Shown: positions 1 to 64,000 of the stretch, piece after piece | How positions within the stretch are numbered: position 1 is the stretch's first letter | How the letters are laid out: every line of letters begins with the position of its first letter | NCBI RefSeq assembly: GCF_003590945.1 | Contig: NZ_QYUK01000011.1 | Span: 3,814,909-3,878,908, forward strand | DNA length: 64,000 nucleotides | Reading direction: 5' to 3' | DNA from: Oleomonas cavernae | GTDB taxonomy: Bacteria > Pseudomonadota > Alphaproteobacteria > Zavarziniales > Zavarziniaceae | The notes under the pieces: generated by a model | The model's input: only the letters and a program-made list of their open reading frames with translations | Told to the model about the DNA's origin: nothing | Database searches by the model: none | Position numbers and translations under genes: made by a program

Positions 1-1109
1 GCGGTGATCGCCGGGCCGCTGGACGATGTCTCGCTCAGCCAGTCGGGCCAGCCGGCAGCCTTGTTCTGTTCGCGGGCGAGCTTGCGTTCCTCGGGTGTTG
101 CGAACTCCAGGTCCCAGCGCTTCAGGGCCGGCTTGATGATGACGCCGTGCCACAGCGGCGGGATCAGGGCCGCGAGGAAGCAGACGAAGACGCTGGGCAT
201 GCGGATCGCCGACCGATCGGGCACCAGCCTGTAATAGGGGGCGTAGGAGTCCAGGTGGTGGTCGGCGTGATTGGTGATCTCGAAGGCCACGAGACGCGAC
301 ATGACACCCAGGTGATTCCAGACATGCCGGCGGGTGATCGGCGCACCTTCCACGCGGATCAGGCCATAGTGCTGGAAGTAGTTGAAGGACTCGACCCAGA
401 CCCGCGCCGCCAGGACGGCGCCGATGCCGACCGCCAGTCCTTGCCAGCCGCCGACGACGAAGATCGCGGCCTGGAACAGGACCTGCGCGACGATCGCCTT
501 GTACAGCCGGTGGCCGATCGACCAGCGGCCCTTGCCGCGCTTCTCCAGGGCGTCGCTCTCCACCCGCCAGGCATCCCGCGTGCTGGTGTAGAGCGCCCGG
601 GCGGTGAAGCTGTAGAGGCCGACACCGCGCCTTGCCGTATCGCCGTCCTTGGGTGTTGCAACATCGATGTGATGGCCGATGACATGGGCGATCTCACGCG
701 TGCAGTCCAGGTAGCAGACCTGCATGTAGCGGCCGAAGAAGCGCGGCAGCACGCCACGCTGATGATAGAGCTCGTGCGACGCCGGCACGAAGGGCACCAC
801 CCCCATCCAGGCGCAGCCAGCGACGGCGCCGGCAATCTGCCAGCCGTTGAGCTCGCCCTGGCCGACCTGCCAGGCGCAGACCAGGTAGATCGCGGGCGAC
901 AGCAAGGTCGACAGCCAGACCGGGACATTCGCCCAGAATTTGCTGGTCATCGTGCGCGGCGACATGTCGTCGGGCAGCAGCGAGTCGACGATCGCCAGCG
1001 CCGGGAAACTTGCGATGGCGACGAAGATCCAGTCGCCGCCGACGATGAACCCTGCCATGGCCGCGAGCTGGACCAGCACAGGGGTATAGTACATGAGATA
1101 TGATTTCAT
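1..1109 (-). CDS. AlkB/XylM-type membrane di-iron monooxygenase (3' end beyond window)
   Basis: Integral-membrane non-heme di-iron hydroxylase that would oxidise a methyl group of a hydrocarbon to a primary alcohol at the inner membrane. The frame is open from the ATG at 1109 (good GGGAGGG ribosome site) to the window edge, 369 residues so far. Visible histidine clusters are SHELYHQRG, HVIGHHIDVATP, NYFQHYGL and NHADHHLDSYAPYYRL, matching the AlkB/XylM/CymA signature; hydrophobic segments lie before and between them. It is divergent from the aldehyde dehydrogenase and ferredoxin reductase at 1.4-3.9 kb, which fit as partners, so it resembles the xylene or p-cymene monooxygenase hydroxylase. 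A 7-bp inverted repeat (GATATGA-TT-TCATATC, 1097-1112) spans the start codon. Substrate is inferred from context only. Confidence 0.88.
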   Translation of the reverse strand, partial: MKSYLMYYTPVLVQLAAMAGFIVGGDWIFVAIASFPALAIVDSLLPDDMSPRTMTSKFWANVPVWLSTLLSPAIYLVCAWQVGQGELNGWQIAGAVAGCAWMGVVPFVPASHELYHQRGVLPRFFGRYMQVCYLDCTREIAHVIGHHIDVATPKDGDTARRGVGLYSFTARALYTSTRDAWRVESDALEKRGKGRWSIGHRLYKAIVAQVLFQAAIFVVGGWQGLAVGIGAVLAARVWVESFNYFQHYGLIRVEGAPITRRHVWNHLGVMSRLVAFEITNHADHHLDSYAPYYRLVPDRSAIRMPSVFVCFLAALIPPLWHGVIIKPALKRWDLEFATPEERKLAREQNKAAGWPDWLSETSSSGPAIT

Positions 1110-1417
1110 ATCGTAACCCTCCCTTGACGCGTCGCCTGGCTTTCCGCCCGGCCTCGCTCAAGGCTGGCGACGGGCGATCGACGCGATCTGCACTAATCAT
1201 GACCAACAGGCCCGCGATCCGCGCCAACCCTTAGGATGGGCGCCGGCAAAACCACCCGGAATGCCGGGAACGCAGCCGGTTTTCAGCACCCGGGCTGATG
1301 TAATGCGGTGCGCGGCAGGGGGCTATTTGTCCGGCGGCCAACCTTTCGTCGGTTATCCGGTGCCGGGGCATCTGGCTTGATTGACGGAGGATGCAAAAAA
1401 AATCGGGTGGAAGCACC
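1110..1417. promoter_or_regulatory. divergent intergenic region, monooxygenase / aldehyde dehydrogenase
   Basis: About 300 bp between the start codons of two divergent genes, so both promoters should lie here. I see no convincing -10/-35 pair, no copy of the cumate-type operator found at 21.3 kb and no copy of the GTACGCTAGCGTAC operator. An in-frame ATG at 1391 follows GGAGG with no spacer, so it is less likely as the aldehyde dehydrogenase start than the ATG at 1418. Confidence 0.4.
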
Positions 1418-2869
1418 ATGAGCCAGGAAGCCAGCCAAATGGATGTCGCCGTATTTTCGCCGGCCAAGGCACAATTGACGCGCCTGCTGAAAACCCAGAA
1501 GGCGGCGCATCTGGCCGCGGGCCCGCTCAGCGCCGACGAGCGCATCGCCTGGCTGGACCGGGTGATCGGGCTGATGGTCGATCACCAGGACGACATCGTC
1601 GAGGCCTTGGCTGCAGATTTCGGCAACCGCAGCCGCGAGGCGACCCTGGTCGCCGATGTCTTCGCCGTCATCGGCTCGCTGAAATACGCCAGGGAGAACC
1701 TGCGCGACTGGCTGGCCCCGCTCGGCTTCGAGACGCAGTTCCCCGATGCCGAGGCCCGCGTCGAATACCAGCCGCTGGGCGTCGTCGGCCTGATGAGCCC
1801 GTGGAATTTCCCCTTCAACCTGACCTTCGCGCCACTGGCCGGCATCATCGCCGCCGGCAATCGCTGCATCATCAAGCCGTCGGAATTCACCCCCGCCTCG
1901 TCCGCCCTGATCGCGCGCATGGTGGCCTCGGCCTTCGACGAGAGCGAGATCGCTGTTGTCACAGGCGATGCCGCGGTGGCCGCGCATTTCGCCGCCCTGC
2001 CCTTCGATCACCTGCTGTTCACCGGCAGCACCTCGGTCGCCCGCCACGTGGCGCGGGCCGCCGCGGAAAACCTGGTGCCGCTGACCCTCGAGCTGGGCGG
2101 CAAGTCACCGGTGATCGTGTCCGCCAGCGCCTCGGTCGAGGATGCCGCCGCGCGGGTCATGACCGTCAAGACCCTGAATGCCGGCCAGATCTGCCTGGCG
2201 CCCGACTATGTCCTGCTGCCGGAGGGCAGCGTCGAAGCCTTCTCGGCCGCCGCGAGCAAGGCGGTCGCCACCATGTTCCCGGCCCTGAAGGACAACCCGG
2301 ATTACACCTCGATCATCAACCAGCGCCACTACGACCGGCTGCGCGGCTATCTGGACGACGCCCGGGCCAAGGGCGCGCAGATCGTCGAGCTGAACCCGGC
2401 GGGCGAGGATTTCTCGCAGCAGGAAGCCCGCCGCATCGCGCCGACCCTGGTGATCAACGCGCCCGACGACGCCAGGATCATGCAGGACGAGATCTTCGGC
2501 CCGCTGCTGCCGCTGCGCACCTATCGCGGCATCGATGAAGCCATCGGTTACGTCAACGACCGGCCCCGCCCCCTGGCGCTCTACTATTTCGGCCAGGACC
2601 AAGAGGAAGAGCGCCGGGTGCTGGCGCGCACCACCTCGGGCGGCGTCACCGTGAACGACGTGATGAGCCACGCCTTTGCCGAGAACCTGCCGTTCGGCGG
2701 GGTCGGCGCCTCGGGCACCGGGGCCTATCACGGCAAGGCCGGCTTCCTGGCCTTCAGCCATGCCAAGTCCGTCTACCGCCAGAGCAAGGCGCTCGAGGCC
2801 GAATATTTCCTGCGTCCGCCCTATGGCGACGGCCTGCGCCAATTCCTGGCGAGCGTCATCACCAAGTAG
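1418..2869 (+). CDS. NAD(P)+-dependent aldehyde dehydrogenase
   Basis: Oxidises an aldehyde to the carboxylic acid; placed here it would convert the aromatic or terpenoid aldehyde made from the hydroxylated methyl group. The 483-residue protein has the ALDH signature: LELGGKSPVIV with the general-base Glu, NAGQICLAPDYVLL with the catalytic Cys, and the SPWNFPFNL stretch of the cofactor fold. Overall it resembles the coniferyl/benzaldehyde dehydrogenase branch. The start chosen is the ATG at 1418, preceded by GGTGGA; an earlier ATG at 1391 would add nine residues. It lies 14 bp before the ferredoxin reductase, suggesting one transcript. Confidence 0.92.
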   Translation: MSQEASQMDVAVFSPAKAQLTRLLKTQKAAHLAAGPLSADERIAWLDRVIGLMVDHQDDIVEALAADFGNRSREATLVADVFAVIGSLKYARENLRDWLAPLGFETQFPDAEARVEYQPLGVVGLMSPWNFPFNLTFAPLAGIIAAGNRCIIKPSEFTPASSALIARMVASAFDESEIAVVTGDAAVAAHFAALPFDHLLFTGSTSVARHVARAAAENLVPLTLELGGKSPVIVSASASVEDAAARVMTVKTLNAGQICLAPDYVLLPEGSVEAFSAAASKAVATMFPALKDNPDYTSIINQRHYDRLRGYLDDARAKGAQIVELNPAGEDFSQQEARRIAPTLVINAPDDARIMQDEIFGPLLPLRTYRGIDEAIGYVNDRPRPLALYYFGQDQEEERRVLARTTSGGVTVNDVMSHAFAENLPFGGVGASGTGAYHGKAGFLAFSHAKSVYRQSKALEAEYFLRPPYGDGLRQFLASVITK

Positions 2870-2883
2870 AAATCGAGCACATC

Positions 2884-3945
2884 ATGGCCGGCCTCCTCCG
2901 CAAATTATTCGGCAAAAGCGAGCCCCAGATCGCGAGCCTGAAACCGTTCGACGTCGAGATCGCCGTCGACGGCTCGCAAACCCTGCTGGAGGCAGCGCTG
3001 GCCCAGGATGTCGCCTTTCCGCACAACTGCACCGTCGGCACTTGCGGCTCGTGCAAGTGCCGGCTGGTCTCGGGCAAGGTCAGCGCCCTGACCGATTTCG
3101 GCTATACGCTGTCGAAGGAGGAACTGGAGGCCGGCTTCATCCTGGCCTGCCAGGCCCGGCTCAAATCCGCCGTCACCGTCGAGGTGGAAAGCCCGGCGGC
3201 CAATACCCCGCCGCCCGAGCAGTTCCAGGGCCGGATCGCCCGGTCGGACGACCTGACCCATGACATCAAGTCGGTTACGGTGGCGCTCGACCGGCCGATG
3301 AACTACATCGCCGGCCAGTATGCCAATGTCCTGGTCGACGGCATCCCGGCCCGGTCCTATTCCTTTGCCGCCGCGCCGGAGCGCAACGGCCGCCAGGAAA
3401 TCACCTTCTACATCCGCAAGATCCCGGGCGGCGCCCTGACCGAGCGCCTGTTCGCGGGCCAGTTGTCGGCCGCCGCGGTCGGCATCGACGGCCCCCACGG
3501 CACGTTCTACCTGCGCCAGGGCGACGGCCCGATCATCTGCATCGCCGGCGGCAGCGGCCTCGCCCCCCTGCTCAGCCTGTTGCAGGATGCCCGCAAGAAT
3601 CGGGTGCGCCGGCGCTGCGTCATGCTGTTCGGTGCCCGCACCCAGGCGGATCTCTATGGCCTGGACCAAATCGAGGAAATCGCCCGCGACTGGCTACCGG
3701 CCTTCCGCTTCGTCCCCGTGCTCAGCCACGAACCGGAAGACAGCGACTGGCGCGGGCTGCGCGGCTTCGTCACCAGCCACCTGGCCGCCTTGCTGCCGCA
3801 GGGCGACCCGGCGGAATTCCAGAGCTATATGTGCGGGCCGCCGCCGATGATCGATGCCGCGGTGACGGTGATGACGGGCCTGGGCATCCCGCTGGCCTCG
3901 ATCCACTACGACAAGTTCACCGACGCCAGTTTCGCGGCGCGCTGA
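2884..3945 (+). CDS. ferredoxin-NAD(P)H reductase component of a monooxygenase (XylA/CymAb type)
   Basis: Electron-transfer component that passes electrons from NAD(P)H through FAD and a plant-type [2Fe-2S] cluster to an oxygenase. Domains in order: an N-terminal ferredoxin with CTVGTCGSC and a fourth Cys in ILACQAR (about residues 20-105), a FAD domain with RSYSFA (about 110-215), and an NAD domain with GGSGLAPLL and the C-terminal CGPPPMI motif. At 353 residues it matches the xylene and p-cymene monooxygenase reductases. Its likely partner is the membrane hydroxylase encoded divergently at 1-1109. The gene ends 3 bp before the stop of the convergent DUF1329 gene. Confidence 0.9.
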   Translation: MAGLLRKLFGKSEPQIASLKPFDVEIAVDGSQTLLEAALAQDVAFPHNCTVGTCGSCKCRLVSGKVSALTDFGYTLSKEELEAGFILACQARLKSAVTVEVESPAANTPPPEQFQGRIARSDDLTHDIKSVTVALDRPMNYIAGQYANVLVDGIPARSYSFAAAPERNGRQEITFYIRKIPGGALTERLFAGQLSAAAVGIDGPHGTFYLRQGDGPIICIAGGSGLAPLLSLLQDARKNRVRRRCVMLFGARTQADLYGLDQIEEIARDWLPAFRFVPVLSHEPEDSDWRGLRGFVTSHLAALLPQGDPAEFQSYMCGPPPMIDAAVTVMTGLGIPLASIHYDKFTDASFAAR

Positions 3946-3948
3946 GCA

Positions 3949-5325
3949 TCAGTCGCCGCGCCGCTGCATCGCCCCCTGGGTGAGATAGAGATCGTAGATA
4001 TCGGGATCGTTGACCCGCATGCGGTCGCCGTTGCCCAGCTTTGCGACCTGCTCCATGCGCGTCATGCGGTTGGTCTGGACGTTGTAGGCGTGAACATGGG
4101 TCCATGACCAATAGGGATGGGCACCGTCGGCAACCGCCGCCGTGCCATCCTGGTAGAGCGAGAAGGCCGCATCGAACGAGCGGAACAACTGCCCGCGCCG
4201 GTCGAAGCTGACCATGCCGATGGGCAGCATGGTGCGAACGTCGAAGCGCACCTGCTTCTTGGAAATCGGGGCCCGGGGAAACATGACCGGCTCGGCCTCG
4301 ACCGTGATCGCCTGGGGGACCAGTTCGACGGTGGTCTCGAAAAAAGTGTTGCCCTTGGGGCCGCCATGGGTCTTGCGCTCCCAGTTCGGGCTGCTGCCCG
4401 ACCAGTTGGCGGAGATCGCGGCCAGGGCGGGACCGGTCGAGACGATCTTGTAGTTGCCCCAGGTCAGGAAGGGATCCCCGGCAGCCCAGGCATCCGACAG
4501 GTAAAGGTCGGAGCCCGGCAGCAGCGGCTCGAAGCGCTGGTTCGTGGGATAGCGGCGAATGCGCCGGAACGAGGGAACGTAACCGAACAGGTCGGGAAAT
4601 TCCCGCTGGTCATAGGGCCAGACATTGAGGAAGGAGGAGCCGCGGACATCATCGGGCGAAACGAAATAGACCGCCTGGTAGCGCAGCTTGTCCTCCTCGC
4701 CCGGCCAGTAGGGCCGCGGCTCCATCACCACCCGGCCGATCGGTGACAATTCCGCCCAGCACGCCTCGTAGCGGTAATCGATATTGCCCGAGGCGCCGAT
4801 GTCGCATTCCTTGATGGCATAGACCGAGGCATCGTGCCGCCCCCAGCTCAAGGTCAGGCCCGCGAAGGCTTCGATGCCGGTCTGGGCGGCGGGAAAGGGA
4901 TTGCCGCCGATCCAGGGCTTGCCGTCGGTGGTGACCACGTTGCCGTTGGCGTCGAACCTGGCCTTGCCCTTGTTGCGCAGCGTGGCCTCGACATATTCCC
5001 ACGGCGCCAGCTTCATGACCTCGGCCGTGGTCGGCGCCAGCTTCAGGCGCCGCCCCATGTTCCTGATCTGGGTGTATTGCACCGGGTCGAGCAGGTCGCG
5101 CACCAGCTCGACATTGTCGGCGCTGATCTCCTGGCCGGGCGCCAGTTTGCCCTTGGTATAGGCCTCGATCGACCGCAGCTCGTCGGGATAGGCAGCACTG
5201 CCCTCGCCCCGGGCTTCTATCGCCCGCCACAGGGGCGAGAGGACACCGGCGGTAACGACGCCGCGGCCAAGCTGCTCGAGGAAGTGGCGACGCGAGTAAT
5301 CACGATCGTAGCGCTTGATGCGCAT
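3949..5325 (-). CDS. DUF1329 protein with twin-arginine signal
   Basis: Member of the DUF1329 family, periplasmic proteins related in fold to LolB-type lipid carriers and often encoded beside DUF1302 outer-membrane proteins; exact function is unknown. 458 residues. The N-terminus shows YSRRHFLEQLGRGVV followed by a short hydrophobic stretch, a Tat-type signal, unlike the Sec signal of the DUF1329 protein at 28.3 kb. It is a paralogue of the 8415-9797 protein (shared YPEEL/YPDEL, AYTKGK, LTLSWGR, KYDFCW/RYEACW and HGGPKG-F blocks). Probably last gene of the envelope module that begins at 12279, but two strong hairpins with U-runs precede it, so its expression may be lower or separate. Confidence 0.88.
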   Translation of the reverse strand: MRIKRYDRDYSRRHFLEQLGRGVVTAGVLSPLWRAIEARGEGSAAYPDELRSIEAYTKGKLAPGQEISADNVELVRDLLDPVQYTQIRNMGRRLKLAPTTAEVMKLAPWEYVEATLRNKGKARFDANGNVVTTDGKPWIGGNPFPAAQTGIEAFAGLTLSWGRHDASVYAIKECDIGASGNIDYRYEACWAELSPIGRVVMEPRPYWPGEEDKLRYQAVYFVSPDDVRGSSFLNVWPYDQREFPDLFGYVPSFRRIRRYPTNQRFEPLLPGSDLYLSDAWAAGDPFLTWGNYKIVSTGPALAAISANWSGSSPNWERKTHGGPKGNTFFETTVELVPQAITVEAEPVMFPRAPISKKQVRFDVRTMLPIGMVSFDRRGQLFRSFDAAFSLYQDGTAAVADGAHPYWSWTHVHAYNVQTNRMTRMEQVAKLGNGDRMRVNDPDIYDLYLTQGAMQRRGD

Positions 5326-5356
5326 TTCTTTAAGCCTTCCACCGCCGGAAAAAAAG

Positions 5357-5394
5357 GAGGAGGGCGGATGCCGTGTTCAGCATGTGCCCTCCTC
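5357..5394 (-). terminator. intrinsic terminator, second of a tandem pair
   Basis: Arms GAGGAGGGC (5357-5365) and GCCCTCCTC (5386-5394) form a 9-bp GC-rich stem. Read on the minus strand it is followed by C and seven Us (A-run at 5349-5355). It lies just upstream of the DUF1329 gene starting at 5325. Confidence 0.7.
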
Positions 5395-5436
5395 AGTGTG
5401 GCCGGGGGAGAGCCGGCACTTCGAACCTAAAAAAGC

Positions 5437-5478
5437 GGAGGAGGGAGCGTGGCGGAAGCCTGCCGCGCACCCTCCTCC
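5437..5478 (-). terminator. intrinsic terminator behind DUF1302 gene
   Basis: Arms GGAGGAGGG (5437-5445) and CCCTCCTCC (5470-5478) form a 9-bp stem with further pairing inside. On the minus strand it is followed by GC and six Us (A-run 5429-5434). The hairpin and flanking AGAGCCGG sequence look like a duplicate of the unit containing the 5357-5394 hairpin. Confidence 0.75.
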
Positions 5479-5503
5479 AGTCTAACCGGAGGAGAGCCGG
5501 TAT

Positions 5504-7384
5504 TCAGAACTGATAGGTTACACGCAGCGAGACCTCGTCGGCAAAATCGAGCGTCGACAGGGCATTGTAGTTGTCGCGGTCACCGGCAAAGACCGAAGCA
5601 TGAAGATCGACCTGCCACTTGTCGTCGGGCTTCCAGCGGACACCCGGCTGGACATAGAAGCCGCCGCGCAGGTCGTAGAGCACGGCCCATTCGAAGCGCC
5701 ATTCCAGCGACGGCGACGGCTGGAACCCGGCGAAGGCGACCGCGTGGTAATCCTCCAGGCCCTTGCCGGGCGGGCCGCCATCGGTCCCGCCGAAGCCGTC
5801 GAGGCTGCGGCCGAAGATGTCGCCGGCCGACTTGTACAGATACTGGGCGACCAGGTAGGCGGCCGGGAAGTCCTCGCTCCAGCGATACCATTTTTCGACC
5901 ACGGCGGCCGCGGCCCATTCGTCCTCGACCTGGAAGCCCTTGGACAGCGACGGTGCGGTGAAAACCTTGTTCGGGGTATAGGAGAATTCGACGCGCGTGA
6001 TCAACTGCTCCAGGAACGAGCCGGGCTCGCCGTCGAAGACATAGTTGATGCTGGCGCCGAAGACGTTCTCGTAGGGGAAGACGCGCTCTATATGGCCGCG
6101 CAGGCCGCCCGAGAGCCAGAAGAAGGTGTCCAGTTCGGCCGCCGCCAGGCTCTGGCTGTCGCCGACATTATAGGCGGTCAGCGAGCCGGTCGCGGGCTGG
6201 AAGTCGTCCACCGCCGAGTTGAGCGCGGTGACGCCGTTGAGCCTGACATTGCCGGCGTAGTGGAACCACTCCTCCTGGCTTTTCACGCCACGCGCCTCGT
6301 CGCGCTCGAAGGGCGTCTCCGCCGCCACGGCGCCGGAACCCGGCAGCAGGGGCGAGATATCCTTGTTCACCCCGGACTTGGTCCAGCGGATGGCACCGTC
6401 GGGATTGTGGCGGCTGACGGCGAAGAATTGCAGGCCGAGATTGCCGAGCTGCCCGCGAATGCGGCCGCCCACATTCCAGACATCGTCGGCAATGCCCTTG
6501 TAGCGCTCGTGCAGGGTGAACTGGTCGGGGATGATGTTGTAGGGCGTCGACGGATTGGGATAGATCGTCGGCTCGAACTTCTGGATGAAGGCTTCGACTT
6601 CCCAGTCCGGCGTGACCTGGTAGGACGCACGAATGCCAAGGCCCGGCACGCGCTTGTCGGAGAATTCCTCCAGCGCCGGATCGAGGATCAGGTGGCGCCG
6701 CAGGTCGAGGCCGTTGGGCACGTCCATCACGCGGAAGAACACCGCCTCGCCCCAGGCGATGACCTGGTTGCCGACCTGGACCACCAGCGGGCCGCTGGTG
6801 AAGTTGATCTTGGCGACCGGGAAATCGATCATGAAGTTCTTGTCGGCATATTCCAGCGGCGTGCCGCCGCCGCCGTCGCGGAACTGCGTCTCGTAGAAAT
6901 TCACGTCCGAGACGTCGTGATAGGGATTCCATTCGTAGACCGCGCGCATGGTGAGCGACGCGCTCCAGTTGGCGTCGATCATGGCCCCCATGTTGACTTC
7001 CAGCCGGGTCATGAAGTGGTTGAAGTCGTTGGTGGGCGAGGCGACGTCGCGGTAGCCGGTGGGCGGAATGCTCACCGCCTGGCCGAACAACGGGTTGGTC
7101 ACGCTGCTCAAGGGCGGCAGGGACAGGCCGGTCAACAGATTGTTCACAGCCGCGAGCGAACTCAGGTCGAGGCCCATGGGCTCGAGCGGCACCTGCTTGC
7201 CGTTGTAGGGATCGCCGGACTGGTTGTTCTCGTTCTCCTTGTCCGACAGCTTCACCGCAATCTGGTGCTGGATGAAGCCCGATATGGTGAAGTCGATGGC
7301 CAAGGCCGGCACGACAAGCCCGATCAGCGCGCCCGTTGCCGTCATGGACGCCACCATGCGCATCGCACTGGATTTCTTTTTCAT
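5504..7384 (-). CDS. DUF1302 outer-membrane beta-barrel protein
   Basis: DUF1302 proteins are predicted outer-membrane barrels commonly found with DUF1329 proteins and RND permeases in hydrocarbon, sterol and terpene clusters; a role in substrate passage is inferred, not shown. 626 residues with a Sec signal peptide (KKK start, hydrophobic core, cleavage near PALA-ID) and a C-terminal RVTYQF ending in Phe as in barrel proteins. It is a close paralogue of the protein at 55157-56926 (shared PNGLDLRRHLILDP, DKRVPGLG, NPSTPYNIIPDQFT blocks) and more distant from the one at 29689-31467. It follows the Ycf48-like gene by 46 bp on the same strand and is followed by tandem terminators. Confidence 0.88.
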   Translation of the reverse strand: MKKKSSAMRMVASMTATGALIGLVVPALAIDFTISGFIQHQIAVKLSDKENENNQSGDPYNGKQVPLEPMGLDLSSLAAVNNLLTGLSLPPLSSVTNPLFGQAVSIPPTGYRDVASPTNDFNHFMTRLEVNMGAMIDANWSASLTMRAVYEWNPYHDVSDVNFYETQFRDGGGGTPLEYADKNFMIDFPVAKINFTSGPLVVQVGNQVIAWGEAVFFRVMDVPNGLDLRRHLILDPALEEFSDKRVPGLGIRASYQVTPDWEVEAFIQKFEPTIYPNPSTPYNIIPDQFTLHERYKGIADDVWNVGGRIRGQLGNLGLQFFAVSRHNPDGAIRWTKSGVNKDISPLLPGSGAVAAETPFERDEARGVKSQEEWFHYAGNVRLNGVTALNSAVDDFQPATGSLTAYNVGDSQSLAAAELDTFFWLSGGLRGHIERVFPYENVFGASINYVFDGEPGSFLEQLITRVEFSYTPNKVFTAPSLSKGFQVEDEWAAAAVVEKWYRWSEDFPAAYLVAQYLYKSAGDIFGRSLDGFGGTDGGPPGKGLEDYHAVAFAGFQPSPSLEWRFEWAVLYDLRGGFYVQPGVRWKPDDKWQVDLHASVFAGDRDNYNALSTLDFADEVSLRVTYQF

Positions 7385-7430
7385 TTACCTGTCCCCCCTC
7401 GATTCCTGCCCTGCGGCCCGGTGATCCAGT

Positions 7431-8390
7431 TCAGTTCCCGCCCGGCACCAGCTTGACCACCCGGCCGCTGTTGCCGCCGATGAGCCAGCCGTTCGGTCCC
7501 GCGGCGACAATCGCCTGATACCACCCGGTTGCCGCATCGCCCGGCGTGATGGTCGTGAACGACGCCGCGCTATCCGAACCGATCGCCATGCTGCGCACGC
7601 CGGTGATCAGAACCTGGCCGCCGGCCGTCCGGCCCACACCCATGTAGTTGGCCTTGGAGCCGGAGGGCACGATCGCCCAGGTCAGCCCGCCATCAGTCGA
7701 GCGGAGCACCCGGCCATCCTGGCCGACGGCGTAACCGATCCCATTCCCGTCGATCTGGATGTCGAAGAGCGAGGCCTTGCCGGTGTGGACCAGGGTCCAG
7801 CTCTTGCCCCGATCGGTCGAGCGCAGGATGGCTTCGAATTCGCCGGCGATCGTGATCGCGCCGTCGGCCGCCACCGACACGCCGTAGACGTGGGGCTGGA
7901 AGCCCTCGGTATTGGTGCTGGACCAGTCGTATTCGATCGGCGCCCAGGTCTGGCCGGCGTCGGACGAGACGAGGATGGTGCCGAAGGCGCCGACCGCCAC
8001 GGCAAGGCCGGCCGCATTGACATCTACCGCGAACAGGCGGGCGTCGGTGACGCTGGGCAGGCGGGTCCAGGTGGTGCCGGCACGGCGCAGCATCAAGCCG
8101 CGCTGCCCGACCACCAGGGCAATGTTGTTCTTCAGGATGCAGCCCAGCGGCACGGCATCGACCACCGCGCCGGCTTCGGCGGCCCAGGTCACGCCGCCGT
8201 CACCGCTGGAAAAGATCAGGTTGGGGGCACCCACCGCCAGGAGCTTGTTGCCGTCGGCCGCCATGCAGAACAGGCCTTCGTGCAGCGTGCCCTGGTGGAC
8301 GACGTCGAAGCCGACGCCACCGGCGGCATGAGCCGCCGGTGCCAGACCGATGAGGAGCGCCGCGACGGCTGCTCGGATGCTGTTTCTCAT
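7431..8390 (-). CDS. secreted Ycf48-like/BNR-repeat beta-propeller protein
   Basis: 319 residues with a Sec signal peptide (cleavage near AHA-AGG) followed by about six repeats of the form ...SxDxGxTW..., visible as SSGDGGVTW, SSDAGQTW, STDRGKSW and STDGGLTW. This is the Ycf48/photosystem-assembly-type or sialidase-like beta-propeller; in non-phototrophs it is repeatedly seen next to MMPL permeases and DUF1329/DUF1302 proteins. It is probably a periplasmic or surface scaffold of the envelope module, not an enzyme; no catalytic motif is visible. Encoded 24 bp downstream of the second DUF1329 gene. Confidence 0.85.
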   Translation of the reverse strand: MRNSIRAAVAALLIGLAPAAHAAGGVGFDVVHQGTLHEGLFCMAADGNKLLAVGAPNLIFSSGDGGVTWAAEAGAVVDAVPLGCILKNNIALVVGQRGLMLRRAGTTWTRLPSVTDARLFAVDVNAAGLAVAVGAFGTILVSSDAGQTWAPIEYDWSSTNTEGFQPHVYGVSVAADGAITIAGEFEAILRSTDRGKSWTLVHTGKASLFDIQIDGNGIGYAVGQDGRVLRSTDGGLTWAIVPSGSKANYMGVGRTAGGQVLITGVRSMAIGSDSAASFTTITPGDAATGWYQAIVAAGPNGWLIGGNSGRVVKLVPGGN

Positions 8391-8414
8391 TGCCGGATGC
8401 CCCCGCCCAACCGA

Positions 8415-9797
8415 TCAGGCGCTGCCCAGGCGACGGATCGCCTGAATGGTCAGGAACTGCTCGTAGAAATTGCCCTGGTTCCAGCTCGGCTTGTAGCCGC
8501 CGGCCGCTTCCTCGGCCATGTAGAAGCGGCTGCCGCGGTTGGTCTGGATGTCGTAGCACATGCAGGATTGCACCGACCAGACGACCTCGCCGTTACCGTC
8601 CTTCACCGACTTGCCGCCACGCTCGTAACGGCCGTAGGGCGCCTCGACCAGCTTCCACAGGTCGCCGCGGCGATCGTAGGTGTTGCTGACCAGACCCTGC
8701 ATGTTACGCACGTCGACATAGGTGCGGCGCTTGCCGACCGGGGCGCGCGGATAGCCCGTCGGCTCGGAATCGATGACCAGCACTTCCGGCTTAAGCTCGT
8801 ACTCGTACTCGTAGAAGCTGATACCCTTCGGGCCGCCGTGAACCTCGGGTTCCCAGCCCGGCTTGTCGCCGTGCCAGTTCGAACCCGCGTTGCCCAGGTG
8901 CGGCTTGGTATCGACGATCTTGTAGTTGCCCCAGGTCTTCATGGGGTCGCCGGCGTGCCAGGCGTCGGACAGGAACAGGGTGAGGCCGGGCACCAGGGGC
9001 TCGAAGCGCTGGTTGGTCGGGAAGCGGCGCTCGCGCTTGAAGGCGGGCAGATAGCCGAAGAGATCGGGGAACTTGGTCTGGTCGTAGAGCCAGTTCGACA
9101 GGAAGGAGGTGCCACGCACGTCGTTCGGCGAGACGAAGAACACGGTCTGGAACCGCAGCATGTCCTCGAAGCCGTCGAGATAGGGCTTGCTCGGGTTGCT
9201 GGTCAGGCCGCACACGTTCTGCTCCACCCAGCAGAAGTCGTATTTGTAGGCGACATTGCCGTCGGGCGAGATATCGCAGTCGCGCAGCACGTAGAAACCG
9301 GCGTCGTTGCGCCCCCATGACAGGGTCAGGTTGGCATAGACTTCCTCGCCGGACTTGGCATTGGGGAACGGGTTGCCGCCGATCCAGCGCTTGCCGTCCA
9401 GGGTGACCACGTTGCCGCTGCTGTCGAACTTCGCCTTGCCGGCGTTGCGCACCGTCGCTTCGAGATACTTGTTGCTGTTCAGTTTCAACGGATCGGTCGC
9501 GGTCTTCACGATCTTGATCCGGCGGCCCAGTTCCTTGATCTGCTTGAAGGTGATGGGATCGAGCAGATCCTTCACCACGTCGACGTTGCCGGCATCGACG
9601 ATGTCGCCCGTCTTGATCTTGCCCTTGGTATAGGCATCGATCGAGAGCAATTCCTCGGGATAGGCCTTGGCCGTGTCCTGGGCATTGGCGATCAGCGGCC
9701 ACAAGGGCTGGAGCACGCCGGCGGCGACGATCCCCTTGGCGGTGCGTTCCATGAACTGGCGGCGGCTGTAGTTGAAGTCGTATTTCTTGATGTGCAT
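8415..9797 (-). CDS. DUF1329 protein with twin-arginine signal
   Basis: 460-residue DUF1329 (LolB-like fold) protein. The N-terminus carries YSRRQFMERTAKGIVAAGV followed by LIANAQD, a good Tat signal with a plausible Ala-x-Ala cleavage site, so it is probably exported folded. It is paralogous to the 3949-5325 protein over its whole length. ATG at 9797 follows GGGAGGAA. It sits 43 bp behind the MMPL permease, so the two likely share a transcript and work together in moving a hydrophobic compound across the periplasm; this role is inference from genomic context. Confidence 0.88.
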   Translation of the reverse strand: MHIKKYDFNYSRRQFMERTAKGIVAAGVLQPLWPLIANAQDTAKAYPEELLSIDAYTKGKIKTGDIVDAGNVDVVKDLLDPITFKQIKELGRRIKIVKTATDPLKLNSNKYLEATVRNAGKAKFDSSGNVVTLDGKRWIGGNPFPNAKSGEEVYANLTLSWGRNDAGFYVLRDCDISPDGNVAYKYDFCWVEQNVCGLTSNPSKPYLDGFEDMLRFQTVFFVSPNDVRGTSFLSNWLYDQTKFPDLFGYLPAFKRERRFPTNQRFEPLVPGLTLFLSDAWHAGDPMKTWGNYKIVDTKPHLGNAGSNWHGDKPGWEPEVHGGPKGISFYEYEYELKPEVLVIDSEPTGYPRAPVGKRRTYVDVRNMQGLVSNTYDRRGDLWKLVEAPYGRYERGGKSVKDGNGEVVWSVQSCMCYDIQTNRGSRFYMAEEAAGGYKPSWNQGNFYEQFLTIQAIRRLGSA

Positions 9798-9840
9798 GAC
9801 GCTGTTCCTCCCAAAGGATTTTTTGACGCGATACCGAAGG

Positions 9841-12279
9841 TTACTGTGCGGCGACGAGCGTCTCGAGTTCGCGGTCGTCGGTGATGTAGGCGGACAGGTC
9901 CACCCCCTCGCCGACGATGAGATCGTCGCGCTTCATGAAGGCGGGTTTGATCAGCCAGACCAGCAGGGGCACCACGATCAGCGCGATGACCATGTTGATC
10001 AGCATGACCATGACCAGCAGCAGGCCCATGTCGGCCAGGAACTTCAGCTCGGACAGGAAGTACCAGGGCAGGATGCCCAGCAGCATGATCGAGGCGGTGA
10101 AGAAGATCGCCTTGCCGGTGGTGGCGACGGAGGCCAGGATCGCCGCGTCGTACTTCTTGTGGCCCTGGTATTCCTCGCAGATCCGGCTGAGCAGGTAGAT
10201 GCCGTAATCGATGCCGACACCGATGCCGATCGCGGTGATGGGCAGGCTGTTGACGTCGAGGCCGATGCCCATGCCCACCATCACGGTCGACAGGAAGAAG
10301 TTCGACAGATTGACCGGGATCAGCAGCAGCACGCCCGCCAGGATCGACTTGTAGGCATAGGCACAGCACACGAACATGGCGAGGTTCAGCAGGCCGAGGA
10401 TGATCCAGTGATAGTGCTCGACCGCTTCGTTGACGGATTGCTGCAGGGCGATGGTGCCGGTGGCCAGGCGGACCCGGAATTCGGGATGGTCGGCGCCGAC
10501 GAAATCCACCGCCGCCTGGGCCTGGGCGATCGCCTGGTCGACCGTTTCCTGGGTGTTGTCCTTGTACCACAGCGAGACGGTGGCGTTCTGCTGCTCGAAG
10601 TCGGTTACATGCATGAAGGCCTTGGGGCTGGTGCCGAACATCAGGGCACCGACCGCCGCCCCGACCGAGGCATCGTCGCCGTCGAGCGGCATCCACTTGG
10701 GATTGCCGCCGGCGAACAGGCGATTGGCCTCGGGCAGGTAGTCGGCAAAGGACAGGGTGGCGACGGGCGGGACCGGCTGCTTCTCGAGGAAATACTCGAT
10801 CCGGGCCATGGTCTCGATCGTATGGGCCTGGCGGGCGACACGGCTGGGATTGGTCGGGTTCTTGGCCTCGAGCACGATTTCCAGCGTATTGAGGCCGGGG
10901 AAGTGATCGTTGATCTGGGCGACGGCGCCGTTGAATTCCGATTTCGGGAACAGCAGGTTGCTGCCCTCGACCGGGTTGCCGATCTTCAGTTGGGTGGTCT
11001 GCCAGACGCAGAAAACCGCGACGAGGCCGACCGCGACCGTGGTGAAGCGGGCGCGGGAGCCGTAGGTCCAGGTCGACAGGGTGCGCAGGCCGTTGCGGAT
11101 CTTGACGTGGACGCCCCGGTCGCCGTCACGGCCGGTGATCTTCAGGATGTTCTTGGGGCTGGGCAGCCAGGACAGCAGCAGGGGGCTGAGGAAGATGTTG
11201 GCCGGCACCAGCATGAAGGCCCAGAAGCCGCAGAAAATCGCCAGGCGTTCCATCACCGGAATCGGTGCGACCGCGATCAGGCACAGGCCGACGGCGTCGG
11301 TGACGATGCCCAGCGTGCCCGGCACCATCATGACGCCAAGGGCGATCTCGGCCGACTTCCGGCGATCCTTCACATGGTGCAGGATCTCGCAATAGCGTTC
11401 GATGAACTGGGCGCAATGGCTGAACGAGCGGGCGACGTGCAGCAGCGGCACGACCATGATCAAGGGCTCGATCGGCAGGTTCAGCCAGCCGACGAAACCA
11501 AAGCCCCAGACCGCGGTCACCGCGCTGGCGGTCAGCGGCACGACGACGCCGATGACGTTGCGCATGTAGACGACCAGCGACAGCACGAGTGCCGCCAGCG
11601 TGATGCCGAAGATCCACAGCATCTGGTGCTGGTAGTGATAGACCCAGCCGGTCAGGGCCGGCTGGCCCGCCATGTAGACGTCGTGATCGGCGTCGCGCTC
11701 GCGCTCGACCAGGCCCTGCATGTAGGCGAAGGTCTCGCCGTAGTCGAGCAGGCGCTCGATGAAGGTGACCTGGATGATGGTCGAGGTTTCATCGGCCGAA
11801 ATCAGGAAGGCGCGCGCGCCGATCGACATTTCCACCCGGCGGCGGAATTCGTCGACATCCGCCTGGTTGGCCGGCGGATGGTCGCCCATGATCGGCTGGG
11901 CATCGATGCCGTCGGGCACCGCCTCGGCATAGCGTGCCTTCTCGGTGCTGATCGAGACCACCTGGTCGTGATCGACCGCGGGCGCCAGATCGGCCTCGCG
12001 CGTCATGTTCCAGATCTTCTGCAGGGTCTCGACGTTGTAGATCGTCCCTTCCTTGCGCTTGACCATGATGCTGATGGTCAGCGGGTTGCCGAAGTTGGGA
12101 TGATCCTTGAACGTCTGGACGTAAGGATGGTCCGCCGGCAGCAGGTCCGAGAAGACCGTGCGCAAGTCGACGTTGCGCAGGCCCAGGCCCAGGAAGACCG
12201 TGATGCCGATCATCACCGCCAACGAGAGGATCCGGTTGCGCATGACGAATTGCGCGATGCGAAAGGGCGTGTTTTGCAC
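9841..12279 (-). CDS. RND/MMPL-family transporter (HAE3-like)
   Basis: 812-residue inner-membrane permease with the two-fold RND layout: N-terminal membrane helix (SLAVMIGITVFLGLGL), a large periplasmic loop, five clustered helices around residues 220-390, a second loop, then five more helices including GIGVGIDYGIYL, where the Asp is the usual proton-relay candidate. Length and the lack of a separate adaptor fit the hydrophobe/amphiphile group 3 (MMPL/hopanoid-type) permeases rather than drug-efflux RND pumps. First gene of the minus-strand module MMPL, DUF1329, Ycf48-like, DUF1302, DUF1329. Direction of transport cannot be read from the sequence. Confidence 0.9.
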   Translation of the reverse strand: MQNTPFRIAQFVMRNRILSLAVMIGITVFLGLGLRNVDLRTVFSDLLPADHPYVQTFKDHPNFGNPLTISIMVKRKEGTIYNVETLQKIWNMTREADLAPAVDHDQVVSISTEKARYAEAVPDGIDAQPIMGDHPPANQADVDEFRRRVEMSIGARAFLISADETSTIIQVTFIERLLDYGETFAYMQGLVERERDADHDVYMAGQPALTGWVYHYQHQMLWIFGITLAALVLSLVVYMRNVIGVVVPLTASAVTAVWGFGFVGWLNLPIEPLIMVVPLLHVARSFSHCAQFIERYCEILHHVKDRRKSAEIALGVMMVPGTLGIVTDAVGLCLIAVAPIPVMERLAIFCGFWAFMLVPANIFLSPLLLSWLPSPKNILKITGRDGDRGVHVKIRNGLRTLSTWTYGSRARFTTVAVGLVAVFCVWQTTQLKIGNPVEGSNLLFPKSEFNGAVAQINDHFPGLNTLEIVLEAKNPTNPSRVARQAHTIETMARIEYFLEKQPVPPVATLSFADYLPEANRLFAGGNPKWMPLDGDDASVGAAVGALMFGTSPKAFMHVTDFEQQNATVSLWYKDNTQETVDQAIAQAQAAVDFVGADHPEFRVRLATGTIALQQSVNEAVEHYHWIILGLLNLAMFVCCAYAYKSILAGVLLLIPVNLSNFFLSTVMVGMGIGLDVNSLPITAIGIGVGIDYGIYLLSRICEEYQGHKKYDAAILASVATTGKAIFFTASIMLLGILPWYFLSELKFLADMGLLLVMVMLINMVIALIVVPLLVWLIKPAFMKRDDLIVGEGVDLSAYITDDRELETLVAAQ

Positions 12280-12877
12280 GGGATTCCGAGCCTTCCGTTG
12301 TCACTTAAGTCAAAAGTCGGGGCTTTGCCGGCGCCGCCCTGTCACGGGCCGGCGCAGCACACCAAAAGCTGTGGTCTTGAACGAGACGCGCTGCCCCGCG
12401 ATCAGGCGGGGCGGGGCGCTATCTCAACGTTCGCGACGTGAATCGAGACGTAACCTCTTCGCTCACCTTGGCGCGCGAAACGCCTGTATCGGCTTGGCAC
12501 GGGATCTCCGCCATGGTTCCCACCCCTCTACCGTCCCATCAGGGCCGGGCTTGTGTTTTTTGGTGGCCCGGCCTGCCGGCGGATGAACCACCAGGAGCCG
12601 AGCTGCTTCAGTGACGACCCTGCACCCTTGCCGCCCAACTTTGACCAGCCCAAAGGTTGGCTCTTCTTCCCAAATTGGTTATGATAAGGAAGTGAACTAT
12701 TATTTTTTCCGCGATGACCGCGGTTACCGCGCCGTCACGCTGCGGTGCCATGAAATTGGCGGAAAACAAGGCGGGCGCCGAGGCATCTGGCTGCCCGGCA
12801 CCCGCGTTATTCTGTCGATGAAATTATGATATGTATGCGAACTATATTAGGGTAAGCACCCCAGACAACCCTGAGGG
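12280..12877. other. 600-bp non-coding region upstream of the envelope module
   Basis: No convincing gene. It holds GC hairpins (GCCCCGC/GCGGGGC at 12393-12412; GGCCGGGC/GCCCGGCC around 12543-12575) and, at 12680-12850, an AT-rich stretch with two GAACTAT elements (12694-12700 and 12839-12845), the second inside a weak match (8 of 14) to the GTACGCTAGCGTAC operator. It presumably carries the promoter for the permease operon and the end of the catabolic operon from the right. The 72-codon plus-strand frame 12611-12829 has no ribosome site or recognisable product. Confidence 0.4.
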
Positions 12878-13693
12878 TCACCCGGCCTTGGCATCGCCAG
12901 CAAAGGCAGCGCGAACCGAGCCCAGGCCGGCGATCGTCGCCTCGATGACACTGCCCCAGGCGACGGGGACCATGGGACCGAGCGCGCCCGACAGCACGGT
13001 ATCGCCGGCCAGCAGGGGACGGCCGTGCCGTGCCATGGTCCGGGCCAGCCACAGGGTGGCGGCCAGCGGGTGGCCCAGGCAGGCCATGCCGGCGCCGACC
13101 GAGACCATCTGCCCGGCCCGTTCCATCACCATGCCTGCCTGCCGCAGGTCCAACCCGTCGAGCTTGCGCGGCGTGTTGCCCAGGACATAGAGCCCGGAGG
13201 AGGCGTTGTCGGCGACGGTATCGAGGAAACCGATCTTCCAGTCGGCGATGCGCGAATCGACCACCTCGATGGCCGGCAGGGCAAAGTCGACCGCCCGCAA
13301 CACATCGGCGATGGTGAGTCGCGGCTCGGTCAGGTCGCGGCCCAGGACGAAGGCGATCTCCGCCTCGGCCTTGGGCTGGATCAGGCGGTCGCGCCCGATC
13401 TCCCAGCCGTCGGGCACCGCCATGTCGTCGAACAGGATGCCGTAGTCGGGCTGATCGACGCCGAGCTGCTTTTGCACGGCGAGCGAGGTCAGGCCGATCT
13501 TGCGGCCCACGATGCGCCGGCCGGCCTCGACCCAGCGCCTGGTATTGATGTCCTGGACCTCATAGGCCTGATCGGCCGTGCCGCCGTCGAGCTGGCCGGC
13601 GATCGGGGGCACGGTCGTGCCCAGGCGATGGGCCTCGAACAGGCTGTCGGCCACCTGCCTTGTGGTGCTGGGGGTCATGTCGGGTCTCGTCAA
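12878..13693 (-). CDS. 2-hydroxypenta-2,4-dienoate (2-oxopent-4-enoate) hydratase
   Basis: Hydrates 2-hydroxypenta-2,4-dienoate to 4-hydroxy-2-oxovalerate in meta-cleavage pathways (BphH/XylJ/CmtF family). 271 residues, the usual family length; conserved blocks visible are [48 protein letters not shown] and the ALGPMVPV region near the C-terminus. Its ATG overlaps the hydrolase stop codon by 4 nt, so it is translated in series with it as the last gene of the dioxygenase operon. The usual next enzymes (4-hydroxy-2-oxovalerate aldolase, acetaldehyde dehydrogenase) are not in the window. Confidence 0.9.
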
Positions 13694-14511
13694 TCGGCCA
13701 GGAAATCGCCGACCAGGCGATTGAAGCGGGCGGCATGCTCGATCTGGGCCCAGTGGCCGCAGCGCCCGAAGACATGCAGTTGCGAGCGCGACAGCAAGTG
13801 GTGAAGCCGCAGCGAGACGTCGAGCGGCACCACCAGGTCATCACGGCCGTGGACGATCAGCGTGTCGTGGCCTACCTGGGCGATATCGGCGGGGTCGCTG
13901 CCCAGGGCATCGAGCCAGGGCTGATGGGGCCGCGGGAACATGGCGGCAAAGGATTCCTGGAAGCCGGGCCGGATACTGGCCTGGTAGCGCAGTTCGGCCA
14001 GTTCGTCGGTCACCAGGCTGCGGTCGTAGGCGAAGATATCGAGCAGGCCGCGCATGGCTTCCAGCGACGGCTGATAGCCCCAGACCGCCGCCAGGCCGTC
14101 GGTCACCGGGAAGGTCAGGCCGGCGCTGCCCATCAGCACCAGCTTGCCGACCCGGTCGGGATACTGGATGGCGAAGGCGAGCGCGATCGCACCGCCGAAC
14201 GAGTTGCCGACGATGTCGACCTTGGCGAGGTCCAGCGTGTCGATCAGGTCCAGCAACTGCCGGATCCAGGTCGCGCGGGAATAGACGATGCCGTTCGGCC
14301 GGTCGGTATAGCCAAAGCCCACCATGTCGGGCGCCAGCACGCGGGCGCGCTTTGCCAGGTCCGGCATCACGAGGCGCCAGTTGGCCCAGCCGGTGACGCC
14401 GGGGCCCGACCCATGGATCAGGACCACGGGATTGCCCTGCCCCAGGTCATGGCAATTGGTGGCGAAGGCGCCGGTCTGGATGCTGCGCGCGATTTCCGGT
14501 GTGTTGATCAT
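13690..14511 (-). CDS. meta-cleavage product (C-C bond) hydrolase, alpha/beta-hydrolase fold
   Basis: Splits the extradiol ring-fission product into 2-hydroxypenta-2,4-dienoate and a carboxylic acid (isobutyrate if the substrate is the p-cumate product). 273 residues with the BphD/TodF/CmtE pattern: [13 protein letters not shown] oxyanion region, nucleophile elbow GNSFGG (Ser), Asp in [10 protein letters not shown] and His in [13 protein letters not shown] at 14511 follows GGAGGAAA. It overlaps the downstream hydratase by 4 nt. A 200-bp gap with a dispersed palindromic repeat separates it from the extradiol dioxygenase upstream. Acyl-chain specificity is inferred from the CymR-like regulator and neighbouring genes. 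Confidence 0.9.
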
Positions 14512-14543
14512 GGTCGGTTTCCTCCAATGGTTAGGTTACTTAA

Positions 14544-14654
14544 GTCGTCATGCCCGGCCTTGTGCCGGGCATCCACGTCGGGACGGTGCGCAGCCGTTGA
14601 CGGCATAGGCAGCTTGCCGACGTGGATGGCCGGGACAAGCCCGGCCATGACGAC
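14544..14654. repeat. dispersed palindromic (REP/BIME-like) element, type A
   Basis: Long inverted repeat: outer arms GTCGTCATGCCCGGC and GCCGGCCATGACGAC type sequence at 14544-14572 and 14621-14654, each itself a small hairpin. The same element occurs at 54797-54903, where the central 40 bp is present in inverted orientation. Confidence 0.7.
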
Positions 14655-14725
14655 CTGGAAAAATGCCCAGACAGAAACACAACCTCTGATGTCTCAAGTA
14701 TCGGACAGTCACAGGCGAAGACCGA

Positions 14726-15598
14726 TCAGGTGCCGCGGATCAGCCCGCCGGGGCGGGCGCCCCACATGCACAGGCTGGAGGGTTCGAAGCTGAACAGGCG
14801 GGGCCGGTGGCCGGCCTCATCCGCGATCTCGTTCACGCCGCAGGAATATTCGAAGACCATGCCGTCAGGCCCGCGGAAATAGACGAAGTTGGCACCCGAG
14901 GTGGGGTGCCGGCCGGGCCCGAAGACGATCGGCACGCGCTTCTCGCGCAGCAGGTAGAAGGCGCGCAGGACATCGTCCGGCGTCTCGACCTGGTGGTTGA
15001 TGTGCTGCACGCCGGCGGTCTCGGCGCGGACAAGCGCGATCGTGTGATGGATCGCGTTGATCCGCATCAGGGGGATGTCACCGATGCGGTCGCTGACCCG
15101 GGCATTGCAGACCTGGGTCCAGAATCGCTCGTCGCGCTGCGGATCGGTCGAATTGAGGCCGATGTGGTTGAAGCCGGTGATGGCGGCGTCGCGGGTCGGG
15201 AAATAGCGCCGGCCGCGATGCTCAGGGCCTACCGCCAGCTCGATCCGGTTGCCGCTGGGATCATCGAAGCCGATGAAGGCGCGGACCTTGCGGGCCGCGG
15301 CCTGGGGCGCCGTCCCGGCGTGGACGCGGTGGCCCAGCGCCTCCAGGGCGGCGGCGGCCTGGTCGAGCTCGTCTTCGCACTCGACCTCGAAACCGGCCAC
15401 CTGGTAACCCGGCTCGTCATCGACATAACAAAGCGTGTGCGCCCGCGCATCGGAGCGCAGGTGCAAGGATTTTGCCCCCCGCTCGGCAACTTCGAGCCCC
15501 AGGCATGCGGTGGCGAAGGATTCCGCCAGGGCCAGGTCCCGGGTCCCTAAGCGCACATAGGCGATATCCTTGAGCCGGATCAGCGGTGTCGCACTCAT
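14726..15598 (-). CDS. type I extradiol ring-cleavage dioxygenase
   Basis: Cleaves a catechol-type ring next to the hydroxyls using Fe(II) and O2; here probably 2,3-dihydroxy-p-cumate or a similar catechol. 290 residues with two vicinal-oxygen-chelate domains. The C-terminal domain has all metal ligands: His145 (FNHIGL), His202 (HINHQVE) and Glu250 (MVFEYS), plus HHTIAL (His184/185) near the active site. ATG at 15598 overlaps the stop of the upstream paralogue by 4 nt. Same length as, and alignable without long gaps to, that paralogue, which lacks the ligands; the two could form a mixed complex. Substrate is inferred. Confidence 0.9.
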   Translation of the reverse strand: MSATPLIRLKDIAYVRLGTRDLALAESFATACLGLEVAERGAKSLHLRSDARAHTLCYVDDEPGYQVAGFEVECEDELDQAAAALEALGHRVHAGTAPQAAARKVRAFIGFDDPSGNRIELAVGPEHRGRRYFPTRDAAITGFNHIGLNSTDPQRDERFWTQVCNARVSDRIGDIPLMRINAIHHTIALVRAETAGVQHINHQVETPDDVLRAFYLLREKRVPIVFGPGRHPTSGANFVYFRGPDGMVFEYSCGVNEIADEAGHRPRLFSFEPSSLCMWGARPGGLIRGT

Positions 15599-16467
15599 GA
15601 TGCCGGCGCCTGAAGTTCAGGGACATCCGCGCAGGTGCTGCCCCAGGCGCAGAGCGAGGCCACGGTGCGCGGAAACTGGCGCGGGCGATGGGCGCGGCCG
15701 GCCAGGTCGTCGTCGCCGCCGACATAGGAGAACAGCGCGCCGTCCGGCCCCTGTAGGTGCAGGAAGGCCAGGTTCGACGCGGTTTCGCGGCCCGGCCCCT
15801 GGATGATGCGGACCTGGTGTTCCTGGGCGAAATAGCTGCTCTGCATGATGTTGTCGAGCGCCTCGACCTCGAAGGCGGCATAGAGCAGGCCAGCCCGCTC
15901 CGATGGGTAGAGGGCGATGCGGTGATGGCGGCTGTCGACCTGCAGATAGGTGATCTCGCCGACCCGGTCGCTGACCCGGGCACCCAGGCAGGCGGTCCAG
16001 AACATTGTATCGCGGACGATATCGCGGCTGCGCAGGCCGACGCCATGCAGGCCGACGATGCCGGCATCGCGCGCGGGGAAGTAGCGCCGCCCGCTGTGCA
16101 GGGGCCGCACCACCAGGTCGATGGCATTGCCCGAGCCGTCCCGGGCCTGCGCCATCGCCTGGACACCGTGGCGGCGGCAGGCCTCGGCACCCGCGCGGGC
16201 GGCGGTGAAACCCTGGGCGTTCAGCGCCTGTTCGGCCGTGGCCAGCGCGGCCTCGTCCACCAGTTCGATGCCCACGCTCCCGGCACCCTGCGCGGCCGGC
16301 AGGAACGAGAGGCTGCGCAGCCGCTGGTCGCAGCGGAAGGGAATTTCGCCCTCGACCTCGACGCCACGCTGCAGCCCCAGGATCTCGGCGGCGAAGCGCG
16401 CGCTGGCCGGCGGATCCTGGACGGCCAGGCGGACATAGCAGACCGCGGCGACGAGTGATTCAGCCAC
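15595..16467 (-). CDS. extradiol-dioxygenase-like protein lacking the metal site
   Basis: 290-residue paralogue of the adjacent extradiol dioxygenase. It keeps the two-domain fold, the GRRYFPARDAGI block and HHRIAL, but at the three iron-ligand positions it has Gly142 (LHGVGL, a neighbouring His is shifted by one), Phe199 (AAFEVE) and Ser247 (ALFSYV). It therefore should not bind iron in the usual way. Start is a GTG at 16467 overlapping the TetR stop by 8 nt; an in-frame upstream extension to 16767 lies entirely within the TetR gene and has no family similarity. The intact frame and equal length argue for a selected role, such as a structural or substrate-binding partner, but this is inference. 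Confidence 0.85.
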   Translation of the reverse strand: MAESLVAAVCYVRLAVQDPPASARFAAEILGLQRGVEVEGEIPFRCDQRLRSLSFLPAAQGAGSVGIELVDEAALATAEQALNAQGFTAARAGAEACRRHGVQAMAQARDGSGNAIDLVVRPLHSGRRYFPARDAGIVGLHGVGLRSRDIVRDTMFWTACLGARVSDRVGEITYLQVDSRHHRIALYPSERAGLLYAAFEVEALDNIMQSSYFAQEHQVRIIQGPGRETASNLAFLHLQGPDGALFSYVGGDDDLAGRAHRPRQFPRTVASLCAWGSTCADVPELQAPAS

Positions 16468-17149
16468 GCTTGGGGCCTCGCGACTTGCCTTGGGCGGCGA
16501 TATAGGCGCGGGCCATGTCGCGCAGCATGGCGAACTGCTGGTCGTCGCGCTTGGGGTCGTTGTCCCACAGCTTGCGCAGGGCGAGGCCGCGCACGACGCC
16601 CAGCATGATCGACAGCAGGCCCGGCGCCAGGTCCGCCGGAATGCCGGCCGCGGCCAGGGCCTGGCCCCAGGCCTGCTCGACCGGCAGGCGGGCGCCGCGG
16701 GCGATGTCCAGCACCTGCTCGCGCACGCTGGGCTCGGTCGCGGTCGACAGGACGATGTCCACGGCAACCAGGAAATGCCGGCTGAAGAAGAATTCGCGGG
16801 CGTCCTCGATCAGCAGGTCCAGGATATCGCGCGCGGGATCGACCGCGGCGGCCCGCTGGCGGCTGACCGCCAGGGCCTGGTCATAGACATGGGCCAGGGT
16901 GGCGACGATCAACTGGTCCTTGGTCGGGAAGTGATGCAGTTGCGCGCCGCGCGAAATGCCGGCGACGCGCGACACCTCGGCGGTGCGAAACCCGGCATAG
17001 CCATGGCTGCTCATGACCTTGGCGGCGGCATCCAGGATGCGCCGCTGCATGTCTTCGCTGCGCGCGGCCTGGGTCCGGCGTTCCACTTCGGGCCTCGACT
17101 TCGGGCGCCCGCGCCTGGCCGGCGGGATTAGGGTATCAGACGACGACAT
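16460..17149 (-). CDS. TetR-family regulator, CymR-like
   Basis: Transcriptional repressor of TetR type. 229 residues from the ATG at 17149 (AGGGG 8 nt upstream); the N-terminal helix-turn-helix region reads RRTQAARSEDMQ, GYAGFRTAEVSRVAGISRGAQ and HHFPTKDQLIVAT, which from memory closely follows CymR, the p-cumate-responsive repressor of Pseudomonas putida cym/cmt operons (RRTQAERA, GYAGFR, SRGAQ, HHFPTK). It is encoded inside the dioxygenase operon, overlapping the ferredoxin stop by 14 nt. The likely operator is the 9-bp inverted repeat at 21299-21330, at the head of the operon. Ligand p-cumate is inferred. Confidence 0.88.
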   Translation of the reverse strand: MSSSDTLIPPARRGRPKSRPEVERRTQAARSEDMQRRILDAAAKVMSSHGYAGFRTAEVSRVAGISRGAQLHHFPTKDQLIVATLAHVYDQALAVSRQRAAAVDPARDILDLLIEDAREFFFSRHFLVAVDIVLSTATEPSVREQVLDIARGARLPVEQAWGQALAAAGIPADLAPGLLSIMLGVVRGLALRKLWDNDPKRDDQQFAMLRDMARAYIAAQGKSRGPKRG

Positions 17150-17465
17150 GGACAACCCCTTCGATCAGTTCGACGGGATAGGTCTTCAGCGCCACCTCGC
17201 AGGGCATGCCCGTGGCCGCCCCGGTGGTGACGTCGAAGGTGCCGAAGTGCCAACTGCACTCGACGATTTTTCCCATCAGGCAGCCCTCCTCCGAGAGCGA
17301 GACCTCGCCATGCGTGCAGCGATCGGCTGTCGCATAGATGCGGCCGTCGACATTATAGAGGGCGATCGGCTGCCCGTCAGGCAGCGCTGCCTGACGGATT
17401 TCGCCTTCGGGAATGTCCGCCACGGGACATAGTTTCATCAGTTCAGGCATCTGCTTCAGGTCCAT
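17136..17465 (-). CDS. Rieske-type ferredoxin of ring-hydroxylating dioxygenase
   Basis: Small soluble electron carrier between the reductase and the terminal oxygenase. 109 residues with one Rieske [2Fe-2S] site: CTHGEVSLSEEG and CSWHFGTFD (C-x-H ... C-x2-H). ATG at 17465 overlaps the stop codon of the upstream dehydrogenase gene; a GTG one codon earlier is also possible. Encoded with the alpha, beta and reductase genes, so this is a three-component (class IIB/III-type) dioxygenase. Confidence 0.92.
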   Translation of the reverse strand: MDLKQMPELMKLCPVADIPEGEIRQAALPDGQPIALYNVDGRIYATADRCTHGEVSLSEEGCLMGKIVECSWHFGTFDVTTGAATGMPCEVALKTYPVELIEGVVHVVV

Positions 17466-18226
17466 CACAGCATGGTACTGCCGCCGTTGACGCTGATGAC
17501 CTGGCCGGTCACGAACGCCGCCTCCGACGACGCCAGATAGCCGACCATCGAGGCGACCTCGTCCATTTCGCCGGCCCGCCCCAGGGGAATGACGCTGAGG
17601 AATTTCTGGGCGAGGTCCGGCGCCTTCTCGACGAAGGCCGCCAGTTGGTGGGTGTTGACGGCGCAGGGCGCCACCGTGTTCACGGTGATGCCGTCGCGGG
17701 CGAATTCCCGCGCCAGGCCGGTGGTCATGGCATGCACCCCGCCCTTGGCGGCGTTATAGGCGGCATGGTCCCACAAGCCGTTGCGCACCGAATCCGCCCC
17801 CATGTTGACGACCCGGCCATAGCGCTGCCGCCGCATGACCGGCAGCGCGTACCACGAACACCAGATGGCGGTCCACAGGTTGCGGTCGATGGTGGCGCGC
17901 AGGGTGTCCGGCGTCTGTTCCAGGAAGGGGCGGATGATCCCGCCGCCGGCATTGTTCACCAGAATGTCGACCGTCCCGCAATCGGCCACCGCCCGGCCGA
18001 TCAGGGCACCGGCCGCCGCTTCCAGGGACAGGTCGCCGGCCTGCGTCACGGGCCGGTCGCCATGCTTGCCGGCCAATTGATCGGCCGCCGCCTCCAACGC
18101 ATCGCCGTCGAGATCCGCGATCACCAGGCGGGCGCCGTCGCGGGCCAGGCGGTCGGCGACGGCAAAGCCGATGCCCCGGGCCGCCCCCGTCACCACCGCG
18201 ATCCTGCCTTCAAGCGGCCTGGTCAT
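17465..18226 (-). CDS. SDR-family cis-dihydrodiol dehydrogenase
   Basis: Short-chain dehydrogenase of 253 residues, expected to oxidise the cis-dihydrodiol made by the dioxygenase to the catechol with NAD+. Visible: TGAARGIGFAVADRL cofactor motif, LVNNAGGG, and the YNAAKGG active site with Ser in the preceding NMGADS block; C-terminal VTGQVISVNGGSTML. It lies between the beta subunit (9 bp gap) and the ferredoxin (overlap). It belongs to the general SDR group rather than the BphB-specific branch, as in p-cumate and benzoate pathways, so the assignment rests partly on position. Confidence 0.82.
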   Translation of the reverse strand: MTRPLEGRIAVVTGAARGIGFAVADRLARDGARLVIADLDGDALEAAADQLAGKHGDRPVTQAGDLSLEAAAGALIGRAVADCGTVDILVNNAGGGIIRPFLEQTPDTLRATIDRNLWTAIWCSWYALPVMRRQRYGRVVNMGADSVRNGLWDHAAYNAAKGGVHAMTTGLAREFARDGITVNTVAPCAVNTHQLAAFVEKAPDLAQKFLSVIPLGRAGEMDEVASMVGYLASSEAAFVTGQVISVNGGSTML

Positions 18227-18235
18227 TTCCGCCCC

Positions 18236-18739
18236 TCACAGAATGATGCTGACGCGGCCCTGGGGCCGCAGGCCATCGCTGGCCAGCAGGCAGCGCTTCT
18301 CGCGAATCCGCAGCCCCTCGCCTTCCCACACCAGCTGATGCAGGTTGGTGCCGAAGAAGACATCGGTCTGGCCTTCCTTGGTGCGATAGGTGATGAAGGC
18401 CGAGCTGACCTGCCATTCGTCGCCCGCGCGCTCGCGGATCCGCACGTTGCTGACCAGGTGGCGCAGCTTGGAGCGCGGGAATTCGGCGTGGGCCGTGCGT
18501 TTCATCAGGCGTTTCACCCGCTCACCCAGGCGAAAGCGGTCGTCGGCGATATAGAACAGGTTGTTCTCGGGCGAGGCGTCGGGCGCCACGTCGGTCGACG
18601 GGACGTAGTAATGCGCATCGTCGCTGAACAGTGCCAGCCATTCCGGCAGGCGCCATTCGTCGATCAGGTCGGCCTCGAGGAAGAGGAAATCCTCGACCTG
18701 GGCACGGGTCGGGTTGGGCAGGGCGAGATCGATGGTCAT
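18236..18739 (-). CDS. ring-hydroxylating dioxygenase beta subunit
   Basis: Structural small subunit of the alpha3-beta3 oxygenase. 167 residues from the ATG at 18739, which overlaps the alpha-subunit stop by 4 nt. Typical blocks: [33 protein letters not shown] near the N-terminus and a cone-shaped NTF2-like fold; [19 protein letters not shown] in the middle. No metal ligands, as expected for this subunit. Confidence 0.9.
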
Positions 18740-20007
18740 GCCGCGGCCTCGAAAATGCGCTGGTTCCACTGGGCCCAGAAGGCGCGCATCTGCGCCTCGT
18801 CGTCATAGGACGGGGTCTCGCGGCCCATGCCCTTGGACATGTCGTTCCAGCCGACCTCGGCCATGTTGGCATAGCCGCGCTGGCACTGTTCCAGGGCCTC
18901 GACATCGTCGGGCGTGGCAAAGCCGCCGGGGCCCAGGAATTCGAGGAAGTTGAACAGGCGGTATTCCCGCGCCCACTTGCTTTCCTCGGCCGGGGCCAGG
19001 GCCCAGGCGTTGATCAGCATGAAATCGGGCGCGGTGGGATAGAAGGTGCGCACGGTGATCGCCATGATGTCGTTGATCACCAGGTTGGGGAAGATCACCA
19101 GGTTGCGGTTACGGGTGGCGATGCGATCGGCCCGTTCCTTGCCGTGACGCTCGACCAGGCGCTCGTAGATCGCGTCGATCTCCACCTTGCCCTGGTCGCC
19201 CCACATGGGGATCCACTGGGCTACCGGCCGGCCCCAGGGCGCGCTGTATTCGACCACGGCATGGCCGTTGCCCAGGTCGTGGCTGACGCCCTTCAGCGCC
19301 ACATTGGCCAGGCCGCCATTGGTGTTCTTGAGATAGTCGAGATAGGTCGCATGGTTGGTGGCGGCGTGGTAGCCGTCGAAGCTGTTTTCGGCCAGCAGCT
19401 TCCAGTTGGCGCGGATCGAATATTCCTGGGTGCCGCCGACGATGGCCATGCCCAGGTCGGACTGGTCGGCCACGATATCGATATATTCCTTGGCACCGGC
19501 CAGGTAATCGGACAGGGACACGGCATCGGCATCGAAGCAGACGAAGGCAAAGCCGCGATAGGTGTCGAAGCGCGGCACCGGCTGCAGGCCCGAGGTGCTG
19601 CGCGCCTTGAAATCCGCCGGATAGGCTTCCTCGTCCGGCAGGTTGCGCAGGTTGCCGTCCAGGCCGAAGATCCAGCCGTGATAGAAGCACTGGAACGACT
19701 TGGCATTGCCTGCGCGCTCGCGGCAGACCTTGGCGCCCCGGTGGGCACAGGTGTTCAGCAGGGCGCGGAGCTCGCCCTTGGGATTGCGGGCGAAGATGAT
19801 GTGACGCCCGCCGACCTGGCGGGTGACGAAGTCGCCGGGCTTGGCCAGTTCCGACGTGTGGCCCAGGTAGAGCCAGCAGCGGCCGAAAATCTTCTCGCGC
19901 TCCGCCTCCAGGATCGCCGGATCGACGAAGGTGCGCCGGGCGACATTGAAGACGTGCCGTTCCTTGTCGATCACCAGCATCGGATCGCCATGGCCGTTGG
20001 GTGTCAT
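18736..20007 (-). CDS. ring-hydroxylating dioxygenase alpha subunit
   Basis: Catalytic subunit that adds both atoms of O2 to an aromatic ring. 423 residues from the ATG at 20007, preceded by GGAGGGAGG at good spacing; an ATG at 20028 overlapping the reductase stop would add 7 residues. The N-terminal Rieske domain has CAHRGAKVC and [12 protein letters not shown]; the mononuclear iron site shows [12 protein letters not shown] (Asn/Asp and two His) with the third ligand probably an Asp in [12 protein letters not shown]. Context (CymR-like regulator, methyl-oxidation genes) suggests p-cumate or a related alkylbenzoate as substrate; the sequence alone does not prove it. Confidence 0.92.
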
Positions 20008-20024
20008 GGAACCTCCCTCCATTT

Positions 20025-21239
20025 TCATTTGGGTGCCGCGGCGCGGCGCAGGTCGAATGCGGGGTTTTCCAGGTCGGCGCGGGCCGGGCGCTGCCGGCCG
20101 GCGACGATGCGGCGCAGGGCCGCCATGTCGCGTGCCGCGTTGACGGTGACGGCCCCGACCACCTCGCCCGCGCGCAGGGCGATCAGGGTGAAGCGGCCTG
20201 CTTCCACGTCGCCGCGCAGCACGAGATCGTCGGCGACAGCGTCACCCAGGACCTGAAGATTGACGTCGTACTGATCGGACCAGAACCAGGGCGGATCGCC
20301 ATAGGGGCTGTCCTGCCCCGCCATGGTGCGCGCCGCGGCGATCGCCTGGTTCTGCGCATTCGCCCAGGTCTCGATCCGGGTCCAGCGGTCGTGACAGCGG
20401 CTCCATTGCAGGGCGACATCGCCGGCCGCGAAAATATGCGGCAGTTCGGTGCGGCCGTGAGCATCGACCTTGATACCCTGGCCGCCGGCAAGGCCCAGCC
20501 GTTCGGCCAGGCCGACGACCGGATCGACCCCGACGCCGACGACGATCAGGTCGGCCGGCACCACCCGGCCGTCGGCCAGGACGACGCCCTGCGCATTCGC
20601 CCCGACCGGCACCTGGCCGAAATGGAACTCGACCCCGGCCTGCTCGTGGCGGCGGCGCAGAAAGCCGGCGACCACCTCGGGCAGGGCCCGGGCCAGCAGG
20701 CGGGGTGCGGCCTCGATGACCGTGGCCCTTGCCCCTTGGGCGACCGCGGCGGCGGCCGCCTCCAGCCCGATCACCCCGCCGCCCACGGCAACGATCCGGG
20801 CCCCGGGCACGAAGCCGCGGCGCAGGGCGCAGGCATCGTCGATCGTGCGCAGGTAATGCACCGGGATCGGCCCCGCCTCCAGCGCCGGCAGCCGGCGCGG
20901 CACCGTGCCGGTGGCAAACATCAGCTTGTCGAAGCCGAACACCCGGCCATCTTTGGCAGCGACATGGCCGCGCTCGATATCGCCGTCGGCGATTTCCGCC
21001 CCGGTGACCAGGTCGACGCCTAAGGTTGCCCAATCCGGCGCACTGCGGACAAAGGCCGGCACGGCATCGGTCTTGAGCAGCATTTCCTTGGACAGTTGCG
21101 GCCGCTCATAGGGCGGATGCGCCTCCGCCCCGATCAGGGTGACGGCGCCGGCATGGCCCGCGGCACGCAGGGCCTCGGCCGCGCGGGCGCCGGCTTGGCC
21201 TGCGCCGATGATGACGATGCTGGGACCAGCCCTAGTCAC
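20025..21239 (-). CDS. ferredoxin reductase of ring-hydroxylating dioxygenase (BphA4 type)
   Basis: FAD-dependent NAD(P)H:ferredoxin oxidoreductase feeding the Rieske ferredoxin. 404 residues with a first dinucleotide motif [37 protein letters not shown], the second motif [13 protein letters not shown] and [12 protein letters not shown]. The start is a GTG at 21239, preceded by GGAAGGGCGGAA. First gene of the minus-strand catabolic operon; the 9-bp inverted repeat at 21299-21330 lies about 60-90 bp upstream, the position expected for an operator. Confidence 0.9.
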
Positions 21240-21298
21240 GATTCCGCCCTTCCCTGGTCGACGCTCAACTGCTGCCGCGCAGCGGCGTCGTTCCCATT

Positions 21299-21330
21299 TA
21301 TTTACAAACAGTCCAACCGGCTTGTAAATA
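21299..21330. promoter_or_regulatory. TetR/CymR-type operator
   Basis: Perfect 9-bp inverted repeat TATTTACAA (21299-21307) and TTGTAAATA (21322-21330) with a 14-bp spacer, in the divergent promoter region between the dioxygenase operon and the amidohydrolase gene. The left half contains ACAAACAG, followed by CAA and GG at similar spacing to the known P. putida cumate operator (recalled, not searched). Likely bound by the CymR-like regulator encoded at 16460-17149. Confidence 0.65.
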
Positions 21331-21391
21331 GAGAAAATAAAGGTAACACTCCGGCGACAACAATCGGCGTCGCCAGGGAGGACGCTTGCCC

Positions 21392-22384
21392 GTGAACATC
21401 GACCTGCATGCCCATTTCGTGCCCCAGGCCTTTCCCGACGGGCGCGGGCGCTCGGCCCTGTGGCCGGCGATCGAGCACCGGCCGGACGGCCGGGCCGCGA
21501 TCGTCATCGGCGGCCGGCCCTTTCGCGTCCTCGACGCCTGCAACTGGGATAGTGCCGCGCGGCTGGCCGACCTGGCGGCGGAAGGCGTGGACCGGCAAGT
21601 CATCTCCCCCATGCCGGAACTGCTCTCCCACTGGTTCGACGCGGCGGAGGCCGACCTGCTGTCCCGCCACATGAACGAGGCCCTTGCGGCACTCGTCGCC
21701 ACCCAGCCTGACCGCTACCTCGGCCTGGGCATGGTTCCGGTGCAGGATCCCGAACTGGCCGCGCGGCGCCTGGAAGAGGTGAAGACGCTGGGGCTGCGCG
21801 GGGTCGAAATCGGCTCGCACATCAATGGCCTGCCGCTGGGCGACGCCTCGCTCGACCCGTTCTATGCGGCGGCCCAGGCCCTGGACCTCGCCATCATGGT
21901 GCACCCGCTGCACCCGGTCGGGCGGGAGCGCCTGGGCGGCAATCCGGCCCTGGCCGCGGCGGCTGCCTTCCCGCTGGACACGGCCCTGGCCGGCGCCTCG
22001 CTGCTGGCGGCCGGCATTCCCGACAAGTATCCCCGCCTGCGCATCCTGCTGTGCCATGGCGGCGGGGCCTTGCCGTGGATCCTGCCGCGGCTGGACCAGG
22101 TCTGGTCGCTGGGCGGCAGCCTGGGCGCGCTGTTCCCGCGCAAGCCCAGCGAAATGGCCAGGAAATTCTACTACGACACGGTGCTCTACGATGCGCCGTC
22201 GCTGCGCTTCCTGGCGCAGACGGTGGGCATCGACCGGATCGCGGTCGGCTCCGACTATCCTTTTGTCATCCAGCAGGGCCGGCCGGTGGACTTCGCCCTG
22301 GGCGCCCTGCACTGCCCCGGCGAGCAATTGGCGCGGAACGCCCTCGATTTCCTCGGGCTTGGCCATCAGTGCCCGGACCAATAG
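21392..22384 (+). CDS. ACMSD-family amidohydrolase/decarboxylase
   Basis: Metal-dependent amidohydrolase_2 family protein (about 330 residues) of the group that includes aminocarboxymuconate-semialdehyde decarboxylase and 5-carboxyvanillate decarboxylase. Metal-binding residues: DLHAHF near the N-terminus, MVHPLHP in the middle, CHGGGALPW and GSDYPF towards the C-terminus. It is divergent from the dioxygenase operon and shares its operator, so it likely acts in the same pathway; decarboxylation of the 3-carboxy ring-fission product before the hydrolase step would fit. Start is a GTG at 21392 nine bases after GGGAGGA; TTG at 21386 is an alternative. Its end overlaps the convergent small-subunit gene by 19 bp. 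Confidence 0.85.
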   Translation: MNIDLHAHFVPQAFPDGRGRSALWPAIEHRPDGRAAIVIGGRPFRVLDACNWDSAARLADLAAEGVDRQVISPMPELLSHWFDAAEADLLSRHMNEALAALVATQPDRYLGLGMVPVQDPELAARRLEEVKTLGLRGVEIGSHINGLPLGDASLDPFYAAAQALDLAIMVHPLHPVGRERLGGNPALAAAAAFPLDTALAGASLLAAGIPDKYPRLRILLCHGGGALPWILPRLDQVWSLGGSLGALFPRKPSEMARKFYYDTVLYDAPSLRFLAQTVGIDRIAVGSDYPFVIQQGRPVDFALGALHCPGEQLARNALDFLGLGHQCPDQ

Positions 22385-22638
22385 GCCGCCAGGATGAGCG
22401 TGGTTACAACGCCGATCCAGGCCTCGAACACGATCCGCCAGGGCAGAACCCGGCGCCCCAGTTCCATGAAGTGGACGAACACCAGGCGGATCTTCAGCGC
22501 CGCGATCAGCACCACGGCGGTGGCGGCATAGGGCGCGGCAAGGCTTCCCATATCCTCGGCCACCAGCCAGCTCGACAGCGTCGCCCCCAGCAGGATCGCC
22601 CAGATGCCGATGGCCGGGGGCAGGGTCAGGCCACGCAT
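22366..22638 (-). CDS. NorF/cytochrome-oxidase subunit IV-like small membrane protein (cassette 1)
   Basis: 90-residue protein with three hydrophobic segments. Between the second and third is ALKIRLVFVHFMELGRRVLPWR, a version of the K-x-R-x-(I/V)-x2-x-FM(E/D)-x-R motif shared by all three small proteins of this type in the window and typical of prokaryotic subunit IV/NorF proteins. ATG at 22638 overlaps the stop of the upstream subunit III-like gene. No catalytic role is expected; it should pair with that subunit III-like protein. Confidence 0.82.
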   Translation of the reverse strand: MRGLTLPPAIGIWAILLGATLSSWLVAEDMGSLAAPYAATAVVLIAALKIRLVFVHFMELGRRVLPWRIVFEAWIGVVTTLILAAYWSGH

Positions 22639-23234
22639 CACGCCCTCAACAGATAGAGCAGCGGGAACAGCATCAGCCACAGCAGATCGACCATGTGCCA
22701 ATAGCACGCCGTGCTTTCGACCCAGATGAGATTGCCGGGCCCCGCCGGCCGGCCCCGGACCTTGAAGAAGACCAGGGCAAGGACCGCCATGCCGACCAGG
22801 TAGTGCAGGAAGTGAACCCCGGTGAAGACGAAATAATACATGAAGAAATCATTGGTCAGCATCGAGATGCCGCCCCGAATCTTCTCCACATATTCCGTCA
22901 TCTTCAGGACGCCGAAGCCCGATCCGGCGGCGAAGGACAGCACAAGGTAGCGCTGCAACCGGCCCGCCCGGCCCTCGCGAGCGGCCTCGACCGCGCCGAC
23001 CATGAACCAGGAACTGGTCAGCAGGAAGAAGGTGTTCAGCAGGCCGGTCCAGGGATCGAGCAGCAGCCTGGACTGTTCGAATAGGGTAACCGCCTGCGCC
23101 CGTTCGAAGATGAAGATCAGGAAGAACAGGCCGAACATGAAGATGTCGGCGCTCAGGAACATCCAGATCCCGGGATCGCCCGGGGGCGCCGCCGCCCCTT
23201 TTTGATGAGGCGACGGCGCGGCGTGGCTGGTCAT
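22638..23234 (-). CDS. NorE/cytochrome-oxidase subunit III-like protein (cassette 1)
   Basis: 198-residue five-helix membrane protein of the CoxC/NorE family. Conserved blocks: PGDPGIWMFLSADIFMFG, LLNTFFLLTSSWFMV, NDFFMYYFVFTGVHFLHYLVGM and CYWHMVDLLWLMLFPLLYLLR. No gene for a heme-copper oxidase subunit I or II or for NorB/NorC is in the window, so it is not part of a visible oxidase operon. ATG at 23234 overlaps the upstream gene's stop by 4 nt. Family assignment is firm; function here is unknown. Confidence 0.88.
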   Translation of the reverse strand: MTSHAAPSPHQKGAAAPPGDPGIWMFLSADIFMFGLFFLIFIFERAQAVTLFEQSRLLLDPWTGLLNTFFLLTSSWFMVGAVEAAREGRAGRLQRYLVLSFAAGSGFGVLKMTEYVEKIRGGISMLTNDFFMYYFVFTGVHFLHYLVGMAVLALVFFKVRGRPAGPGNLIWVESTACYWHMVDLLWLMLFPLLYLLRA

Positions 23235-23992
23235 TCGGCGGCTTGCGGCAGCACCACCCCGGCGGGCGGCCGGCCGGCCGCGTGCCGTTCCAGTTTCTCG
23301 GCTTCCAGGCGCTTGATGGCCGCCAGGATGTAGAAGGTCAAGGTCGGGCACCAGACGAACCAGACCGAGAATTCGATCCAGAAGTTGAGCAGGCCGGCCC
23401 GCTCGAACGGCCCGCTCTTGAAGAACGGCATCAGGCATTCGGCCGCGAAGCTGACGCCGACCCAGATGCCGTACCAGGCGAGCCAGCGCGGGATGAGCGG
23501 GTGCTCCCGCTTGTCCGACAGGAAGGCGACGCCCAGCGCCAGCATCTGCAGGGTGGTGACCGAGTAACCAAGGTCGATCAGCAGCCACGACCAGTCGTAG
23601 AGCAGTTGCAGCACCGGATCGCTCAGCGCTTCGGGGCGATAGGCCCCGGCCAGCCAGCCCGAACAGGAGACCAGGATCGGCACCACCGTCAGGCCGGCGC
23701 CCCACAGCGCCAGGGTCGAGAGGATGTTGCTCTCGCCCTCGACCCGTTCCACCACCTTGGCGATGGCCAGGCCCCAGACCATGTAGAGCACGGCAAAGGT
23801 CATGGCGATGACCATGCCGAGGCGCACGGTATTGGCGTTTTCGCGGAAGTAATGCCCGATGTCTTCCGCGGGCAAGGCGGCCGAAAACGGCGGAAGGTTG
23901 AACCCCATCAGCCCCCAGAAGCCGATGAACACCGCCATGAACAGCGGCCCCGCCCAGGCACAAAGCCGCCAGTACTTGAATTCGTCCAGCAT
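23231..23992 (-). CDS. conserved multi-pass membrane protein of the NorE/NorF-like cassette (cassette 1)
   Basis: 253 residues with about seven hydrophobic segments and no recognised domain. Two paralogues in the window (48614-49360 and 57935-58678) share FRPEA-like, PRW(L/V/M)...W and the signature FKSGPF/FKTGPFAxDG(L/M)xSFW. No Cys pairs, heme-binding CxxCH or Fe-S motif is visible. It is always the first gene of the cassette, directly upstream of and overlapping the subunit III-like gene, so it is probably a third subunit of the same membrane complex. Confidence 0.75.
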   Translation of the reverse strand: MLDEFKYWRLCAWAGPLFMAVFIGFWGLMGFNLPPFSAALPAEDIGHYFRENANTVRLGMVIAMTFAVLYMVWGLAIAKVVERVEGESNILSTLALWGAGLTVVPILVSCSGWLAGAYRPEALSDPVLQLLYDWSWLLIDLGYSVTTLQMLALGVAFLSDKREHPLIPRWLAWYGIWVGVSFAAECLMPFFKSGPFERAGLLNFWIEFSVWFVWCPTLTFYILAAIKRLEAEKLERHAAGRPPAGVVLPQAAE

Positions 23993-24021
23993 TTCAGCCT
24001 CCCTTTGCCTGCCCGGCCCGA

Positions 24022-25173
24022 TCAGAGGATCAGCACCGGTTTGATCGCCGTGCCGTTCGTGGTCGCATCGAACGCCTCGTTGATCTGGTCGAACGAAAAT
24101 CGCGTGATCAGCCGGTCGAAGGGCAGCCGCCCGTCGAGATGGTACTGGACCAGTTGGGGAATGAAGACTTCCGGATCGCTGTCGCCCTCGACATAGGCCT
24201 TCACGCCCACGCCGCGCACCAGCATGGACAGGATGTTCGCCGGTAGGCTGGCGTCTGGCGGCGGCATGCCGACCAGGCCCAGCATGCCGTTGGGCAGCAG
24301 GGTTTCCAGCGCCGCGCCGATCACCGCCGGGATGCCCGTGGTATCCAGGGCATGGGATACCCCGCCGGGGCCGGCCTTCTTGACCGATGCCGTTACATCG
24401 GCGTCGCCGGTCGGATCGAGGGCGGCCGTCGCCCCCAACTCCAGCGCCAGGGCGCGCCGGCTCGGGTTTGGCTCGACGACGACGATCGCTGCGGCGCCGG
24501 CAATCTTCGCGGCCATGACCGCGCTGAGGCCGACGGCGCCCGCCCCGAAAATCGCCACGGAATCGCCCTGGTGGACCTTCAGCGAATTGAGGATCGAGCC
24601 GGCGCCGGTCTGGATGCCGCAGCCCAGCGGCCCCAGGAGTTCGATCGGCACCGCCTTCGAGACCACGATCGTGTTCTGTTCGCGCGCGATCAGGTGGCTG
24701 GCGAACGAGGACTGGCCGAAGAAGCGGGCGTTGACTGCGTCACCCTTGCGCGACATCGGGGTGGAGCCGTCCGAGACCCGCACGCCGCCGAAGTTCTCGG
24801 CCATGAAATTATAGCAATAGGACGGTGTCGAGCGTGCGCAATTGGGGCAGACGCCGCAGGAATCGAAGGTCAGGACGACATGGTCGCCGGGCCTGACCCG
24901 GGTGACGCCCGCGCCGACGGCCTCGACCACGCCCGAGCCCTCGTGGCCCAGCACGATCGGCAGCGGCACGGGGAAATCCCCCCGGCAGACGACGTCGGTG
25001 TGGCAGACACCGACACCGGCGACTTTCACCAGAACCTCGTCCCGGCGCGGCTGCTGCAGTTGCACGTCCTCAACCACGAAACGGCCGCCTGGCTCGGACA
25101 ATATGGCCGCGCGGGCGGCAACAGCCGTCCGGCCGGCGCGCACGGGATCGAGCAGCGCATCCGCAATCGACAT
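24022..25173 (-). CDS. zinc-dependent aryl/primary alcohol dehydrogenase (MDR family, XylB-like)
   Basis: 383-residue medium-chain alcohol dehydrogenase. Catalytic zinc ligands Cys in GVCHTD, His-Glu in LGHEGSG and Cys in GPLGCGIQTG; structural zinc Cys cluster CGVCPNC...C; NAD(H)-binding GAGAVGLSAV. It resembles benzyl-alcohol and perillyl-type alcohol dehydrogenases. ATG at 25173 follows GAGGGAGGAATAAG. In this setting it would oxidise the alcohol made by the membrane monooxygenase, feeding the aldehyde dehydrogenase at 1.4 kb. Upstream of cassette 1 by 30 bp on the same strand, so the cassette may be co-transcribed with it. Confidence 0.88.
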   Translation of the reverse strand: MSIADALLDPVRAGRTAVAARAAILSEPGGRFVVEDVQLQQPRRDEVLVKVAGVGVCHTDVVCRGDFPVPLPIVLGHEGSGVVEAVGAGVTRVRPGDHVVLTFDSCGVCPNCARSTPSYCYNFMAENFGGVRVSDGSTPMSRKGDAVNARFFGQSSFASHLIAREQNTIVVSKAVPIELLGPLGCGIQTGAGSILNSLKVHQGDSVAIFGAGAVGLSAVMAAKIAGAAAIVVVEPNPSRRALALELGATAALDPTGDADVTASVKKAGPGGVSHALDTTGIPAVIGAALETLLPNGMLGLVGMPPPDASLPANILSMLVRGVGVKAYVEGDSDPEVFIPQLVQYHLDGRLPFDRLITRFSFDQINEAFDATTNGTAIKPVLIL

Positions 25174-25348
25174 CTTATTCCTCCCTCGCGGCAGGAACCC
25201 ACCGCGGATGTTGTGTGTCTGCGCTCATCTTCTGCCGCTGGTTGGCCGTGTCGCCCGACGAAAGTCGGGCCGGCGGCGTGGAAAGTGCACAGATCGGGTC
25301 AATCGGGGTGCCGACGGCGTCGATGTTGCTGCTGTATCGCAGGAGGTC

Positions 25349-25510
25349 ATGATATATTTCAGAAAAACGAATACTGGCCGGAACAGCACGCCGAAGAGCG
25401 ATGCGACCCCGACCGGGGGAAGCGAAATGGATAACAAGGCGAAGATGAAGGTCGAGGCGACAGGCCGGCGTGCGGCGGCGCAGCATAACGGGCTGGTCCC
25501 GTCGCCATGA
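25349..25510 (+). CDS. possible short upstream ORF coupled to the LuxR-type regulator
   Basis: A 53-codon frame from the ATG at 25349 (AGGAGG only 2 nt away), or 27 codons from the ATG at 25428 (GGGGGAAG upstream), ends with TGA that overlaps the regulator's ATG as ATGA. The product is basic and low in hydrophobic residues, with no known family. It may be a translated leader that couples translation to the regulator. It lies in the otherwise empty 333-bp region between the alcohol dehydrogenase and the regulator. Confidence 0.3.
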   Translation: MIYFRKTNTGRNSTPKSDATPTGGSEMDNKAKMKVEATGRRAAAQHNGLVPSP

Positions 25511-28194
25511 CCCAGAAGATTCCGGCCCCGGGCGCGCAGATCGATGATCATTCCTTCATCGGCGCCGGCCGGTTCGAGCCGCCGAGCTATGCCTTCTCAC
25601 CTGTTACAACCCGTGCCCTGCGCTCGTTCACCGATGTCGGCCCGCTGTCCAAGGTAACGACCCTCATCGCGCCGCCCGGCTATGGCAAGACGGTGCTGAT
25701 GACCCAGCTCTACAAGCTGGCGCTCGATCGCGGGGCGGTGTGTTTCTGGATCGGCATCGACGACCGGGCATCCGACCTGCCGATGCTGCTGGCGGCGATG
25801 GAGCACGCGATCGGCCTCGACCAGATCGGCGACGTGACGCCGATCATTCGCGATCCCCGCGGCAACATTCCCGACCGCATCGATCGCCTGGTCGCCCTGC
25901 TGAACCGGCAGGCCGGCGAGACCGTCTTCTTCCTGGACAACCTCAACGGCTGCACCGATCCGGCCCTGGCCCTGCTGCTCGATGCCCTGGTGTTCCGCAC
26001 CTCGCCGTCGTTCCGGCTGATCATGAGCTCGACCATCCCGATCCCCTTCGATATCGCAAGGGCGCGCATCGAGATGAAGTTGCGACGGATCACGGCGGCG
26101 GAACTGGGCTTCGACCAGCATGCCACCGCGGCGATTCTCGAATCCGCCGGCTTGACCGCGCTGACCGAGGACACGATCGCCGCCGTCGTCGAGAAGACCG
26201 AGGGCTGGCCGGCCGCGATCCGCCTAGTGCAGTTGATCATGACCGGCGAAAGCGACCCGGAGCAGGGGCTGGAAAGCTTCTCGGGCGCGGACAGCGACTT
26301 TGCCGCCATGCTGTCGCGGCGGCTGATGGCCACCTTCGATGCCGACCTGGTGCGCTTCCTCTACGATATCGCCGAACTGCGGGGCTTTTCCGCCGAACTG
26401 GCCGCCGCCGCCACCGGCGACGCCCGCGCCGGGGAATGGATCCGTTATCTGGTCGAGCGCAACGTCCTGATCGTGCCGCTCGACCGCAGCCGGACCTGGT
26501 ATCGCTTCCACGGCCTGTTCCGGCAATTCCTGCTGGCCGAGGCCGAACGGGTCCAGGCGCCGGACCGGCGGCTGGCCGTGATCGCCGCCGCGGCGGCGTG
26601 GCTGGACCAGCGGGGCGACCTCGCCTATGCGCTCGAACTGGCCCTGACCGCGCCTGTTATTTCGCAGGTTTCATCGATTCTCGAGCGCATCGCCCACCCG
26701 ATGGTGCGCGACCGGGGCGAGTTGGCGACCTTCGTCGGCTGTGTCGAGCGGGCCCGGCTGCTGGGTGTCGACCTGGGGGTGGATACCCTCCTCTGGTACA
26801 CCTGGGCGCTGGTCTTCACCCGGCAGTACGAGGAAGCGGTCGTCGCCCTGAACCTCCTGGCCGAGCGGATCGAGCGGGAGATTCCGGGCGCGCCCCGCAA
26901 CCATGCCCTGTGGGGCAGGCATCGCATGATGCAGATCATGGTGAACTTCCATCTCGACCGCCTCACCGCCGTCCGCGAGGAGAGCCCAGGCTGGCTGCAC
27001 GACTTTCCCGATGCCAACCCGTTCGAATATGCCGCCATCGCCGGCGGCTTCGGCATCGCCTCGGCCGTCGTTCACGACTTTCCCGCGGCGCGCGACGCCC
27101 TGCGCCTGTCGAATGCCTCGATCATCCGTTCGAGAAGCGACTATGGCCGGGCCTGGGTTGCCACTGTCGGCGTTACCATCGACCTGCTGCAGGGCGATCC
27201 GGCCGAGGCGGACCGGCAACTTCGGGACGTCGAACAGCGCGTGCGCACCAACTTAGGGGATGGTGCCAGCATCGTCTCGGTCCTGACCCTGGCCGAGGCC
27301 CGAGTGGCCGCGGACCTGGGGCGCTTTTCCGATGCGATGAGCCTTGTTACCTTCGGCATGGAGCGCGGGGTCAACGACGGCATCCTCGACACCACCTGGT
27401 TCGGCATCGACGTCGCCGTCGAATCGGCCAGCCTGGGTACCGGCCCCTTTACCCTGGCGGAACTCTATTCCTTCGCCCATCGCTATTCGCGGCGCCTGCC
27501 GCTGCTGCTGGACCTGGCCCTGATCCGCCAATGGCTGCGGGAAGGCAAGACGGCCGAGGCCCTGGAACGCGCGGAGGCCGCCGGCATCTGGGTGAAGCCC
27601 GGGTCTTTTCAGGCGCTGGCGCCGATGGTGACACCGATGGAGCAATCGGCCGCCTGCCTGGCCGGTATCGACCTGCTGACCGCGACCGGCAACCTCAAGG
27701 ACGCCGGCGCCCTGCTCGACGAGGAGACGAAGCGGGCGACGGAGACCGGCCGGCGCCGCGAACAGGTGGAGCTGCACCTGATGCAGGCCGCGATCAAGAT
27801 CCGCTCCGACAACCAGGATGCCGCGGTCAGGGCGCTGGCCCGCGCCATCACCATCGCCGCGCGCCGGCAACTGGTCCGGCCCTTTGTCCAGCAGCGCGGC
27901 CTCGTCACCCAGTTGATCGACGCCACGCCGATGAAGCGTTTCGGCCTGACCCTGGATACCGATGTCACGTTCTTCAACACGATCTGCACCATGCTGGGCG
28001 CCTCGCCCCAGGTGCTGAAGCCCAAGGTCGACGAGGACGAGGCCTTCCCGGTCGACCCGCCCACACCGCGGGAAATCGAGCTGCTGCAACTGCTCGATTC
28101 AGGCCTCGACAATACCCAGATCGCCGCCCGTCTCTCGCTCTCGGTGCCGACCGTGAAGTGGCACCTCTACAATATCTATTCCAAGCTGGGGTGA
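25507..28194 (+). CDS. LuxR-family ATP-dependent transcriptional regulator (LAL/MalT type), C-terminus frameshifted
   Basis: Large regulator of about 900 residues: N-terminal ATPase with Walker A APPGYGKT (about residue 57) and Walker B-like TVFFLDNL, a middle TPR-like region, and a C-terminal LuxR helix-turn-helix beginning PPTPREIELLQLLDSGLDNTQIAARLSLSVPTVKWHLYNIYSKLG. The frame stops there, inside the last helix. The next frame continues naturally with VKNRAGALARARTLRVLHR to a stop at 28248-28250, so one G has been lost from the run at 28188-28191. Divergent from the alcohol dehydrogenase operon, which it may control. The DNA-recognition helix itself is intact, so partial function is possible. 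Confidence 0.88.
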   Translation: MTQKIPAPGAQIDDHSFIGAGRFEPPSYAFSPVTTRALRSFTDVGPLSKVTTLIAPPGYGKTVLMTQLYKLALDRGAVCFWIGIDDRASDLPMLLAAMEHAIGLDQIGDVTPIIRDPRGNIPDRIDRLVALLNRQAGETVFFLDNLNGCTDPALALLLDALVFRTSPSFRLIMSSTIPIPFDIARARIEMKLRRITAAELGFDQHATAAILESAGLTALTEDTIAAVVEKTEGWPAAIRLVQLIMTGESDPEQGLESFSGADSDFAAMLSRRLMATFDADLVRFLYDIAELRGFSAELAAAATGDARAGEWIRYLVERNVLIVPLDRSRTWYRFHGLFRQFLLAEAERVQAPDRRLAVIAAAAAWLDQRGDLAYALELALTAPVISQVSSILERIAHPMVRDRGELATFVGCVERARLLGVDLGVDTLLWYTWALVFTRQYEEAVVALNLLAERIEREIPGAPRNHALWGRHRMMQIMVNFHLDRLTAVREESPGWLHDFPDANPFEYAAIAGGFGIASAVVHDFPAARDALRLSNASIIRSRSDYGRAWVATVGVTIDLLQGDPAEADRQLRDVEQRVRTNLGDGASIVSVLTLAEARVAADLGRFSDAMSLVTFGMERGVNDGILDTTWFGIDVAVESASLGTGPFTLAELYSFAHRYSRRLPLLLDLALIRQWLREGKTAEALERAEAAGIWVKPGSFQALAPMVTPMEQSAACLAGIDLLTATGNLKDAGALLDEETKRATETGRRREQVELHLMQAAIKIRSDNQDAAVRALARAITIAARRQLVRPFVQQRGLVTQLIDATPMKRFGLTLDTDVTFFNTICTMLGASPQVLKPKVDEDEAFPVDPPTPREIELLQLLDSGLDNTQIAARLSLSVPTVKWHLYNIYSKLG

Positions 28195-28264
28195 AGAACC
28201 GCGCCGGCGCCCTGGCCCGGGCCCGCACCCTGCGCGTGCTCCACCGCTGAACCGGACAAAAAGG

Positions 28265-28296
28265 AAGCGCCGGCGACATCGCTGTCGCCGGCGCTT
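28265..28296. terminator. bidirectional intrinsic terminator
   Basis: Perfect 14-bp stem AAGCGCCGGCGACA (28265-28278) and TGTCGCCGGCGCTT (28283-28296) with a 4-nt loop, T-rich on the right and A5 (28258-28262) on the left. It lies between the convergent regulator and DUF1329 genes and can end both transcripts. Confidence 0.85.
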
Positions 28297-28309
28297 TTGT
28301 TCCGGCAGA

Positions 28310-29674
28310 TCAGTTGGCGAAGCGGCGCAGGTTGGACGGGGTATAGAAATCGTCGTCGGCCCGCCAGTCGAAATTGATCTCGTAGGGTTCCTCGTTGTTC
28401 ATGCCGAAGGCGATGTAGCGATCACCGAGCAAGTCATAAAGGACCTCGACGCAATACAGCGGGACGGTCGCATCGGTATATTGGATCAGATGGCCTTCGG
28501 ACACGCGCCACAACTCGCCACGGCCGTCGAAATGGTCGCCCGCGACGATCGACCAAGTGTCTTCATCCATGTAATAGACCCGCTTGGCATAGATATGCCG
28601 CGACGCCGGCTTCAGTGTCGCCTCGACCACCCAGACCCGATGCAACTCATAGCGGGTCAATTCCGGGTTCAGGTGCCCGGGCTTCAGAATGTCCGCGTAT
28701 TTGAGCAAACGGTCATCGAGCCGGTTTGCATTGTAGGGAATATACATCTCCCGCTTGCCGACCAGCTTCCAGTCGTAACGATCGATGGCGCCGTTATACA
28801 TGTCGAAATTGTCGTTGGTCCGGGCGCCGTCCGCTGCGATGCCCGGGTTGTCATAGCCGATTTCCGGCGCGCGCAGGACGCGCCTGGTACCGGCATTGTA
28901 GATCCAGGCCTGCCGCGGCGCCCGCACCGGGTTGATGCGGTCGATCGCCAGCAAGGTGGTGCCGGCGAGACGCTGGGGCTCCAGGATCTTCTGCACATCC
29001 TTCAGGACGATGTCGGCATTCTCCGGCGTCTCGGGAACACCGGAGCGGAAGGTCATCATATCCCGGTAGATCATCGGGTCGAAGGAACCGTTCCGCTGCA
29101 CCACGGCCTGGATCACGCGGCGTTCGAAGGCCTGCCCGCGATAGCGCACAAGGTGGTTCCAGATCGCTTCCTGCCCGGTCTTGGGGATCGGGAAGGGAAC
29201 CGTCGAGAGACCCAGGTCGGACAGGCCATAGCCGCCGTCGGCCAGTTCGGTCTTGGTCGATTGCGCCCGGATGTGCTGGTAGATCGTCTCGGGCAGGGCG
29301 GCACTCCGGTGCGTGGGATAGACGTTCATGAAGAACGTCTCCTTGTAGCGCGCCAGCATCGCGGCCTGGCCATCGGTCAGCTTGGCGCGATATTGCGCCA
29401 TGTTCGCCGCGGTGATCTTGAACAGCGGCTTGTCCGCGGCATAGGGGTCAGGCCGCGAGACGCCCGGCACCACGCCCGGCAGCACCGTCTTGATCCCGCC
29501 GTCCCAGGCGGGGATCGAGCCGTCGGCATTGCCCGCGCGCTCGGCCCCCATCGGCGTCAGGTCGGTGCCCAGCCGGGCCGCCTCCTGCTCGGTAATCTTG
29601 GCAACGGCCGAAGCCGACACCATCAGGCACCCCAGCATCGCCACCGCGGCGATCGTCCTCTTGTTCACGTTCAT
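28310..29674 (-). CDS. DUF1329 protein with Sec signal peptide
   Basis: 454-residue DUF1329 (LolB-like) protein, more divergent from the two Tat-type copies at 4-10 kb. Start is the ATG at 29674 after GGGGGAGGGC; the N-terminus MNVNKRTIAAVAMLGCLMVSASAVAKIT is a Sec signal with cleavage after VAKI or SAVA. Typical family blocks are TEQEAARLGTDLTPMGAERAGNADGSIPAWDGG and MDEDTWSIVAGDHFDGRGELWRV. It follows the DUF1302 gene by 14 bp, forming the two-gene arrangement seen widely in hydrocarbon and fluorescent-pseudomonad clusters. Probably periplasmic, lipid or hydrophobic-substrate binding; not proven. Confidence 0.9.
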   Translation of the reverse strand: MNVNKRTIAAVAMLGCLMVSASAVAKITEQEAARLGTDLTPMGAERAGNADGSIPAWDGGIKTVLPGVVPGVSRPDPYAADKPLFKITAANMAQYRAKLTDGQAAMLARYKETFFMNVYPTHRSAALPETIYQHIRAQSTKTELADGGYGLSDLGLSTVPFPIPKTGQEAIWNHLVRYRGQAFERRVIQAVVQRNGSFDPMIYRDMMTFRSGVPETPENADIVLKDVQKILEPQRLAGTTLLAIDRINPVRAPRQAWIYNAGTRRVLRAPEIGYDNPGIAADGARTNDNFDMYNGAIDRYDWKLVGKREMYIPYNANRLDDRLLKYADILKPGHLNPELTRYELHRVWVVEATLKPASRHIYAKRVYYMDEDTWSIVAGDHFDGRGELWRVSEGHLIQYTDATVPLYCVEVLYDLLGDRYIAFGMNNEEPYEINFDWRADDDFYTPSNLRRFAN

Positions 29675-29688
29675 GCCCTCCCCCAATC

Positions 29689-31467
29689 TCAAAACCGAGC
29701 CGTCGCGTTCAACGAGAAGAAGTCGCGATCTTTGCCGTAGTTGTATTCGCCGCCGATGAAGCGGACATAGGAGCCGCCGACGCTGTAACCCTGATAGTCA
29801 AGATCGAGGCCCAGCCCCAGGGCCATGCGGCCCTCGATATAGGTGCCGTCCGAGGCCGTGCCGTTGACGTCGTGCGACCAGCTCAGGAACGGCTTGGCAT
29901 TGATGCCGGCGACGACGTCGGGATAGTCGAAGATGGCGCGGCCACGATAACCCCAGGAGAAGGTGGTGACATAACCGTCGTCGTCGCACTTCTTCGCCGT
30001 GGTTTCGCGGCAGACGCCGTTGCGGGCGCCCACGCCATAGACCGCCGTGCGACCGTAACGCTTGTCGGCAGGCAGGCCGTCCAGCATTTCGGCGCCCACT
30101 TCACCCAGGACAGTGATACCGACAGCGCCCAGCATGGGCGGCAGGACCTTGAAGCCCGACACGGTGGCGCGGTACTGATCGGCCTCGTCATAGCCGTGGT
30201 AGAGCGCGCCCGAGCCTATCCTGACGTCGGGCGAAATCGGCGTATCGACGGCGGCACCACCCGAAGCGAAGGCGGCGAGCAGGTCGTTGGCGTTGAGCTG
30301 GACCGGCATGTCGGGGCGATAGCTCACCTCGCCGGCCACCGAGACCCCGGCCAGGACCGAGGCGAAGCTGAGGCCGTAGAGCTGAATATCCTCCGGGTAT
30401 TCGATCACGTACCTGAAATTGCCGCCCAGCGGGTCGCCCGGGATGAAGGGCACGCCGCCGTTCGCCGCCGTGGTGTTGAAGACGCTGATATAGGGCGTGC
30501 GGCTGTGGTAGTTGACGAAATAGGCGCCGAACTCGGTGTCGAGACCGGCGGAGTAGTAACGCAGGGCGGCGCCATACTGGCCGCCGTCGTTGGCATCGAG
30601 GTCCTCCGCGCGCTTGGCGACGCGGCCGCCGGCGATCGCGGCGGTATCGGCCAGTGCCGCGCCCAGGGTGAAGCCGTTGCAGCCGTGGGCCACCGCGTCG
30701 ACGGTCGAGAAGTAGGTGCCGCAGGCATCGATCTCGGTCGGCGCCCATTCGAACTCGTAGAAGGCCTCCAGGCTGAGATCGCCGGTGATGCCGAAATTGA
30801 CATAGGCGAGGCCGACCGGGAGCAGCCCCTCCTTGAGCTCGGCCCCGGGGCGGCGGAAGGCGCTGACGTCGATCGGGTTGATCGAGTTGATGCCGCCGCC
30901 GATGAAGGTGCTCTCGCCCCAGCTCACCACCTGGCGGCCGACGCGGGCCTCCAGCGCATGGTCGCCCAGGTCGAAGGAGCCGCGGACATAGGCTTCGAGC
31001 AGTTCGACGCCCTTGAACTGGGCAAGATCGGACAGGCCGTCGTCGGACAGGGGCGCGCCGGCCCGGTAGCCGTTGACCATGTTGCCGTGGGGCCGATCGC
31101 CTTCCGACAGTTCATAGTCGTACCAGGCCTTGCCGCTGATCACGGCGCCGAAATTCTCGTAGGAAAGTTTCAGCTCGGACAGCGCCTTGACACCGCTCGA
31201 GACGACATCGCCCTTGTCGAAGTTCAGCGACGGATCGTCATAGGCATTGGTCGAGGCATAGCCGCCGGGCCGGTTGCCGGGCGCGATGAACTCGAGGCTG
31301 GGGTCTTCCGCGCGGATCAGGATGCCTGCGCTGAGGACGGTGGAGAATGAAATATCGACATTGCCCACCTGGTATTCCGCGGCGCTGGCGACAGTGGTGG
31401 TGAGCAGGCCCACGGCAGCCAGTGCGGACGCCGTGACGGCACGCGCCGGCACAGATTTTATCTTCAC
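29689..31467 (-). CDS. DUF1302 outer-membrane protein
   Basis: 592-residue predicted beta-barrel with a Sec signal peptide (MKIKSVPARAVTASALAAVGLLTTTVASA-AEYQ, starting at a GTG at 31467 preceded by GGGGGAAGC) and C-terminal NATARF ending in Phe. Family features: LSAGILIRAEDPS near the N-terminus, VGRQVVSWGESTFIGGGINSINPIDVSAFRRPGAELKEGLLPV in the middle, the latter the most conserved DUF1302 segment. It heads a two-gene operon with a DUF1329 gene. A copy of the shared operator lies about 90 bp upstream (31555-31568), so it probably belongs to the same regulon as the CoA-pathway genes. Confidence 0.9.
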   Translation of the reverse strand: MKIKSVPARAVTASALAAVGLLTTTVASAAEYQVGNVDISFSTVLSAGILIRAEDPSLEFIAPGNRPGGYASTNAYDDPSLNFDKGDVVSSGVKALSELKLSYENFGAVISGKAWYDYELSEGDRPHGNMVNGYRAGAPLSDDGLSDLAQFKGVELLEAYVRGSFDLGDHALEARVGRQVVSWGESTFIGGGINSINPIDVSAFRRPGAELKEGLLPVGLAYVNFGITGDLSLEAFYEFEWAPTEIDACGTYFSTVDAVAHGCNGFTLGAALADTAAIAGGRVAKRAEDLDANDGGQYGAALRYYSAGLDTEFGAYFVNYHSRTPYISVFNTTAANGGVPFIPGDPLGGNFRYVIEYPEDIQLYGLSFASVLAGVSVAGEVSYRPDMPVQLNANDLLAAFASGGAAVDTPISPDVRIGSGALYHGYDEADQYRATVSGFKVLPPMLGAVGITVLGEVGAEMLDGLPADKRYGRTAVYGVGARNGVCRETTAKKCDDDGYVTTFSWGYRGRAIFDYPDVVAGINAKPFLSWSHDVNGTASDGTYIEGRMALGLGLDLDYQGYSVGGSYVRFIGGEYNYGKDRDFFSLNATARF

Positions 31468-31861
31468 GCTTCCCCCTTCGGCCCCTTGGGGCCGCTGCGA
31501 TTGACCGGCGATCATTCGTCACCGGCCGTTGATTTTTTGGTTCGCTTTATTTCAGTACGCTAGCAAACTATTATGGCGAATTGAAACCAAGAATCGCGGG
31601 GCGAGTCAACTTTTTTCAGGGGCGGCGGCAAGCGGATGATGTCATCATCGGCCGCCTCGTCGAAAATCACGGTAACGTCGCGTAATGCTGGAATACGGGC
31701 GCGTCAGCCGACAGAGCAGAAATGCCGGCGGCCAATCTGTAGGAACCGGGATCTGTCCGAGGCCGGATCGATGATTAGAGCATTTGCTAATATATGATGC
31801 GTATGTGTATCACAATGTCTGCGCGCACTTCGCTGGTGGAAGCCCCTTTGGAGCCCAGAAC
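31468..31861. promoter_or_regulatory. divergent promoter region with operator site
   Basis: 394 bp between divergent genes. The GTACGCTAGCAAAC operator match is at 31555-31568, followed by an ACTATTATGG AT-rich stretch that could hold the -10 of the DUF1302 gene. A second AT-rich block (TTGCTAATATATGATG, about 31785-31800) lies near the oxidoreductase start. No gene seen. Confidence 0.55.
31555..31568. promoter_or_regulatory. palindromic operator, site A
   Basis: GTACGCTAGCAAAC matches 12 of 14 positions of the perfect palindrome GTACGCTAGCGTAC deduced from six sites in this window; it is followed by TAT as at the other sites. Upstream of the DUF1302 gene. Confidence 0.65.
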
Positions 31862-32875
31862 ATGAGCAGCCTCGTCAACCGCCAGATCCGCCTGGTCAGG
31901 CGCCCCCAGGGCGTGCCCCAGCCATCGCATTTCGAACGGGCCGACGCACCGGTGCCCGACCTCGCCGCGGGCGAGATCCTGGTGCGCAACCACTACCTGT
32001 CGGTCGATCCCGCCCAGCGCGGCTGGGCCAATGACGAGGGCAACTACAGCACGCCGGTGCCGCTGAACTCGCCCATGCGGGCGCTGGCGGTGGGCGAGGT
32101 CGTCGACAGCCGGGCAGAGGGTTTCGCCGCCGGCGACTACCTCTATGGCTGGTTCGGCTGGCAGGACTATTGTGTCGCCACGCCCGCGGCGGTGTTGCGC
32201 CGGGTGACCGAGAAGGCGATCCCGTTGACGGCCAGCCTGGGCGTGCTGGGCATCAACGGCCTGACCGCCCATCTCGCCTTCCACAAGCTGGGCCGGCCGC
32301 GGGCGGGCGATATCGTGCTGGTATCAACCGCCGCCGGCAGCGTCGGCAGCTTCGTCGGCCAACTGGCCAGGATCGCCGGCTGCCGCGCGGTGGGCGTGAC
32401 CGGCTCGCCCGAGAAGGTGGCAACCGCGGTTGCCCGCTACGGCTATGCCCAGGCGATCGACTATCGCCACGAGCCGGATATCGAGGCTGCCATTGCGCGG
32501 GCCTGCCCGGAGGGCATCGACGTGTTCTTCGACAATACCGGCGGCGCCATCGCCGACGCCGCCCGAGGCCTGATGCGCCTGGGCGGCCGCATCGTCCAAT
32601 GCGGCACCGCCGCCACCGCGGCCTGGACACCGCCGCCCACGGGCCCGCGTGCCGAACGCAACGTGCTGACCAAGCGGCTGACCTGGTCCGGCTTCGTGAT
32701 TTTCGACCATCTCGACGACTTCGCCGCCACGGCCGCCAAGCTGGCCGCGCTGATCGAGAGCGGCCAGTTGATCTATGACGAGGACATCGTCGAGGGCCTG
32801 GAGAATGCGCCGGACGCCCTGACCCGGCTCTACACCGGCGAGAACCGGGGCAAGTCGATCATCAGCCTGGTATAG
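31862..32875 (+). CDS. NADP-dependent alkenal/curcumin-type reductase (MDR family)
   Basis: Zinc-free medium-chain reductase of 337 residues, of the CurA/leukotriene-B4 12-hydroxydehydrogenase group, which reduces C=C bonds conjugated to a carbonyl. Visible: RQIRLVRRPQGVP start, YLSVDPAQRGW, GVLGINGLTAHLAF, NADP-binding AAGSVGSFVGQLA, GSPEKV, FDNTGG and the C-terminal YTGENRGKSIISLV. The ATG at 31862 matches the family N-terminus; an earlier in-frame ATG at 31784 extends into promoter-like sequence. It overlaps the convergent hydratase gene by 14 bp. Native substrate unknown. Confidence 0.85.
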   Translation: MSSLVNRQIRLVRRPQGVPQPSHFERADAPVPDLAAGEILVRNHYLSVDPAQRGWANDEGNYSTPVPLNSPMRALAVGEVVDSRAEGFAAGDYLYGWFGWQDYCVATPAAVLRRVTEKAIPLTASLGVLGINGLTAHLAFHKLGRPRAGDIVLVSTAAGSVGSFVGQLARIAGCRAVGVTGSPEKVATAVARYGYAQAIDYRHEPDIEAAIARACPEGIDVFFDNTGGAIADAARGLMRLGGRIVQCGTAATAAWTPPPTGPRAERNVLTKRLTWSGFVIFDHLDDFAATAAKLAALIESGQLIYDEDIVEGLENAPDALTRLYTGENRGKSIISLV

Positions 32876-34235
32876 AACCACCAAGATATCGCCGCAGGGC
32901 GAAGGGACCGCCCAGATAGGCGGGAAAGCCGAGGCTCGCGACCAGGGCGTAATCGATCACACGCTGGTCGGCCGCCGCCAGCCGGTCGGCATAGGGCGAA
33001 ACCGCGGCGGCGCTGCGGGCCAGCAGGCGCGCCGCCAGGGCCTGGACCGGATCGGTCAACACGCCTTCAAACCACAGGCCGGCGCTTTCGCCGCCCGCCA
33101 CCAGGCTGCCGGCGGCCGCCCCCGGCACCGGCAGCGCGGTATGCAGGCGGGCGGCGGCGGCACCGATGCCCAGTTCCTGGACCGCCGCATCGATCACGTC
33201 GAGCGGCAGGCCGGCCGCCTTTCCGGTCTCGATCTCGAAGCGCAGGGCGCCCAGGATCGCCGTCTCGATGGTGTCCAGTTCCGTGGGCAGGCTCGCCGCC
33301 TTGGCGCGCTTCTCGAACTCCAGCTTGCCCAGGAACAGGGTCTGGATCATGTTGCGCGGCTCGGGCCGCTGGATCAGGCGCGAGAAGACGTCCATCTCCC
33401 AGGCGATGGCCTCGTCCATCGGCCTGGGGAAACCGCCGGCGATACAGTCGAGAATGGCCAGCGGTGCCGGATAGCGGTCGCCGGAAGCCGCCAGCACCGC
33501 CTGCCTGGCCTGTTCGACCGTGCGCAGGGCGGCGGGCTCGTCGCCCTTGTGCCAGTCCGGCTCGTCCCACGGCTGGGTCGGGCGCGGCTTGGAAAGCAGC
33601 CAGCGCTCGGCCGCGGCCACTTCCTCGCCGACCGGCACCACGATGTCGGCCACGCCGGCCAGCATCGCCTCGACCGGCGAAAGCCGCTTGCCTTCCAGCA
33701 GCACCGGCAGGGCCGCGGCGACGCCGACCAGGCGCGGCAGGCGTTGCGTTCCCCCGGCCCCGGGCAGCAATCCGACCAGGGATTCAGGCAGGCCCAGGGC
33801 CGTGCGCGGGCTGTCGGTCAGGACCCGGTAGTGCGCCGCCAGGGCAAATTCGCAACCGCCGCCCAGGGCCAGGCCGTTGATCGCCGCGGCCACCGGCTTG
33901 CCGCTGGTCTCCAGCGCGCGCAGGGCCTGGCTCAAGGGGAAGAAGTGATCATAGGCGACACGCCCACGCTCGCCACGCGGGCTCTGCATGATCATGTCAT
34001 AGGCGACGCCCAACTCGTTCAGGTCCGCCCCGGCACAGAAGGCCGACTTGCCCGAGCGGATCACGACACCGGCCACGTCGCTATCGCGCAGCCAGGCGGC
34101 GAAGCGGCCCAACTCGTGGATTGCCGCGTTGGAAAACACGTTCATCGACCGGTCGGGCATGTCGAAGACGAGGTGGACAAGGCCTTCGCGGGCGGATTCG
34201 ACGCGGAATTCACGGAACACAGGAAGATCGGTCAT
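32862..34235 (-). CDS. enoyl-CoA hydratase with FadJ-like C-terminus but no NAD-binding domain
   Basis: 457 residues. Residues 1 to about 260 are a crotonase domain with the oxyanion hole (SAFCAGADL, NGLALGGGCE) and both catalytic Glu (GGGCE and GLPESLVGLLPGAGGTQRL). The middle (LDCIAGGFPRPMDEAIAWEMDVF) matches the linker after the hydratase part of FadB/FadJ, and the end (SLGFPAYLGGPFALRRYL) resembles the end of their 3-hydroxyacyl-CoA dehydrogenase part. The Rossmann domain with GxGxxG is missing, so it should hydrate but not dehydrogenate. ATG at 34235; frames further upstream only read through a palindromic repeat. Last gene of a CoA-pathway cluster. Confidence 0.85.
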   Translation of the reverse strand: MTDLPVFREFRVESAREGLVHLVFDMPDRSMNVFSNAAIHELGRFAAWLRDSDVAGVVIRSGKSAFCAGADLNELGVAYDMIMQSPRGERGRVAYDHFFPLSQALRALETSGKPVAAAINGLALGGGCEFALAAHYRVLTDSPRTALGLPESLVGLLPGAGGTQRLPRLVGVAAALPVLLEGKRLSPVEAMLAGVADIVVPVGEEVAAAERWLLSKPRPTQPWDEPDWHKGDEPAALRTVEQARQAVLAASGDRYPAPLAILDCIAGGFPRPMDEAIAWEMDVFSRLIQRPEPRNMIQTLFLGKLEFEKRAKAASLPTELDTIETAILGALRFEIETGKAAGLPLDVIDAAVQELGIGAAAARLHTALPVPGAAAGSLVAGGESAGLWFEGVLTDPVQALAARLLARSAAAVSPYADRLAAADQRVIDYALVASLGFPAYLGGPFALRRYLGGSIPG

Positions 34236-34288
34236 CGTTTCCTCAGGCGTTATGTTTCCTGCCGCCGGTGGCGGCTCCATCCCCACAC

Positions 34289-34404
34289 CGTCATTCCGGC
34301 GAAGGCCGGAATCCATTGTCGTGCGAGGGCTAGGACACCTCCCAGTGTGGCGCCGCAGGTTACGCCTGCCCCCACGATGGATTCCGGCCTTCGCCGGAAT
34401 GACG
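34289..34404. repeat. dispersed palindromic (REP/BIME-like) element, type B
   Basis: Inverted arms CGTCATTCCGGCGAAGG type (34289-34316) and the reverse complement (34377-34404), each a small hairpin around GGCGAAGGCC. Same arms occur at 52014-52093 and, slightly diverged, at 47654-47747. It lies between two minus-strand genes, not at an operon end. Confidence 0.75.
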
Positions 34405-34427
34405 GCAAAGGGTGAGGCTGCCGTCCC

Positions 34428-35570
34428 CTAGATACTCCGGCTCACCAGTTCCTTCATGATCTCGGAACTGCCGCCATAGATGCGGCGGACGCGGGCATCG
34501 CGCCACAGCTTGGCGATGGCATATTCGTTCATGTAACCGGCACCGCCATGAAGCTGCAGCGCGGCGTCCATGATCTCCCACTGGGTTTCGGTGTGCCACA
34601 GCTTGGAGGCGGAGGCCTCGGCGGCGGTCAGCTTGCCCTCGACATGGCGCTGGATCGCCCAGTCCAGATGGGCCCAGCCGACCTGGAGCTTGGCCGACAG
34701 GTCGGCCAGGGTGAAGCGGGTGTTCTGGAACTGGAACACCTTCTGGCCGAAAGCGGTACGCTCCTTGGTGAAGGCGACCGCCTCGTCGAAGGCGCGCTGC
34801 GCCGCCGATTGGGCGCTGATCGAGATCGACAGGCGCTCCTGCACCAGCTCGTTCATCAGGACGACGAAGCCGCGGTTCTCGAGGCCCAGGCAATTGGCGA
34901 CCGGCACGCGCACGTCCGAGAAGAACAATTCGCTGGTGTCGGACGAGAACTGGCCAATCTTGTCGAGGTTGCGCCCGCGCGAGAAACCGGCGCGGTCCGC
35001 CTCGACCAGGATCAGGCTGGTGCCCTTGGCGCCTTCCTGCGGGTTGGTCTTGGCGACGACGATGATCAGGTCGGCGTTCTGGCCGTTGGTGATGTAGGTC
35101 TTGGAACCGTTGACGACATATTCGTCGCCCTCGCGCACCGCCGTGGTGCGCACGCCCTGGAGATCGGAGCCGGCGCCCGGCTCGGTCATGGCGATGGCGA
35201 CGATGAGTTCGCCTGTCACCATGCGGGGCAGGTATTTCGCCTTCTGCGCGCCGGTGGCGTGGTTCTGCATATAACCGATGGTGATATCGGATTGCAGAGT
35301 CACGGTATCGGTCGAGCCGGCGTAGCTCAGCTCCTCGTTCAAGACCGCGTTATAGCGGAAATCGAGGCCCAGGCCGCCGTGTTCCTCCGGCACCGAGGGG
35401 CAGAGATAGCCGGCCTCGCCCATCTTGAGCCAGAAGCCGCGGTCGACGATGCCGGCCTCTTCCCAGCGTGCCAGGTTCGGGGTGAATTCCCGCTCCAGGA
35501 AGCGGCGGAACTGGTCCCGGAACATCCCCAGGGACTCATCGGTCGCCGGGCGGGTCAATGTCTTTGCCAT
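34428..35570 (-). CDS. acyl-CoA dehydrogenase
   Basis: FAD-dependent alpha,beta-dehydrogenation of an acyl-CoA. 380 residues with the family layout: N-terminal helical part, IAMTEPGAGSDLQGVRTTA FAD-binding motif, GSKTYITNGQ, and a C-terminal LHGGAGYMNEYAIAKLWRDARVRRIYGGSSEIMK. The position often occupied by the catalytic Glu of MCAD (YEGT) is Gly (YGGS), so the base must lie elsewhere, as in isovaleryl-CoA-type enzymes. Follows the BKACE gene by 14 bp and forms an operon with it and the second dehydrogenase at 36547. Substrate unknown; alicyclic or branched acyl-CoA is likely from the badH/badI context. Confidence 0.9.
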   Translation of the reverse strand: MAKTLTRPATDESLGMFRDQFRRFLEREFTPNLARWEEAGIVDRGFWLKMGEAGYLCPSVPEEHGGLGLDFRYNAVLNEELSYAGSTDTVTLQSDITIGYMQNHATGAQKAKYLPRMVTGELIVAIAMTEPGAGSDLQGVRTTAVREGDEYVVNGSKTYITNGQNADLIIVVAKTNPQEGAKGTSLILVEADRAGFSRGRNLDKIGQFSSDTSELFFSDVRVPVANCLGLENRGFVVLMNELVQERLSISISAQSAAQRAFDEAVAFTKERTAFGQKVFQFQNTRFTLADLSAKLQVGWAHLDWAIQRHVEGKLTAAEASASKLWHTETQWEIMDAALQLHGGAGYMNEYAIAKLWRDARVRRIYGGSSEIMKELVSRSI

Positions 35571-35584
35571 GATCCTGCGGCCCC

Positions 35585-36517
35585 TTAAAACGCGACCTGA
35601 TCCGCGCCCTTCAGCGACAGGATCTCGCGGGCCTCGTCAGGGGTGGCGATCTCGAGGCCCAGGCCTTCCACGATCTGCCGCACCTGGGTGACCTGGGCGG
35701 CGTTACTTTCGGCCAGCTTGCCCTTGCCGATCCACAAGCTGTCTTCCAGGCCGACACGGACATTGCCGCCCATGGCGGCGCCCATGGCCGCGATCGGCAT
35801 CTGGCTGCGGCCTGCGCCCAGCACCGACCAGCGATACTGATCGCCGAACAGCCGGTCGGCCGTGCGCTTCATGTGCATCACGTCCTCCGGGTGCGGGCCG
35901 ATACCGCCCAGCAGGCCGAACACGGTCTGAATGAACAGGGGCGCCTTCACCAGGCCCTGCTGCCAGAAATAGTGCAGGTTGTAGAGGTGACTGGTGTCGT
36001 AACACTCGAACTCGTAGCGGGTGTTGGTCTCGTTCAAGGTGCGCAGGGCGTAGTCGATGTCCTTGAAGGAGTTGCGGAACACCAGGTCGCGGGAATTCTC
36101 CAGCATCTGGGGTTCCCAGTCGTGCTTGAAGTCCTTGAAGCGATCCAGCATCGGGAACAGACCGAAATTCATCGAGCCCATGTTCAGGCTGGCGACTTCC
36201 GGCTTCCACACGGCTGCCGGGCGGATGCGCTCCTCGACCGACATGAAGGGCGAGCCGCCGGTGGTCAAGTTCACCACCAGGTCGGAACGCTGCTTGATCA
36301 CGCGCAGGAACGGCTCGAAGGCTTCCGGCGTCTGATCCGGCCGGCCATCGACCGGGTTACGGGCATGAAGATGGACGATCGCCGCCCCGGCTTGCGCCGC
36401 GCCGATCGCCGCTTCGGCGATTTCCTGCGCCGTCACCGGCAGGTGGGGCGACATCGAGGGGGTGTGAATCGAGCCCGTCACCGCGCAGGTGATGATGACC
36501 TTGTTGGCTTTTGCCAT
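35585..36517 (-). CDS. beta-keto acid cleavage enzyme (BKACE, DUF849)
   Basis: Zinc enzyme family that condenses a beta-keto acid with acetyl-CoA and splits it to acetoacetate and a new CoA ester (Kce prototype). 310 residues with the metal motif VHLHARNP near residue 50, NLTTGGSP, and the GLEDSLWIGKGKLAESNAAQV C-terminal block. ATG at 36517 follows GGAGGAAA. It is embedded between two acyl-CoA dehydrogenase genes, so it probably processes a keto acid formed during ring or side-chain breakdown. The specific substrate cannot be read from the sequence. Confidence 0.88.
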   Translation of the reverse strand: MAKANKVIITCAVTGSIHTPSMSPHLPVTAQEIAEAAIGAAQAGAAIVHLHARNPVDGRPDQTPEAFEPFLRVIKQRSDLVVNLTTGGSPFMSVEERIRPAAVWKPEVASLNMGSMNFGLFPMLDRFKDFKHDWEPQMLENSRDLVFRNSFKDIDYALRTLNETNTRYEFECYDTSHLYNLHYFWQQGLVKAPLFIQTVFGLLGGIGPHPEDVMHMKRTADRLFGDQYRWSVLGAGRSQMPIAAMGAAMGGNVRVGLEDSLWIGKGKLAESNAAQVTQVRQIVEGLGLEIATPDEAREILSLKGADQVAF

Positions 36518-36546
36518 GTTGTTTCCTCCGGCCGCCTGGGCAGCCG

Positions 36547-37719
36547 TTATTCCGCGGCCGAGCGCAACTGCTTGTGCTCGGAAAACAATTGCCGGGCGAT
36601 GATCAGCTTCATCACCTCGATGGAGCCGCCGGCGATCTTGATGATACGGGCGTCGGCATAGGCGCGGCAAATCGGGTATTCCCACATGTAACCCCAGCCG
36701 CCGAACAATTGCAGGCACTCGTCCACCGCCTTGCAGTGCAGGTTCGCGGTGATCATCTTGGCGATCGCGGCATCCACCGGGTCGAGCTTGCCCGCCATGA
36801 ACAGGGCGATGCACTTGTCGGTATAGACCCGGGCGACGGTCGACTCGGCCTGGAGTTCGGCCAGCTTGAACTGGGTGTTCTGGAAGTCGGCCACCGTCTG
36901 GCCGAAGGCGCGGCGCTGCGAGGTATAGTCGACGGTCCAGCCGATCACGGTTTCGACCACCGTGGCCGAGCGGATGGCCTGGGCCAGGCGCTCCTGCGCC
37001 AGCTTGGTCATCATCTGCTGGAAGCCCTTGCCCTCCTCGCCCAGGATGTTGCTGGCGGGGATGCGGACGCCATCGAAGAACAGTTCCGAAGTGTCCTGGG
37101 CATGCATGCCCAGCTTGTCGAGATTGCGCCCGCGGCGAAAGCCCTCGCGGTTGGTCTCGACGATGAACAGGGTGATGCCCTTGGCGCCGGCGGCACTGTC
37201 GGTCTTGGTGGCCAGGACGATGAAGTCGCACAACTGCCCGTTGGAGATGAAGACCTTCTGGCCGTTGATCACGAAGTCGTCGCCGTCGCGGGTGGCGCGG
37301 GTGCGGATCGCCTTCAAATCACTGCCGGCATGCGGCTCGGTCATGCCCAAGGAGCCGATCGCCTCGCCCGCCACCATCTTGGGCAGCCACTTGCGCTTCT
37401 GCTCCTCGGTGCCGAAGGAGAGGATATAGGTGGCGACCAGGTCGGTATGGATGAGGAAGCCGGGGCCGCTGGCGCCGACGCGCCACAATTCTTCGAACAC
37501 CACCACGTCGAACAGATAGTCGAGGCCCAGGCCGCCGTATTCCTCGGGCACCGTGCAGCACAGCAAGCCGGCGGCGCCGGCCTTCAGCCACAGCTCGCGC
37601 GGCACGATGCCGTCCTTCTCCCACTGGGCGTGGAAGGGCACCACCTCGCGCTCCATGAAGCGGCGCACGGAGTCCCTGAATATGTTGTGTTCTTCCTGGA
37701 ACAGATCCCGCTCGATCAT
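36547..37719 (-). CDS. acyl-CoA dehydrogenase
   Basis: 390-residue acyl-CoA dehydrogenase: GSLGMTEPHAGSDLKAIRT FAD motif, GQKVFISNGQ, RGRNLDKLGMHAQDTSELFFDGVRIP, and LFGGWGYMWEYPICRAYADARIIKIAGGSIEVMK at the end. First gene of the operon with BKACE and the 34428-35570 dehydrogenase. An operator site lies about 30-45 bp before its start (37752-37765), suggesting direct control by the regulon repressor. Paralogous to, but clearly different from, the other two dehydrogenases in the window. Confidence 0.9.
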   Translation of the reverse strand: MIERDLFQEEHNIFRDSVRRFMEREVVPFHAQWEKDGIVPRELWLKAGAAGLLCCTVPEEYGGLGLDYLFDVVVFEELWRVGASGPGFLIHTDLVATYILSFGTEEQKRKWLPKMVAGEAIGSLGMTEPHAGSDLKAIRTRATRDGDDFVINGQKVFISNGQLCDFIVLATKTDSAAGAKGITLFIVETNREGFRRGRNLDKLGMHAQDTSELFFDGVRIPASNILGEEGKGFQQMMTKLAQERLAQAIRSATVVETVIGWTVDYTSQRRAFGQTVADFQNTQFKLAELQAESTVARVYTDKCIALFMAGKLDPVDAAIAKMITANLHCKAVDECLQLFGGWGYMWEYPICRAYADARIIKIAGGSIEVMKLIIARQLFSEHKQLRSAAE

Positions 37720-37751
37720 CGCGTTGCCGCCCTGTTTTTATGTCGCTTACC

Positions 37752-37765
37752 GTAAACTAGCGTAC
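37752..37765. promoter_or_regulatory. palindromic operator, site B
   Basis: GTAAACTAGCGTAC matches 12 of 14 positions of the GTACGCTAGCGTAC palindrome and is followed by TATAT. It overlaps the likely promoter of the acyl-CoA dehydrogenase/BKACE operon starting at 37719. Confidence 0.65.
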
Positions 37766-37810
37766 TATATGCGCATTCCCGCCGGGGAAGCAAGACGGCA
37801 TCGCCGACGG

Positions 37811-39053
37811 TCAGAGCCTGGCCGAGAAACCGGCCCAGTCGCGCGCCAGTGATTCGCGATGCGCGGGCGCCGCGACGGCGATCAGCGCAGCGGCGCGGCC
37901 GGCATGATCCCGCCCCCGAAGGTCGGCGATGCCGTATTCGGTCGCGACCACGTCGATGTCGAAGCGCCCCAGCGAGACAAGGCCGCTGGCCTTGCCGGGC
38001 AGGACGATCCGGCTGATCGCGCCGGTCGCCGCCGGCAGGGCGACGATGCGCAGGCCGCCGTCGCTGAGCCGGGCACCCCGGGCAAAGTCCGAGGCGCCGC
38101 CCGGGCCTGACATCAGGCCCCGGGGGGTCAGCTCGGCATAGGCCTGGCCGAACAGGTCGACCTCGATCGCCGAATTGATCGCCGTGAAGCGGGGGATGCG
38201 GGCGATGATTTCGGTCGCATGCGTATGGGATACCGGCTGGAAATCGAAGGCCTCGCCGCCCACCGCGTCGTAGAGCGCCTGGGAGCCGATGGCGACCCCG
38301 GCCGTTACCGGCCGGCCGGCGGCGAGTGCGCCGGCCGCGACCAGGTCCAGCACACCGTCGCCGACCAGGCCTGAATGAATGCGCAGGTCCCGGTGCCCGG
38401 TCAGCGCCCGCATCAAGCCCCCGGGACCTTGCCCAGGCCGGTCTGCAAGGTCGCGCCATCGGGAATGATGCCGGCCAGGTGCAGGGCGATGGCGGCGGAA
38501 ACCTCGTCCGTGCCATTCATGCCGGCCCCCGGCAGCGCGAATCCGCCGTCGTCGACGACGGCGGTCAGCTTGTCCCAGGGAATGCCGGGATGGCCCGGCG
38601 TGCGCGGCATCAGCGGGTTGACATGGGCGATGCGCACCGGGATGCGTTCCCAGATGTCGGCCAGGAAATCGACCACCGGGCCGAAGCTGCACCGGCCGGC
38701 CGCATCGGGCGGCGCGACGGTGAACAGGGCGGCGGCGATCGGCACGCGGCGCAGATGCGCCAGGATATCGCCATAACACAACGGCAGGAAATCGACGGCG
38801 GCGCCCGCCGCGCGCAGTTCCGGGGTCAGGAAGAAGGTGCTGACCCGGCATCGGTCGTTGGCGAGGTAGCTCGCCCGGTTGAGCCGGGGACGAAGATCCC
38901 GGTAAAGGTCATCGCCCCCAGGGCCGCCCCGGCAGTCATTACCCCTGCGTTCAGGGCCGGGGATTCCCCGCAACACCCCTGAACATAGGTCAGCCCGCCC
39001 GGTGGCAGCACGCTGGCCAGATCACCTGGCCTGATCGTGACCGGCGCCACCAC
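37811..39053 (-). pseudogene. CoA-transferase/acetyl-CoA hydrolase family protein, two frameshifts
   Basis: Three successive reading frames together give a complete class I-type CoA-transferase of the 4-hydroxybutyrate CoA-transferase/acetyl-CoA hydrolase family (about 413 residues), including the catalytic Glu in AINSAIEVDLFGQ. The first break is near 38884 (VPG then LNRASYLANDRCRVS in another frame), the second in the C-run 38418-38422 (GLGKVPG then GLMRALTGHRDLRIHSG). Each is explained by loss of one base. It starts with GTG at 39053, 16 bp after badI, and would be the last gene of the badH-badI operon. Either a recent pseudogene or two base-calling errors. Confidence 0.8.
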
Positions 39054-39069
39054 CGCTGTTCCACAAGCC

Positions 39070-39864
39070 TTAGCGCAAGTGCTTGTAGAAGTCCGGCGCC
39101 CGCTTCTCGTTGAAGGCGGCGACGCCTTCCTGGGATTCGGGCGTGTCGTAATAGAGCTTCACCGCGTGCAGGGCGAAGTTGGCGATGCCGCGGATCGAGT
39201 CCGAATCGGCATTGAACGAGCGCTTGGCCAGGGCCAGCGCCGTGGGCGAGCGCTGGGCCAGCTTGTCGGTCCAATCCTTCACCGCCGCATCCAGGTCGGC
39301 CGCCGGCACCACCTTGTTCACCAGGCCCATCTCGAAGGCCTGCTGGGCGGTGTAGCGGTCGTTGATGAACCACATCTCGCGGGCCCGCTTGTCGCCGATG
39401 TGGCGCGCCAGATAGGCGGTGCCCCAGCCGGCATCGACCGAGCCGACCTTGGGCCCGACCTGGCCGAACTGCGCCGTCTCCGATGCGATAGTCAGGTCGC
39501 ACAGGGTGGCCAGCACATTGCCGCCGCCGATGGCAAAGCCGTTCACCCGGGCGATCACCGGCTTGTGGATGTCGCGGATGATGCCCTGCAATTCGTCGAT
39601 CGGCAGGCCGACGACGCCGCGGCCGTCATAGCTGCCCTCGTGGGCGGACTGGTCGCCGCCGGTGCAGAAGGCCTTCTCGCCGGCGCCGGTCAGCACCACG
39701 CAGGCGACGTCGCGGTCGTTGGCGGCACGCTGGAACGCCTGGATCAGTTCCTCGACCGTCTGGCCGCGGAAGGCGTTGTAGACCTTGGGCCGGTTGATGA
39801 TGATCCAGGCCGCGCGCTCGCGAACCTCGTAGATGATGTCTTCGAAAGTCGTTTCCTGGCCCAT
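39070..39864 (-). CDS. badI: 2-ketocyclohexanecarboxyl-CoA hydrolase (BadI-like)
   Basis: Crotonase-family ring-opening hydrolase that hydrates and cleaves 2-ketocyclohexane-1-carboxyl-CoA to pimeloyl-CoA. 264 residues; the sequence follows Rhodopseudomonas palustris BadI as I recall it almost block by block: FEDIIYEVRERAAWIIINRP, NAFRGQTVEELI, AFCTGGDQSAHEGSYDGRG, PVIARVNGFAIGGGNVLATLCDLTI, FGQVGPKVGSVDAGWGTAYLAR, and SPTALALAKRSFN. These distinguish it from MenB and ordinary hydratases. The start at 39864 follows GAGGGAACCGTC. Downstream of the badH-like gene with a palindromic repeat in the 130-bp gap. The true substrate may carry an isopropyl or isopropenyl group. Confidence 0.88.
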   Translation of the reverse strand: MGQETTFEDIIYEVRERAAWIIINRPKVYNAFRGQTVEELIQAFQRAANDRDVACVVLTGAGEKAFCTGGDQSAHEGSYDGRGVVGLPIDELQGIIRDIHKPVIARVNGFAIGGGNVLATLCDLTIASETAQFGQVGPKVGSVDAGWGTAYLARHIGDKRAREMWFINDRYTAQQAFEMGLVNKVVPAADLDAAVKDWTDKLAQRSPTALALAKRSFNADSDSIRGIANFALHAVKLYYDTPESQEGVAAFNEKRAPDFYKHLR

Positions 39865-39890
39865 GACGGTTCCCTCGCTTTTCTGCAACT

Positions 39891-39977
39891 CGTCATCCCG
39901 GCCCTGAGCCGGGATCTTGCGGTGGTTGGCTTCTGCGCCCTGGCTGCGCGAGATCCCGGCTCGAGGCCGGGATGACG
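39891..39977. repeat. dispersed palindromic (REP/BIME-like) element, type C
   Basis: Arms CGTCATCCCGGCCCTGAGCC (39891-39910 and on) and the near reverse complement ending at 39977 flank a 34-bp centre. Located between badH and badI inside one operon. Confidence 0.7.
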
Positions 39978-39995
39978 GCAGGAGGGCGGATATCG

Positions 39996-40752
<757 letters not shown>

Positions 40753-40776
40753 CTTGATCCTCCCTTTATCAGACGG

Positions 40777-41268
40777 TCATGTCGCATCCAGCGCGACATC
40801 CTCGTCGTCCTGCTCCGCACGTTCACCACCCAGCAGACCCAGAAGGTTTTCCTTCATGGCGCGCAACGCCTTCACCATCACCTGCAGTTCCTGCTCGTCG
40901 ATCCCGTTCAGGATCAGGTGTTCGGTGTCGGCAACGCTGGTCCGAATTTCCTTGATCAACTTGGTCCCGACCTTGGTCAGGAATACCCGCTTAACCCTTC
41001 GGTCGGTCAGGTCGGCCCGCCGTTCGACCAGGCCGTTGGCCTCCAGCCGATCGATCAGGCCACCCAGCGCGACCTTCCCCAGGTCCAGCTCCTCGGCCAG
41101 TGCGACCTGAGGCATGCCGTCCCGCCGGGACAAAAACGCCAGAACCCACCATTGCGACCGGGTGACATTCAGTGGCTTCAGGACACGGTCCGTCACGTTG
41201 CGGCGCAGCCGCGACACGTCGTGCACTAGAAAACCGAGTCGCAAATTCCAGTTCAAATCCTGAGACAT
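40777..41268 (-). CDS. MarR-family regulator (BadR-like)
   Basis: 163 residues from the ATG at 41268. Winged-helix region: TRSQWWVLAFLSRRDGMPQVALAEELDLGKVALGGLIDRLEANGLVERRADLTDRRVKRVFLT, the last part being the MarR DxRxKxV-type wing. It lies 24 bp upstream of the badH-like gene on the same strand, as badR-type regulators do near bad genes, and next to operator site C (41352-41365), so autoregulation and control of the other GTACGCTAGCGTAC sites are likely. Ligand probably a CoA thioester; inferred. Confidence 0.88.
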   Translation of the reverse strand: MSQDLNWNLRLGFLVHDVSRLRRNVTDRVLKPLNVTRSQWWVLAFLSRRDGMPQVALAEELDLGKVALGGLIDRLEANGLVERRADLTDRRVKRVFLTKVGTKLIKEIRTSVADTEHLILNGIDEQELQVMVKALRAMKENLLGLLGGERAEQDDEDVALDAT

Positions 41269-41351
41269 GGGCAACCTCGCTGTGAGCGGCTGAACCCATG
41301 TAATAGCGCCAAATTTCCCCACTCGCAGCATTTACTCTCCGCACCCTTATC

Positions 41352-41365
41352 GTACACTTGCTTAC
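41352..41365. promoter_or_regulatory. palindromic operator, site C
   Basis: GTACACTTGCTTAC in the divergent region between the MarR gene and the HMGCS-like/thiolase operon. The similarity with site F (53681-53694) extends over nearly 40 bp, including a second element GCGAGTTATTA at 41375-41385. Confidence 0.65.
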
Positions 41366-41416
41366 GATATGCAAGCGAGTTATTAGATGTATCGACGGGA
41401 TGGAAACGGATCGCAG

Positions 41417-42850
41417 ATGACGCAGAGAAGCATCAAGGGCGTCGGGGCTTATTTGCCTCAACTGAGGCTGGATCGACGGGCCGCGGCCAAGGCGCTGCGC
41501 TGGTCGGGCCTGGGCGGGGGCAAGCCGGGGCGGCGCGCCGTCGCCGGCTGGGACGAGGATTCATTGACCCTGGGCGTCGAGGCGGCACGACTGGCCGTGG
41601 CGCCCGGGGCCGAGATCGGGACGGTGGTGATGGCTACCACTTCCTCGCCCTTTTACGAACGCTCCCAGGCCGGCATCCTGGTCGATGCCCTGCACCTGCC
41701 CTCGCGGATCCGCACGCTCGACGTCGGCGGTTCGCGGCGCAGCGGCACCTCGGCCCTGCTGGCGGCCCTGCTGGACGGCGCCGGCGCCGACACGCTGATC
41801 GCGGCGGGCGAGCGCCGCCCCACCAGGCCGGGCAATGCCCTGCAACTGGCCTGGGGCGATGGCGGCGCCGCGGTCCATGTCGGCACCGGCGAGGGCGCCC
41901 GGTTGCTGGGCTGGGCCTCGCTGGCCCACGATCTGGTCGACGTCTATGCCTCGCGCGACAATCCGACACCCTATCAGTCGGAAGAACGCTTCATCCGCGA
42001 TACCGCGGTGGCGGAGATCCTGGTCCCCACCATCCGCGCCGCCCTGGCCGATGCCGGGGTGGCGGCGGCCGAGATCGCCACGGCGATCGTGCCCGAGGCG
42101 GTCGACGGCATCTACAAGGCGGTGGCCGCGGCCACCGGCCTGAAGGCCCCCAACGCAGCCGAACTGGTGGCAGCCAAGGGGGGCGACCTGGGCGCCGCCC
42201 ACCCGCTGTTCGGCCTATGCTTGGCCCTGGGCACGGCGGCGGTCGGCGACAAACTCCTCTTGGCCGGCTTCGGCGGTGGCTGCGACGCCCTGGTGCTGGA
42301 AGTGACCGGCCCGGTCTACGGTGCCGCCGCTGCGCAACAAGCCGTCAGCCACGGCGCCGTGCTGGAGGACTACATCCGCTTCCTCAGCCTGACCGGCTCG
42401 CTCGACCTCGATTGGGGCCCGCGCTCGGAACTGGAGCAGAAGACTTCCGCCTCGGTGCTGGAGCGTTACGGCCGCGACATGGCGGGCTTCATCGGCGGGC
42501 GCGATGCCGCCGGCAACACCCAGTTCCCCAAGAGCCGCATCCCCGTCGCCCCCGGCGTCGAGCAGACCGCCCCCATGGAAGATGTGCGCCTGGCCGACGA
42601 GGTCGGGCGCATCGTCTCGATCACCGCCGACCGGCTCAATTTCTCGCCCGACCCGCCGTTCCATTTCGGCCTGGTGCAATTCGCGCAAGGCGCCCGGCTG
42701 CTGATGGAATTCACCGACATCGGCGCCAGCCCGGCGGTGGGCGACAGCGTCGTCATGCGCTTCCGCGTCAAGTCGATCGACCGGCGCCGGGGCTTCCGCA
42801 CCTATTTCTGGAAGGCCGCCCCGCTGGCGCGGGCCCGGCTGGAGGATTGA
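41417..42850 (+). CDS. HMG-CoA-synthase-like domain fused to DUF35 OB-fold; active-site Cys absent
   Basis: 477 residues. Residues 1 to about 330 have the thiolase-fold layout of archaeal-type HMG-CoA synthase (GVGAYLPQLRLD, WDEDSLTLGVEAARLA), but the nucleophile position reads DVGGSRRSGTSALL, with Arg107 where Cys is expected. The last 130 residues are a DUF35-type OB-fold (FPKSRIPVAPG, RIVSITADRLNF, MRFRVKSIDRRRGFRTYFWK) whose usual zinc-ribbon cysteines are also missing. It sits 3 bp before the SCP2-type thiolase gene. In archaea, HMGCS, thiolase and DUF35 form one complex; here two parts are fused. Probably a non-catalytic thiolase partner, by inference. Confidence 0.8.
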   Translation: MTQRSIKGVGAYLPQLRLDRRAAAKALRWSGLGGGKPGRRAVAGWDEDSLTLGVEAARLAVAPGAEIGTVVMATTSSPFYERSQAGILVDALHLPSRIRTLDVGGSRRSGTSALLAALLDGAGADTLIAAGERRPTRPGNALQLAWGDGGAAVHVGTGEGARLLGWASLAHDLVDVYASRDNPTPYQSEERFIRDTAVAEILVPTIRAALADAGVAAAEIATAIVPEAVDGIYKAVAAATGLKAPNAAELVAAKGGDLGAAHPLFGLCLALGTAAVGDKLLLAGFGGGCDALVLEVTGPVYGAAAAQQAVSHGAVLEDYIRFLSLTGSLDLDWGPRSELEQKTSASVLERYGRDMAGFIGGRDAAGNTQFPKSRIPVAPGVEQTAPMEDVRLADEVGRIVSITADRLNFSPDPPFHFGLVQFAQGARLLMEFTDIGASPAVGDSVVMRFRVKSIDRRRGFRTYFWKAAPLARARLED

Positions 42851-42853
42851 ACG

Positions 42854-44053
42854 ATGGCAAGCGGCATCCGCGACAAGGTCGCGATCGTCGGCATGGGCTG
42901 CACGACCTTCGGCGAGCATTGGGACAAGGGGCCTGAGGACCTGATGGTCGAGGCCTTCCAGGAGGCCGTGGCCGATGCCGGCATCGAGCGCGGCCAGATC
43001 CAGGCCGCCTGGCTGGGCAGCGCGCTGGACGACGTCAACGTCGGCAACTCCGCCCTGCCGCTGGCCTTCGCCCTGCGCCTGCCAACCATTCCGGTGACCC
43101 GGGTCGAGAACATGTGCGCGACCGGGACCGAGGCCTTGCGCGCCGCCGTCTATGCCGTGGCGGCCGGGGCCTGCGACGTCGCCCTGGCGCTGGGGGTCGA
43201 GAAGCTGAAAGACACCGGCTATGGCGGCCTGCCCCTGCGCACCAAGGGCCTGGCCAACGACCTGTGGATGCCCTACGGCTCGGCGCCGGGTTCCTTCGCG
43301 CAACTGGCCGGGGCCTATGCCCAGCGCCACGGCGTGGCCGCCACGGATCTCAAGCGGGCCATGGCCCATGTCTCGTGGAAGAGCCACCAGAACGGGGCCC
43401 TGAACGCCAAGGCCCACCTGCGCAAGGCGATCTCGATGGAGACGATCCTGGGCGCCCCCCTGATCGCCGATCCGCTGGGCCTGTTCGACTGCTGCGGCGT
43501 CTCGGACGGGGCGGCCTGTGCCATCGTCACCACGCCGGACATCGCCCGCGGCCTGGGCAAGCGCGACCTGGTTACCGTCAAGGCGATCCAGCTTTCCGCC
43601 AGCAACGGCTGGGAAAGCCAGTATCGCGAGTGGGACGGCGCCTATGTCCGCAACACCCGCGAGGCGGCCGGGCGCGCCTATGCCGAGGCCGGTATCGCCG
43701 ATCCCCGCGCGGCGCTGAGCCTGACCGAGGTGCACGACTGCTTCTCGATCACCGAACTGGTGACCATGGAAGACCTCGGCCTGTCGGACGACGGCCGCGC
43801 CCTGTTCGACGTGCTGGACGGCAAATACGACCGGGGCGGCGCCGTGCCCTGCCAGGTCGACGGCGGCTTGAAATGCTTCGGCCACCCGGTGGGGGCGACC
43901 GGCCTGCGCATGGCCTACGAGGTCTACAGCCAGTTGCTGGGCCGCGCGGGCGAGCGCCAGGGGACCCAGGTCGATTTCGGCCTGACCCACAACCTGGGCG
44001 GCGCCCCGTTCAACAGCGTCGCCGCCGTCTCGATCCTCGGCCGGCTGAATTAA
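42854..44053 (+). CDS. SCP2-type thiolase (acetyl-CoA acetyltransferase-like)
   Basis: 399 residues. Nucleophile Cys in ENMCATGTEAL, HDCFSITEL (His and Asp region) and CFGHPVGATGLRM with the catalytic His, as in SCP2/non-decarboxylating thiolases that work with DUF35 partners. Expected to cleave a 3-ketoacyl-CoA with CoA, releasing acetyl- or propionyl-CoA, during ring or side-chain degradation. Preceded by the HMGCS-DUF35 fusion and followed by a MaoC gene 11 bp on; clearly one operon. The Cys is present, so it is a thiolase rather than an Ltp2-type retro-aldolase. Confidence 0.88.
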   Translation: MASGIRDKVAIVGMGCTTFGEHWDKGPEDLMVEAFQEAVADAGIERGQIQAAWLGSALDDVNVGNSALPLAFALRLPTIPVTRVENMCATGTEALRAAVYAVAAGACDVALALGVEKLKDTGYGGLPLRTKGLANDLWMPYGSAPGSFAQLAGAYAQRHGVAATDLKRAMAHVSWKSHQNGALNAKAHLRKAISMETILGAPLIADPLGLFDCCGVSDGAACAIVTTPDIARGLGKRDLVTVKAIQLSASNGWESQYREWDGAYVRNTREAAGRAYAEAGIADPRAALSLTEVHDCFSITELVTMEDLGLSDDGRALFDVLDGKYDRGGAVPCQVDGGLKCFGHPVGATGLRMAYEVYSQLLGRAGERQGTQVDFGLTHNLGGAPFNSVAAVSILGRLN

Positions 44054-44064
44054 GGGAGAGCATC

Positions 44065-44517
44065 ATGGCAGGGCGCTATTTCGAGGAATTCGAGGTCGGC
44101 CAGACCTTCGTGCACGAGGTGCGGCGCACCGTCACCGACATGGACAACATCCTGTTCTCGAGCCTCACCTACAACCCGGCGGCGATCCACATCGATGCCG
44201 AATATGCCAAGGGCACCGAGTTCGGCAAGCCGCTGATGAACAGCATCTTCACGCTGGGCCTGGTGGTCGGCCTGTCGATCTACGACACCACCCTGGGCAC
44301 CACCGTGGGCAATCTGGGCTGGGAGGAAGTGAAGTTTCCCAAGCCGGTCTTCGCCGGCGACACCCTGCGCTCGGAATCGGTCGTGGTCGGCATCCGCGAG
44401 AGCAAGTCGCGGCCGACCCAGGGCATCGTCACCTTCGAGCATCGCGGCTTCAACCAGCGCAACGAAGAGGTGGCCTATTGCCGCCGGGTCGCGCTGATGC
44501 TGCGGAGGCCGGCATGA
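44065..44517 (+). CDS. MaoC-family acyl-CoA hydratase
   Basis: Single hot-dog-fold protein of 150 residues: FEEFEVGQTFVHEVRRTVTDMDNILFSSLTYNPAAIHIDAEYAKGTEFGKPLMNS, in which the Asn-Pro and His of the hydratase-2 site are visible. Similar proteins hydrate mesaconyl- or itaconyl-CoA as well as ordinary enoyl-CoA. ATG at 44065 after GGGAGAG. Its stop overlaps the ATG of the CitE-like lyase gene, suggesting that its product is the substrate of that lyase. Confidence 0.88.
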   Translation: MAGRYFEEFEVGQTFVHEVRRTVTDMDNILFSSLTYNPAAIHIDAEYAKGTEFGKPLMNSIFTLGLVVGLSIYDTTLGTTVGNLGWEEVKFPKPVFAGDTLRSESVVVGIRESKSRPTQGIVTFEHRGFNQRNEEVAYCRRVALMLRRPA

Positions 44518-45392
44518 GGCTGCGCTCCCTCCTCTTCGTGCCGGGCGACAGCGAACGCAAGTTCGCCAAGGCGGTGACGGTGGGCGCGGACGGCCTGATC
44601 CTCGACCTCGAGGATGCCGTCGCGCCCAGCCGAAAAGCCGATGCCCGCTGGATGGTCCGCGACCTGCTGGCCGATCAGGGTGCGCGCGCCTGGAACTTCT
44701 GGGTGCGCATCAACGCGCTCGACACCGGCCTGACCCTGGACGACCTGGGGGCGGTGGTGCGCCCCGGCCTGGACGGCGTCATGGTGCCCAAGGCCAATGG
44801 CGCCGCCGATATCGTGCGGATCGGCCATTATCTCGATGCGCTGGAAGCGCAGGCGGGCATGGCGGCAGGCACAGTGAAGCTGGTCGTGGTCTCGACCGAG
44901 ACGCCGCGCGCCATGTTCAACCTCGGCACCTATGCCCCGGCCCCTCCACGCCTGGCCGGCCTGACCTGGGGGGCGGAGGATCTGGGCGCCGCGATCGGCG
45001 CCACCGCCAACAAGGAAGCCGATGGGGAATGGAGCTTCCCCTACCGCGTCGCCCGTTCCATGTGCCTGTTCGCCGCCGCGGCGGCCGATGTCGCGCCCAT
45101 CGATACGCTCTATGCCGATTTCCGCGATATGGAAGGCCTTGCCGCCAGTTGCCGGATCTCCCGGCGCGACGGTTTCACCGGCCGCATCGCCATCCACCCC
45201 GACCAGGTTGAGACGATCAACCGCTGCTTCACCCCGGCACCCGGCGATGTCGCTCATGCCAGGGCAGTGGTTGACGCCTTCGCGGCGGCACCCGACGCCG
45301 GCACCATCGGCATCGACGGCAAGATGTACGATATCCCCCACCTGAAACAGGCCCGCCGCGTCCTTGCCGCGGTCAACGAGAGCCAGCCCTGA
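44514..45392 (+). CDS. CitE-family CoA-ester lyase (malyl/citramalyl-CoA lyase-like)
   Basis: 292-residue (beta/alpha)8 lyase that splits a 3-hydroxyacyl-CoA dicarboxylate into a keto acid and an acyl-CoA. Motifs: LLFVPGDSERKFAKA, GADGLILDLEDAVAPSRKA (metal/substrate Glu and Asp), VRINALDTG, TWGAEDLGAAIG and GFTGRIAIHPDQV. Translationally coupled to the MaoC hydratase, as in mesaconyl-C1-CoA hydratase/malyl-CoA lyase and itaconyl-CoA hydratase/citramalyl-CoA lyase pairs. Which C4-C5 unit is handled cannot be decided from sequence. Confidence 0.87.
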   Translation: MRLRSLLFVPGDSERKFAKAVTVGADGLILDLEDAVAPSRKADARWMVRDLLADQGARAWNFWVRINALDTGLTLDDLGAVVRPGLDGVMVPKANGAADIVRIGHYLDALEAQAGMAAGTVKLVVVSTETPRAMFNLGTYAPAPPRLAGLTWGAEDLGAAIGATANKEADGEWSFPYRVARSMCLFAAAAADVAPIDTLYADFRDMEGLAASCRISRRDGFTGRIAIHPDQVETINRCFTPAPGDVAHARAVVDAFAAAPDAGTIGIDGKMYDIPHLKQARRVLAAVNESQP

Positions 45393-45402
45393 GGAACTTC
45401 CC

Positions 45403-46575
45403 ATGACCGCCGATATCGACATGAGCGAAGACCACCGCGCAATCCGCGACGGCGTGCGCGCCGTGGTCTCGCGCTTCGACGACGAATACTGGCTGGAACG
45501 CGACGACGACGGCCGCTTCCCCCACGAATTCCACCGCGCCATGGCCGATGCCGGCTGGCTGGGCATCACCATGCCGGTCGAATACGGCGGTGCGGGCCTT
45601 GGCGTCACCGAGGCGGCGATCATGATGCACGAGGTGGCCAGCCACGGCGGCGGCATGGCGGCGACCTCGGCCGTGCACATCAATCTGTTCGGGCCGCACC
45701 CGATCGTGGTCCACGGCACACCCGAGCAGAAGGCCCGCTGGGTGCCCCGGCTGATCAGCGGCGAAGACCAGGTCTGCTTCGGCTTCACCGAGCCCGACGC
45801 CGGCCTGAACACCACAAGGATCAAGACCTTCGCCCAGAAGGTCGACGGCGGTTACATCGTCCATGGCCAGAAGGTCTGGACCTCGACCGCCCAGGTCGCC
45901 AACAAGATCATGCTGCTGACCCGCACCACCCGTTACGAGGATGCCAGGCGGCCGACCGACGGCATCACGATTTTCTATACCGACCTGGACCGCTCCAAGA
46001 TCGAGGTGCGCAAGATCCCCAAGATGGGGCGCAAATGCGTCGATTCCAACGCGATCTTCATCGACGGCCTGTTCATCCCGGACAGCGACCGCATCGGCGA
46101 GGAAGGCAAGGGCTTCAGCTATATCCTGCACAGCCTGAATCCCGAGCGGATGCTGATCGCGGTCGAGGCCATCGGCATCGGCCAGGATGCCCTGCGCCGG
46201 GCCGCCAAATATGCCCGCGACCGGGTGGTGTTCGACCGGCCGATCGGCCAGAACCAGGGCATCCAGCACCCGCTCGCGGAACGCTGGATGTATCTGGAAT
46301 CGGCCTGGCTGATGGCGATGCACGCGGCCCGTCTCTACGATACCGGCAAGCCCTGCGGCGCGGAGGCCAATTCGGCGAAATTCTTAGGAGCCCGGGCCGG
46401 CTACGACTCCTGCCTGCAGGCGGTCCTGACCCATGGCGGCTTCGGCTATGCCAAGGAATATCACGTGGAGCGGCTGCTGCGCGAAGTGACCATCACCCGC
46501 ATCGCCCCGATCACCGAACAGCTCATCCTCAGCTTCATCGCCGAGAAGGTGCTGGACCTGCCCAAGTCCTATTGA
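45403..46575 (+). CDS. acyl-CoA dehydrogenase
   Basis: 390 residues from the ATG at 45403 (GAGGAACTTCCC before it). FAD motif CFGFTEPDAGLNTTRIKT, GQKVWTSTAQVAN, DRPIGQNQGIQHPLAERWMYLESA (the FadE-type QxxQH-LA signature) and a C-terminal THGGFGYAKEYHVERLLREVTITRIAPITEQ. It belongs to a different subgroup from the two dehydrogenases at 34-38 kb. Fifth gene of the plus-strand operon that starts at 41417. Confidence 0.9.
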   Translation: MTADIDMSEDHRAIRDGVRAVVSRFDDEYWLERDDDGRFPHEFHRAMADAGWLGITMPVEYGGAGLGVTEAAIMMHEVASHGGGMAATSAVHINLFGPHPIVVHGTPEQKARWVPRLISGEDQVCFGFTEPDAGLNTTRIKTFAQKVDGGYIVHGQKVWTSTAQVANKIMLLTRTTRYEDARRPTDGITIFYTDLDRSKIEVRKIPKMGRKCVDSNAIFIDGLFIPDSDRIGEEGKGFSYILHSLNPERMLIAVEAIGIGQDALRRAAKYARDRVVFDRPIGQNQGIQHPLAERWMYLESAWLMAMHAARLYDTGKPCGAEANSAKFLGARAGYDSCLQAVLTHGGFGYAKEYHVERLLREVTITRIAPITEQLILSFIAEKVLDLPKSY

Positions 46576-46594
46576 GAACCCAAGGAGTAACAGC

Positions 46595-47521
46595 ATGACG
46601 GCGATCGTCGCCAACATGACCGGCAAGGTCGCCCTGGTTACCGGTGCCGGCCGCGGCGTGGGCCGCGGCATCGCCCTGGAAATGGCCGCCGCCGGGGCCG
46701 CCGTGGTCGTCAACGACCTGGGCAGTTCGCTGAAAGGCGACGATGGCGCCGATACCTCGCCCGCCCAGCAGGTGGTGGATGAGATCGTGCAAGCCGGCGG
46801 CCGGGCCGTCGCCAATGGCGACAGCGTCGCCTCCTACGAGGGCGCCCATGAAATGGTGCGGGCCGCGATCGACAATTTCGGCCGCATCGACGCCGTGGTG
46901 AACAATGCCGGCAACCTGCGCGACACCCTGTTCCACAAGATGGAGGAGGATGATTTCGACGCGGTCATCGCCGTCCACCTCAAGGGCAGCTTCAACGTCA
47001 GCCGTGCCGCCGCCTCCTTCTTCAAGGAACAGGGATCCGGCGCTTACGTCCACATGACCTCGACCTCGGGCCTCGTCGGCAATTTCGGCCAGGCGAATTA
47101 TTCGGCGGCCAAGCTGGGCGTGGCCGGCCTGTCCAAGTCGATCGCCCTGGACATGGCACGCTTCGGCGTCCGCTCCAATGCCGTCGCGCCCTTCGCCTGG
47201 ACCCGCATGGTCGACTCGATCCCGGCCACGACGCCTGAACAGATCAAGCGCATCGAAGGCTTGAAGAAGCTGGTGCCGGAGAAGATCGCGCCCTTCGTCG
47301 TCGCCCTGTGCAGCGATGCCGGCGCCAAGGTGAGCGGGCAGATTTTCGGCGTGCGCAACAACGAGATCTACCTGTTCTCGCAGCCACGCCCGATCCGCAC
47401 CGCCCACACCTCCGACGGCTGGACCCCGGACAGCGTGGCCGAGCGGGTGTTCCCCATGTTCGAAAAGGATTTCTACCCGCTCCACCGTTCGGGCGACGTC
47501 TTCACCTGGGACCCGGTCTGA
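46595..47521 (+). CDS. SDR-family 3-hydroxyacyl-CoA dehydrogenase (HSD17B4/MFE-2 N-domain type)
   Basis: 308 residues. TGAGRGVGRGIALEMAAAGAAVVVNDLGSSLKGDDG with the insertion typical of peroxisomal MFE-2 dehydrogenase units, NNAGNLRDTLF, active-site Ser in TSTSGLVG and YSAAKLG; a C-terminal extension of about 60 residues after the SDR core. It would oxidise 3-hydroxyacyl-CoA; the double-hot-dog hydratase at 51093-51956 is the natural partner (together they mimic the two MFE-2 domains). Last large gene of the 41.4-47.5 kb operon; a ribosome site AAGGAG precedes it. Confidence 0.87.
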   Translation: MTAIVANMTGKVALVTGAGRGVGRGIALEMAAAGAAVVVNDLGSSLKGDDGADTSPAQQVVDEIVQAGGRAVANGDSVASYEGAHEMVRAAIDNFGRIDAVVNNAGNLRDTLFHKMEEDDFDAVIAVHLKGSFNVSRAAASFFKEQGSGAYVHMTSTSGLVGNFGQANYSAAKLGVAGLSKSIALDMARFGVRSNAVAPFAWTRMVDSIPATTPEQIKRIEGLKKLVPEKIAPFVVALCSDAGAKVSGQIFGVRNNEIYLFSQPRPIRTAHTSDGWTPDSVAERVFPMFEKDFYPLHRSGDVFTWDPV

Positions 47522-47523
47522 CC

Positions 47524-47637
47524 ATGGCCGAGGACGACAGCCTCGACCCGGCCTCGCCGGACGAGGAGGCCACGGATGAGGACAGGGCCGAGCGGGATGC
47601 GGCGCGTATCCTGGCGAGCTTCATTCCCTGGCCTTGA
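47524..47637 (+). CDS. possible small acidic protein, 37 residues
   Basis: ATG two bases after the dehydrogenase stop; the frame encodes a 37-residue acidic peptide (many Asp/Glu, ending SFIPWP). No known family and no separate ribosome site, so it would depend on translational coupling. Coding status is uncertain. Confidence 0.3.
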   Translation: MAEDDSLDPASPDEEATDEDRAERDAARILASFIPWP

Positions 47638-47653
47638 GCACCAACCCATTTTC

Positions 47654-47747
47654 GTCATCCCAGCGAAAGCTGGGATCCATCGGCATGGCAAACCGGAACC
47701 TTCGTCACCCTGCACCGCCATGGATCCCAGCTTTCGCTGGGATGACG
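47654..47747. repeat. dispersed palindromic (REP/BIME-like) element, type B variant
   Basis: Arms CGTCATCCCAGCGAAAGC (from 47654) and GCTTTCGCTGGGATGACG (to 47747), each a small hairpin, with about 38 bp between. Lies between the convergent dehydrogenase operon and membrane cassette 2 and may also act as a transcription or decay boundary. Confidence 0.75.
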
Positions 47748-47760
47748 CGGTTGAGTCGAG

Positions 47761-48030
47761 CTAAACCGCAAGGATGAGCGCCGCCAGGGCCGCGGCGAGC
47801 CCCGCGGTCCAGGCTTCCCCCGCCAGCCGGAACCAGCCGGGCGCACGGCGAATCTCCATGAATTCCATGATCACGAACCGCGCCTTGACCAGGGCCACCA
47901 CGATGACGGCGGTGGCGGCAAGGCGGTGGTCGGCTAGTCCCAGGCCGTGCCCCAGCCCCCACGAAAGCAGCGTGGCCACGACCAGCAACAGCCAGACGAG
48001 CGTGAGGCGGGACCAGAGCAATTCACGCAT
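47761..48030 (-). CDS. NorF/subunit IV-like small membrane protein (cassette 2)
   Basis: 89 residues, three hydrophobic segments, with ALVKARFVIMEFMEIRRAPGWFR between the second and third, the motif shared with the small proteins at 22366 and 56971. ATG at 48030, 2 bp after the subunit III-like stop. Function unknown beyond family. Confidence 0.8.
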   Translation of the reverse strand: MRELLWSRLTLVWLLLVVATLLSWGLGHGLGLADHRLAATAVIVVALVKARFVIMEFMEIRRAPGWFRLAGEAWTAGLAAALAALILAV

Positions 48031-48032
48031 GC

Positions 48033-48614
48033 TCACGCCGCCAGATAGAGCAAGGCGAACAGCACGATCCACAGCAGGTCCACCAGGTGCCAGAAGCTGG
48101 CGCCGGTTTCCAGATGCTGCACGTTCACCGCTTCGATCGGCCGCGAGCGTGTGTAACCGATCAGTGCCCAAAGCACAGCCATGCCGATCAGCACATGGAT
48201 CATGTGAATGCCGGTATAGACGAAATAGAACATGAAGAAATCGTCGGTCGTCGGCGTGATCCCGGCAGAGACCTTCGCGGCATATTCGAAGTACTTCACC
48301 ACCCCGAACCCCGCACCGCAGGACAGGGCGACCCCGAAGCAGAATTGCGGCACCCCTGCCATGCGCCGGCGCGCCGCTTCCACCCCGCTGGCGACGAACC
48401 AGGAACTGGTCAGCATCAGCAGGGTGTTGAGCAGGCCCAGAAGCTGATTGAGGTGCCCGCGCCCCGCGCCGAACAGGACGGGGTCGGCGGCGCGGTAGTC
48501 GAGGAAGGTGACGAACAGGACCGAGAACAGCACGATATCGCCGCCGATGAACAGCCATATCCCCGGTTCCCCGGGGATATGGGCAGCCGCGGCCTGCATC
48601 CGCCCCCTGGGCAT
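48033..48614 (-). CDS. NorE/cytochrome-oxidase subunit III-like protein (cassette 2)
   Basis: 193-residue five-helix protein: PGEPGIWLFIGGDIVLFS, LLNTLLMLTSSWFVASGVEAARR, DDFFMFYFVYTGIHMIHVLIGM and FWHLVDLLWIVLFALLYL. Start ATG at 48614 overlaps the upstream stop as TGATG. It has no oxidase catalytic partner nearby. Closest in arrangement to cassettes 1 and 3. Confidence 0.87.
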   Translation of the reverse strand: MPRGRMQAAAAHIPGEPGIWLFIGGDIVLFSVLFVTFLDYRAADPVLFGAGRGHLNQLLGLLNTLLMLTSSWFVASGVEAARRRMAGVPQFCFGVALSCGAGFGVVKYFEYAAKVSAGITPTTDDFFMFYFVYTGIHMIHVLIGMAVLWALIGYTRSRPIEAVNVQHLETGASFWHLVDLLWIVLFALLYLAA

Positions 48615-49360
48615 CACGCCCGCTGGGCTTCCATGGCCAGCCGCGGGGCGGCGGCGGCCCGCTTGTCGGCGGCAATCACCTTTAGGGTCGCCGCGCTCAT
48701 GACCAGTATCCAGCCGAAGAACACGATGAACACGAACCAGAACGAGATCAGGCCGTCATAGGCGAAAGGGCCGGTCTTGAAAAATTCGATCAGCCCGGCG
48801 GGCACGATCAGGACGGCGCACCACAGATTGAAAAAGGCGACCCAGCGCGGAAAGACGGTGGGAACATTGTGGTCACGGAAGATCGCCACCGCGATGAAGA
48901 TCATGAAGACGGCGAACGGCGGCCAGCTCAGGATGAAAATGAACCAGACCCAATCGTTCATGATCTGCAGAAATTTCGGGTCCATCGCCTCCGGGCGGAA
49001 CGCGAGTGCGGCCCAGGTGATCGGCATCAGCAGGAAGAATACGTAGCCGCCGCCGATGTTGGCAATCGAGGCATAGGTCAGCAAGGGAACGCCACGCTCC
49101 ATGCGGCGCATGAAGAAGACGATCGATATCGCCCAGGTGGACCAGAAGGTGTAGCAGACGCACTGGATCAGCGTGCCGATGCGGATGCCGACCTTGCGGT
49201 CGATGAAGATCTGCGCCAGTTCCTCAGCCGAGAGCGATGGCGACGGCGGTGGGATGAAACCCATCAGCCAGCCCTGGGTCAGGACCAGGGACGCCACCAG
49301 GGCCACACCCGACAGGACGAACGCCTTGGCAACGGTGCCGTCGACGGTCTGCGATTGCAT
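48614..49360 (-). CDS. conserved multi-pass membrane protein (cassette 2)
   Basis: 248 residues, about seven hydrophobic segments; shares AFRPEAMDPKFLQIMNDWVWF, FPRWVAFFNLW and FFKTGPFAYDGLISFW with the proteins at 23231 and 57935. First gene of cassette 2. Operator site D (49396-49409) lies 35-50 bp upstream, so this cassette appears to be under the same control as the CoA-pathway genes. No cofactor-binding motif is visible. Confidence 0.75.
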   Translation of the reverse strand: MQSQTVDGTVAKAFVLSGVALVASLVLTQGWLMGFIPPPSPSLSAEELAQIFIDRKVGIRIGTLIQCVCYTFWSTWAISIVFFMRRMERGVPLLTYASIANIGGGYVFFLLMPITWAALAFRPEAMDPKFLQIMNDWVWFIFILSWPPFAVFMIFIAVAIFRDHNVPTVFPRWVAFFNLWCAVLIVPAGLIEFFKTGPFAYDGLISFWFVFIVFFGWILVMSAATLKVIAADKRAAAAPRLAMEAQRA

Positions 49361-49395
49361 GGTTCTTCCCCCCGGTTTGTTTATCGGCGCATATC

Positions 49396-49409
49396 GTACT
49401 ATAGCGCAC
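49396..49409. promoter_or_regulatory. palindromic operator, site D
   Basis: GTACTATAGCGCAC (10 of 14 matches to GTACGCTAGCGTAC), preceded by ATATC and followed by TATAG as at other sites. Just upstream of membrane cassette 2. Confidence 0.55.
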
Positions 49410-49556
49410 TATAGAAGAACTGCCAGCGGCTGAAGCATCGGGCAGGAATCGTTGCTGCCGAGAGTATCCGTTATACCCCGGGCAAAAGTATGGGTTTTCG
49501 ACACCTTTCCGGATGCATTGCGCGTTAACCTCCGAATTGGTCGAGAAAGGCTTATC

Positions 49557-49570
49557 GTACGCTAGATTAG
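49557..49570. promoter_or_regulatory. palindromic operator, site E
   Basis: GTACGCTAGATTAG (10 of 14 matches), preceded by TTATC and followed by TATATTATAG, a possible -10 region. About 75-85 bp upstream of the exported protein gene at 49644, opposite to site D in the same 283-bp intergenic region. Confidence 0.55.
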
Positions 49571-49643
49571 TATATTATAGCGGAGCAGGATCATAAGATC
49601 ACCCCGGGCAAGGGGCGGTGGGACGGAAACAGGGAAACGGGCG

Positions 49644-51080
49644 ATGAAAAGGCACATCATTGCGTCATCGATGGCGCTCGGCGCGGCACTGGCGGCCTGT
49701 GCCGCTTCCTTCGCCCAGGATACCGCGCCGGTTGCAGAAGCGGCGCCGGCGGTCGGGGTTGCCGGCACCTCGTTCGAGCTGGGCCTTTTCGGCGGTGGCG
49801 ACGACAACGGCGGCTTCTACGGGGCCACGCCCAGCCTCGCCGTGCCGCTGGGCGACAATGTCGGCCTGCAGGTCGATGGCATCGCCGGGGTTGCGGCCGA
49901 CGAGCTGGGCTTCTTCGGCGGCGCGGTGCAACTGTTCTACCGCGAGCCCCAGTCGCACCTGATCGGCCTGGCCGTCGCCGGCTTCGTCGAGGACGGCGAA
50001 TCGCAATACACCGTGGCCGGTATCGGCGAATACTACCTGGACACCATCACCCTCGAAGCCCTGGCCGGCTACCAGAGCGGCGACATCATCGATGGCAGCG
50101 CCTTCGCCCGTCTGGGCGCCTCGATCTATGCCGCGCCGACCCTGCGCCTGGGCCTTGGCGTCAGCTATTCCGAGGCCCAGCACCTGGGCGCCGACGCGGA
50201 GCTTGAATATCTGGCCGCGCCCGCCTCGGGCCTCGCCCTCTTCGCGTCCGGTGCCTTCGACGAGGACGGCGCGCTCGGCCTGGTCGGCGCCCGGTTCTAT
50301 TTCAACGGCCTTGGCGGCGAGGGCGAGGCGAGCGAAGGGCCCAGCCTGATGGCCATCCATCGCCAGCTCGGCCGCCGCAACATCTTCCAGGCCGCGCCCA
50401 CCGTGATCGGTACGCGCTTCATCTCACAGGCAGGCAACGCCCTGTCGAACGGCGAGGGTTTCGGCGATATCCCGGCCGAGCCGGCCCCGGCCTCCAGCGC
50501 GTCGGCCGGCCTGCTGTCCGGTGCCGGGGGCAGCTCGCCGCTCGGCGGCCTGCTGAACGGGATCCTGCCGGCCGGCACCACCGGCACCCCGCTCGACGGC
50601 GTGCCGGTCGTGGGCGAACTGGTGGGCTCGCTCACGGCGCTGGCGTCGCCGGATACGCTCAGGATCGGCGATCTGCCCGCGGCCGGCCTCGACGGCTCCC
50701 TGGCCAACCTGCCCCTGGTGGGCGACGTGCTGGGCGCCCTGCCGGCCGGCGGTGTCACCGCCCTGCTGGGCAGTGCGCAGCCCGAGCTCATCCTCAACAT
50801 GCTGGCCCCCGCCCTGCTGGACGGCCTGACCGACCCGACCAAAGTGTCGGCTGTCGTCGACAATCTGGTGGACGGCGTGCTGGGCGGTGCCCTGTCCGGC
50901 CTGACCGGTACGGATCTGACCGGCGGCCTCGACGGCCTATCGGGCGGTCTTTCAGGCGGGCTGCCGACCGACGGCCTGCTGGCTCTGCTGACCAATGCCC
51001 AGCCCGACCTCATCCTGACCGGCCTGGTGCCGAGTGTCGCGGGGGGCCTGCTCCAACCACTGGCGATGCCCGGCTTCTGA
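49644..51080 (+). CDS. exported protein: barrel-like N-terminal half, Gly/Leu-rich C-terminal half
   Basis: 478 residues, no family recognised. N-terminal Sec signal (MKRHIIASSMALGAALAACAASFAQD, cleavage near SFA-QD). Residues 40-230 alternate hydrophobic and polar residues with aromatic ends, as in a small outer-membrane barrel (FELGLFGGGDDNGGFYGATPS ... LGLVGARFYFNG). Residues about 290-478 are rich in Gly, Leu, Ala and Pro with recurring LxGLLxGxLP/GGLxGL patterns and two copies of a block like ALL(G/T)(S/N)AQP(E/D)LIL. Preceded by operator site E and followed 12 bp later by a hydratase gene. Possibly a surface or storage-granule-associated protein; undecided. Confidence 0.7.
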   Translation: MKRHIIASSMALGAALAACAASFAQDTAPVAEAAPAVGVAGTSFELGLFGGGDDNGGFYGATPSLAVPLGDNVGLQVDGIAGVAADELGFFGGAVQLFYREPQSHLIGLAVAGFVEDGESQYTVAGIGEYYLDTITLEALAGYQSGDIIDGSAFARLGASIYAAPTLRLGLGVSYSEAQHLGADAELEYLAAPASGLALFASGAFDEDGALGLVGARFYFNGLGGEGEASEGPSLMAIHRQLGRRNIFQAAPTVIGTRFISQAGNALSNGEGFGDIPAEPAPASSASAGLLSGAGGSSPLGGLLNGILPAGTTGTPLDGVPVVGELVGSLTALASPDTLRIGDLPAAGLDGSLANLPLVGDVLGALPAGGVTALLGSAQPELILNMLAPALLDGLTDPTKVSAVVDNLVDGVLGGALSGLTGTDLTGGLDGLSGGLSGGLPTDGLLALLTNAQPDLILTGLVPSVAGGLLQPLAMPGF

Positions 51081-51092
51081 TATCATCCAGGC

Positions 51093-51956
51093 ATGGCCAT
51101 CGATTCCCAGCAGCTGCTGTCCTGGCGGTTTCCTCAGGTCGCGCAGCATTACAGCAAGCACGACGCGATCCTCTATGCGCTGGGCGTCGGCCTTGGCGCC
51201 GACCCGCTGGATCCTACCGAGCTCGCCTTCCTGCTCGAATCCGGCTTGCGGGTGCTGCCGACCATGGCCGTCACCCTGTCCACCCTGGGCATGTGGGTGC
51301 GCGAGCCGGCCCTGGGGATCGACTGGGTGCGGCTGGTCCATTCGGCCCAGGATGCAACCTTCCACGCGCCGCTGCCCGGCCACGGCGATGTCGTCGCCGA
51401 TGCCCGCATCGTCTCGGTCGCCGACCGCGGTGCCGGCAAGGGCGCGGTGGTCACGCTGGAGCGCCTGATCAAGGATGCCGCCACCCAGGTGCCCTATTGC
51501 ACCGTCACGCAGACCTTGCTGCTGCGCGGTGACGGCGGCTTCGGCGGCCCGCCGCCGGCCCCGGCGGCGACGCCCGCACTCCCCAGCCGGACGCCGGATG
51601 TTACCCTGGCGATTCAGACCTCGCCGCGCGCGGCCCTGATCTACCGCCTGTCGGGCGATCTCAATCCGCTCCATGCCGATCCGGCCGTGGCGGCCAAGGC
51701 GGGCTTTGCCCGGCCGATCCTGCACGGCCTGGCCTCCTACGGCATGGCCGGCTGGGCGGTGCTGCGCGCCTTCGGCGGGGGCGAGCCTGCGGCCCTGCGC
51801 CGCCTGGCCGTGCGCTTTGCCGGTATCGTGCTCCCCGGCGACCGCCTGGATTTCCGCCTGTGGCTGGAAGGCGCCCAAGTGCTGTTCGCCGCTCGTGTCG
51901 GCGACCGCACCGTGCTCGATCAGGGCGTCGCCGAACTGGATGCCGGCCCACACTAA
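51093..51956 (+). CDS. 2-enoyl-CoA hydratase 2 (double hot-dog, MFE-2 hydratase type)
   Basis: 287 residues, two hot-dog repeats. The C-terminal repeat has the hydratase-2 motif YRLSGDLNPLHADPAVAAKAGFARPILHGLASYG with catalytic Asp and His. The N-terminal repeat begins WRFPQVAQHYSKHDAILYALGVG, typical for the family (HSD17B4/FOX2 hydratase half). It makes (R)-3-hydroxyacyl-CoA, matching the SDR at 46595-47521. Co-directional with and 12 bp behind the exported protein gene. Confidence 0.9.
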   Translation: MAIDSQQLLSWRFPQVAQHYSKHDAILYALGVGLGADPLDPTELAFLLESGLRVLPTMAVTLSTLGMWVREPALGIDWVRLVHSAQDATFHAPLPGHGDVVADARIVSVADRGAGKGAVVTLERLIKDAATQVPYCTVTQTLLLRGDGGFGGPPPAPAATPALPSRTPDVTLAIQTSPRAALIYRLSGDLNPLHADPAVAAKAGFARPILHGLASYGMAGWAVLRAFGGGEPAALRRLAVRFAGIVLPGDRLDFRLWLEGAQVLFAARVGDRTVLDQGVAELDAGPH

Positions 51957-52013
51957 CGCCGTCTGGGGTTTTGGGCGGCGATTGCTGTGGAGCGTCCCCA
52001 ATCTACCCTCAGC

Positions 52014-52093
52014 CGTCATCCCGGCGCAGGCCGGGATCCATTCCGGGGCAGCGCGCGATGTCGCAATGGATTCCGGCCTTCGCCGGAATGACG
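52014..52093. repeat. dispersed palindromic (REP/BIME-like) element, type B
   Basis: Arms CGTCATCCCGGCGCAGGCC (from 52014) and GGCCTTCGCCGGAATGACG (to 52093); same family as 34289-34404 with a shorter centre. It separates the convergent hydratase and CoA ligase genes. Confidence 0.75.
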
Positions 52094-52141
52094 GAACAGC
52101 ACAGGTGTCTCAACCGGATATCAAGTGTCAGGTTCCAGCAC

Positions 52142-53650
52142 CTATCGCAGGTCCCGCTTCAGCACCTTGCCCGAGGCATTGAGCGGCAGGGCCGCCATCA
52201 GGCGCAGCTCGCGCGGCAGCTTGTAGCGCGCCAGGCGGCCGTCGCAGAACGATTGCAACTCGTCGAGGGTGAGTGAAGCCGCCGGCTTCAACACGGCAAC
52301 CGCCACCACCCGCTCGCCCCATTTTTCGTCCGGGGCGCCGATCACCGCGACATTGGCGATCGCCGGGTGCTCGAACAGCACGCTTTCCACCTCGGCCGGA
52401 TAGACATTCTCGCCGCCGCTGATGACCATGTCCTTCACCCGGTCGCAGACATAGAGGAAGCCCTCGTCGTCGAAATAACCGATGTCGCCGCTGCGAAACC
52501 ACCCCTCCGCCGCGAAGGAGAGGGCCGTGGCCTCCGGCAGGTTCCAATAGCCGGGCGTCACATTGTCGCCGCGGATGCAGATCTCGCCCCGCTCGCCGGC
52601 CGTCTCGATGCGCACCCCCTCGACATCGATCAGCATGACGTCGGCCAGCATCACCGGCCGCCCGGCGGAATTGAGCTTGGCCCGGGCCCGGTCGGTCTCC
52701 AGGAAGGTCGCGGCCGACACCACCTCGCTCATGCCATAGCATTGCGAAACGGGGATGCCGCGCGCGGCATAGCTGACCAGCAGGGGTTCGGGCACCGGCG
52801 CGCCGCCGGCCACGAACAGGCGCAGGCTCGACAGGTCGGCGGCCTGGAAGCGCTCGTGCTGGCTGACGAACAGCATCATCGCCGGCACGCCGAAGCTGAT
52901 GGTAACCTTGTACTTCTCGACATCGGCCAGGACCCGGCCGGCATCGAAGCTCTTGAGCACGACGACATGCCCGCCCATCAGGAAGGTCGAGGTGGTGAGG
53001 ACGAACAGGCCGCCGACATGAAACAGCGGCGCCATGGTCAGCATCGTGTCGTTGCCGGTCACATCGAAGGCCAGGTTCCAGTTGAGGTTGTTCGCCCAGA
53101 TGTTCTGGTGCGTCAGCATCGCCCCCTTGGGCCGTCCGGTCGTGCCCGAGGTATAGAAAATAGCGGCCACATCGTGCTCGTCGACCGCGGCCTGATCATC
53201 GTCAGGCAGCGCCGCCGTCATCAGGGCGTCGAGCCCGCCGTCCACCGCGATGAACTGCCGGACCGACGGCAGGTCCTGCACCCCTTCGATCAGCTCGAGG
53301 TGTTCACGGCACACCAGCAGGGTGTGAATGCCGGCATCGTTGATGATGTAGCCCAGTTCCGCCCCCGTGAGGCGGAAGTTGAGCGGCACGAAGATGCCGC
53401 CGACATGGGCGGTGGCGACCAGGGTGGTGATGAAATCGGGATGGTTGAAGCCCAGGAAGCCGACGCGGTCGCCAGGCCCCACCCCGCCCGCGCGCAACAC
53501 AGCGGCCAGGCGGGCAATCCGGTCCGCCAGCACGCCATAGCGCCAGGTTATCCCTTCGAAGGTCAGGGCGGGGCGATCGGCGGACAAGTGGGCACGGCGC
53601 ATGAACCAGGCGGCCAGGCCCCGGGGACTGCCCTTGCGCGCATCGATCAT
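52142..53650 (-). CDS. acyl-CoA synthetase/CoA ligase (AMP-binding family)
   Basis: Activates a carboxylic acid to its CoA thioester with ATP. 502 residues from the ATG at 53650. Motifs: FYTSGTTGRPKGAMLTH (P-loop, about residue 170), YGMSEVVSAATF, GWFRSGDIGYFDDEGFLYVCDRVKDMVISGGENVYPAEVES and the C-terminal Lys in NASGKVLKR. It resembles medium-chain/cyclohexanecarboxylate- or feruloyl-type ligases; entry step of the CoA pathway (for example perillate or a cyclohexanecarboxylate) is a reasonable guess. Operator site F lies about 30-45 bp upstream. Confidence 0.9.
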   Translation of the reverse strand: MIDARKGSPRGLAAWFMRRAHLSADRPALTFEGITWRYGVLADRIARLAAVLRAGGVGPGDRVGFLGFNHPDFITTLVATAHVGGIFVPLNFRLTGAELGYIINDAGIHTLLVCREHLELIEGVQDLPSVRQFIAVDGGLDALMTAALPDDDQAAVDEHDVAAIFYTSGTTGRPKGAMLTHQNIWANNLNWNLAFDVTGNDTMLTMAPLFHVGGLFVLTTSTFLMGGHVVVLKSFDAGRVLADVEKYKVTISFGVPAMMLFVSQHERFQAADLSSLRLFVAGGAPVPEPLLVSYAARGIPVSQCYGMSEVVSAATFLETDRARAKLNSAGRPVMLADVMLIDVEGVRIETAGERGEICIRGDNVTPGYWNLPEATALSFAAEGWFRSGDIGYFDDEGFLYVCDRVKDMVISGGENVYPAEVESVLFEHPAIANVAVIGAPDEKWGERVVAVAVLKPAASLTLDELQSFCDGRLARYKLPRELRLMAALPLNASGKVLKRDLR

Positions 53651-53680
53651 CTTCTCGAACCCTTCCCGTTTTCCGATATC

Positions 53681-53694
53681 GTACACTTGCGTAT
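53681..53694. promoter_or_regulatory. palindromic operator, site F
   Basis: GTACACTTGCGTAT between the divergent CoA ligase and nitronate-monooxygenase-like genes. Flanks match those of site C over nearly 40 bp, including GCGAGCTATTA at 53704-53714. Confidence 0.65.
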
Positions 53695-53746
53695 GATAAA
53701 TAGGCGAGCTATTAATTGAGCAACAGAGGAAACGGGCGATAAATCC

Positions 53747-54775
53747 ATGGAAGGCTCGATCATGACCCCCACGAAGGGCTCGCGCGCCCTGGCCGAGGCG
53801 CTGGTGGCGCAATTGCGCCTGCCGGTCTTCGCCGGGCCGATGTTCATCGCCTCGACCGCCGCCCTGCTGATCGAACAGTGCAAGGCCGGCATCATCGGCT
53901 CGCTGCCGGCACTCAACCTGCGCTCGACCGAATTGCTGGATGCCGCCATCAGCCAGATCGTCGCGGCCCTGGCCGAGCATGACCGCACCCATCCCGACCA
54001 GCCGGCGGCGCCCTATGCCATCAACCTGGTGGCCCACAAGACCAACGACCGGGTGGCGCCGGATCTCGAGATCCTGGTCAAGCACCGGGTGCCCGTCGTC
54101 ATCGTCAGCCTGGCCGCCCCGGTCGAGATCGTCACCGCGGTCCACGGCTATGGCGGCCTGGTGTTCAACGACGTGATCAGCGACCGCCATGCCAGGCGTT
54201 GCGCGGAATCCGGCGTCGACGGCCTGATCGCGGTGGCGGCCGGCGCCGGCGGCCATACCGGCAATATCTCACCCTTCGCCCTGATGCAGGAAATCCGCGC
54301 CTGGTGGGATGGCCCCCTGGCCCTGTCGGGCTGCATCGCCACCGGCCGCAGCGTGCTGGCTGCCCAGGCCATGGGCGCCGACTTCGCCTATATCGGCTCG
54401 CCCTTCCTGGCCAGCGAGGAAGCCAATACCGCCCAGGGCTTCAAGGACATGATCGTCGCCTCGACCTCGGCCGACATCATGGTAACCAACTGCTTCACCG
54501 GCGTGCCGGCAACCTTCCTGCGCCCCTCGATCGAGGCCAACGGCCTCGACCCCAAGGCCCTGGTGCGCGACCCCGACGCCGGGATCAATATCAAGGACGG
54601 CGGTTCCAATGCCAAGGCCTGGCGCGACATCTGGAGTGCCGGCCAGGGCATCGGCATCATCGATCGCAGCGAAAAGGCCAGGGACTACATCGCCCGCCTG
54701 GCCGGCGAATACGCGGCCGCCCAGCAGGCGTTGAGCCGGCAGCTTCAGCACCGCGCCGCTTCGCAACCGGGCTGA
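53747..54775 (+). CDS. nitronate monooxygenase/2-nitropropane dioxygenase-family FMN protein
   Basis: 342-residue FMN-dependent TIM-barrel protein. Motifs: RLPVFAGPMFIAS at the N-terminus, AGAGGHTGNISPFALMQEIR with the conserved His, GCIATGRSVLAAQAMGADFAYIGSPFLAS (phosphate binding). Members near catabolic genes may act on enoyl-CoA or nitronates; the substrate here is unknown. ATG at 53747; an ATG at 53762 is also plausible. Divergent from the CoA ligase and sharing operator site F. Confidence 0.87.
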   Translation: MEGSIMTPTKGSRALAEALVAQLRLPVFAGPMFIASTAALLIEQCKAGIIGSLPALNLRSTELLDAAISQIVAALAEHDRTHPDQPAAPYAINLVAHKTNDRVAPDLEILVKHRVPVVIVSLAAPVEIVTAVHGYGGLVFNDVISDRHARRCAESGVDGLIAVAAGAGGHTGNISPFALMQEIRAWWDGPLALSGCIATGRSVLAAQAMGADFAYIGSPFLASEEANTAQGFKDMIVASTSADIMVTNCFTGVPATFLRPSIEANGLDPKALVRDPDAGINIKDGGSNAKAWRDIWSAGQGIGIIDRSEKARDYIARLAGEYAAAQQALSRQLQHRAASQPG

Positions 54776-54796
54776 AATCTCCTCCCAACCCAAATT

Positions 54797-54903
54797 CGTC
54801 ATGCCCGGCCTTGTGCCGGGCATCCATGTCGGCAAGCTGCCTATGCCGTCAACGGACGCGCACCGTCCCGACGTGGATGACCGGGACAAGCCCGGTCATG
54901 ACG
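54797..54903. repeat. dispersed palindromic (REP/BIME-like) element, type A, inverted centre
   Basis: Arms CGTCATGCCCGGCCTTGTGC (from 54797) and GACCGGGACAAGCCCGGTCATGACG type (to 54903). The 40-bp centre is the reverse complement of the centre of the 14544-14654 copy. The remaining 250 bp of this intergenic region (to 55156) shows no gene. Confidence 0.75.
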
Positions 54904-55156
54904 CTTGGGGGTAACACCCGGTTACCCCCTCCCCTGGCTCTATGCCACGGCACGCGTCTCGTCTCCCCCCTTGCCCTCCCCGTCTCTTTGAACCGCGGCC
55001 AACCTTCTGACTGGTCCCGGCCCGTCAAAATACGCCCATTTTGGATGTTGTTGCCGCCGAAGAGGGAGCTCTCGCCAACGGCAAGGAAAGCGGGGGCCGC
55101 GCCGGCCGGGAACCGGCGTGCGGGTGCTGCACCGTTACACATCCGGGAGGAACAAA

Positions 55157-56926
55157 ATGACAAAAAGCCACTATCACCGCGGCGCCTGCGCGGCCGCGGC
55201 CCTGACCGCCTTGGCCGCGACCACGCCCGCCGTGGCAGCCGATATCACCTTTTCCGGCTTCGTCCGGCAGGAGGTCGCCGTATCGCTGTCGGACGACGGC
55301 AATCCCTTCAACACGCAAAGCAGCAAGTACAACGGCGTGACCGTGCCCTTGAACCCGTTGCTGGACGGCCTGCCCACCAGTGCGACGCGATCGGTGCGCA
55401 CCACCGACAATGATTTCAACCTGTTCGCCACGCGGCTGGAACTCAACAGCACGGCGACGCTGACGCCGGAAGTGTCGGCACAGGTGAAGCTGCGCGCCTA
55501 TTACGACTGGAACCTCTACGACGACAACGGCGACACCAGCTTTTTCGCGGTGCCGATCCGCGGCGGCGACCGGGGCTCGCTGCTGGAAGTGTCCGGGCGC
55601 GAATACATGGTCGATCTGCCGGTCGCCTTTGTCGACTATGCCAGCGGCCCGCTGCTGATCCGGGCCGGCAACCAGCAGATCGCCTGGGGCGAATCGCTCT
55701 TTTTCCGGGTGCTCGACCTGCCCAACGGGCTCGATCTGCGCCGCCACCTGATCCTCGACCCGGCGGCCGAGGAATATGCCGACAAGCGTGTGCCGGCACT
55801 GGGCGTCCGGGTCTCCTACCAGGTCACGGAGGAATGGGAGATCGACACCTTCGTGCAGCAGTTCAACCCGTCGATCACAGCCAATCCGTCGACGCCCTAC
55901 AACGCCATCCCCGATCAGTTCACGGTGCACGACCGCTACGACTGGGTCGACGGCTCGTGGAATGTCGGCGGTCGCCTGCGCGGCCAGCTCGGCGACCTCG
56001 GCCTGCAATTCGTCGCCCTCAGCCGGCGCAACCCCGACGGCATCTATCGCTGGACCAAATCGGGGGTCACGACCGACCTGCCCGGCATGGCCGGCTCCGG
56101 TGCGGTCCTGGCCCAGACGCCGTTCGAGGTCGATCCCGCCACCGGCGTCGTCTCGGCCCGGGAATGGTTCGACTACGCCAGCATGGTGCGCCTGAACGGC
56201 ACCACCGCGCTGAATTCGGCGGTCGATGATTTCCAGCCCTTCACCTCGCTGATCGGGGCCTTCAACGTGGGCGACGATCACGCGCTGGCGGGCCGGGAAC
56301 TGGACACGTTCTTCGCCCTGCCCGGCGGCCTGCGCGGTCATATCGAGCGCTACTACCCTTATGAAAACGTCTTCGGCTTCGGCGCCAACTATATCTTCAC
56401 AGACGAGCCCGACACCCTGTTCGACCAGTTGATCGCGCGGGTCGAGATGTCCTATACGCCGGACAAGAAGTTCACCGATCCGTCGCTGTCGCAGGAACCG
56501 CTCGAAAGCGACGAATGGACCCTGGCGCTGGTGTTCGAGAAATACTATCGCTTCAGCCCGGATTATCCGGCGACCTACATGGTCCTGCAATATCTGCACA
56601 AGTCGGACAGCGACCTGTTCGGCCGCAGCCTCGAAGGCTATGGCGGCAGCATCGAGCGGGACGCCACCGGCGTCGACGGTTACAATGCCCTGGCGCTGGC
56701 CGTGCAGCAGCCCTCGCCGTCGCTGGAATGGCGCTTCGATCTCTCCGTCCTCTACGACCTGCGCGGCGGCGCGATGTTCCAGCCCGGGGTGAAGTGGAAG
56801 CCCGACGGCGACTGGCAGGTCGATCTCTACGCGACCCTCTTCGCGACCGACGACGACAACAGGAACGCCCTCTCCACGGTCGACTATGCCGATGAAGCCT
56901 TCCTGCGGGTAACCCGCCAGTTCTGA
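55157..56926 (+). CDS. DUF1302 outer-membrane beta-barrel protein
   Basis: 589 residues from the ATG at 55157 (GGGAGGAACAAA before it). Sec signal ending PAVAA-DITFSG, and C-terminal LRVTRQF ending in Phe. It is a close paralogue of the 5504-7384 protein (PNGLDLRRHLILDPAAEEYADKRVPALG; NPSTPYNAIPDQFTVHDRY) yet has no DUF1329 or MMPL gene beside it; its neighbour is membrane cassette 3, convergent. Probably an outer-membrane channel or exporter/importer part for a hydrophobic compound; inferred. Confidence 0.88.
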   Translation: MTKSHYHRGACAAAALTALAATTPAVAADITFSGFVRQEVAVSLSDDGNPFNTQSSKYNGVTVPLNPLLDGLPTSATRSVRTTDNDFNLFATRLELNSTATLTPEVSAQVKLRAYYDWNLYDDNGDTSFFAVPIRGGDRGSLLEVSGREYMVDLPVAFVDYASGPLLIRAGNQQIAWGESLFFRVLDLPNGLDLRRHLILDPAAEEYADKRVPALGVRVSYQVTEEWEIDTFVQQFNPSITANPSTPYNAIPDQFTVHDRYDWVDGSWNVGGRLRGQLGDLGLQFVALSRRNPDGIYRWTKSGVTTDLPGMAGSGAVLAQTPFEVDPATGVVSAREWFDYASMVRLNGTTALNSAVDDFQPFTSLIGAFNVGDDHALAGRELDTFFALPGGLRGHIERYYPYENVFGFGANYIFTDEPDTLFDQLIARVEMSYTPDKKFTDPSLSQEPLESDEWTLALVFEKYYRFSPDYPATYMVLQYLHKSDSDLFGRSLEGYGGSIERDATGVDGYNALALAVQQPSPSLEWRFDLSVLYDLRGGAMFQPGVKWKPDGDWQVDLYATLFATDDDNRNALSTVDYADEAFLRVTRQF

Positions 56927-56933
56927 GGCGCCC

Positions 56934-56967
56934 GCCGGGCCGCGGGACAGTCGTCCTGCGGCCCGGC
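56934..56967. terminator. GC-rich hairpin between convergent genes
   Basis: Stem GCCGGGCCGC (56934-56943) with GCGGCCCGGC (56958-56967), plus GGAC/GTCC inside. No clear T-run follows, so it is only a probable terminator for the DUF1302 gene and cassette 3. Confidence 0.45.
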
Positions 56968-56970
56968 CGC

Positions 56971-57240
56971 TCAGCCGGTGCCGAGCGCGAAGGCCGTGAA
57001 CAGCGTGATCGAGACAAGCAGCAGCCAGCCCTCGACCAGCCCCCTGTACAGCAACGGCGCCCGCCGCAGATCCATGAAATCGAGAATGATCAGCCGCCCC
57101 TTGAGATAGGCAATGCCGAGTGTCCCGGCCCCCAGCGCCGGCCCGGCGAGGCCGTCGACACTCAGCCAGAAGGTCGCGCTGGTCGCCAGCACAAGAAACA
57201 GCCAGGAACGGCTCGCGCGGTCGCGAAACACCCGAAACAT
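56971..57240 (-). CDS. NorF/subunit IV-like small membrane protein (cassette 3)
   Basis: 89 residues with three hydrophobic segments and AYLKGRLIILDFMDLRRAPLLYR, the shared small-subunit motif. ATG at 57240, 4 bp after the subunit III-like stop. Family similarity only. Confidence 0.8.
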   Translation of the reverse strand: MFRVFRDRASRSWLFLVLATSATFWLSVDGLAGPALGAGTLGIAYLKGRLIILDFMDLRRAPLLYRGLVEGWLLLVSITLFTAFALGTG

Positions 57241-57244
57241 CTGC

Positions 57245-57841
57245 CTATCTCAACAGATAGATGAGCGGAAAAAGCACGATCCAGACGAGATCGACCATGT
57301 GCCAATAGGAGGCACCGGCCTCCAGCCCCCGCATGTTCGCTGCGGTATAGCGGCCATTTCCCGCATTCACCGACATGACCAGAAGAATGACGGAACCGCC
57401 CATCACATGAATCAGGTGTATGAACGTGATCGAAAAATAGAACATGAAGAAATTGTTCGACGAAATATCGATGCCGCTGGCGAACTTTGAGGAATATTCA
57501 AAGAACTTCACCACCACAAAGGCACCTGCCAGAGCAAGCGCCGCGACGAGAAGCCGGGACGTTGCCCTCGACGCGTTTCGCCGCGCCGCCGTAACCGCGA
57601 GAGATACCATCCAGGAGCTGGTAAGCAGGATCAGCGTGTTGAGGGCACCCGAACAGATATCGAGCATTTGCTGGGAAGCATTGAACAAGGCAGGTTCGGC
57701 GGCCCGGTTCACGATGTAGGCGACAAAGAACACGCCGAACATGGAGAGTTCGGCGATGATGAAGACCCAGACATCCTTGTCGCCGGGCAGGTAGCTGGCG
57801 CCGGGTTCCGCCCGGCTCGAGGTTGTCGCAATGCCCGTCAT
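57245..57841 (-). CDS. NorE/cytochrome-oxidase subunit III-like protein (cassette 3)
   Basis: 198 residues from the ATG at 57841; an in-frame GTG-type extension upstream is less likely. Blocks: PGDKDVWVFIIAELSMFG, ALNTLILLTSSWMVSLAVTAARR, NNFFMFYFSITFIHLIHVMGG and YWHMVDLVWIVLFPLIYLLR. The gap to the upstream membrane protein (93 bp) is longer than in cassettes 1 and 2, where the genes overlap. Confidence 0.87.
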   Translation of the reverse strand: MTGIATTSSRAEPGASYLPGDKDVWVFIIAELSMFGVFFVAYIVNRAAEPALFNASQQMLDICSGALNTLILLTSSWMVSLAVTAARRNASRATSRLLVAALALAGAFVVVKFFEYSSKFASGIDISSNNFFMFYFSITFIHLIHVMGGSVILLVMSVNAGNGRYTAANMRGLEAGASYWHMVDLVWIVLFPLIYLLR

Positions 57842-57934
57842 CGTGGCCCCTCGATCATCGGTCGGCGAACCTGTCAAGCGAAGGAAGCGAGGCCCTGGCC
57901 CGGGGGAGGTGCCAGGGCCTCGTCGCGCTGAGGC

Positions 57935-58678
57935 TCAGGCGCCGTAGGCCATCGACCCGGCGGGGGCGGCGAGATCCGCCGCGTGCATCCGGCGATGCAC
58001 CTCCCTGATCATGAAATAGCTGGCCGCACTGAACCAGACCAGCCAGCAGGCATAGGGGATGTAGAAACTGAGCATACCATCCCAGGCGAAGGGGCCGGTC
58101 TTGAAATAGCCGGTCAGGCTCGCCGGGATAAAGCTCAGACCGCACCAGATCGTCAGGAAGCACATCCAGCGCGGAAACAGCGGCACCTTGGATCTGTCGG
58201 ACAGGCCGGCCAAGGCCGCCGCCGCCATCTGCAGCGTGGTGCAGGCATATTGCGTTTCGATGCACAGCCAGCCCAGATCGTTGAGCAACTGGAACAGGGC
58301 GGGATCCCGATCCGGCCGGAACAGGGCTGCCACCCAGAAGAAGGCGCTGAACGACACCACCATCACCGTCAGCCCGCCGCCGATCAGTTGCAGGAACGCC
58401 AGCACCGGGTATCGCCCTTCGATTCGGGCCATCTGTGCGCTGAGCAGCGCTGTCCACGGCATGTAGAGGGTGATGACGACCAGGGAAACGACGAAGCCCA
58501 GGCGCATGTCGTCCAGGTTATCCAGATAGCGCGAGGTCAATTGAGCGGTGTCGAACGCCGGGGACGGACCGGGAAAGTTGCCGCCGATGTGCATCCAGAA
58601 AAGGACGAACAGGACGACGAAGGCCGGTCCGCACCAGGCACTGATCAACTGATACTTCAAACTCGTTTTCTCATCCAT
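57935..58678 (-). CDS. conserved multi-pass membrane protein (cassette 3)
   Basis: 247 residues, about seven hydrophobic segments; LFRPDRDPALFQLLNDLGWL, FPRWMCFLTIWCGLSF and YFKTGPFAWDGMLSFY correspond to blocks in the other two copies. Closest to the cassette 1 protein in the YACTTLQMAAAALAGLSD segment. The MarR gene follows upstream on the same strand, 52 bp away. Confidence 0.75.
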   Translation of the reverse strand: MDEKTSLKYQLISAWCGPAFVVLFVLFWMHIGGNFPGPSPAFDTAQLTSRYLDNLDDMRLGFVVSLVVITLYMPWTALLSAQMARIEGRYPVLAFLQLIGGGLTVMVVSFSAFFWVAALFRPDRDPALFQLLNDLGWLCIETQYACTTLQMAAAALAGLSDRSKVPLFPRWMCFLTIWCGLSFIPASLTGYFKTGPFAWDGMLSFYIPYACWLVWFSAASYFMIREVHRRMHAADLAAPAGSMAYGA

Positions 58679-58730
58679 GTTCGCCTCCCTTGTTGGCTTG
58701 TTGAGTGGTGTCGCTTGCCGGCGCTCGTGC

Positions 58731-59258
58731 TCAGGCCACGCTCTTGAACGGCCGTGCCGACTTGTCGAACGAGACGACCGCCTTGCGCAGAAGCCGGTCC
58801 AGCGTGCCCAGTTCCTCCGGGCTCAGGCCCGAAAACGCGCGTTCGAGCGGCCCGGCCAGGCGCGGCACGGCCCGCTCGGCGGCGTCTCTTCCCGCCGGGG
58901 TGATGGCGACGCTATAACGCCTGGCATCACGCTCCGCCACGGCTCTGACGATCAGGCCTTCGGCCACGAGCGCATCCAGGATGCGGGTCATGTTGCCCCG
59001 GCTGGTCCCCACCAGGTCGCTCAATTCGCTGGGCGAGGCCTCGCCGCTCTCGCTCGCCAGGAGGAGGCAGAGCACATGGAACATGTTCTCGCTCAGTCCC
59101 AGCTTGCGAAAGACCGGCTCGAAATAGTCGCTCATGCCGAAGACGCTGATCCGCATGAGCCGGACCATCACGGTTTGGGTCATGGGCAGGTCCGGCAGCG
59201 CCTCCCTCATCAGCGGGGTGCTGCGTTCGACGGACTGGAGACGATCAATTCCGCGCAT
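58731..59258 (-). CDS. MarR-family transcriptional regulator
   Basis: 175 residues from the ATG at 59258. Winged helix: SPSELSDLVGTSRGNMTRILDALVAEGLIVRAVAERDARRYSVAITPAGR. Located directly upstream of membrane cassette 3, so cassette 3 may be in its operon or under its control. An imperfect operator-like sequence (9 of 14 matches; AAACTTACGTACTATAT at 59320-59336) lies upstream. Different from the BadR-like MarR at 40777. Confidence 0.85.
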   Translation of the reverse strand: MRGIDRLQSVERSTPLMREALPDLPMTQTVMVRLMRISVFGMSDYFEPVFRKLGLSENMFHVLCLLLASESGEASPSELSDLVGTSRGNMTRILDALVAEGLIVRAVAERDARRYSVAITPAGRDAAERAVPRLAGPLERAFSGLSPEELGTLDRLLRKAVVSFDKSARPFKSVA

Positions 59259-59402
59259 TGGTTTCGCCGTAATTTCTACCGAAACTACAATGCAGTCATT
59301 TGGTATGAATGGCAACCATAAACTTACGTACTATATAGATCCTTGAAGAACCGACAGCCCGCCAGCTGGGCCGCCGCGGGGCCCGCCGGGCAACAACCCC
59401 CC

Positions 59403-60320
59403 TCAGCTTGCGATGCCCGTCCACGGCAGGCGATAGCCGGTCTCGTGCAGGCCATAGCCGACCGTGCCGTCGCCGAGGCGGAACTCCATCAGGTGCTCGC
59501 GGACGACGAAGGTATCGACCGGGAACAGCCAGCTAAAAAGTGGCTTGGCCGTCATCTCGAAGCGCCGGCCCAGCTCGTCGACGAAGGCCCAGCGCGCCTC
59601 CTTCACGGCGAGGCCGTCATCGCAAAGCTCAAGCTCGTCCTCGATCGACACCACGCGCCGCCAGGCGCTGCCGTCATGCATCATGCGCATATAGGCGGAC
59701 TGGCCGGCGGTCGAAATCCCTCGGATCCCGGCGAAGGCCATGCCGTTGTCGAACACCGGCCAGGCCAGGCGATAATGATGCAAGGCATCCCAATTGCGGA
59801 TGCCGGCGGCGATATCGCGGAATCCCTTGCCGTTGATCTCGATACGTTGCCCGCGGTGGACCAGGTGGCCCGTAATCGTCGAGGTCCCCTCGAGATGGAT
59901 ATGGGCGACCTCGCGGGCAAAGGAGCCATCCTTGTCCGCCGTCATGGCAATACAATCGGCCAGGGGATGCAGCTCGTCCCAGGCCAGGTCGAAGGCGCAA
60001 TCCGGCGAGGAAAAGCTGATCCGCGTCCGCTTCAGCGGAATCTCGGCATGAATCCGCATGCCGGCAATATCCACCCCGCCTGCCGGGCGCTGCGGCGTAT
60101 AGGGCAGGTTCAGGTTGGTCCGGGCAAAAAGCGGCAGGCCATCCTTGAAGACGATCAGCCAACTGTTCGCCTCCGGCTGGCTTTCGAGAAATCCCAGGCG
60201 GATCAACAGGCCCACGCGGGTTTCCGGGTCATAGGCATTGTAGTAGTAGCTCTGGCCCCAGCGCGGGTTGCCATCGCCGGCCACCAGGCCTTCATAGGTT
60301 TCGTGACTCTGGTTCATCAT
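59403..60320 (-). CDS. conserved hypothetical protein, possibly CrtC/AttH-like lipocalin fold
   Basis: 305 residues, no signal peptide. Rich in beta-strand-like stretches and aromatic residues; segments such as GHLVHRGQRIEINGKGFRD and WDALHHYRLAWPVFDNGMAFAGIRG recall the hydroxyneurosporene-synthase (CrtC)/AttH-type two-lipocalin proteins, which bind or act on isoprenoids. This likeness is weak and from memory. ATG at 60320 overlaps the stop of the upstream gene as ATGA, so it belongs to the operon with the phosphotransferase-like gene and CoA ligase. Confidence 0.6.
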   Translation of the reverse strand: MMNQSHETYEGLVAGDGNPRWGQSYYYNAYDPETRVGLLIRLGFLESQPEANSWLIVFKDGLPLFARTNLNLPYTPQRPAGGVDIAGMRIHAEIPLKRTRISFSSPDCAFDLAWDELHPLADCIAMTADKDGSFAREVAHIHLEGTSTITGHLVHRGQRIEINGKGFRDIAAGIRNWDALHHYRLAWPVFDNGMAFAGIRGISTAGQSAYMRMMHDGSAWRRVVSIEDELELCDDGLAVKEARWAFVDELGRRFEMTAKPLFSWLFPVDTFVVREHLMEFRLGDGTVGYGLHETGYRLPWTGIAS

Positions 60321-60880
60321 GCACCCCTTGCACTCTGCGTCATGTCGGTGGCGAGAAGGTCGGCGATCGGCGGCAAGGCAGCCGGGTCGGGCTCCCACCC
60401 CTGGGGTGCCATGAGGGCGCGGTCCCGGATCAACTGCTCCCGGGACTGGTCGAGTATCGCTGCCCCTATGGCGGCGAAAACCGCCGGCTCGGCTATTTCG
60501 GCCGCCGTGTCGACCAGGCCGGCGACGGTGCGTTTCAGCCGCTGCACCACGTCCAGGAGGTCGGCCGGCTCGAAGGCACAGGCGCGCAGCAAAGTGGCCG
60601 CCTCACCCCGGCATGCGTCCAGCGAGCCCCGCGCGGCGGCGAGCCCGGCACAAGCAGCCGTCGCCTGGTCGAGGCGGTCGGCGCAGACGAGCAAGCGGGC
60701 CAGTTCATCCCGGTCGAAGGCGAATTGAAGCGGAAGCTGATGGGCCATCAGGGCCAGCATGCCGACGACCAGCCGCCCCTGCTCGACGGCCAGGCTGTTG
60801 TCGGGTGCAATGGCGGGGATCACGACATCCTTCATGGCCTTGATCGCGCTCGCGATCTGGACCTCGGGCCTGAGCTGCAT
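60317..60880 (-). CDS. conserved hypothetical protein, alpha-helical
   Basis: 187 residues, not recognised. Largely helical and Ala/Leu rich (DELARLLVCADRLDQATAACAGLAAARG), with no membrane span, signal peptide or metal motif. Start 60880 lies 1 bp after the phosphotransferase-like stop and its end overlaps the 59403-60320 gene, so it is clearly in the same operon. Similar small helical proteins accompany phosphotransferase-like genes in actinobacterial and sphingomonad lipid clusters, which gives no function. Confidence 0.65.
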   Translation of the reverse strand: MQLRPEVQIASAIKAMKDVVIPAIAPDNSLAVEQGRLVVGMLALMAHQLPLQFAFDRDELARLLVCADRLDQATAACAGLAAARGSLDACRGEAATLLRACAFEPADLLDVVQRLKRTVAGLVDTAAEIAEPAVFAAIGAAILDQSREQLIRDRALMAPQGWEPDPAALPPIADLLATDMTQSARGA

Positions 60881-60881
60881 G

Positions 60882-62119
60882 TCACGCCCCCTTCTCGAGC
60901 TGGGCTCGCATGTCGTCCATGATCATGTAACCGATACCGATCAGCCAGGCCACCAGAACATCCTGGTGGGTCTTGCCGTTCCGGGCGACGCGATAGCCCG
61001 TGCCGAGGAGAAGCACCGCCAGGCTGAAGCTGTTGTAGATCTTGTGCCAATGCAGCGACTTGCGGTCGATCGCGAAGCCGGACGCCCGCTCATAGGCCTC
61101 CAGGAAAGCGGCTTCCGGCATCATGCTGCAGACCAGGGAGGTCTTGCCGTCTTCCGCCATCGTGGCGAAGGCCCGGCTGGTGGTCCAGGCCAGGTCCTGA
61201 TGCCGATCGCCGATCCGACCCAGTTCCCAGTCGAGCCAGGCCGAAATGTGCCCGTCCTGCTCCGTGAACAGGAAATTGCCGGTGCGGTAGTCGGCATGGA
61301 CGATCGACGGCCGGTCGAGAACCGGCAGGTTCCGGCGCAGCCAGGCCACCGCCAGGCGAAGCAGGGGAATCTCCTCGTCGCCATCCTCTTCCCAGACCCG
61401 GTCCCACCAGTTCACCCCCACGCCGCGCATTGGGTTCCACCGCCCGCCGGGACATCGAAGGCCGAAAGATCGCCCTGCGCGAAATCGTGGTTGTGAATGC
61501 GTGCCAGGTGGTCGACGAACTGCGGCGCGAGCTTTCGGCGCAGCTCGCCACCGACGACGGCCCCGACGCCCGAGACGCGATTGGTATCTTCGCTGGGCTT
61601 GGTGACACCGGGCGCAAAACCATAGACCAGCGCCGGATAGGGAAAATACTCGCCTTCCGCGTCGCACCAGAAGACGGGCGGCACGGGAACCACGCCTTCC
61701 ATTGCCTTGATGAGCTGGAACTCGCGCAGCCGGCTGGTCTCCACGATCGACTCGGCCGGCTCCATCCGCAAGACCATGGGCGTGCGCTCCCGCCCCACAC
61801 CCGGCCGGTCCCAGTCGAGGGCGAAGGCGACCTGCAGCTTGGAAGCGCCGCCCGACAGCCAGCGCGCATCCTCGATCGTGAAGGCCCCCTCGATCCGCAC
61901 CCGGAGCAGGGCCTGCAAGGCCTGAACCAGTCGCGCCAGCGGCACCGGCTCGAAACCCGGGCCGGCCCGCCGCTGCAGCTTGCGGGTCAGCAGCAGGTCG
62001 ATGTGCCGCTCGACCTGGTAGCGGCGCCGAAGCCCGGCGATCCATTCGGCGGATGGCAGGTTCTTGTTTGCCGGGACACCCGCGCCCGCCATCCCAGGAA
62101 GCCGCTGCATGTAATGCAT
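60882..62119 (-). pseudogene. phosphotransferase-like protein (APH/aminoglycoside-kinase fold), frameshifted
   Basis: About 412 residues when two frames are joined. N-part (from the ATG at 62119): WLSGGASKLQVAFALDW, MVLRMEP (Lys replaced by Arg) and FVDHLARIHNHDF. C-part in another frame: VNWWDRVWEEDGDE, PSIVHADYRTGNFLF (catalytic loop HxDxxxxN) and AWLDWELGRIGDRHQDLAW (DxD metal site). The break is at the C-run 61415-61419, one base missing (W-G then V-N-W-W). Such proteins near acyl-CoA genes are thought to act on lipids or hydroxy-acids, not antibiotics. May be a sequence error. Confidence 0.75.
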
Positions 62120-62153
62120 ACTGTTTCCCCCACCCTATTTTTGCCCCGTCCCT

Positions 62154-63712
62154 TCAGGCGACCGAGCGTTGCTGCCCGCCCCAATAGCGGGCGCGCAGGT
62201 CCTTCTTGGAGACCTTGCCGGTGCCGGTCATCGGCAGGACGTCGACCAGATCGAAGCTCTTGGGCACCTTGTAGGCGGCCAGCCGTTCACGGCAGTAGGC
62301 CGACAGCTCGGCCAGCGCGATTTCTTCGCCCGCCTTGGGAACGATCACCGCCTTCACCGCCTCGCCCCAGCGCTCGTCGGGCACGCCGATCACCGCCACC
62401 GCCAAGACCGCCGGATGGGTGGACAGGACGTGCTCGATCTCGGCCGAATAGACATTCTCGCCGCCGGTCACGATCATGTCCTTGGCCCGGTCGACGATGT
62501 AGTAGAGGCCTTCGGCATCGCGCAGGGCGACGTCGCCGGTGCGGTACCAGCCGTCCTGGAAGGCGGCCGCCGTGGCATCCGGGTTGTTCCAATAGCCCTG
62601 GGCGATGGCCGGCGAGCGCACCAGCAATTCGCCGGGCTGGCCGTCGGGCACCTCGTTGCCCTTGTCGTCGACGATGCGCAGGGCAATGAGGGGCAGCGGG
62701 CGGCCGCAGGACTTGAGCTTGCCCTCGTTCGACAGGTCGTGCTCCTCGGGCCGCAGCAGCGAGATCGCCCCGGCGGACTCGGTCGCGCCGTAGAACTGCA
62801 TGAACTGGCAGGGCATCGCCGCGATCGCACGCTTGATCAGGCCCAGTGAAATGGGCGAGCCGGCATACATGGTCAGGCGCAGCGAGCCGAAATCGGTGGT
62901 CGCGGCATCGGGATGGTCCAGCAGCATCTGGATCATGGTGGGGGTCAGCACCAGCAGGGTCGGGCGATCCTGGGTGATCGCCGCCAGGGCCCCCGCCGGA
63001 TCGAAGCGCCGCTGCACGCTGAGCGACAGGCCGTTGTAGAGGCACTGGATCGACAGGCCGATGCCCAGCAGGTGGAAATTGGGCAGGATGAACAGGAAAC
63101 TGTCGCCCGGGTGCCATTGATAGGCGGCTTCCAGATGTTCGCACAGCCGAATGCGATTGAAGCAGCCATGGGTCAGCAGCACGCCCTTGGGCCGACCGGT
63201 GGTGCCGGAGGTATAGAGCTGGATGGCGGCATCGTCCTCGCTGATCCAGACCTCGGGGGCCTGCGTGCCCTGATCCGCCGCCGCGGCGACCAGGGTCGCC
63301 TGCTCGTCGATCACGATCCGCGCCAGATTCGTGCCGCTGCGGCTCTCGGCCCCTTGCAGCATGTCCTGGTGGTCGCGCTCGACGATCACGATGGTGGCGC
63401 CGCAATCGACCAGCACGTCGCCCAGTTCGGGCTCGGACAGGCGCCAATTCAGGGGCACGAAGCAGGCGCCCGCCTTGGCCACGCCGAACATGGCCAAGAA
63501 GAAATCGGCGGAATTCTTGCCCAGGAAGGCGACGCGGTCGCGCGGGGCCACGCCCGCGCCGATCAGCAGGCGGGCGACCTGGTTGGCCTGGCCCTCCAGC
63601 GTCGCCCAGTCGGTGGTGCTGCCCTCGAAGCTGAGGGCCAGGCCACCCGGGTGTGCCGGGCATGAAAGGCGGTGAGATCGCCCAGGGTGCGGATTTCAGG
63701 ATAGACCCACAT
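62154..63712 (-). pseudogene. acyl-CoA synthetase/CoA ligase (AMP-binding family), frameshifted near N-terminus
   Basis: About 519 residues with frames joined. The start MWVYPEIRTLGDLTAFHARHT (ATG at 63712) is in one frame; PGGLALSFEGSTTDWATLEGQANQVARLL and the rest in another, with one C missing near 63646-63651. All later motifs are intact: LYTSGTTGRPKGVLLTH, YGATESAGAISLL, GWYRTGDVALRDAEGLYYIVDRAKDMIVTGGENVYSAEIE and TGTGKVSKKDLR. Activates an unknown acid in the operon with the downstream phosphotransferase-like gene and the upstream hydratase. Similar in type to the ligase at 52142. Probably functional if the break is an error. Confidence 0.8.
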
Positions 63713-63737
63713 CGGTTGTCTCCAGGTGGGGCGCGGC

Positions 63738-64000
63738 CTAGCGACCGGAAAAGACGGCTGGGCGCTTGTCGCGGAAGGCGAGCAGCGCGCCGCGGGCGTC
63801 CTGGGTCGCGGCGGTGCGGGCAATGGCCATGGCTTCGAGCGCCAGTTGGGTCTCGATCGGCTCGTGGTCGACGCTCTGGAACAGGCGCTTGATCTCGCCG
63901 TAGCTGCGCGTCGGCCCGGCGGCCAGGCGCGCGGCGATCGCGCCGGCATGGTCGATCAGGGCGTCGGGCTCGACCACCACGTCGACCAATCCGGCAGCCA
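63738..64000 (-). CDS. enoyl-CoA hydratase/isomerase family protein, C-terminal part
   Basis: Only the last 86 residues are in the window: AAGLVDVVVEPDALIDHAGAIAARLAAGPTRSYGEIKRLF and AIARTAATQDARGALLAFRDKRPAVFSGR, the usual C-terminal pattern of crotonase-family hydratases (A-x-x-x-GLVxxV, then KxLxxxS-like region, final F-x-x-KRxPxFxGR). 25 bp upstream of the CoA ligase start, same strand. Active site lies outside the window. Confidence 0.8.
   Translation of the reverse strand, partial: AAGLVDVVVEPDALIDHAGAIAARLAAGPTRSYGEIKRLFQSVDHEPIETQLALEAMAIARTAATQDARGALLAFRDKRPAVFSGR

What the first reader, a model, noticed from the sequence alone, without database searches (positions are those of the whole stretch)
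22366..23992. Orphan NorE/NorF-like membrane cassette, copy 1 of 3
Three overlapping genes encode a 253-aa membrane protein, a CoxC/NorE-type subunit III and a NorF-type small subunit. All three families recur, in the same order and strand relation, at 47761-49360 and 56971-58678, and none has an oxidase subunit I/II or NorB/C gene nearby. Known role: subunit III modulates O2 and proton supply in heme-copper oxidases. Inference: a stand-alone complex that serves the O2-consuming, membrane-bound hydrocarbon oxidation, for example O2 or quinol supply or protection. Triplication inside one catabolic island suggests a specific, undescribed function.
Basis: partly seen in the sequence, partly recalled or inferred. 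Interest (0 to 1): 0.82.

Follow-up and report, generated by a model that had tools for sequence, protein, structure and literature searches.

The report
Oxidase-less membrane trio in hydrocarbon islands
Bacteria that eat terpenes and other oily compounds repeatedly carry a three-gene membrane cassette built from two spare parts of respiratory enzymes plus an unnamed membrane protein; it never comes with the respiratory enzyme itself, and its proteins are made even when growth is oxygen-free, so it probably handles the oily compounds rather than oxygen.

Summary
Each of three window loci encodes a ~250-aa six-helix membrane protein ('A', no curated family), a COX3/NorE-like protein and a COX4_pro/NorF-like protein; a fourth copy lies 44 kb outside. 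They are ancient, divergent paralogues under purifying selection, not a recent triplication. A set of 45 non-redundant A-C3-C4 trios was found in Proteobacteria and Actinobacteria. In 26 genomes chosen for having A, COX3 genes split cleanly: 40 near a COX1/NorB gene, 77 beside A, 15 near neither, none near both. So the cassette is a real oxidase-less unit whose C3 groups with true NorE, not respiratory COX3.

The oxygen-supply reading is not supported. By gene order, three trios match 'hypothetical' genes of the Castellaniella defragrans monoterpene island; three of those nine proteins were detected only in anaerobic, nitrate-grown alpha-phellandrene cells (PMC4109377). A trio on an Azoarcus plasmid sits among O2-sensitive dehydratase genes. 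The neighbours held in common are acyl-CoA/alcohol dehydrogenases, flavoproteins and regulators; only about half of the trio loci show an identifiable oxygenase.

Best guess: an inner-membrane accessory complex handling hydrophobic substrates or intermediates. Mechanism unproven.

The parts
23231..23992 (-). copy 1 protein A, 253 aa, six-helix membrane protein of an unnamed family
   Evidence: ORF; Pfam only DUF4386 below cut-off, 26.3 vs 27.6 bits; AlphaFold2 pLDDT 95.5, six long helices; 90% identical to the Zavarzinia aquatilis L061 copy
22638..23234 (-). copy 1 C3, 198 aa, COX3/NorE-like
   Evidence: (PF00510 E 7e-11)
22366..22638 (-). copy 1 C4, 90 aa, COX4_pro/NorF-like
   Evidence: PF03626 E 2.5e-10
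24022..25173 (-). zinc alcohol dehydrogenase 30 bp upstream of copy 1; 56% identical to the gene matching C. defragrans GeoA, which also directly precedes a trio
48614..49360 (-). copy 2 protein A, 248 aa
48033..48617 (-). copy 2 C3, 194 aa (GTG start), COX3/NorE-like
   Evidence: (PF00510 E 3e-10)
47761..48030 (-). copy 2 C4, 89 aa, COX4_pro/NorF-like
   Evidence: PF03626 E 6e-12
57935..58678 (-). copy 3 protein A, 247 aa
   Evidence: 70% identical to the L050 (Betaproteobacteria) copy
57245..57877 (-). copy 3 C3, 210 aa (start uncertain: TTG 57877 or ATG 57841), COX3/NorE-like; grouped with the C3 matching C. defragrans CDM25278
   Evidence: (PF00510 E 4e-15)
56971..57240 (-). copy 3 C4, 89 aa, COX4_pro/NorF-like
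   Evidence: PF03626 E 5e-11
58731..59258 (-). MarR-type regulator upstream of copy 3, same family as MarR upstream of A at other loci (L053, L054, L057, L062, L085)
59403..60320 (-). DUF7064/DUF7065 protein, recurrent trio neighbour; the gene matching CDM25297 is of the same family
   Evidence: PMC4109377 Table 2
60317..60880 (-). small unnamed protein (no Pfam match), recurrent trio neighbour, beside a phosphotransferase-like gene

Best explanation
The trio is a stand-alone inner-membrane accessory unit, most likely a complex: the NorE/NorF-type module (COX3-like plus COX4_pro-like) joined to an unnamed six-helix protein A. Having no oxidase or NO-reductase core, it is not a terminal oxidase. 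It is deployed with catabolic pathways for hydrophobic substrates (monoterpenes, alkyl-aromatics, probably steroid- or lipid-like compounds). Proposed mechanism: A, with its conserved motif FFKTGPFAWxG on what is probably the periplasmic side, takes up the membrane-dissolved hydrocarbon or its alcohol/aldehyde product, and the COX3-like subunit, whose fold elsewhere offers a lipid-filled cleft to small hydrophobic molecules (own knowledge), forms part of the path toward cytoplasmic dehydrogenases, oxygenases or flavoproteins. Different paralogues would serve different substrates or steps. Shown: genes, order, conservation, absence of a linked oxidase, catabolic setting. Shown in the literature once gene order is used to match loci: substrate-dependent presence without O2. 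Inferred: complex formation, topology, substrate-handling role.
For: Co-inherited unit: 45 non-redundant trios; A-C3 and C3-C4 distances correlate, Mantel r 0.68 and 0.76, no permutation as high (linkage alone could give this). In 26 genomes, 77/77 A-linked COX3 on the same strand as A, A upstream in 70, median gap 132 bp, none near COX1. Catabolic setting: 146 trio neighbours vs 146 genes from arbitrary places, mostly in the same genomes: acyl-CoA dehydrogenase 8 vs 2, SDR 7, Zn-alcohol dehydrogenase 6, TetR 7, AraC 6, DUF7064 4, MarR 3; no family exceeds 2 in the control. O2-independence: three trios match C. defragrans CDM25268-70, 25277-79 and 25293-95 (beside GeoA, GeoB and CtmAB); CDM25268, 25279 and 25294 gave peptides only in alpha-phellandrene cells of anaerobic nitrate cultures. 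Azoarcus trio beside dehydratase/activase genes. A has no conserved His or Cys; its most conserved residues are G194, P195, F196, G200, P34, D160, P168, W170. C3 keeps the COX3 signature residues and an acid at the Glu90-equivalent site in 39/39. A is the most constrained partner.
Against: No biochemical or genetic test of any trio gene was found. The transposon screens in C. defragrans (72 mutants in the first) list no trio gene among the hits I could read (PMC4109377, PMC5876002), so a single trio is not shown to be needed; redundancy is only a possible reason. A also occurs without C3/C4, above all in mycobacteria (42 A and 10 A-linked C3; 28 and 8). The fourth own copy has no catabolic neighbours. 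No complex was predicted. The fold search found nothing significant. A substrate-handling role is inference from neighbours and from knowledge of COX3.
Confidence: 0.4

Rival explanations
1. Respiratory-chain adaptor: the NorEF-like module and A attach to an existing oxidase, NO reductase or quinone-linked dehydrogenase and keep it active when the membrane is loaded with solvent-like substrate.
For: COX3 and NorE are accessory subunits of heme-copper enzymes in known systems (own knowledge; PMC8139620 says norE/norF may be encoded separately and their function is not well defined). Every one of 25 genomes searched has COX1-family enzymes to act on. Would explain substrate induction.
Against: No linkage to any such enzyme in 77 cases. 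Several divergent paralogues per genome, each beside a different catabolic step, fit one shared respiratory target poorly. Respiratory COX1 genes usually carry their own COX3 (40 cases).
Confidence: 0.2
2. A is a membrane-embedded enzyme (isomerase, hydratase or similar) acting on hydrophobic intermediates, with C3/C4 as stabilising subunits.
For: A is the most conserved partner (dN/dS about 0.10-0.15 vs about 0.35-0.4 for C3), has conserved Asp, Arg and Lys near the helix ends, and lies with AveC-like spirocyclase homologues (PF17198) and CtmA-like flavoproteins in Actinobacteria.
Against: The published C. defragrans limonene route has no obviously missing membrane enzyme step that needs three of them (PMC4109377). 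No fold match to a known membrane enzyme, which is weak evidence.
Confidence: 0.17
3. Assembly or maturation factor for membrane or redox enzymes of the island, by analogy with Nor accessory proteins.
For: Nor accessory proteins are thought to serve maturation or activity (own knowledge); L104 shows a C3/C4 pair beside norQ-like and VWA (norD-like) genes with no COX1 seen in the 7.5 kb fetched.
Against: Neighbouring enzymes share no cofactor or location (soluble P450, Rieske, AlkB-type, flavoprotein, CoA enzymes). NorQ/NorD are not part of most trio loci.
Confidence: 0.1
4. One reading: O2 (or quinol) supply to, or protection of, membrane-bound oxygenases.
For: COX3 is linked to O2 access in oxidases (own knowledge). 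AlkB-type, P450 or Rieske genes lie within about 10 kb of roughly half of the trio loci, and the window has a Rieske dioxygenase and an AlkB-type gene.
Against: Trio proteins detected only in monoterpene cells of anaerobic, nitrate-respiring cultures, on an island whose initial limonene oxidation is O2-independent (PMC4109377); Azoarcus trio among O2-sensitive enzymes.
Confidence: 0.08

Closest known systems
NorE/NorF of cNOR operons (norEFCBQD)
   Same: C3 and C4 are homologous and keep the gene order; C3 groups with nor-cluster NorE, away from CtaE/CyoC
   Different: No NorB/NorC near the trios and none evident in the own genome; extra gene A in front; catabolic setting; induced by substrate
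CyoC/CyoD and CtaE/CtaF (subunits III and IV of oxidases)
   Same: Same families (PF00510, PF03626)
   Different: Separate clade (100/99); no subunit I or II
C. defragrans monoterpene island genes CDM25268-70, 25277-79, 25293-95 (PMC4109377, 'hypothetical protein')
   Same: By gene order these are three trios; copy 3's C3 is in one clade with the CDM25278 match
   Different: Not described as a unit in the papers read; strain DSM 12141 was compared here, not 65Phen itself
AmeABCD monoterpene RND cassette (PMC6394551)
   Same: Same island type; the window holds its likely counterpart (DUF1302, DUF1329, RND at 5504-12279)
   Different: Envelope-spanning efflux system without COX-like parts
DUF4386 (PF14329)
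   Same: Weak profile similarity of A (7 of 73 members, best E 7e-7)
   Different: Copy 1 scores below the curated cut-off (26.3 vs 27.6); function of DUF4386 unknown

Membership tests
NorE/NorF | COX3-family (PF00510) and COX4_pro (PF03626) proteins in tandem | tested here: met
   all three copies over curated cut-offs
NorE/NorF | C3 groups with NorE of nor operons rather than respiratory subunit III | tested here: met
   respiratory clade split at 100/99; nor-linked NorE (L091, L092 and others) on the trio side
NorE/NorF | encoded with or near norCB/norQD | tested here: not met
   0 of 77 A-linked COX3 within 6 kb of a COX1-family gene; no NorB evident in the own genome. Filed as NorEF-like, not as NorEF
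NorE/NorF | supports NO reduction | not testable with these tools
   needs activity assays
Heme-copper oxidase complex | subunit I with heme and copper ligands | tested here: not met
   A has no conserved His or Cys and no COX1 match
DUF4386 | score over Pfam's gathering cut-off for A | tested here: inconclusive
   copy 1 26.3 vs 27.6 bits, copies 2 and 3 none; 7 of 73 members E<=0.01
Any solved membrane fold (for A) | clear structural match | tested here: inconclusive
   Foldseek none at E<=0.001; VIA best Z 10.7 (Ste2), within the range stated as common for helical bundles

The most novel reading that the evidence does not exclude
The COX3/NorE fold has been repurposed as part of a dedicated inner-membrane conduit for hydrophobic organic substrates: O2 in oxidases, NO in NO reductase, hydrocarbons here, with protein A as the substrate-specific partner.
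Probability: 0.25. Interest if true: 0.85.

Novelty: new variant of a known kind. Interest (0 to 1): 0.64.

Why it matters
How oily substrates cross or leave the inner membrane to reach catabolic enzymes is poorly understood. A conserved, substrate-induced membrane cassette present in aerobic and denitrifying terpene degraders, with its A protein multiplied in mycobacteria, is a testable candidate. It also shows that 'cytochrome c oxidase subunit 3' labels at these loci are misleading, and it gives a setting for NorEF, whose own role is not well defined.

Tried and rejected
Recent in-place triplication: rejected (23-28% identity among A copies, three C3 subclades). Hidden oxidase core nearby: rejected. 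A as a COX1 remnant: VIA lists qNOR (Z 7.6) and yeast COX1 (Z 7.5), but these lie within helical-bundle noise and A has no conserved His. Natural fusions of A, C3 and C4 as evidence of a complex: none in the loci held. Phage carriage of A: no match. Literature for an orphan NorEF or COX3 in hydrocarbon clusters: nothing found in the open-access library, which misses most subscription papers. Solved relatives of A by sequence: none. The related-loci scan is pattern-limited, so its 61 loci are a lower bound.

Full report
What is there. The window lies in a Zavarzinia genome: the Z. aquatilis record (L031/L061, genome G023) has the same trio coordinates as G002, listed as same genus. Three minus-strand trios occur at 22366-23992, 47761-49360 and 56971-58678. 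Gene A encodes 247-253 aa; C3 is a COX3-family protein (PF00510) and C4 a COX4_pro protein (PF03626), all over curated cut-offs. A has at best a sub-threshold DUF4386 match. A fourth trio lies at C11:3922335-3923904 beside helicase-like and ligase-like genes, without catabolic neighbours.

Is it real and conserved. A pattern-limited scan of 84,980 genomes gave 61 loci encoding A; 37 of them also hold a COX3-like gene, nearly always with a COX4-like one. With later loci, 45 non-redundant trios were assembled, from Alpha-, Beta- and Gammaproteobacteria and Actinobacteria. In a sample of 385 genomes of the class, A occurs in only 6, so it is a sporadic accessory trait; 10 of those 11 A loci have a C3 within the 1.5-kb flank. 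dN/dS against Zavarzinia relatives is about 0.10-0.15 (A), 0.35-0.41 (C3) and 0.25-0.53 (C4), so all are under purifying selection.

Is it orphan. In 25 genomes holding A plus the own genome, I compared all COX3, COX1 and A matches. Of 132 COX3 matches, 40 lie within 6 kb of COX1/NorB, 77 lie beside A, 15 beside neither and none beside both. All 77 are on A's strand, with A upstream in 70. The nearest COX1 on the same contig is 12.9 kb away. The genomes were chosen for having A; the split within them is what counts. True NorE genes linked to NorB or NorQ were found in the same genomes (L091, L092, L099, L103, L109; NorC, NorQ named by eye) and serve as references. A maximum-likelihood tree puts all trio C3 proteins with NorE and away from respiratory subunit III (100/99); the three window copies fall into three subclades. 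Trio C3 proteins keep the COX3 signature residues and an acid at the Glu90-equivalent position in 39 of 39 (the equivalence to bovine Glu90 is my reading).

Where it sits. Neighbours of trios are enriched in acyl-CoA dehydrogenases, short-chain and zinc alcohol dehydrogenases, AraC/TetR/MarR regulators and DUF7064 proteins relative to arbitrary regions, mostly of the same genomes (counts small, gene calls heuristic). A zinc alcohol dehydrogenase directly precedes copy 1 (30 bp) and the trios in L054 and L056; the window enzyme is 56% identical to the L056 one. Identifiable oxygenases (AlkB-type, P450, Rieske) occur near roughly half of the loci (limited seeds). In Actinobacteria, A accompanies CtmA-like flavoproteins and AveC-like membrane proteins.

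The Castellaniella link. Gene order in strain DSM 12141 (L056, L087) matches Table 1 of PMC4109377: alcohol dehydrogenase GeoA then A-C3-C4 (CDM25267-70); A-C3-C4 beside GeoB (CDM25277-81); and A-C3-C4 between two MarR genes, next to a thiolase and CtmAB (CDM25289-96). The neighbour matching CDM25297 has the expected 1023-bp length. This is assignment by order, not by accession. In that study CDM25268 (A), CDM25279 (A) and CDM25294 (C3) gave peptides only in alpha-phellandrene-grown cells, from anaerobic 100 mM nitrate fermenter cultures. A CDM25297 mutant did not grow on limonene. CtmG, also induced, matches a divergent COX3-like gene (L087:18527-19102; PF00510 E 7e-5, just under the cut-off). 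On plasmid pAZKH of Azoarcus sp. KH32C the trio lies with 2-hydroxyacyl-CoA dehydratase, its activase and 2-oxoacid:ferredoxin oxidoreductase. These settings do not fit an O2-supply role.

Protein A. AlphaFold2 with 73 sequences gave pLDDT 95.5, pTM 0.89, six long helices. No significant Foldseek match; VIA's best Z of 10.7 is within the range common for helical bundles. The charge pattern suggests both ends inside, which would put the FFKTGPFAWxG and PPxxP motifs outside and D160/PRW inside (inference). No conserved His or Cys argues against a heme or metal site.

Mechanism. I favour a heme-less membrane complex that handles hydrophobic substrates or intermediates, with paralogues for different steps. 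Shown: gene content, order, conservation, lack of a linked oxidase, setting. Published and matched here by gene order: substrate-dependent presence without O2. Inferred: complex formation, topology, substrate role. Main weaknesses: no mutant in a trio gene, A without C3/C4 in mycobacteria, a fourth own copy outside any catabolic cluster, and no complex model.

Verdict. It is a new variant of a known module (NorEF-like) with an unnamed partner.

Noticed in passing
window 1-1109 and genome C11:3814355-3814825: An AlkB/XylM-type monooxygenase gene (FA_desaturase PF00487 E 9e-19) stands next to a 156-aa membrane protein resembling styrene-oxide isomerase by eye (no Pfam match), with an aldehyde dehydrogenase (1439-2869) and a ferredoxin-reductase (2884-3945) beside it: possibly an epoxidation-isomerisation-oxidation route.
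   Followed up: partly
genome C11:3786393-3799655 (outside window): Genes that look like a phenylacetate (paa) cluster and a styrene monooxygenase/isomerase set, judged from sequence only.
   Followed up: no
window 60882-62092: The phosphotransferase-like (APH) gene is split between two reading frames (182 + 226 aa) where relatives have one frame of about 400 aa: frameshift near 61420, real or a sequencing error.
   Followed up: partly
window 5504-12279: Probable AmeABCD-type cassette (DUF1302, repeat protein, DUF1329, RND/MMPL), as in the C. defragrans monoterpene island (PMC6394551).
   Followed up: partly
L037 (Mycobacterium pinniadriaticum) and L051 (Mycolicibacterium vinylchloridicum): Large paralogue expansion of protein A: 42 and 28 matches per genome, most without C3/C4, among CtmA-like flavoprotein and AveC-like genes.
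   Followed up: partly
L087:18527-19102: The gene in the place of CtmG of the limonene dehydrogenase operon encodes a divergent COX3-like protein that has lost several conserved residues.
   Followed up: partly
L104:2347-6920: C3/C4 pair beside norQ-like and VWA (norD-like) genes with an unrelated 246-aa membrane protein and no COX1 seen in the fetched 7.5 kb.
   Followed up: no
L106 and L107: C3/C4 pairs without A but beside CtmA-like flavoprotein genes; in L107 also a different membrane protein family (M306), suggesting the C3/C4 module takes other partners.
   Followed up: partly
L154 (Sphingobium amiense plasmid pSAMIE_4): A trio on a 55-kb plasmid surrounded by transposases, with an acyl-CoA dehydrogenase gene apparently cut by a Tn3-family element.
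   Followed up: no

Follow-up and report, generated by a model that had tools for sequence, protein, structure and literature searches.

A candidate OpaD-type decarboxylase of the amidohydrolase superfamily in a p-cumate-type gene cluster of Oleomonas cavernae

Organization of the locus

The window, a 64,000-nucleotide stretch of the Oleomonas cavernae genome (contig NZ_QYUK01000011.1), contains an ACMSD-like amidohydrolase gene that lies back to back with a minus-strand operon running from 21239 down to 12878. Positions 12878-22384 unite genes for a cumate-type dioxygenase, a diol dehydrogenase, an extradiol dioxygenase, the proposed decarboxylase, a hydrolase and a hydratase, which is the p-cumate (cmt/psb) set:

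21392..22384, plus strand: amidohydrolase resembling ACMSD, a proposed OpaD-type decarboxylase acting on the 3-carboxy ring-fission product (from Pfam, PDB, identities and tree)
21304..21325, no strand: operator-like palindrome ACAAACAGTCCAACCGGCTTGT, in the gap that separates the decarboxylase gene from the divergent dioxygenase operon
20025..21239, minus strand: ferredoxin reductase of the dioxygenase (Pyr_redox_2 and Reductase_C)
18736..20028, minus strand: alpha subunit of a p-cumate-type ring-hydroxylating dioxygenase (Rieske and Ring_hydroxyl_A; 64% identity to CmtAb of LB400, 31% to an OpaAa-like protein)
18236..18769, minus strand: dioxygenase beta subunit (Ring_hydroxyl_B, 6e-31)
17465..18226, minus strand: SDR, proposed cis-dihydrodiol dehydrogenase (adh_short_C2, 1.5e-55)
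17136..17468, minus strand: Rieske ferredoxin (Rieske, 1.8e-18)
16460..17155, minus strand: CymR-like TetR regulator (TetR_N, 5.5e-12; 39% to CymR of LB400)
15595..16467, minus strand: VOC2, extradiol paralogue lacking the iron ligands (Glyoxalase, 1.3e-11; ligand columns G, Y and S), its start being uncertain as the open frame extends to 16767
14726..15598, minus strand: VOC1, a type I extradiol dioxygenase proposed to cleave the ring (Glyoxalase, 6.4e-24; H145, H199 and E250; 52% to the OpaC-like protein of locus L157)
13690..14511, minus strand: alpha/beta hydrolase, proposed to act on the decarboxylated product (Abhydrolase_1, 5.9e-35; 59% to an OpaH-like protein, 26% to CmtE of LB400)
12878..13693, minus strand: 2-hydroxypenta-2,4-dienoate hydratase (PRK11342, 2.8e-94, below the cut-off of that model; 54% to the LB400 hydratase)

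The gene at 21392-22384 (+) starts with GTG and runs uninterrupted through 330 codons to its stop, encoding a protein of 330 amino acids, and its G+C content per codon position (0.76/0.47/0.89) is coding-like. A TTG lies upstream in the same frame at 21386; despite it, the originally assigned start at 21392 fits, as homologues begin at the same 'xIDxHxH' point. Amidohydro_2 (PF04909, 1.4e-36) was the sole Pfam domain matched, an NCBIfam search returned no family above its cut-off and no usable name, and among solved structures ACMSD was best (5.3e-55 to 5.7e-42), with 5.3e-55 for the mammalian-type structure and about 1e-43 for the bacterial one. This intact frame, with its Amidohydro_2 domain and its match to ACMSD structures at 5e-55, bears out the initial annotation of an ACMSD-family amidohydrolase. 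No close copies were found elsewhere in the genome, where the next two matches scored 33 and 27 bits, and scanning viral contigs with the protein gave three pattern matches and no relatives.

Residues H6, H8, R45, H171, H222, R233 and D288 of the window protein align with H9, H11, R51, H177, H228, R239 and D294 of Pseudomonas fluorescens ACMSD. We take R51 and R239 to be the substrate arginines of ACMSD, with R45 and R233 as their counterparts here. Counterparts of the zinc ligands H9, H11, H177 and D294, as these are named in PMC6362003, and of H228 are all present in the window protein.

The alpha subunit of the operon resembles CmtAb, but VOC1 (31% identical to CmtC of LB400), the hydrolase and the decarboxylase resemble proteins of L157, an opa-like Pseudomonas cluster, so that the front half of the window cluster is of p-cumate type and its back half of opa type. 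From its H-H-E ligands and its resemblance to the OpaC-like protein, VOC1 is predicted to be the extradiol partner for 2,3-dihydroxybenzoates expected of an OpaD-type enzyme. VOC2 is a conserved, apparently iron-free partner adjoining VOC1: across the surveyed clusters none of the 44 VOC2-labelled rows shows any of the three iron ligands (two rows are gapped there), and H-H-E is kept in 44 of 48 VOC1-labelled and all 43 CmtC-labelled rows. The psb genes of Rhodopseudomonas palustris no. 7, a p-cumate system, likewise include two extradiol-type genes and a cumate-type dioxygenase, as in the window cluster. OpaC is reported to be 51% identical to PsbC2, which is named in the same source (PMC6362003).

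Genes for acetaldehyde dehydrogenase and aldolase are absent from the operon; a good aldolase match (72% to LB400) is present on another contig of the genome, so that the lower pathway is probably completed elsewhere. No aldehyde dehydrogenase was found among the 15 frames scanned with Pfam from 9841 to 25173, and one is encoded in the window at 1391-2869, outside the operon. On the other side of the decarboxylase gene, positions 24022-35570 encode a zinc alcohol dehydrogenase, a LuxR/MalT-type regulator, DUF1329 and DUF1302 proteins, a second alcohol dehydrogenase and acyl-CoA genes, possibly for uptake and an upper pathway; relatives (60-77% identity) of the genes from 24022 to 32875 adjoin the decarboxylase gene in one or other of the same-genus loci L018 and L019. 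Two further window proteins, at 5504-7384 (626 aa, DUF1302) and 55118-56926 (602 aa), are both related to a single gene of L018 (at 52% and 68%) located near the decarboxylase gene there, and this double match suggests duplication or rearrangement.

The palindrome at 21304-21325 resembles the CymR operator quoted in PMC5224996, with an inner spacing four bases shorter than in the LB400 form, and with up to two mismatches it occurs once in the window versus 0 times in 100 shuffles. It is found in the same place in L018 and L019, ahead of either the reductase or the alpha gene in L072, L075, L076 and L080, and in a longer CymR-type form in L087 (LB400) and L089; it is common to clusters of either decarboxylase type, and most of the 90 loci scanned are without it. 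The position of the palindrome in the divergent gap and its retention in L018 and L019 make joint regulation of the decarboxylase gene and the operon likely in this genus.

Decarboxylase types in p-cumate-type clusters

The initial annotation had proposed that the ACMSD-type protein may replace CmtD, described there as having a different fold. Pfam agrees, as LB400 CmtD (L087:13915-14649; 244 aa, the length also given in PMC5224996) matches Aldolase_II only (3.2e-18) and the window protein Amidohydro_2 only. CmtD of Pseudomonas putida F1 and Paraburkholderia xenovorans LB400 and DhbB of Pseudomonas reinekei MT1 share with the window protein the same proposed reaction step and the same place in the pathway, yet they are class II aldolases (LB400 CmtD by Pfam, DhbB according to PMC6362003). 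In the window genome, an assembly 96% complete, no CmtD orthologue was found, the best match scoring 25 bits. This genome holds three class II aldolases, which we rejected as CmtD candidates, LB400 CmtD matching one of them at 25 bits only; tblastn of the window-cluster proteins against the 20-kb surroundings of these aldolases gave only SDR-like matches and one alpha-like match of 201 residues.

Co-occurrence in cmt-like clusters, which the initial annotation had suggested as a check, was surveyed by searching named genomes with 11 aligned alpha subunits; this gave 442 relatives, and the best 80 loci were kept. They were chosen by the dioxygenase alpha subunit alone, and up to 10 kb per side was read, some contigs ending sooner. 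Among these best 80 of 442, an ACMSD-like gene is present in 52, a CmtD-like gene in 17, both in none and neither within the stretch read in 11; independent placement would give both in about 11 of 80 (52 x 17 / 80), the loci themselves not being independent (25 of the 52 ACMSD-type loci are from Bradyrhizobium). The ACMSD type occurs in 15 named genera and the CmtD type in 13, counts that leave out unclassified and family-level rows, and Bradyrhizobium alone is common to both. The window and loci L004, L005 and L018-L024 are all of the ACMSD type; L005 and L018-L024 were found via the decarboxylase and L004 via the decarboxylase and alpha subunit, and these loci were excluded from the survey evidence, as was L025 (35% identity; alpha 29%) from the cluster count.

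The ACMSD-type loci carry a window-type extradiol gene in 37 cases and a CmtC-type gene in 13, with no extradiol called in the other two; the 17 CmtD-type loci have the CmtC type in 16 cases and the window type in one. In L100, L105 and L107 an ACMSD-like gene accompanies CmtC-like and CmtE-like genes, which LB400 pairs with CmtD. On two Rhodobacterales plasmids the decarboxylase gene directly adjoins that of the hydratase. In L004 (Pseudosulfitobacter plasmid P4), genes at 18268-23833 for an acyl-CoA dehydrogenase, a biotin carboxylase, a crotonase and a carboxyl transferase, a set as in leucine/isovalerate breakdown, adjoin the same dioxygenase operon, and the acid released in that pathway may be isovalerate-like, not isobutyrate.

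Whole-genome searches covered the surveyed strains as well. For the 11 loci with neither gene, four genomes (G385-G388) hold an ACMSD-like protein elsewhere (267-376 bits) and no CmtD at 1e-10, five (G389, G390 and G393-G395) hold a CmtD-like protein (190-248 bits; in three of the five with a stop in the matched stretch), and two (G391 and G392) hold neither type. Weaker amidohydrolases occur beside the CmtD-like protein in G390 (82 bits) and G395 (158 and 67 bits), and those of 82 and 158 bits, when placed in the tree, fall outside the clade described below. The window protein has matches at 1e-15 or better in seven of the 17 CmtD-type genomes; the best two (197 and 194 bits) have the 3-hydroxyanthranilate (3-HAA)-type motif and lie outside the clade, and the rest reach 112 bits or less. 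Among the 48 ACMSD-type genomes searched, CmtD-like stretches occur in two: the first matches at 50% and contains an in-frame TGA, and the second is partial (55%).

Relationship to OpaD and ACMSD

In Pseudomonas sp. PTH10, OpaD decarboxylates 3-carboxy-2-hydroxymuconate-6-semialdehyde (CHMS) to HMS, as shown with OpaD extract, for which an HMS band at 375 nm is reported, and deletion mutants showed that the opa genes are required for o-phthalate use (PMC6362003). The same CHMS step is carried out in P. reinekei MT1 by the class II aldolase DhbB, a contrast drawn in PMC6362003, and an ACMSD-like enzyme in place of a class II aldolase was therefore already known in a 2,3-dihydroxybenzoate pathway. 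Like OpaD, the window protein is a member of the amidohydrolase superfamily (PF04909 is also matched by the OpaD-like protein of L157) with the same metal ligands and in the same clade, has similar partners (the extradiol and hydrolase identities to the L157 proteins listed above) and stands in for a class II aldolase. It is 46% identical to the OpaD-like protein of L157, a comparison with this orthologue and not with the PTH10 sequence itself; OpaD is accompanied by an o-phthalate 2,3-dioxygenase and the window protein by one of the p-cumate type, and the OpaD product (HMS) is an aldehyde. ACMSD and NbaD (EC 4.1.1.45), the latter 30% identical to OpaD (PMC6362003), share with the window protein the family, the metal ligands and both arginines, and remove a carboxyl group from a muconate semialdehyde, but identity is about 32% and the PMPELL segment differs.

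In a tree of 86 amidohydrolases, a 70-row clade (SH-aLRT 99) comprises all 62 members from cumate-type clusters, including that of the window, two OpaD-like proteins and six ungrouped rows (L006, L158, L159, L165, L166 and L167); outside it lie the 3-HAA-type ACMSDs of L160 and L161 and, beside them, L162, L163 and L025. The window protein groups with OpaD, apart from ACMSD. This quick tree and that of the alpha subunits carry SH-aLRT support and no bootstrap, and orthologues selected on gene order and length take the place of the PTH10 OpaD sequence: in the genus of G404, 15 of 298 genomes matched at 1e-35, the OpaD-like rows were picked from the four best matches, and the surroundings of these and of two weaker ones were read. 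Protein lengths at L157 equal those published for OpaB/C/D/H/J/K (269/285/327/276/345/312; PMC6362003).

All 70 clade rows retain the seven catalytic positions and likewise P73, M74, E76 and L78, the last four being replaced by other letters in the five 3-HAA-side rows; the clade motif is PMPELL versus TPV[ML]F or VPV[ML]F in the 3-HAA types. The segment around E76 is a candidate for telling 2-hydroxy from 2-amino substrates. Some clade members have an adjoining extradiol-type gene with no cumate-type dioxygenase found nearby (L006:12001-12981 from a Paraburkholderia sp. D15 plasmid, L158 and L159; L006 also has a flavin reductase and an acyl-CoA dehydrogenase family gene), and they probably belong to further ring-fission pathways with the same enzyme type. 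Because the clade extends to these loci, membership leaves the substrate unfixed. Parsimony on the alpha tree, which has 90 rows, gives four changes of decarboxylase type, versus a mean of 15.6 in shuffles, and the well-supported branches alone force two changes.

Proposed role and its significance

What we observe of sequence family, residues, neighbours, co-occurrence and tree leads us to infer activity, substrate and step order, as it does shared regulation: the window protein is very probably a metal-dependent, OpaD-type decarboxylase of the 3-carboxy ring-fission product from a 4-substituted 2,3-dihydroxybenzoate, most likely 2,3-dihydroxy-p-cumate or another 4-alkyl analogue.

That the same chemistry serves a natural substrate other than p-cumate, such as another 4-substituted benzoate (e.g., 4-ethyl or 4-isobutyl) or plain 2,3-dihydroxybenzoate, is a serious possibility if not quite our expectation, and one compatible with the reading above, which names a step and not one substrate. 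OpaD acts on the unsubstituted product (PMC6362003), and a branched acid different from isobutyrate would fit the leucine-type acyl-CoA genes next to the operon of Pseudosulfitobacter; against this, the alpha subunit is far closer to CmtAb than to the OpaAa-like protein, and the presence of a hydrolase in the operon, with no aldehyde dehydrogenase in the 15 frames scanned, suits a ketone ring-fission product. Decarboxylation of the dihydroxybenzoate before ring cleavage, yielding a 3-alkylcatechol, is improbable: 2,3-dihydroxybenzoate and gamma-resorcylate decarboxylases do belong to the same superfamily (6e-13 and 1e-24), but these matches are far weaker than those to ACMSD, VOC1 is 52% identical to an OpaC-like enzyme and OpaC cleaves carboxylated 2,3-dihydroxybenzoate (PMC6362003), and the tree places the window protein with OpaD, an enzyme that acts on the already cleaved ring. 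Although the closest solved structures are ACMSD and the catalytic residues are all kept, it is most unlikely that the protein is a true ACMSD of a 3-hydroxyanthranilate (tryptophan or 2-nitrobenzoate) route present here by chance, since 3-hydroxyanthranilate dioxygenase (PF06052) has no match in the 96% complete window genome (G000), the same search being positive in three of three genomes with a 3-HAA-type ACMSD, and since the protein has the PMPELL motif, is 32% identical to the 3-HAA-type ACMSD of L160 against 46% to the OpaD-like protein, and is placed by the tree outside the 3-HAA-type rows.

In the OpaD-type pathway that we propose, the dioxygenase (reductase, alpha, beta and ferredoxin) would form a cis-2,3-dihydrodiol, the SDR would convert this to the 2,3-diol, and VOC1 would cleave the ring between carbons 3 and 4. 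The window amidohydrolase would then release CO2 from the 3-carboxyl, the alpha/beta hydrolase would split the decarboxylated product into 2-hydroxypenta-2,4-dienoate and a carboxylic acid, and the hydratase would act next, with the aldolase step performed by an enzyme encoded elsewhere in the genome. In ACMSD, attack of a metal-bound hydroxide on the diene beside the carboxylate is followed by loss of CO2 and restoration of the dienol; the carboxylates are held by a pair of arginines, one of which comes from the partner subunit. By analogy, H6, H8, H171 and D288 of the window enzyme would hold the metal, H222 would activate water, and R45 and R233 would bind the carboxylates.

The role in place of CmtD that the initial annotation had advanced is thus supported by co-occurrence, by the tree with OpaD-type proteins and by the lack of a CmtD orthologue, with the amendment that the closest characterised relative is OpaD and not ACMSD; its non-homologous replacement likewise stands, but is not new in kind, OpaD already filling this step in the sister 2,3-dihydroxybenzoate pathway (PMC6362003). 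The recurrence of this replacement across p-cumate-type clusters we did not find in print, our literature search, with subscription literature mostly outside its reach, having recognised no paper on an amidohydrolase in such a cluster. The two unrelated enzymes, amidohydrolase and class II aldolase, have probably been swapped several times within the p-cumate-type lineage, with dioxygenase, extradiol and even hydrolase types kept in places. As the amidohydrolase form is the commoner among the best 80 of 442 loci, the CmtD route of textbooks may be the rarer of the two.

Taken together, these results point to a candidate gene for the decarboxylation step in many clusters that otherwise seem incomplete or are annotated 'ACMSD' under tryptophan/NAD metabolism, with PMPELL as a simple annotation rule for the clade. 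They also provide a clean natural example of a single step at which one enzyme has repeatedly been replaced by a non-homologous one, L100, L105 and L107 differing from LB400 at the decarboxylase while the CmtC and CmtE types are kept.
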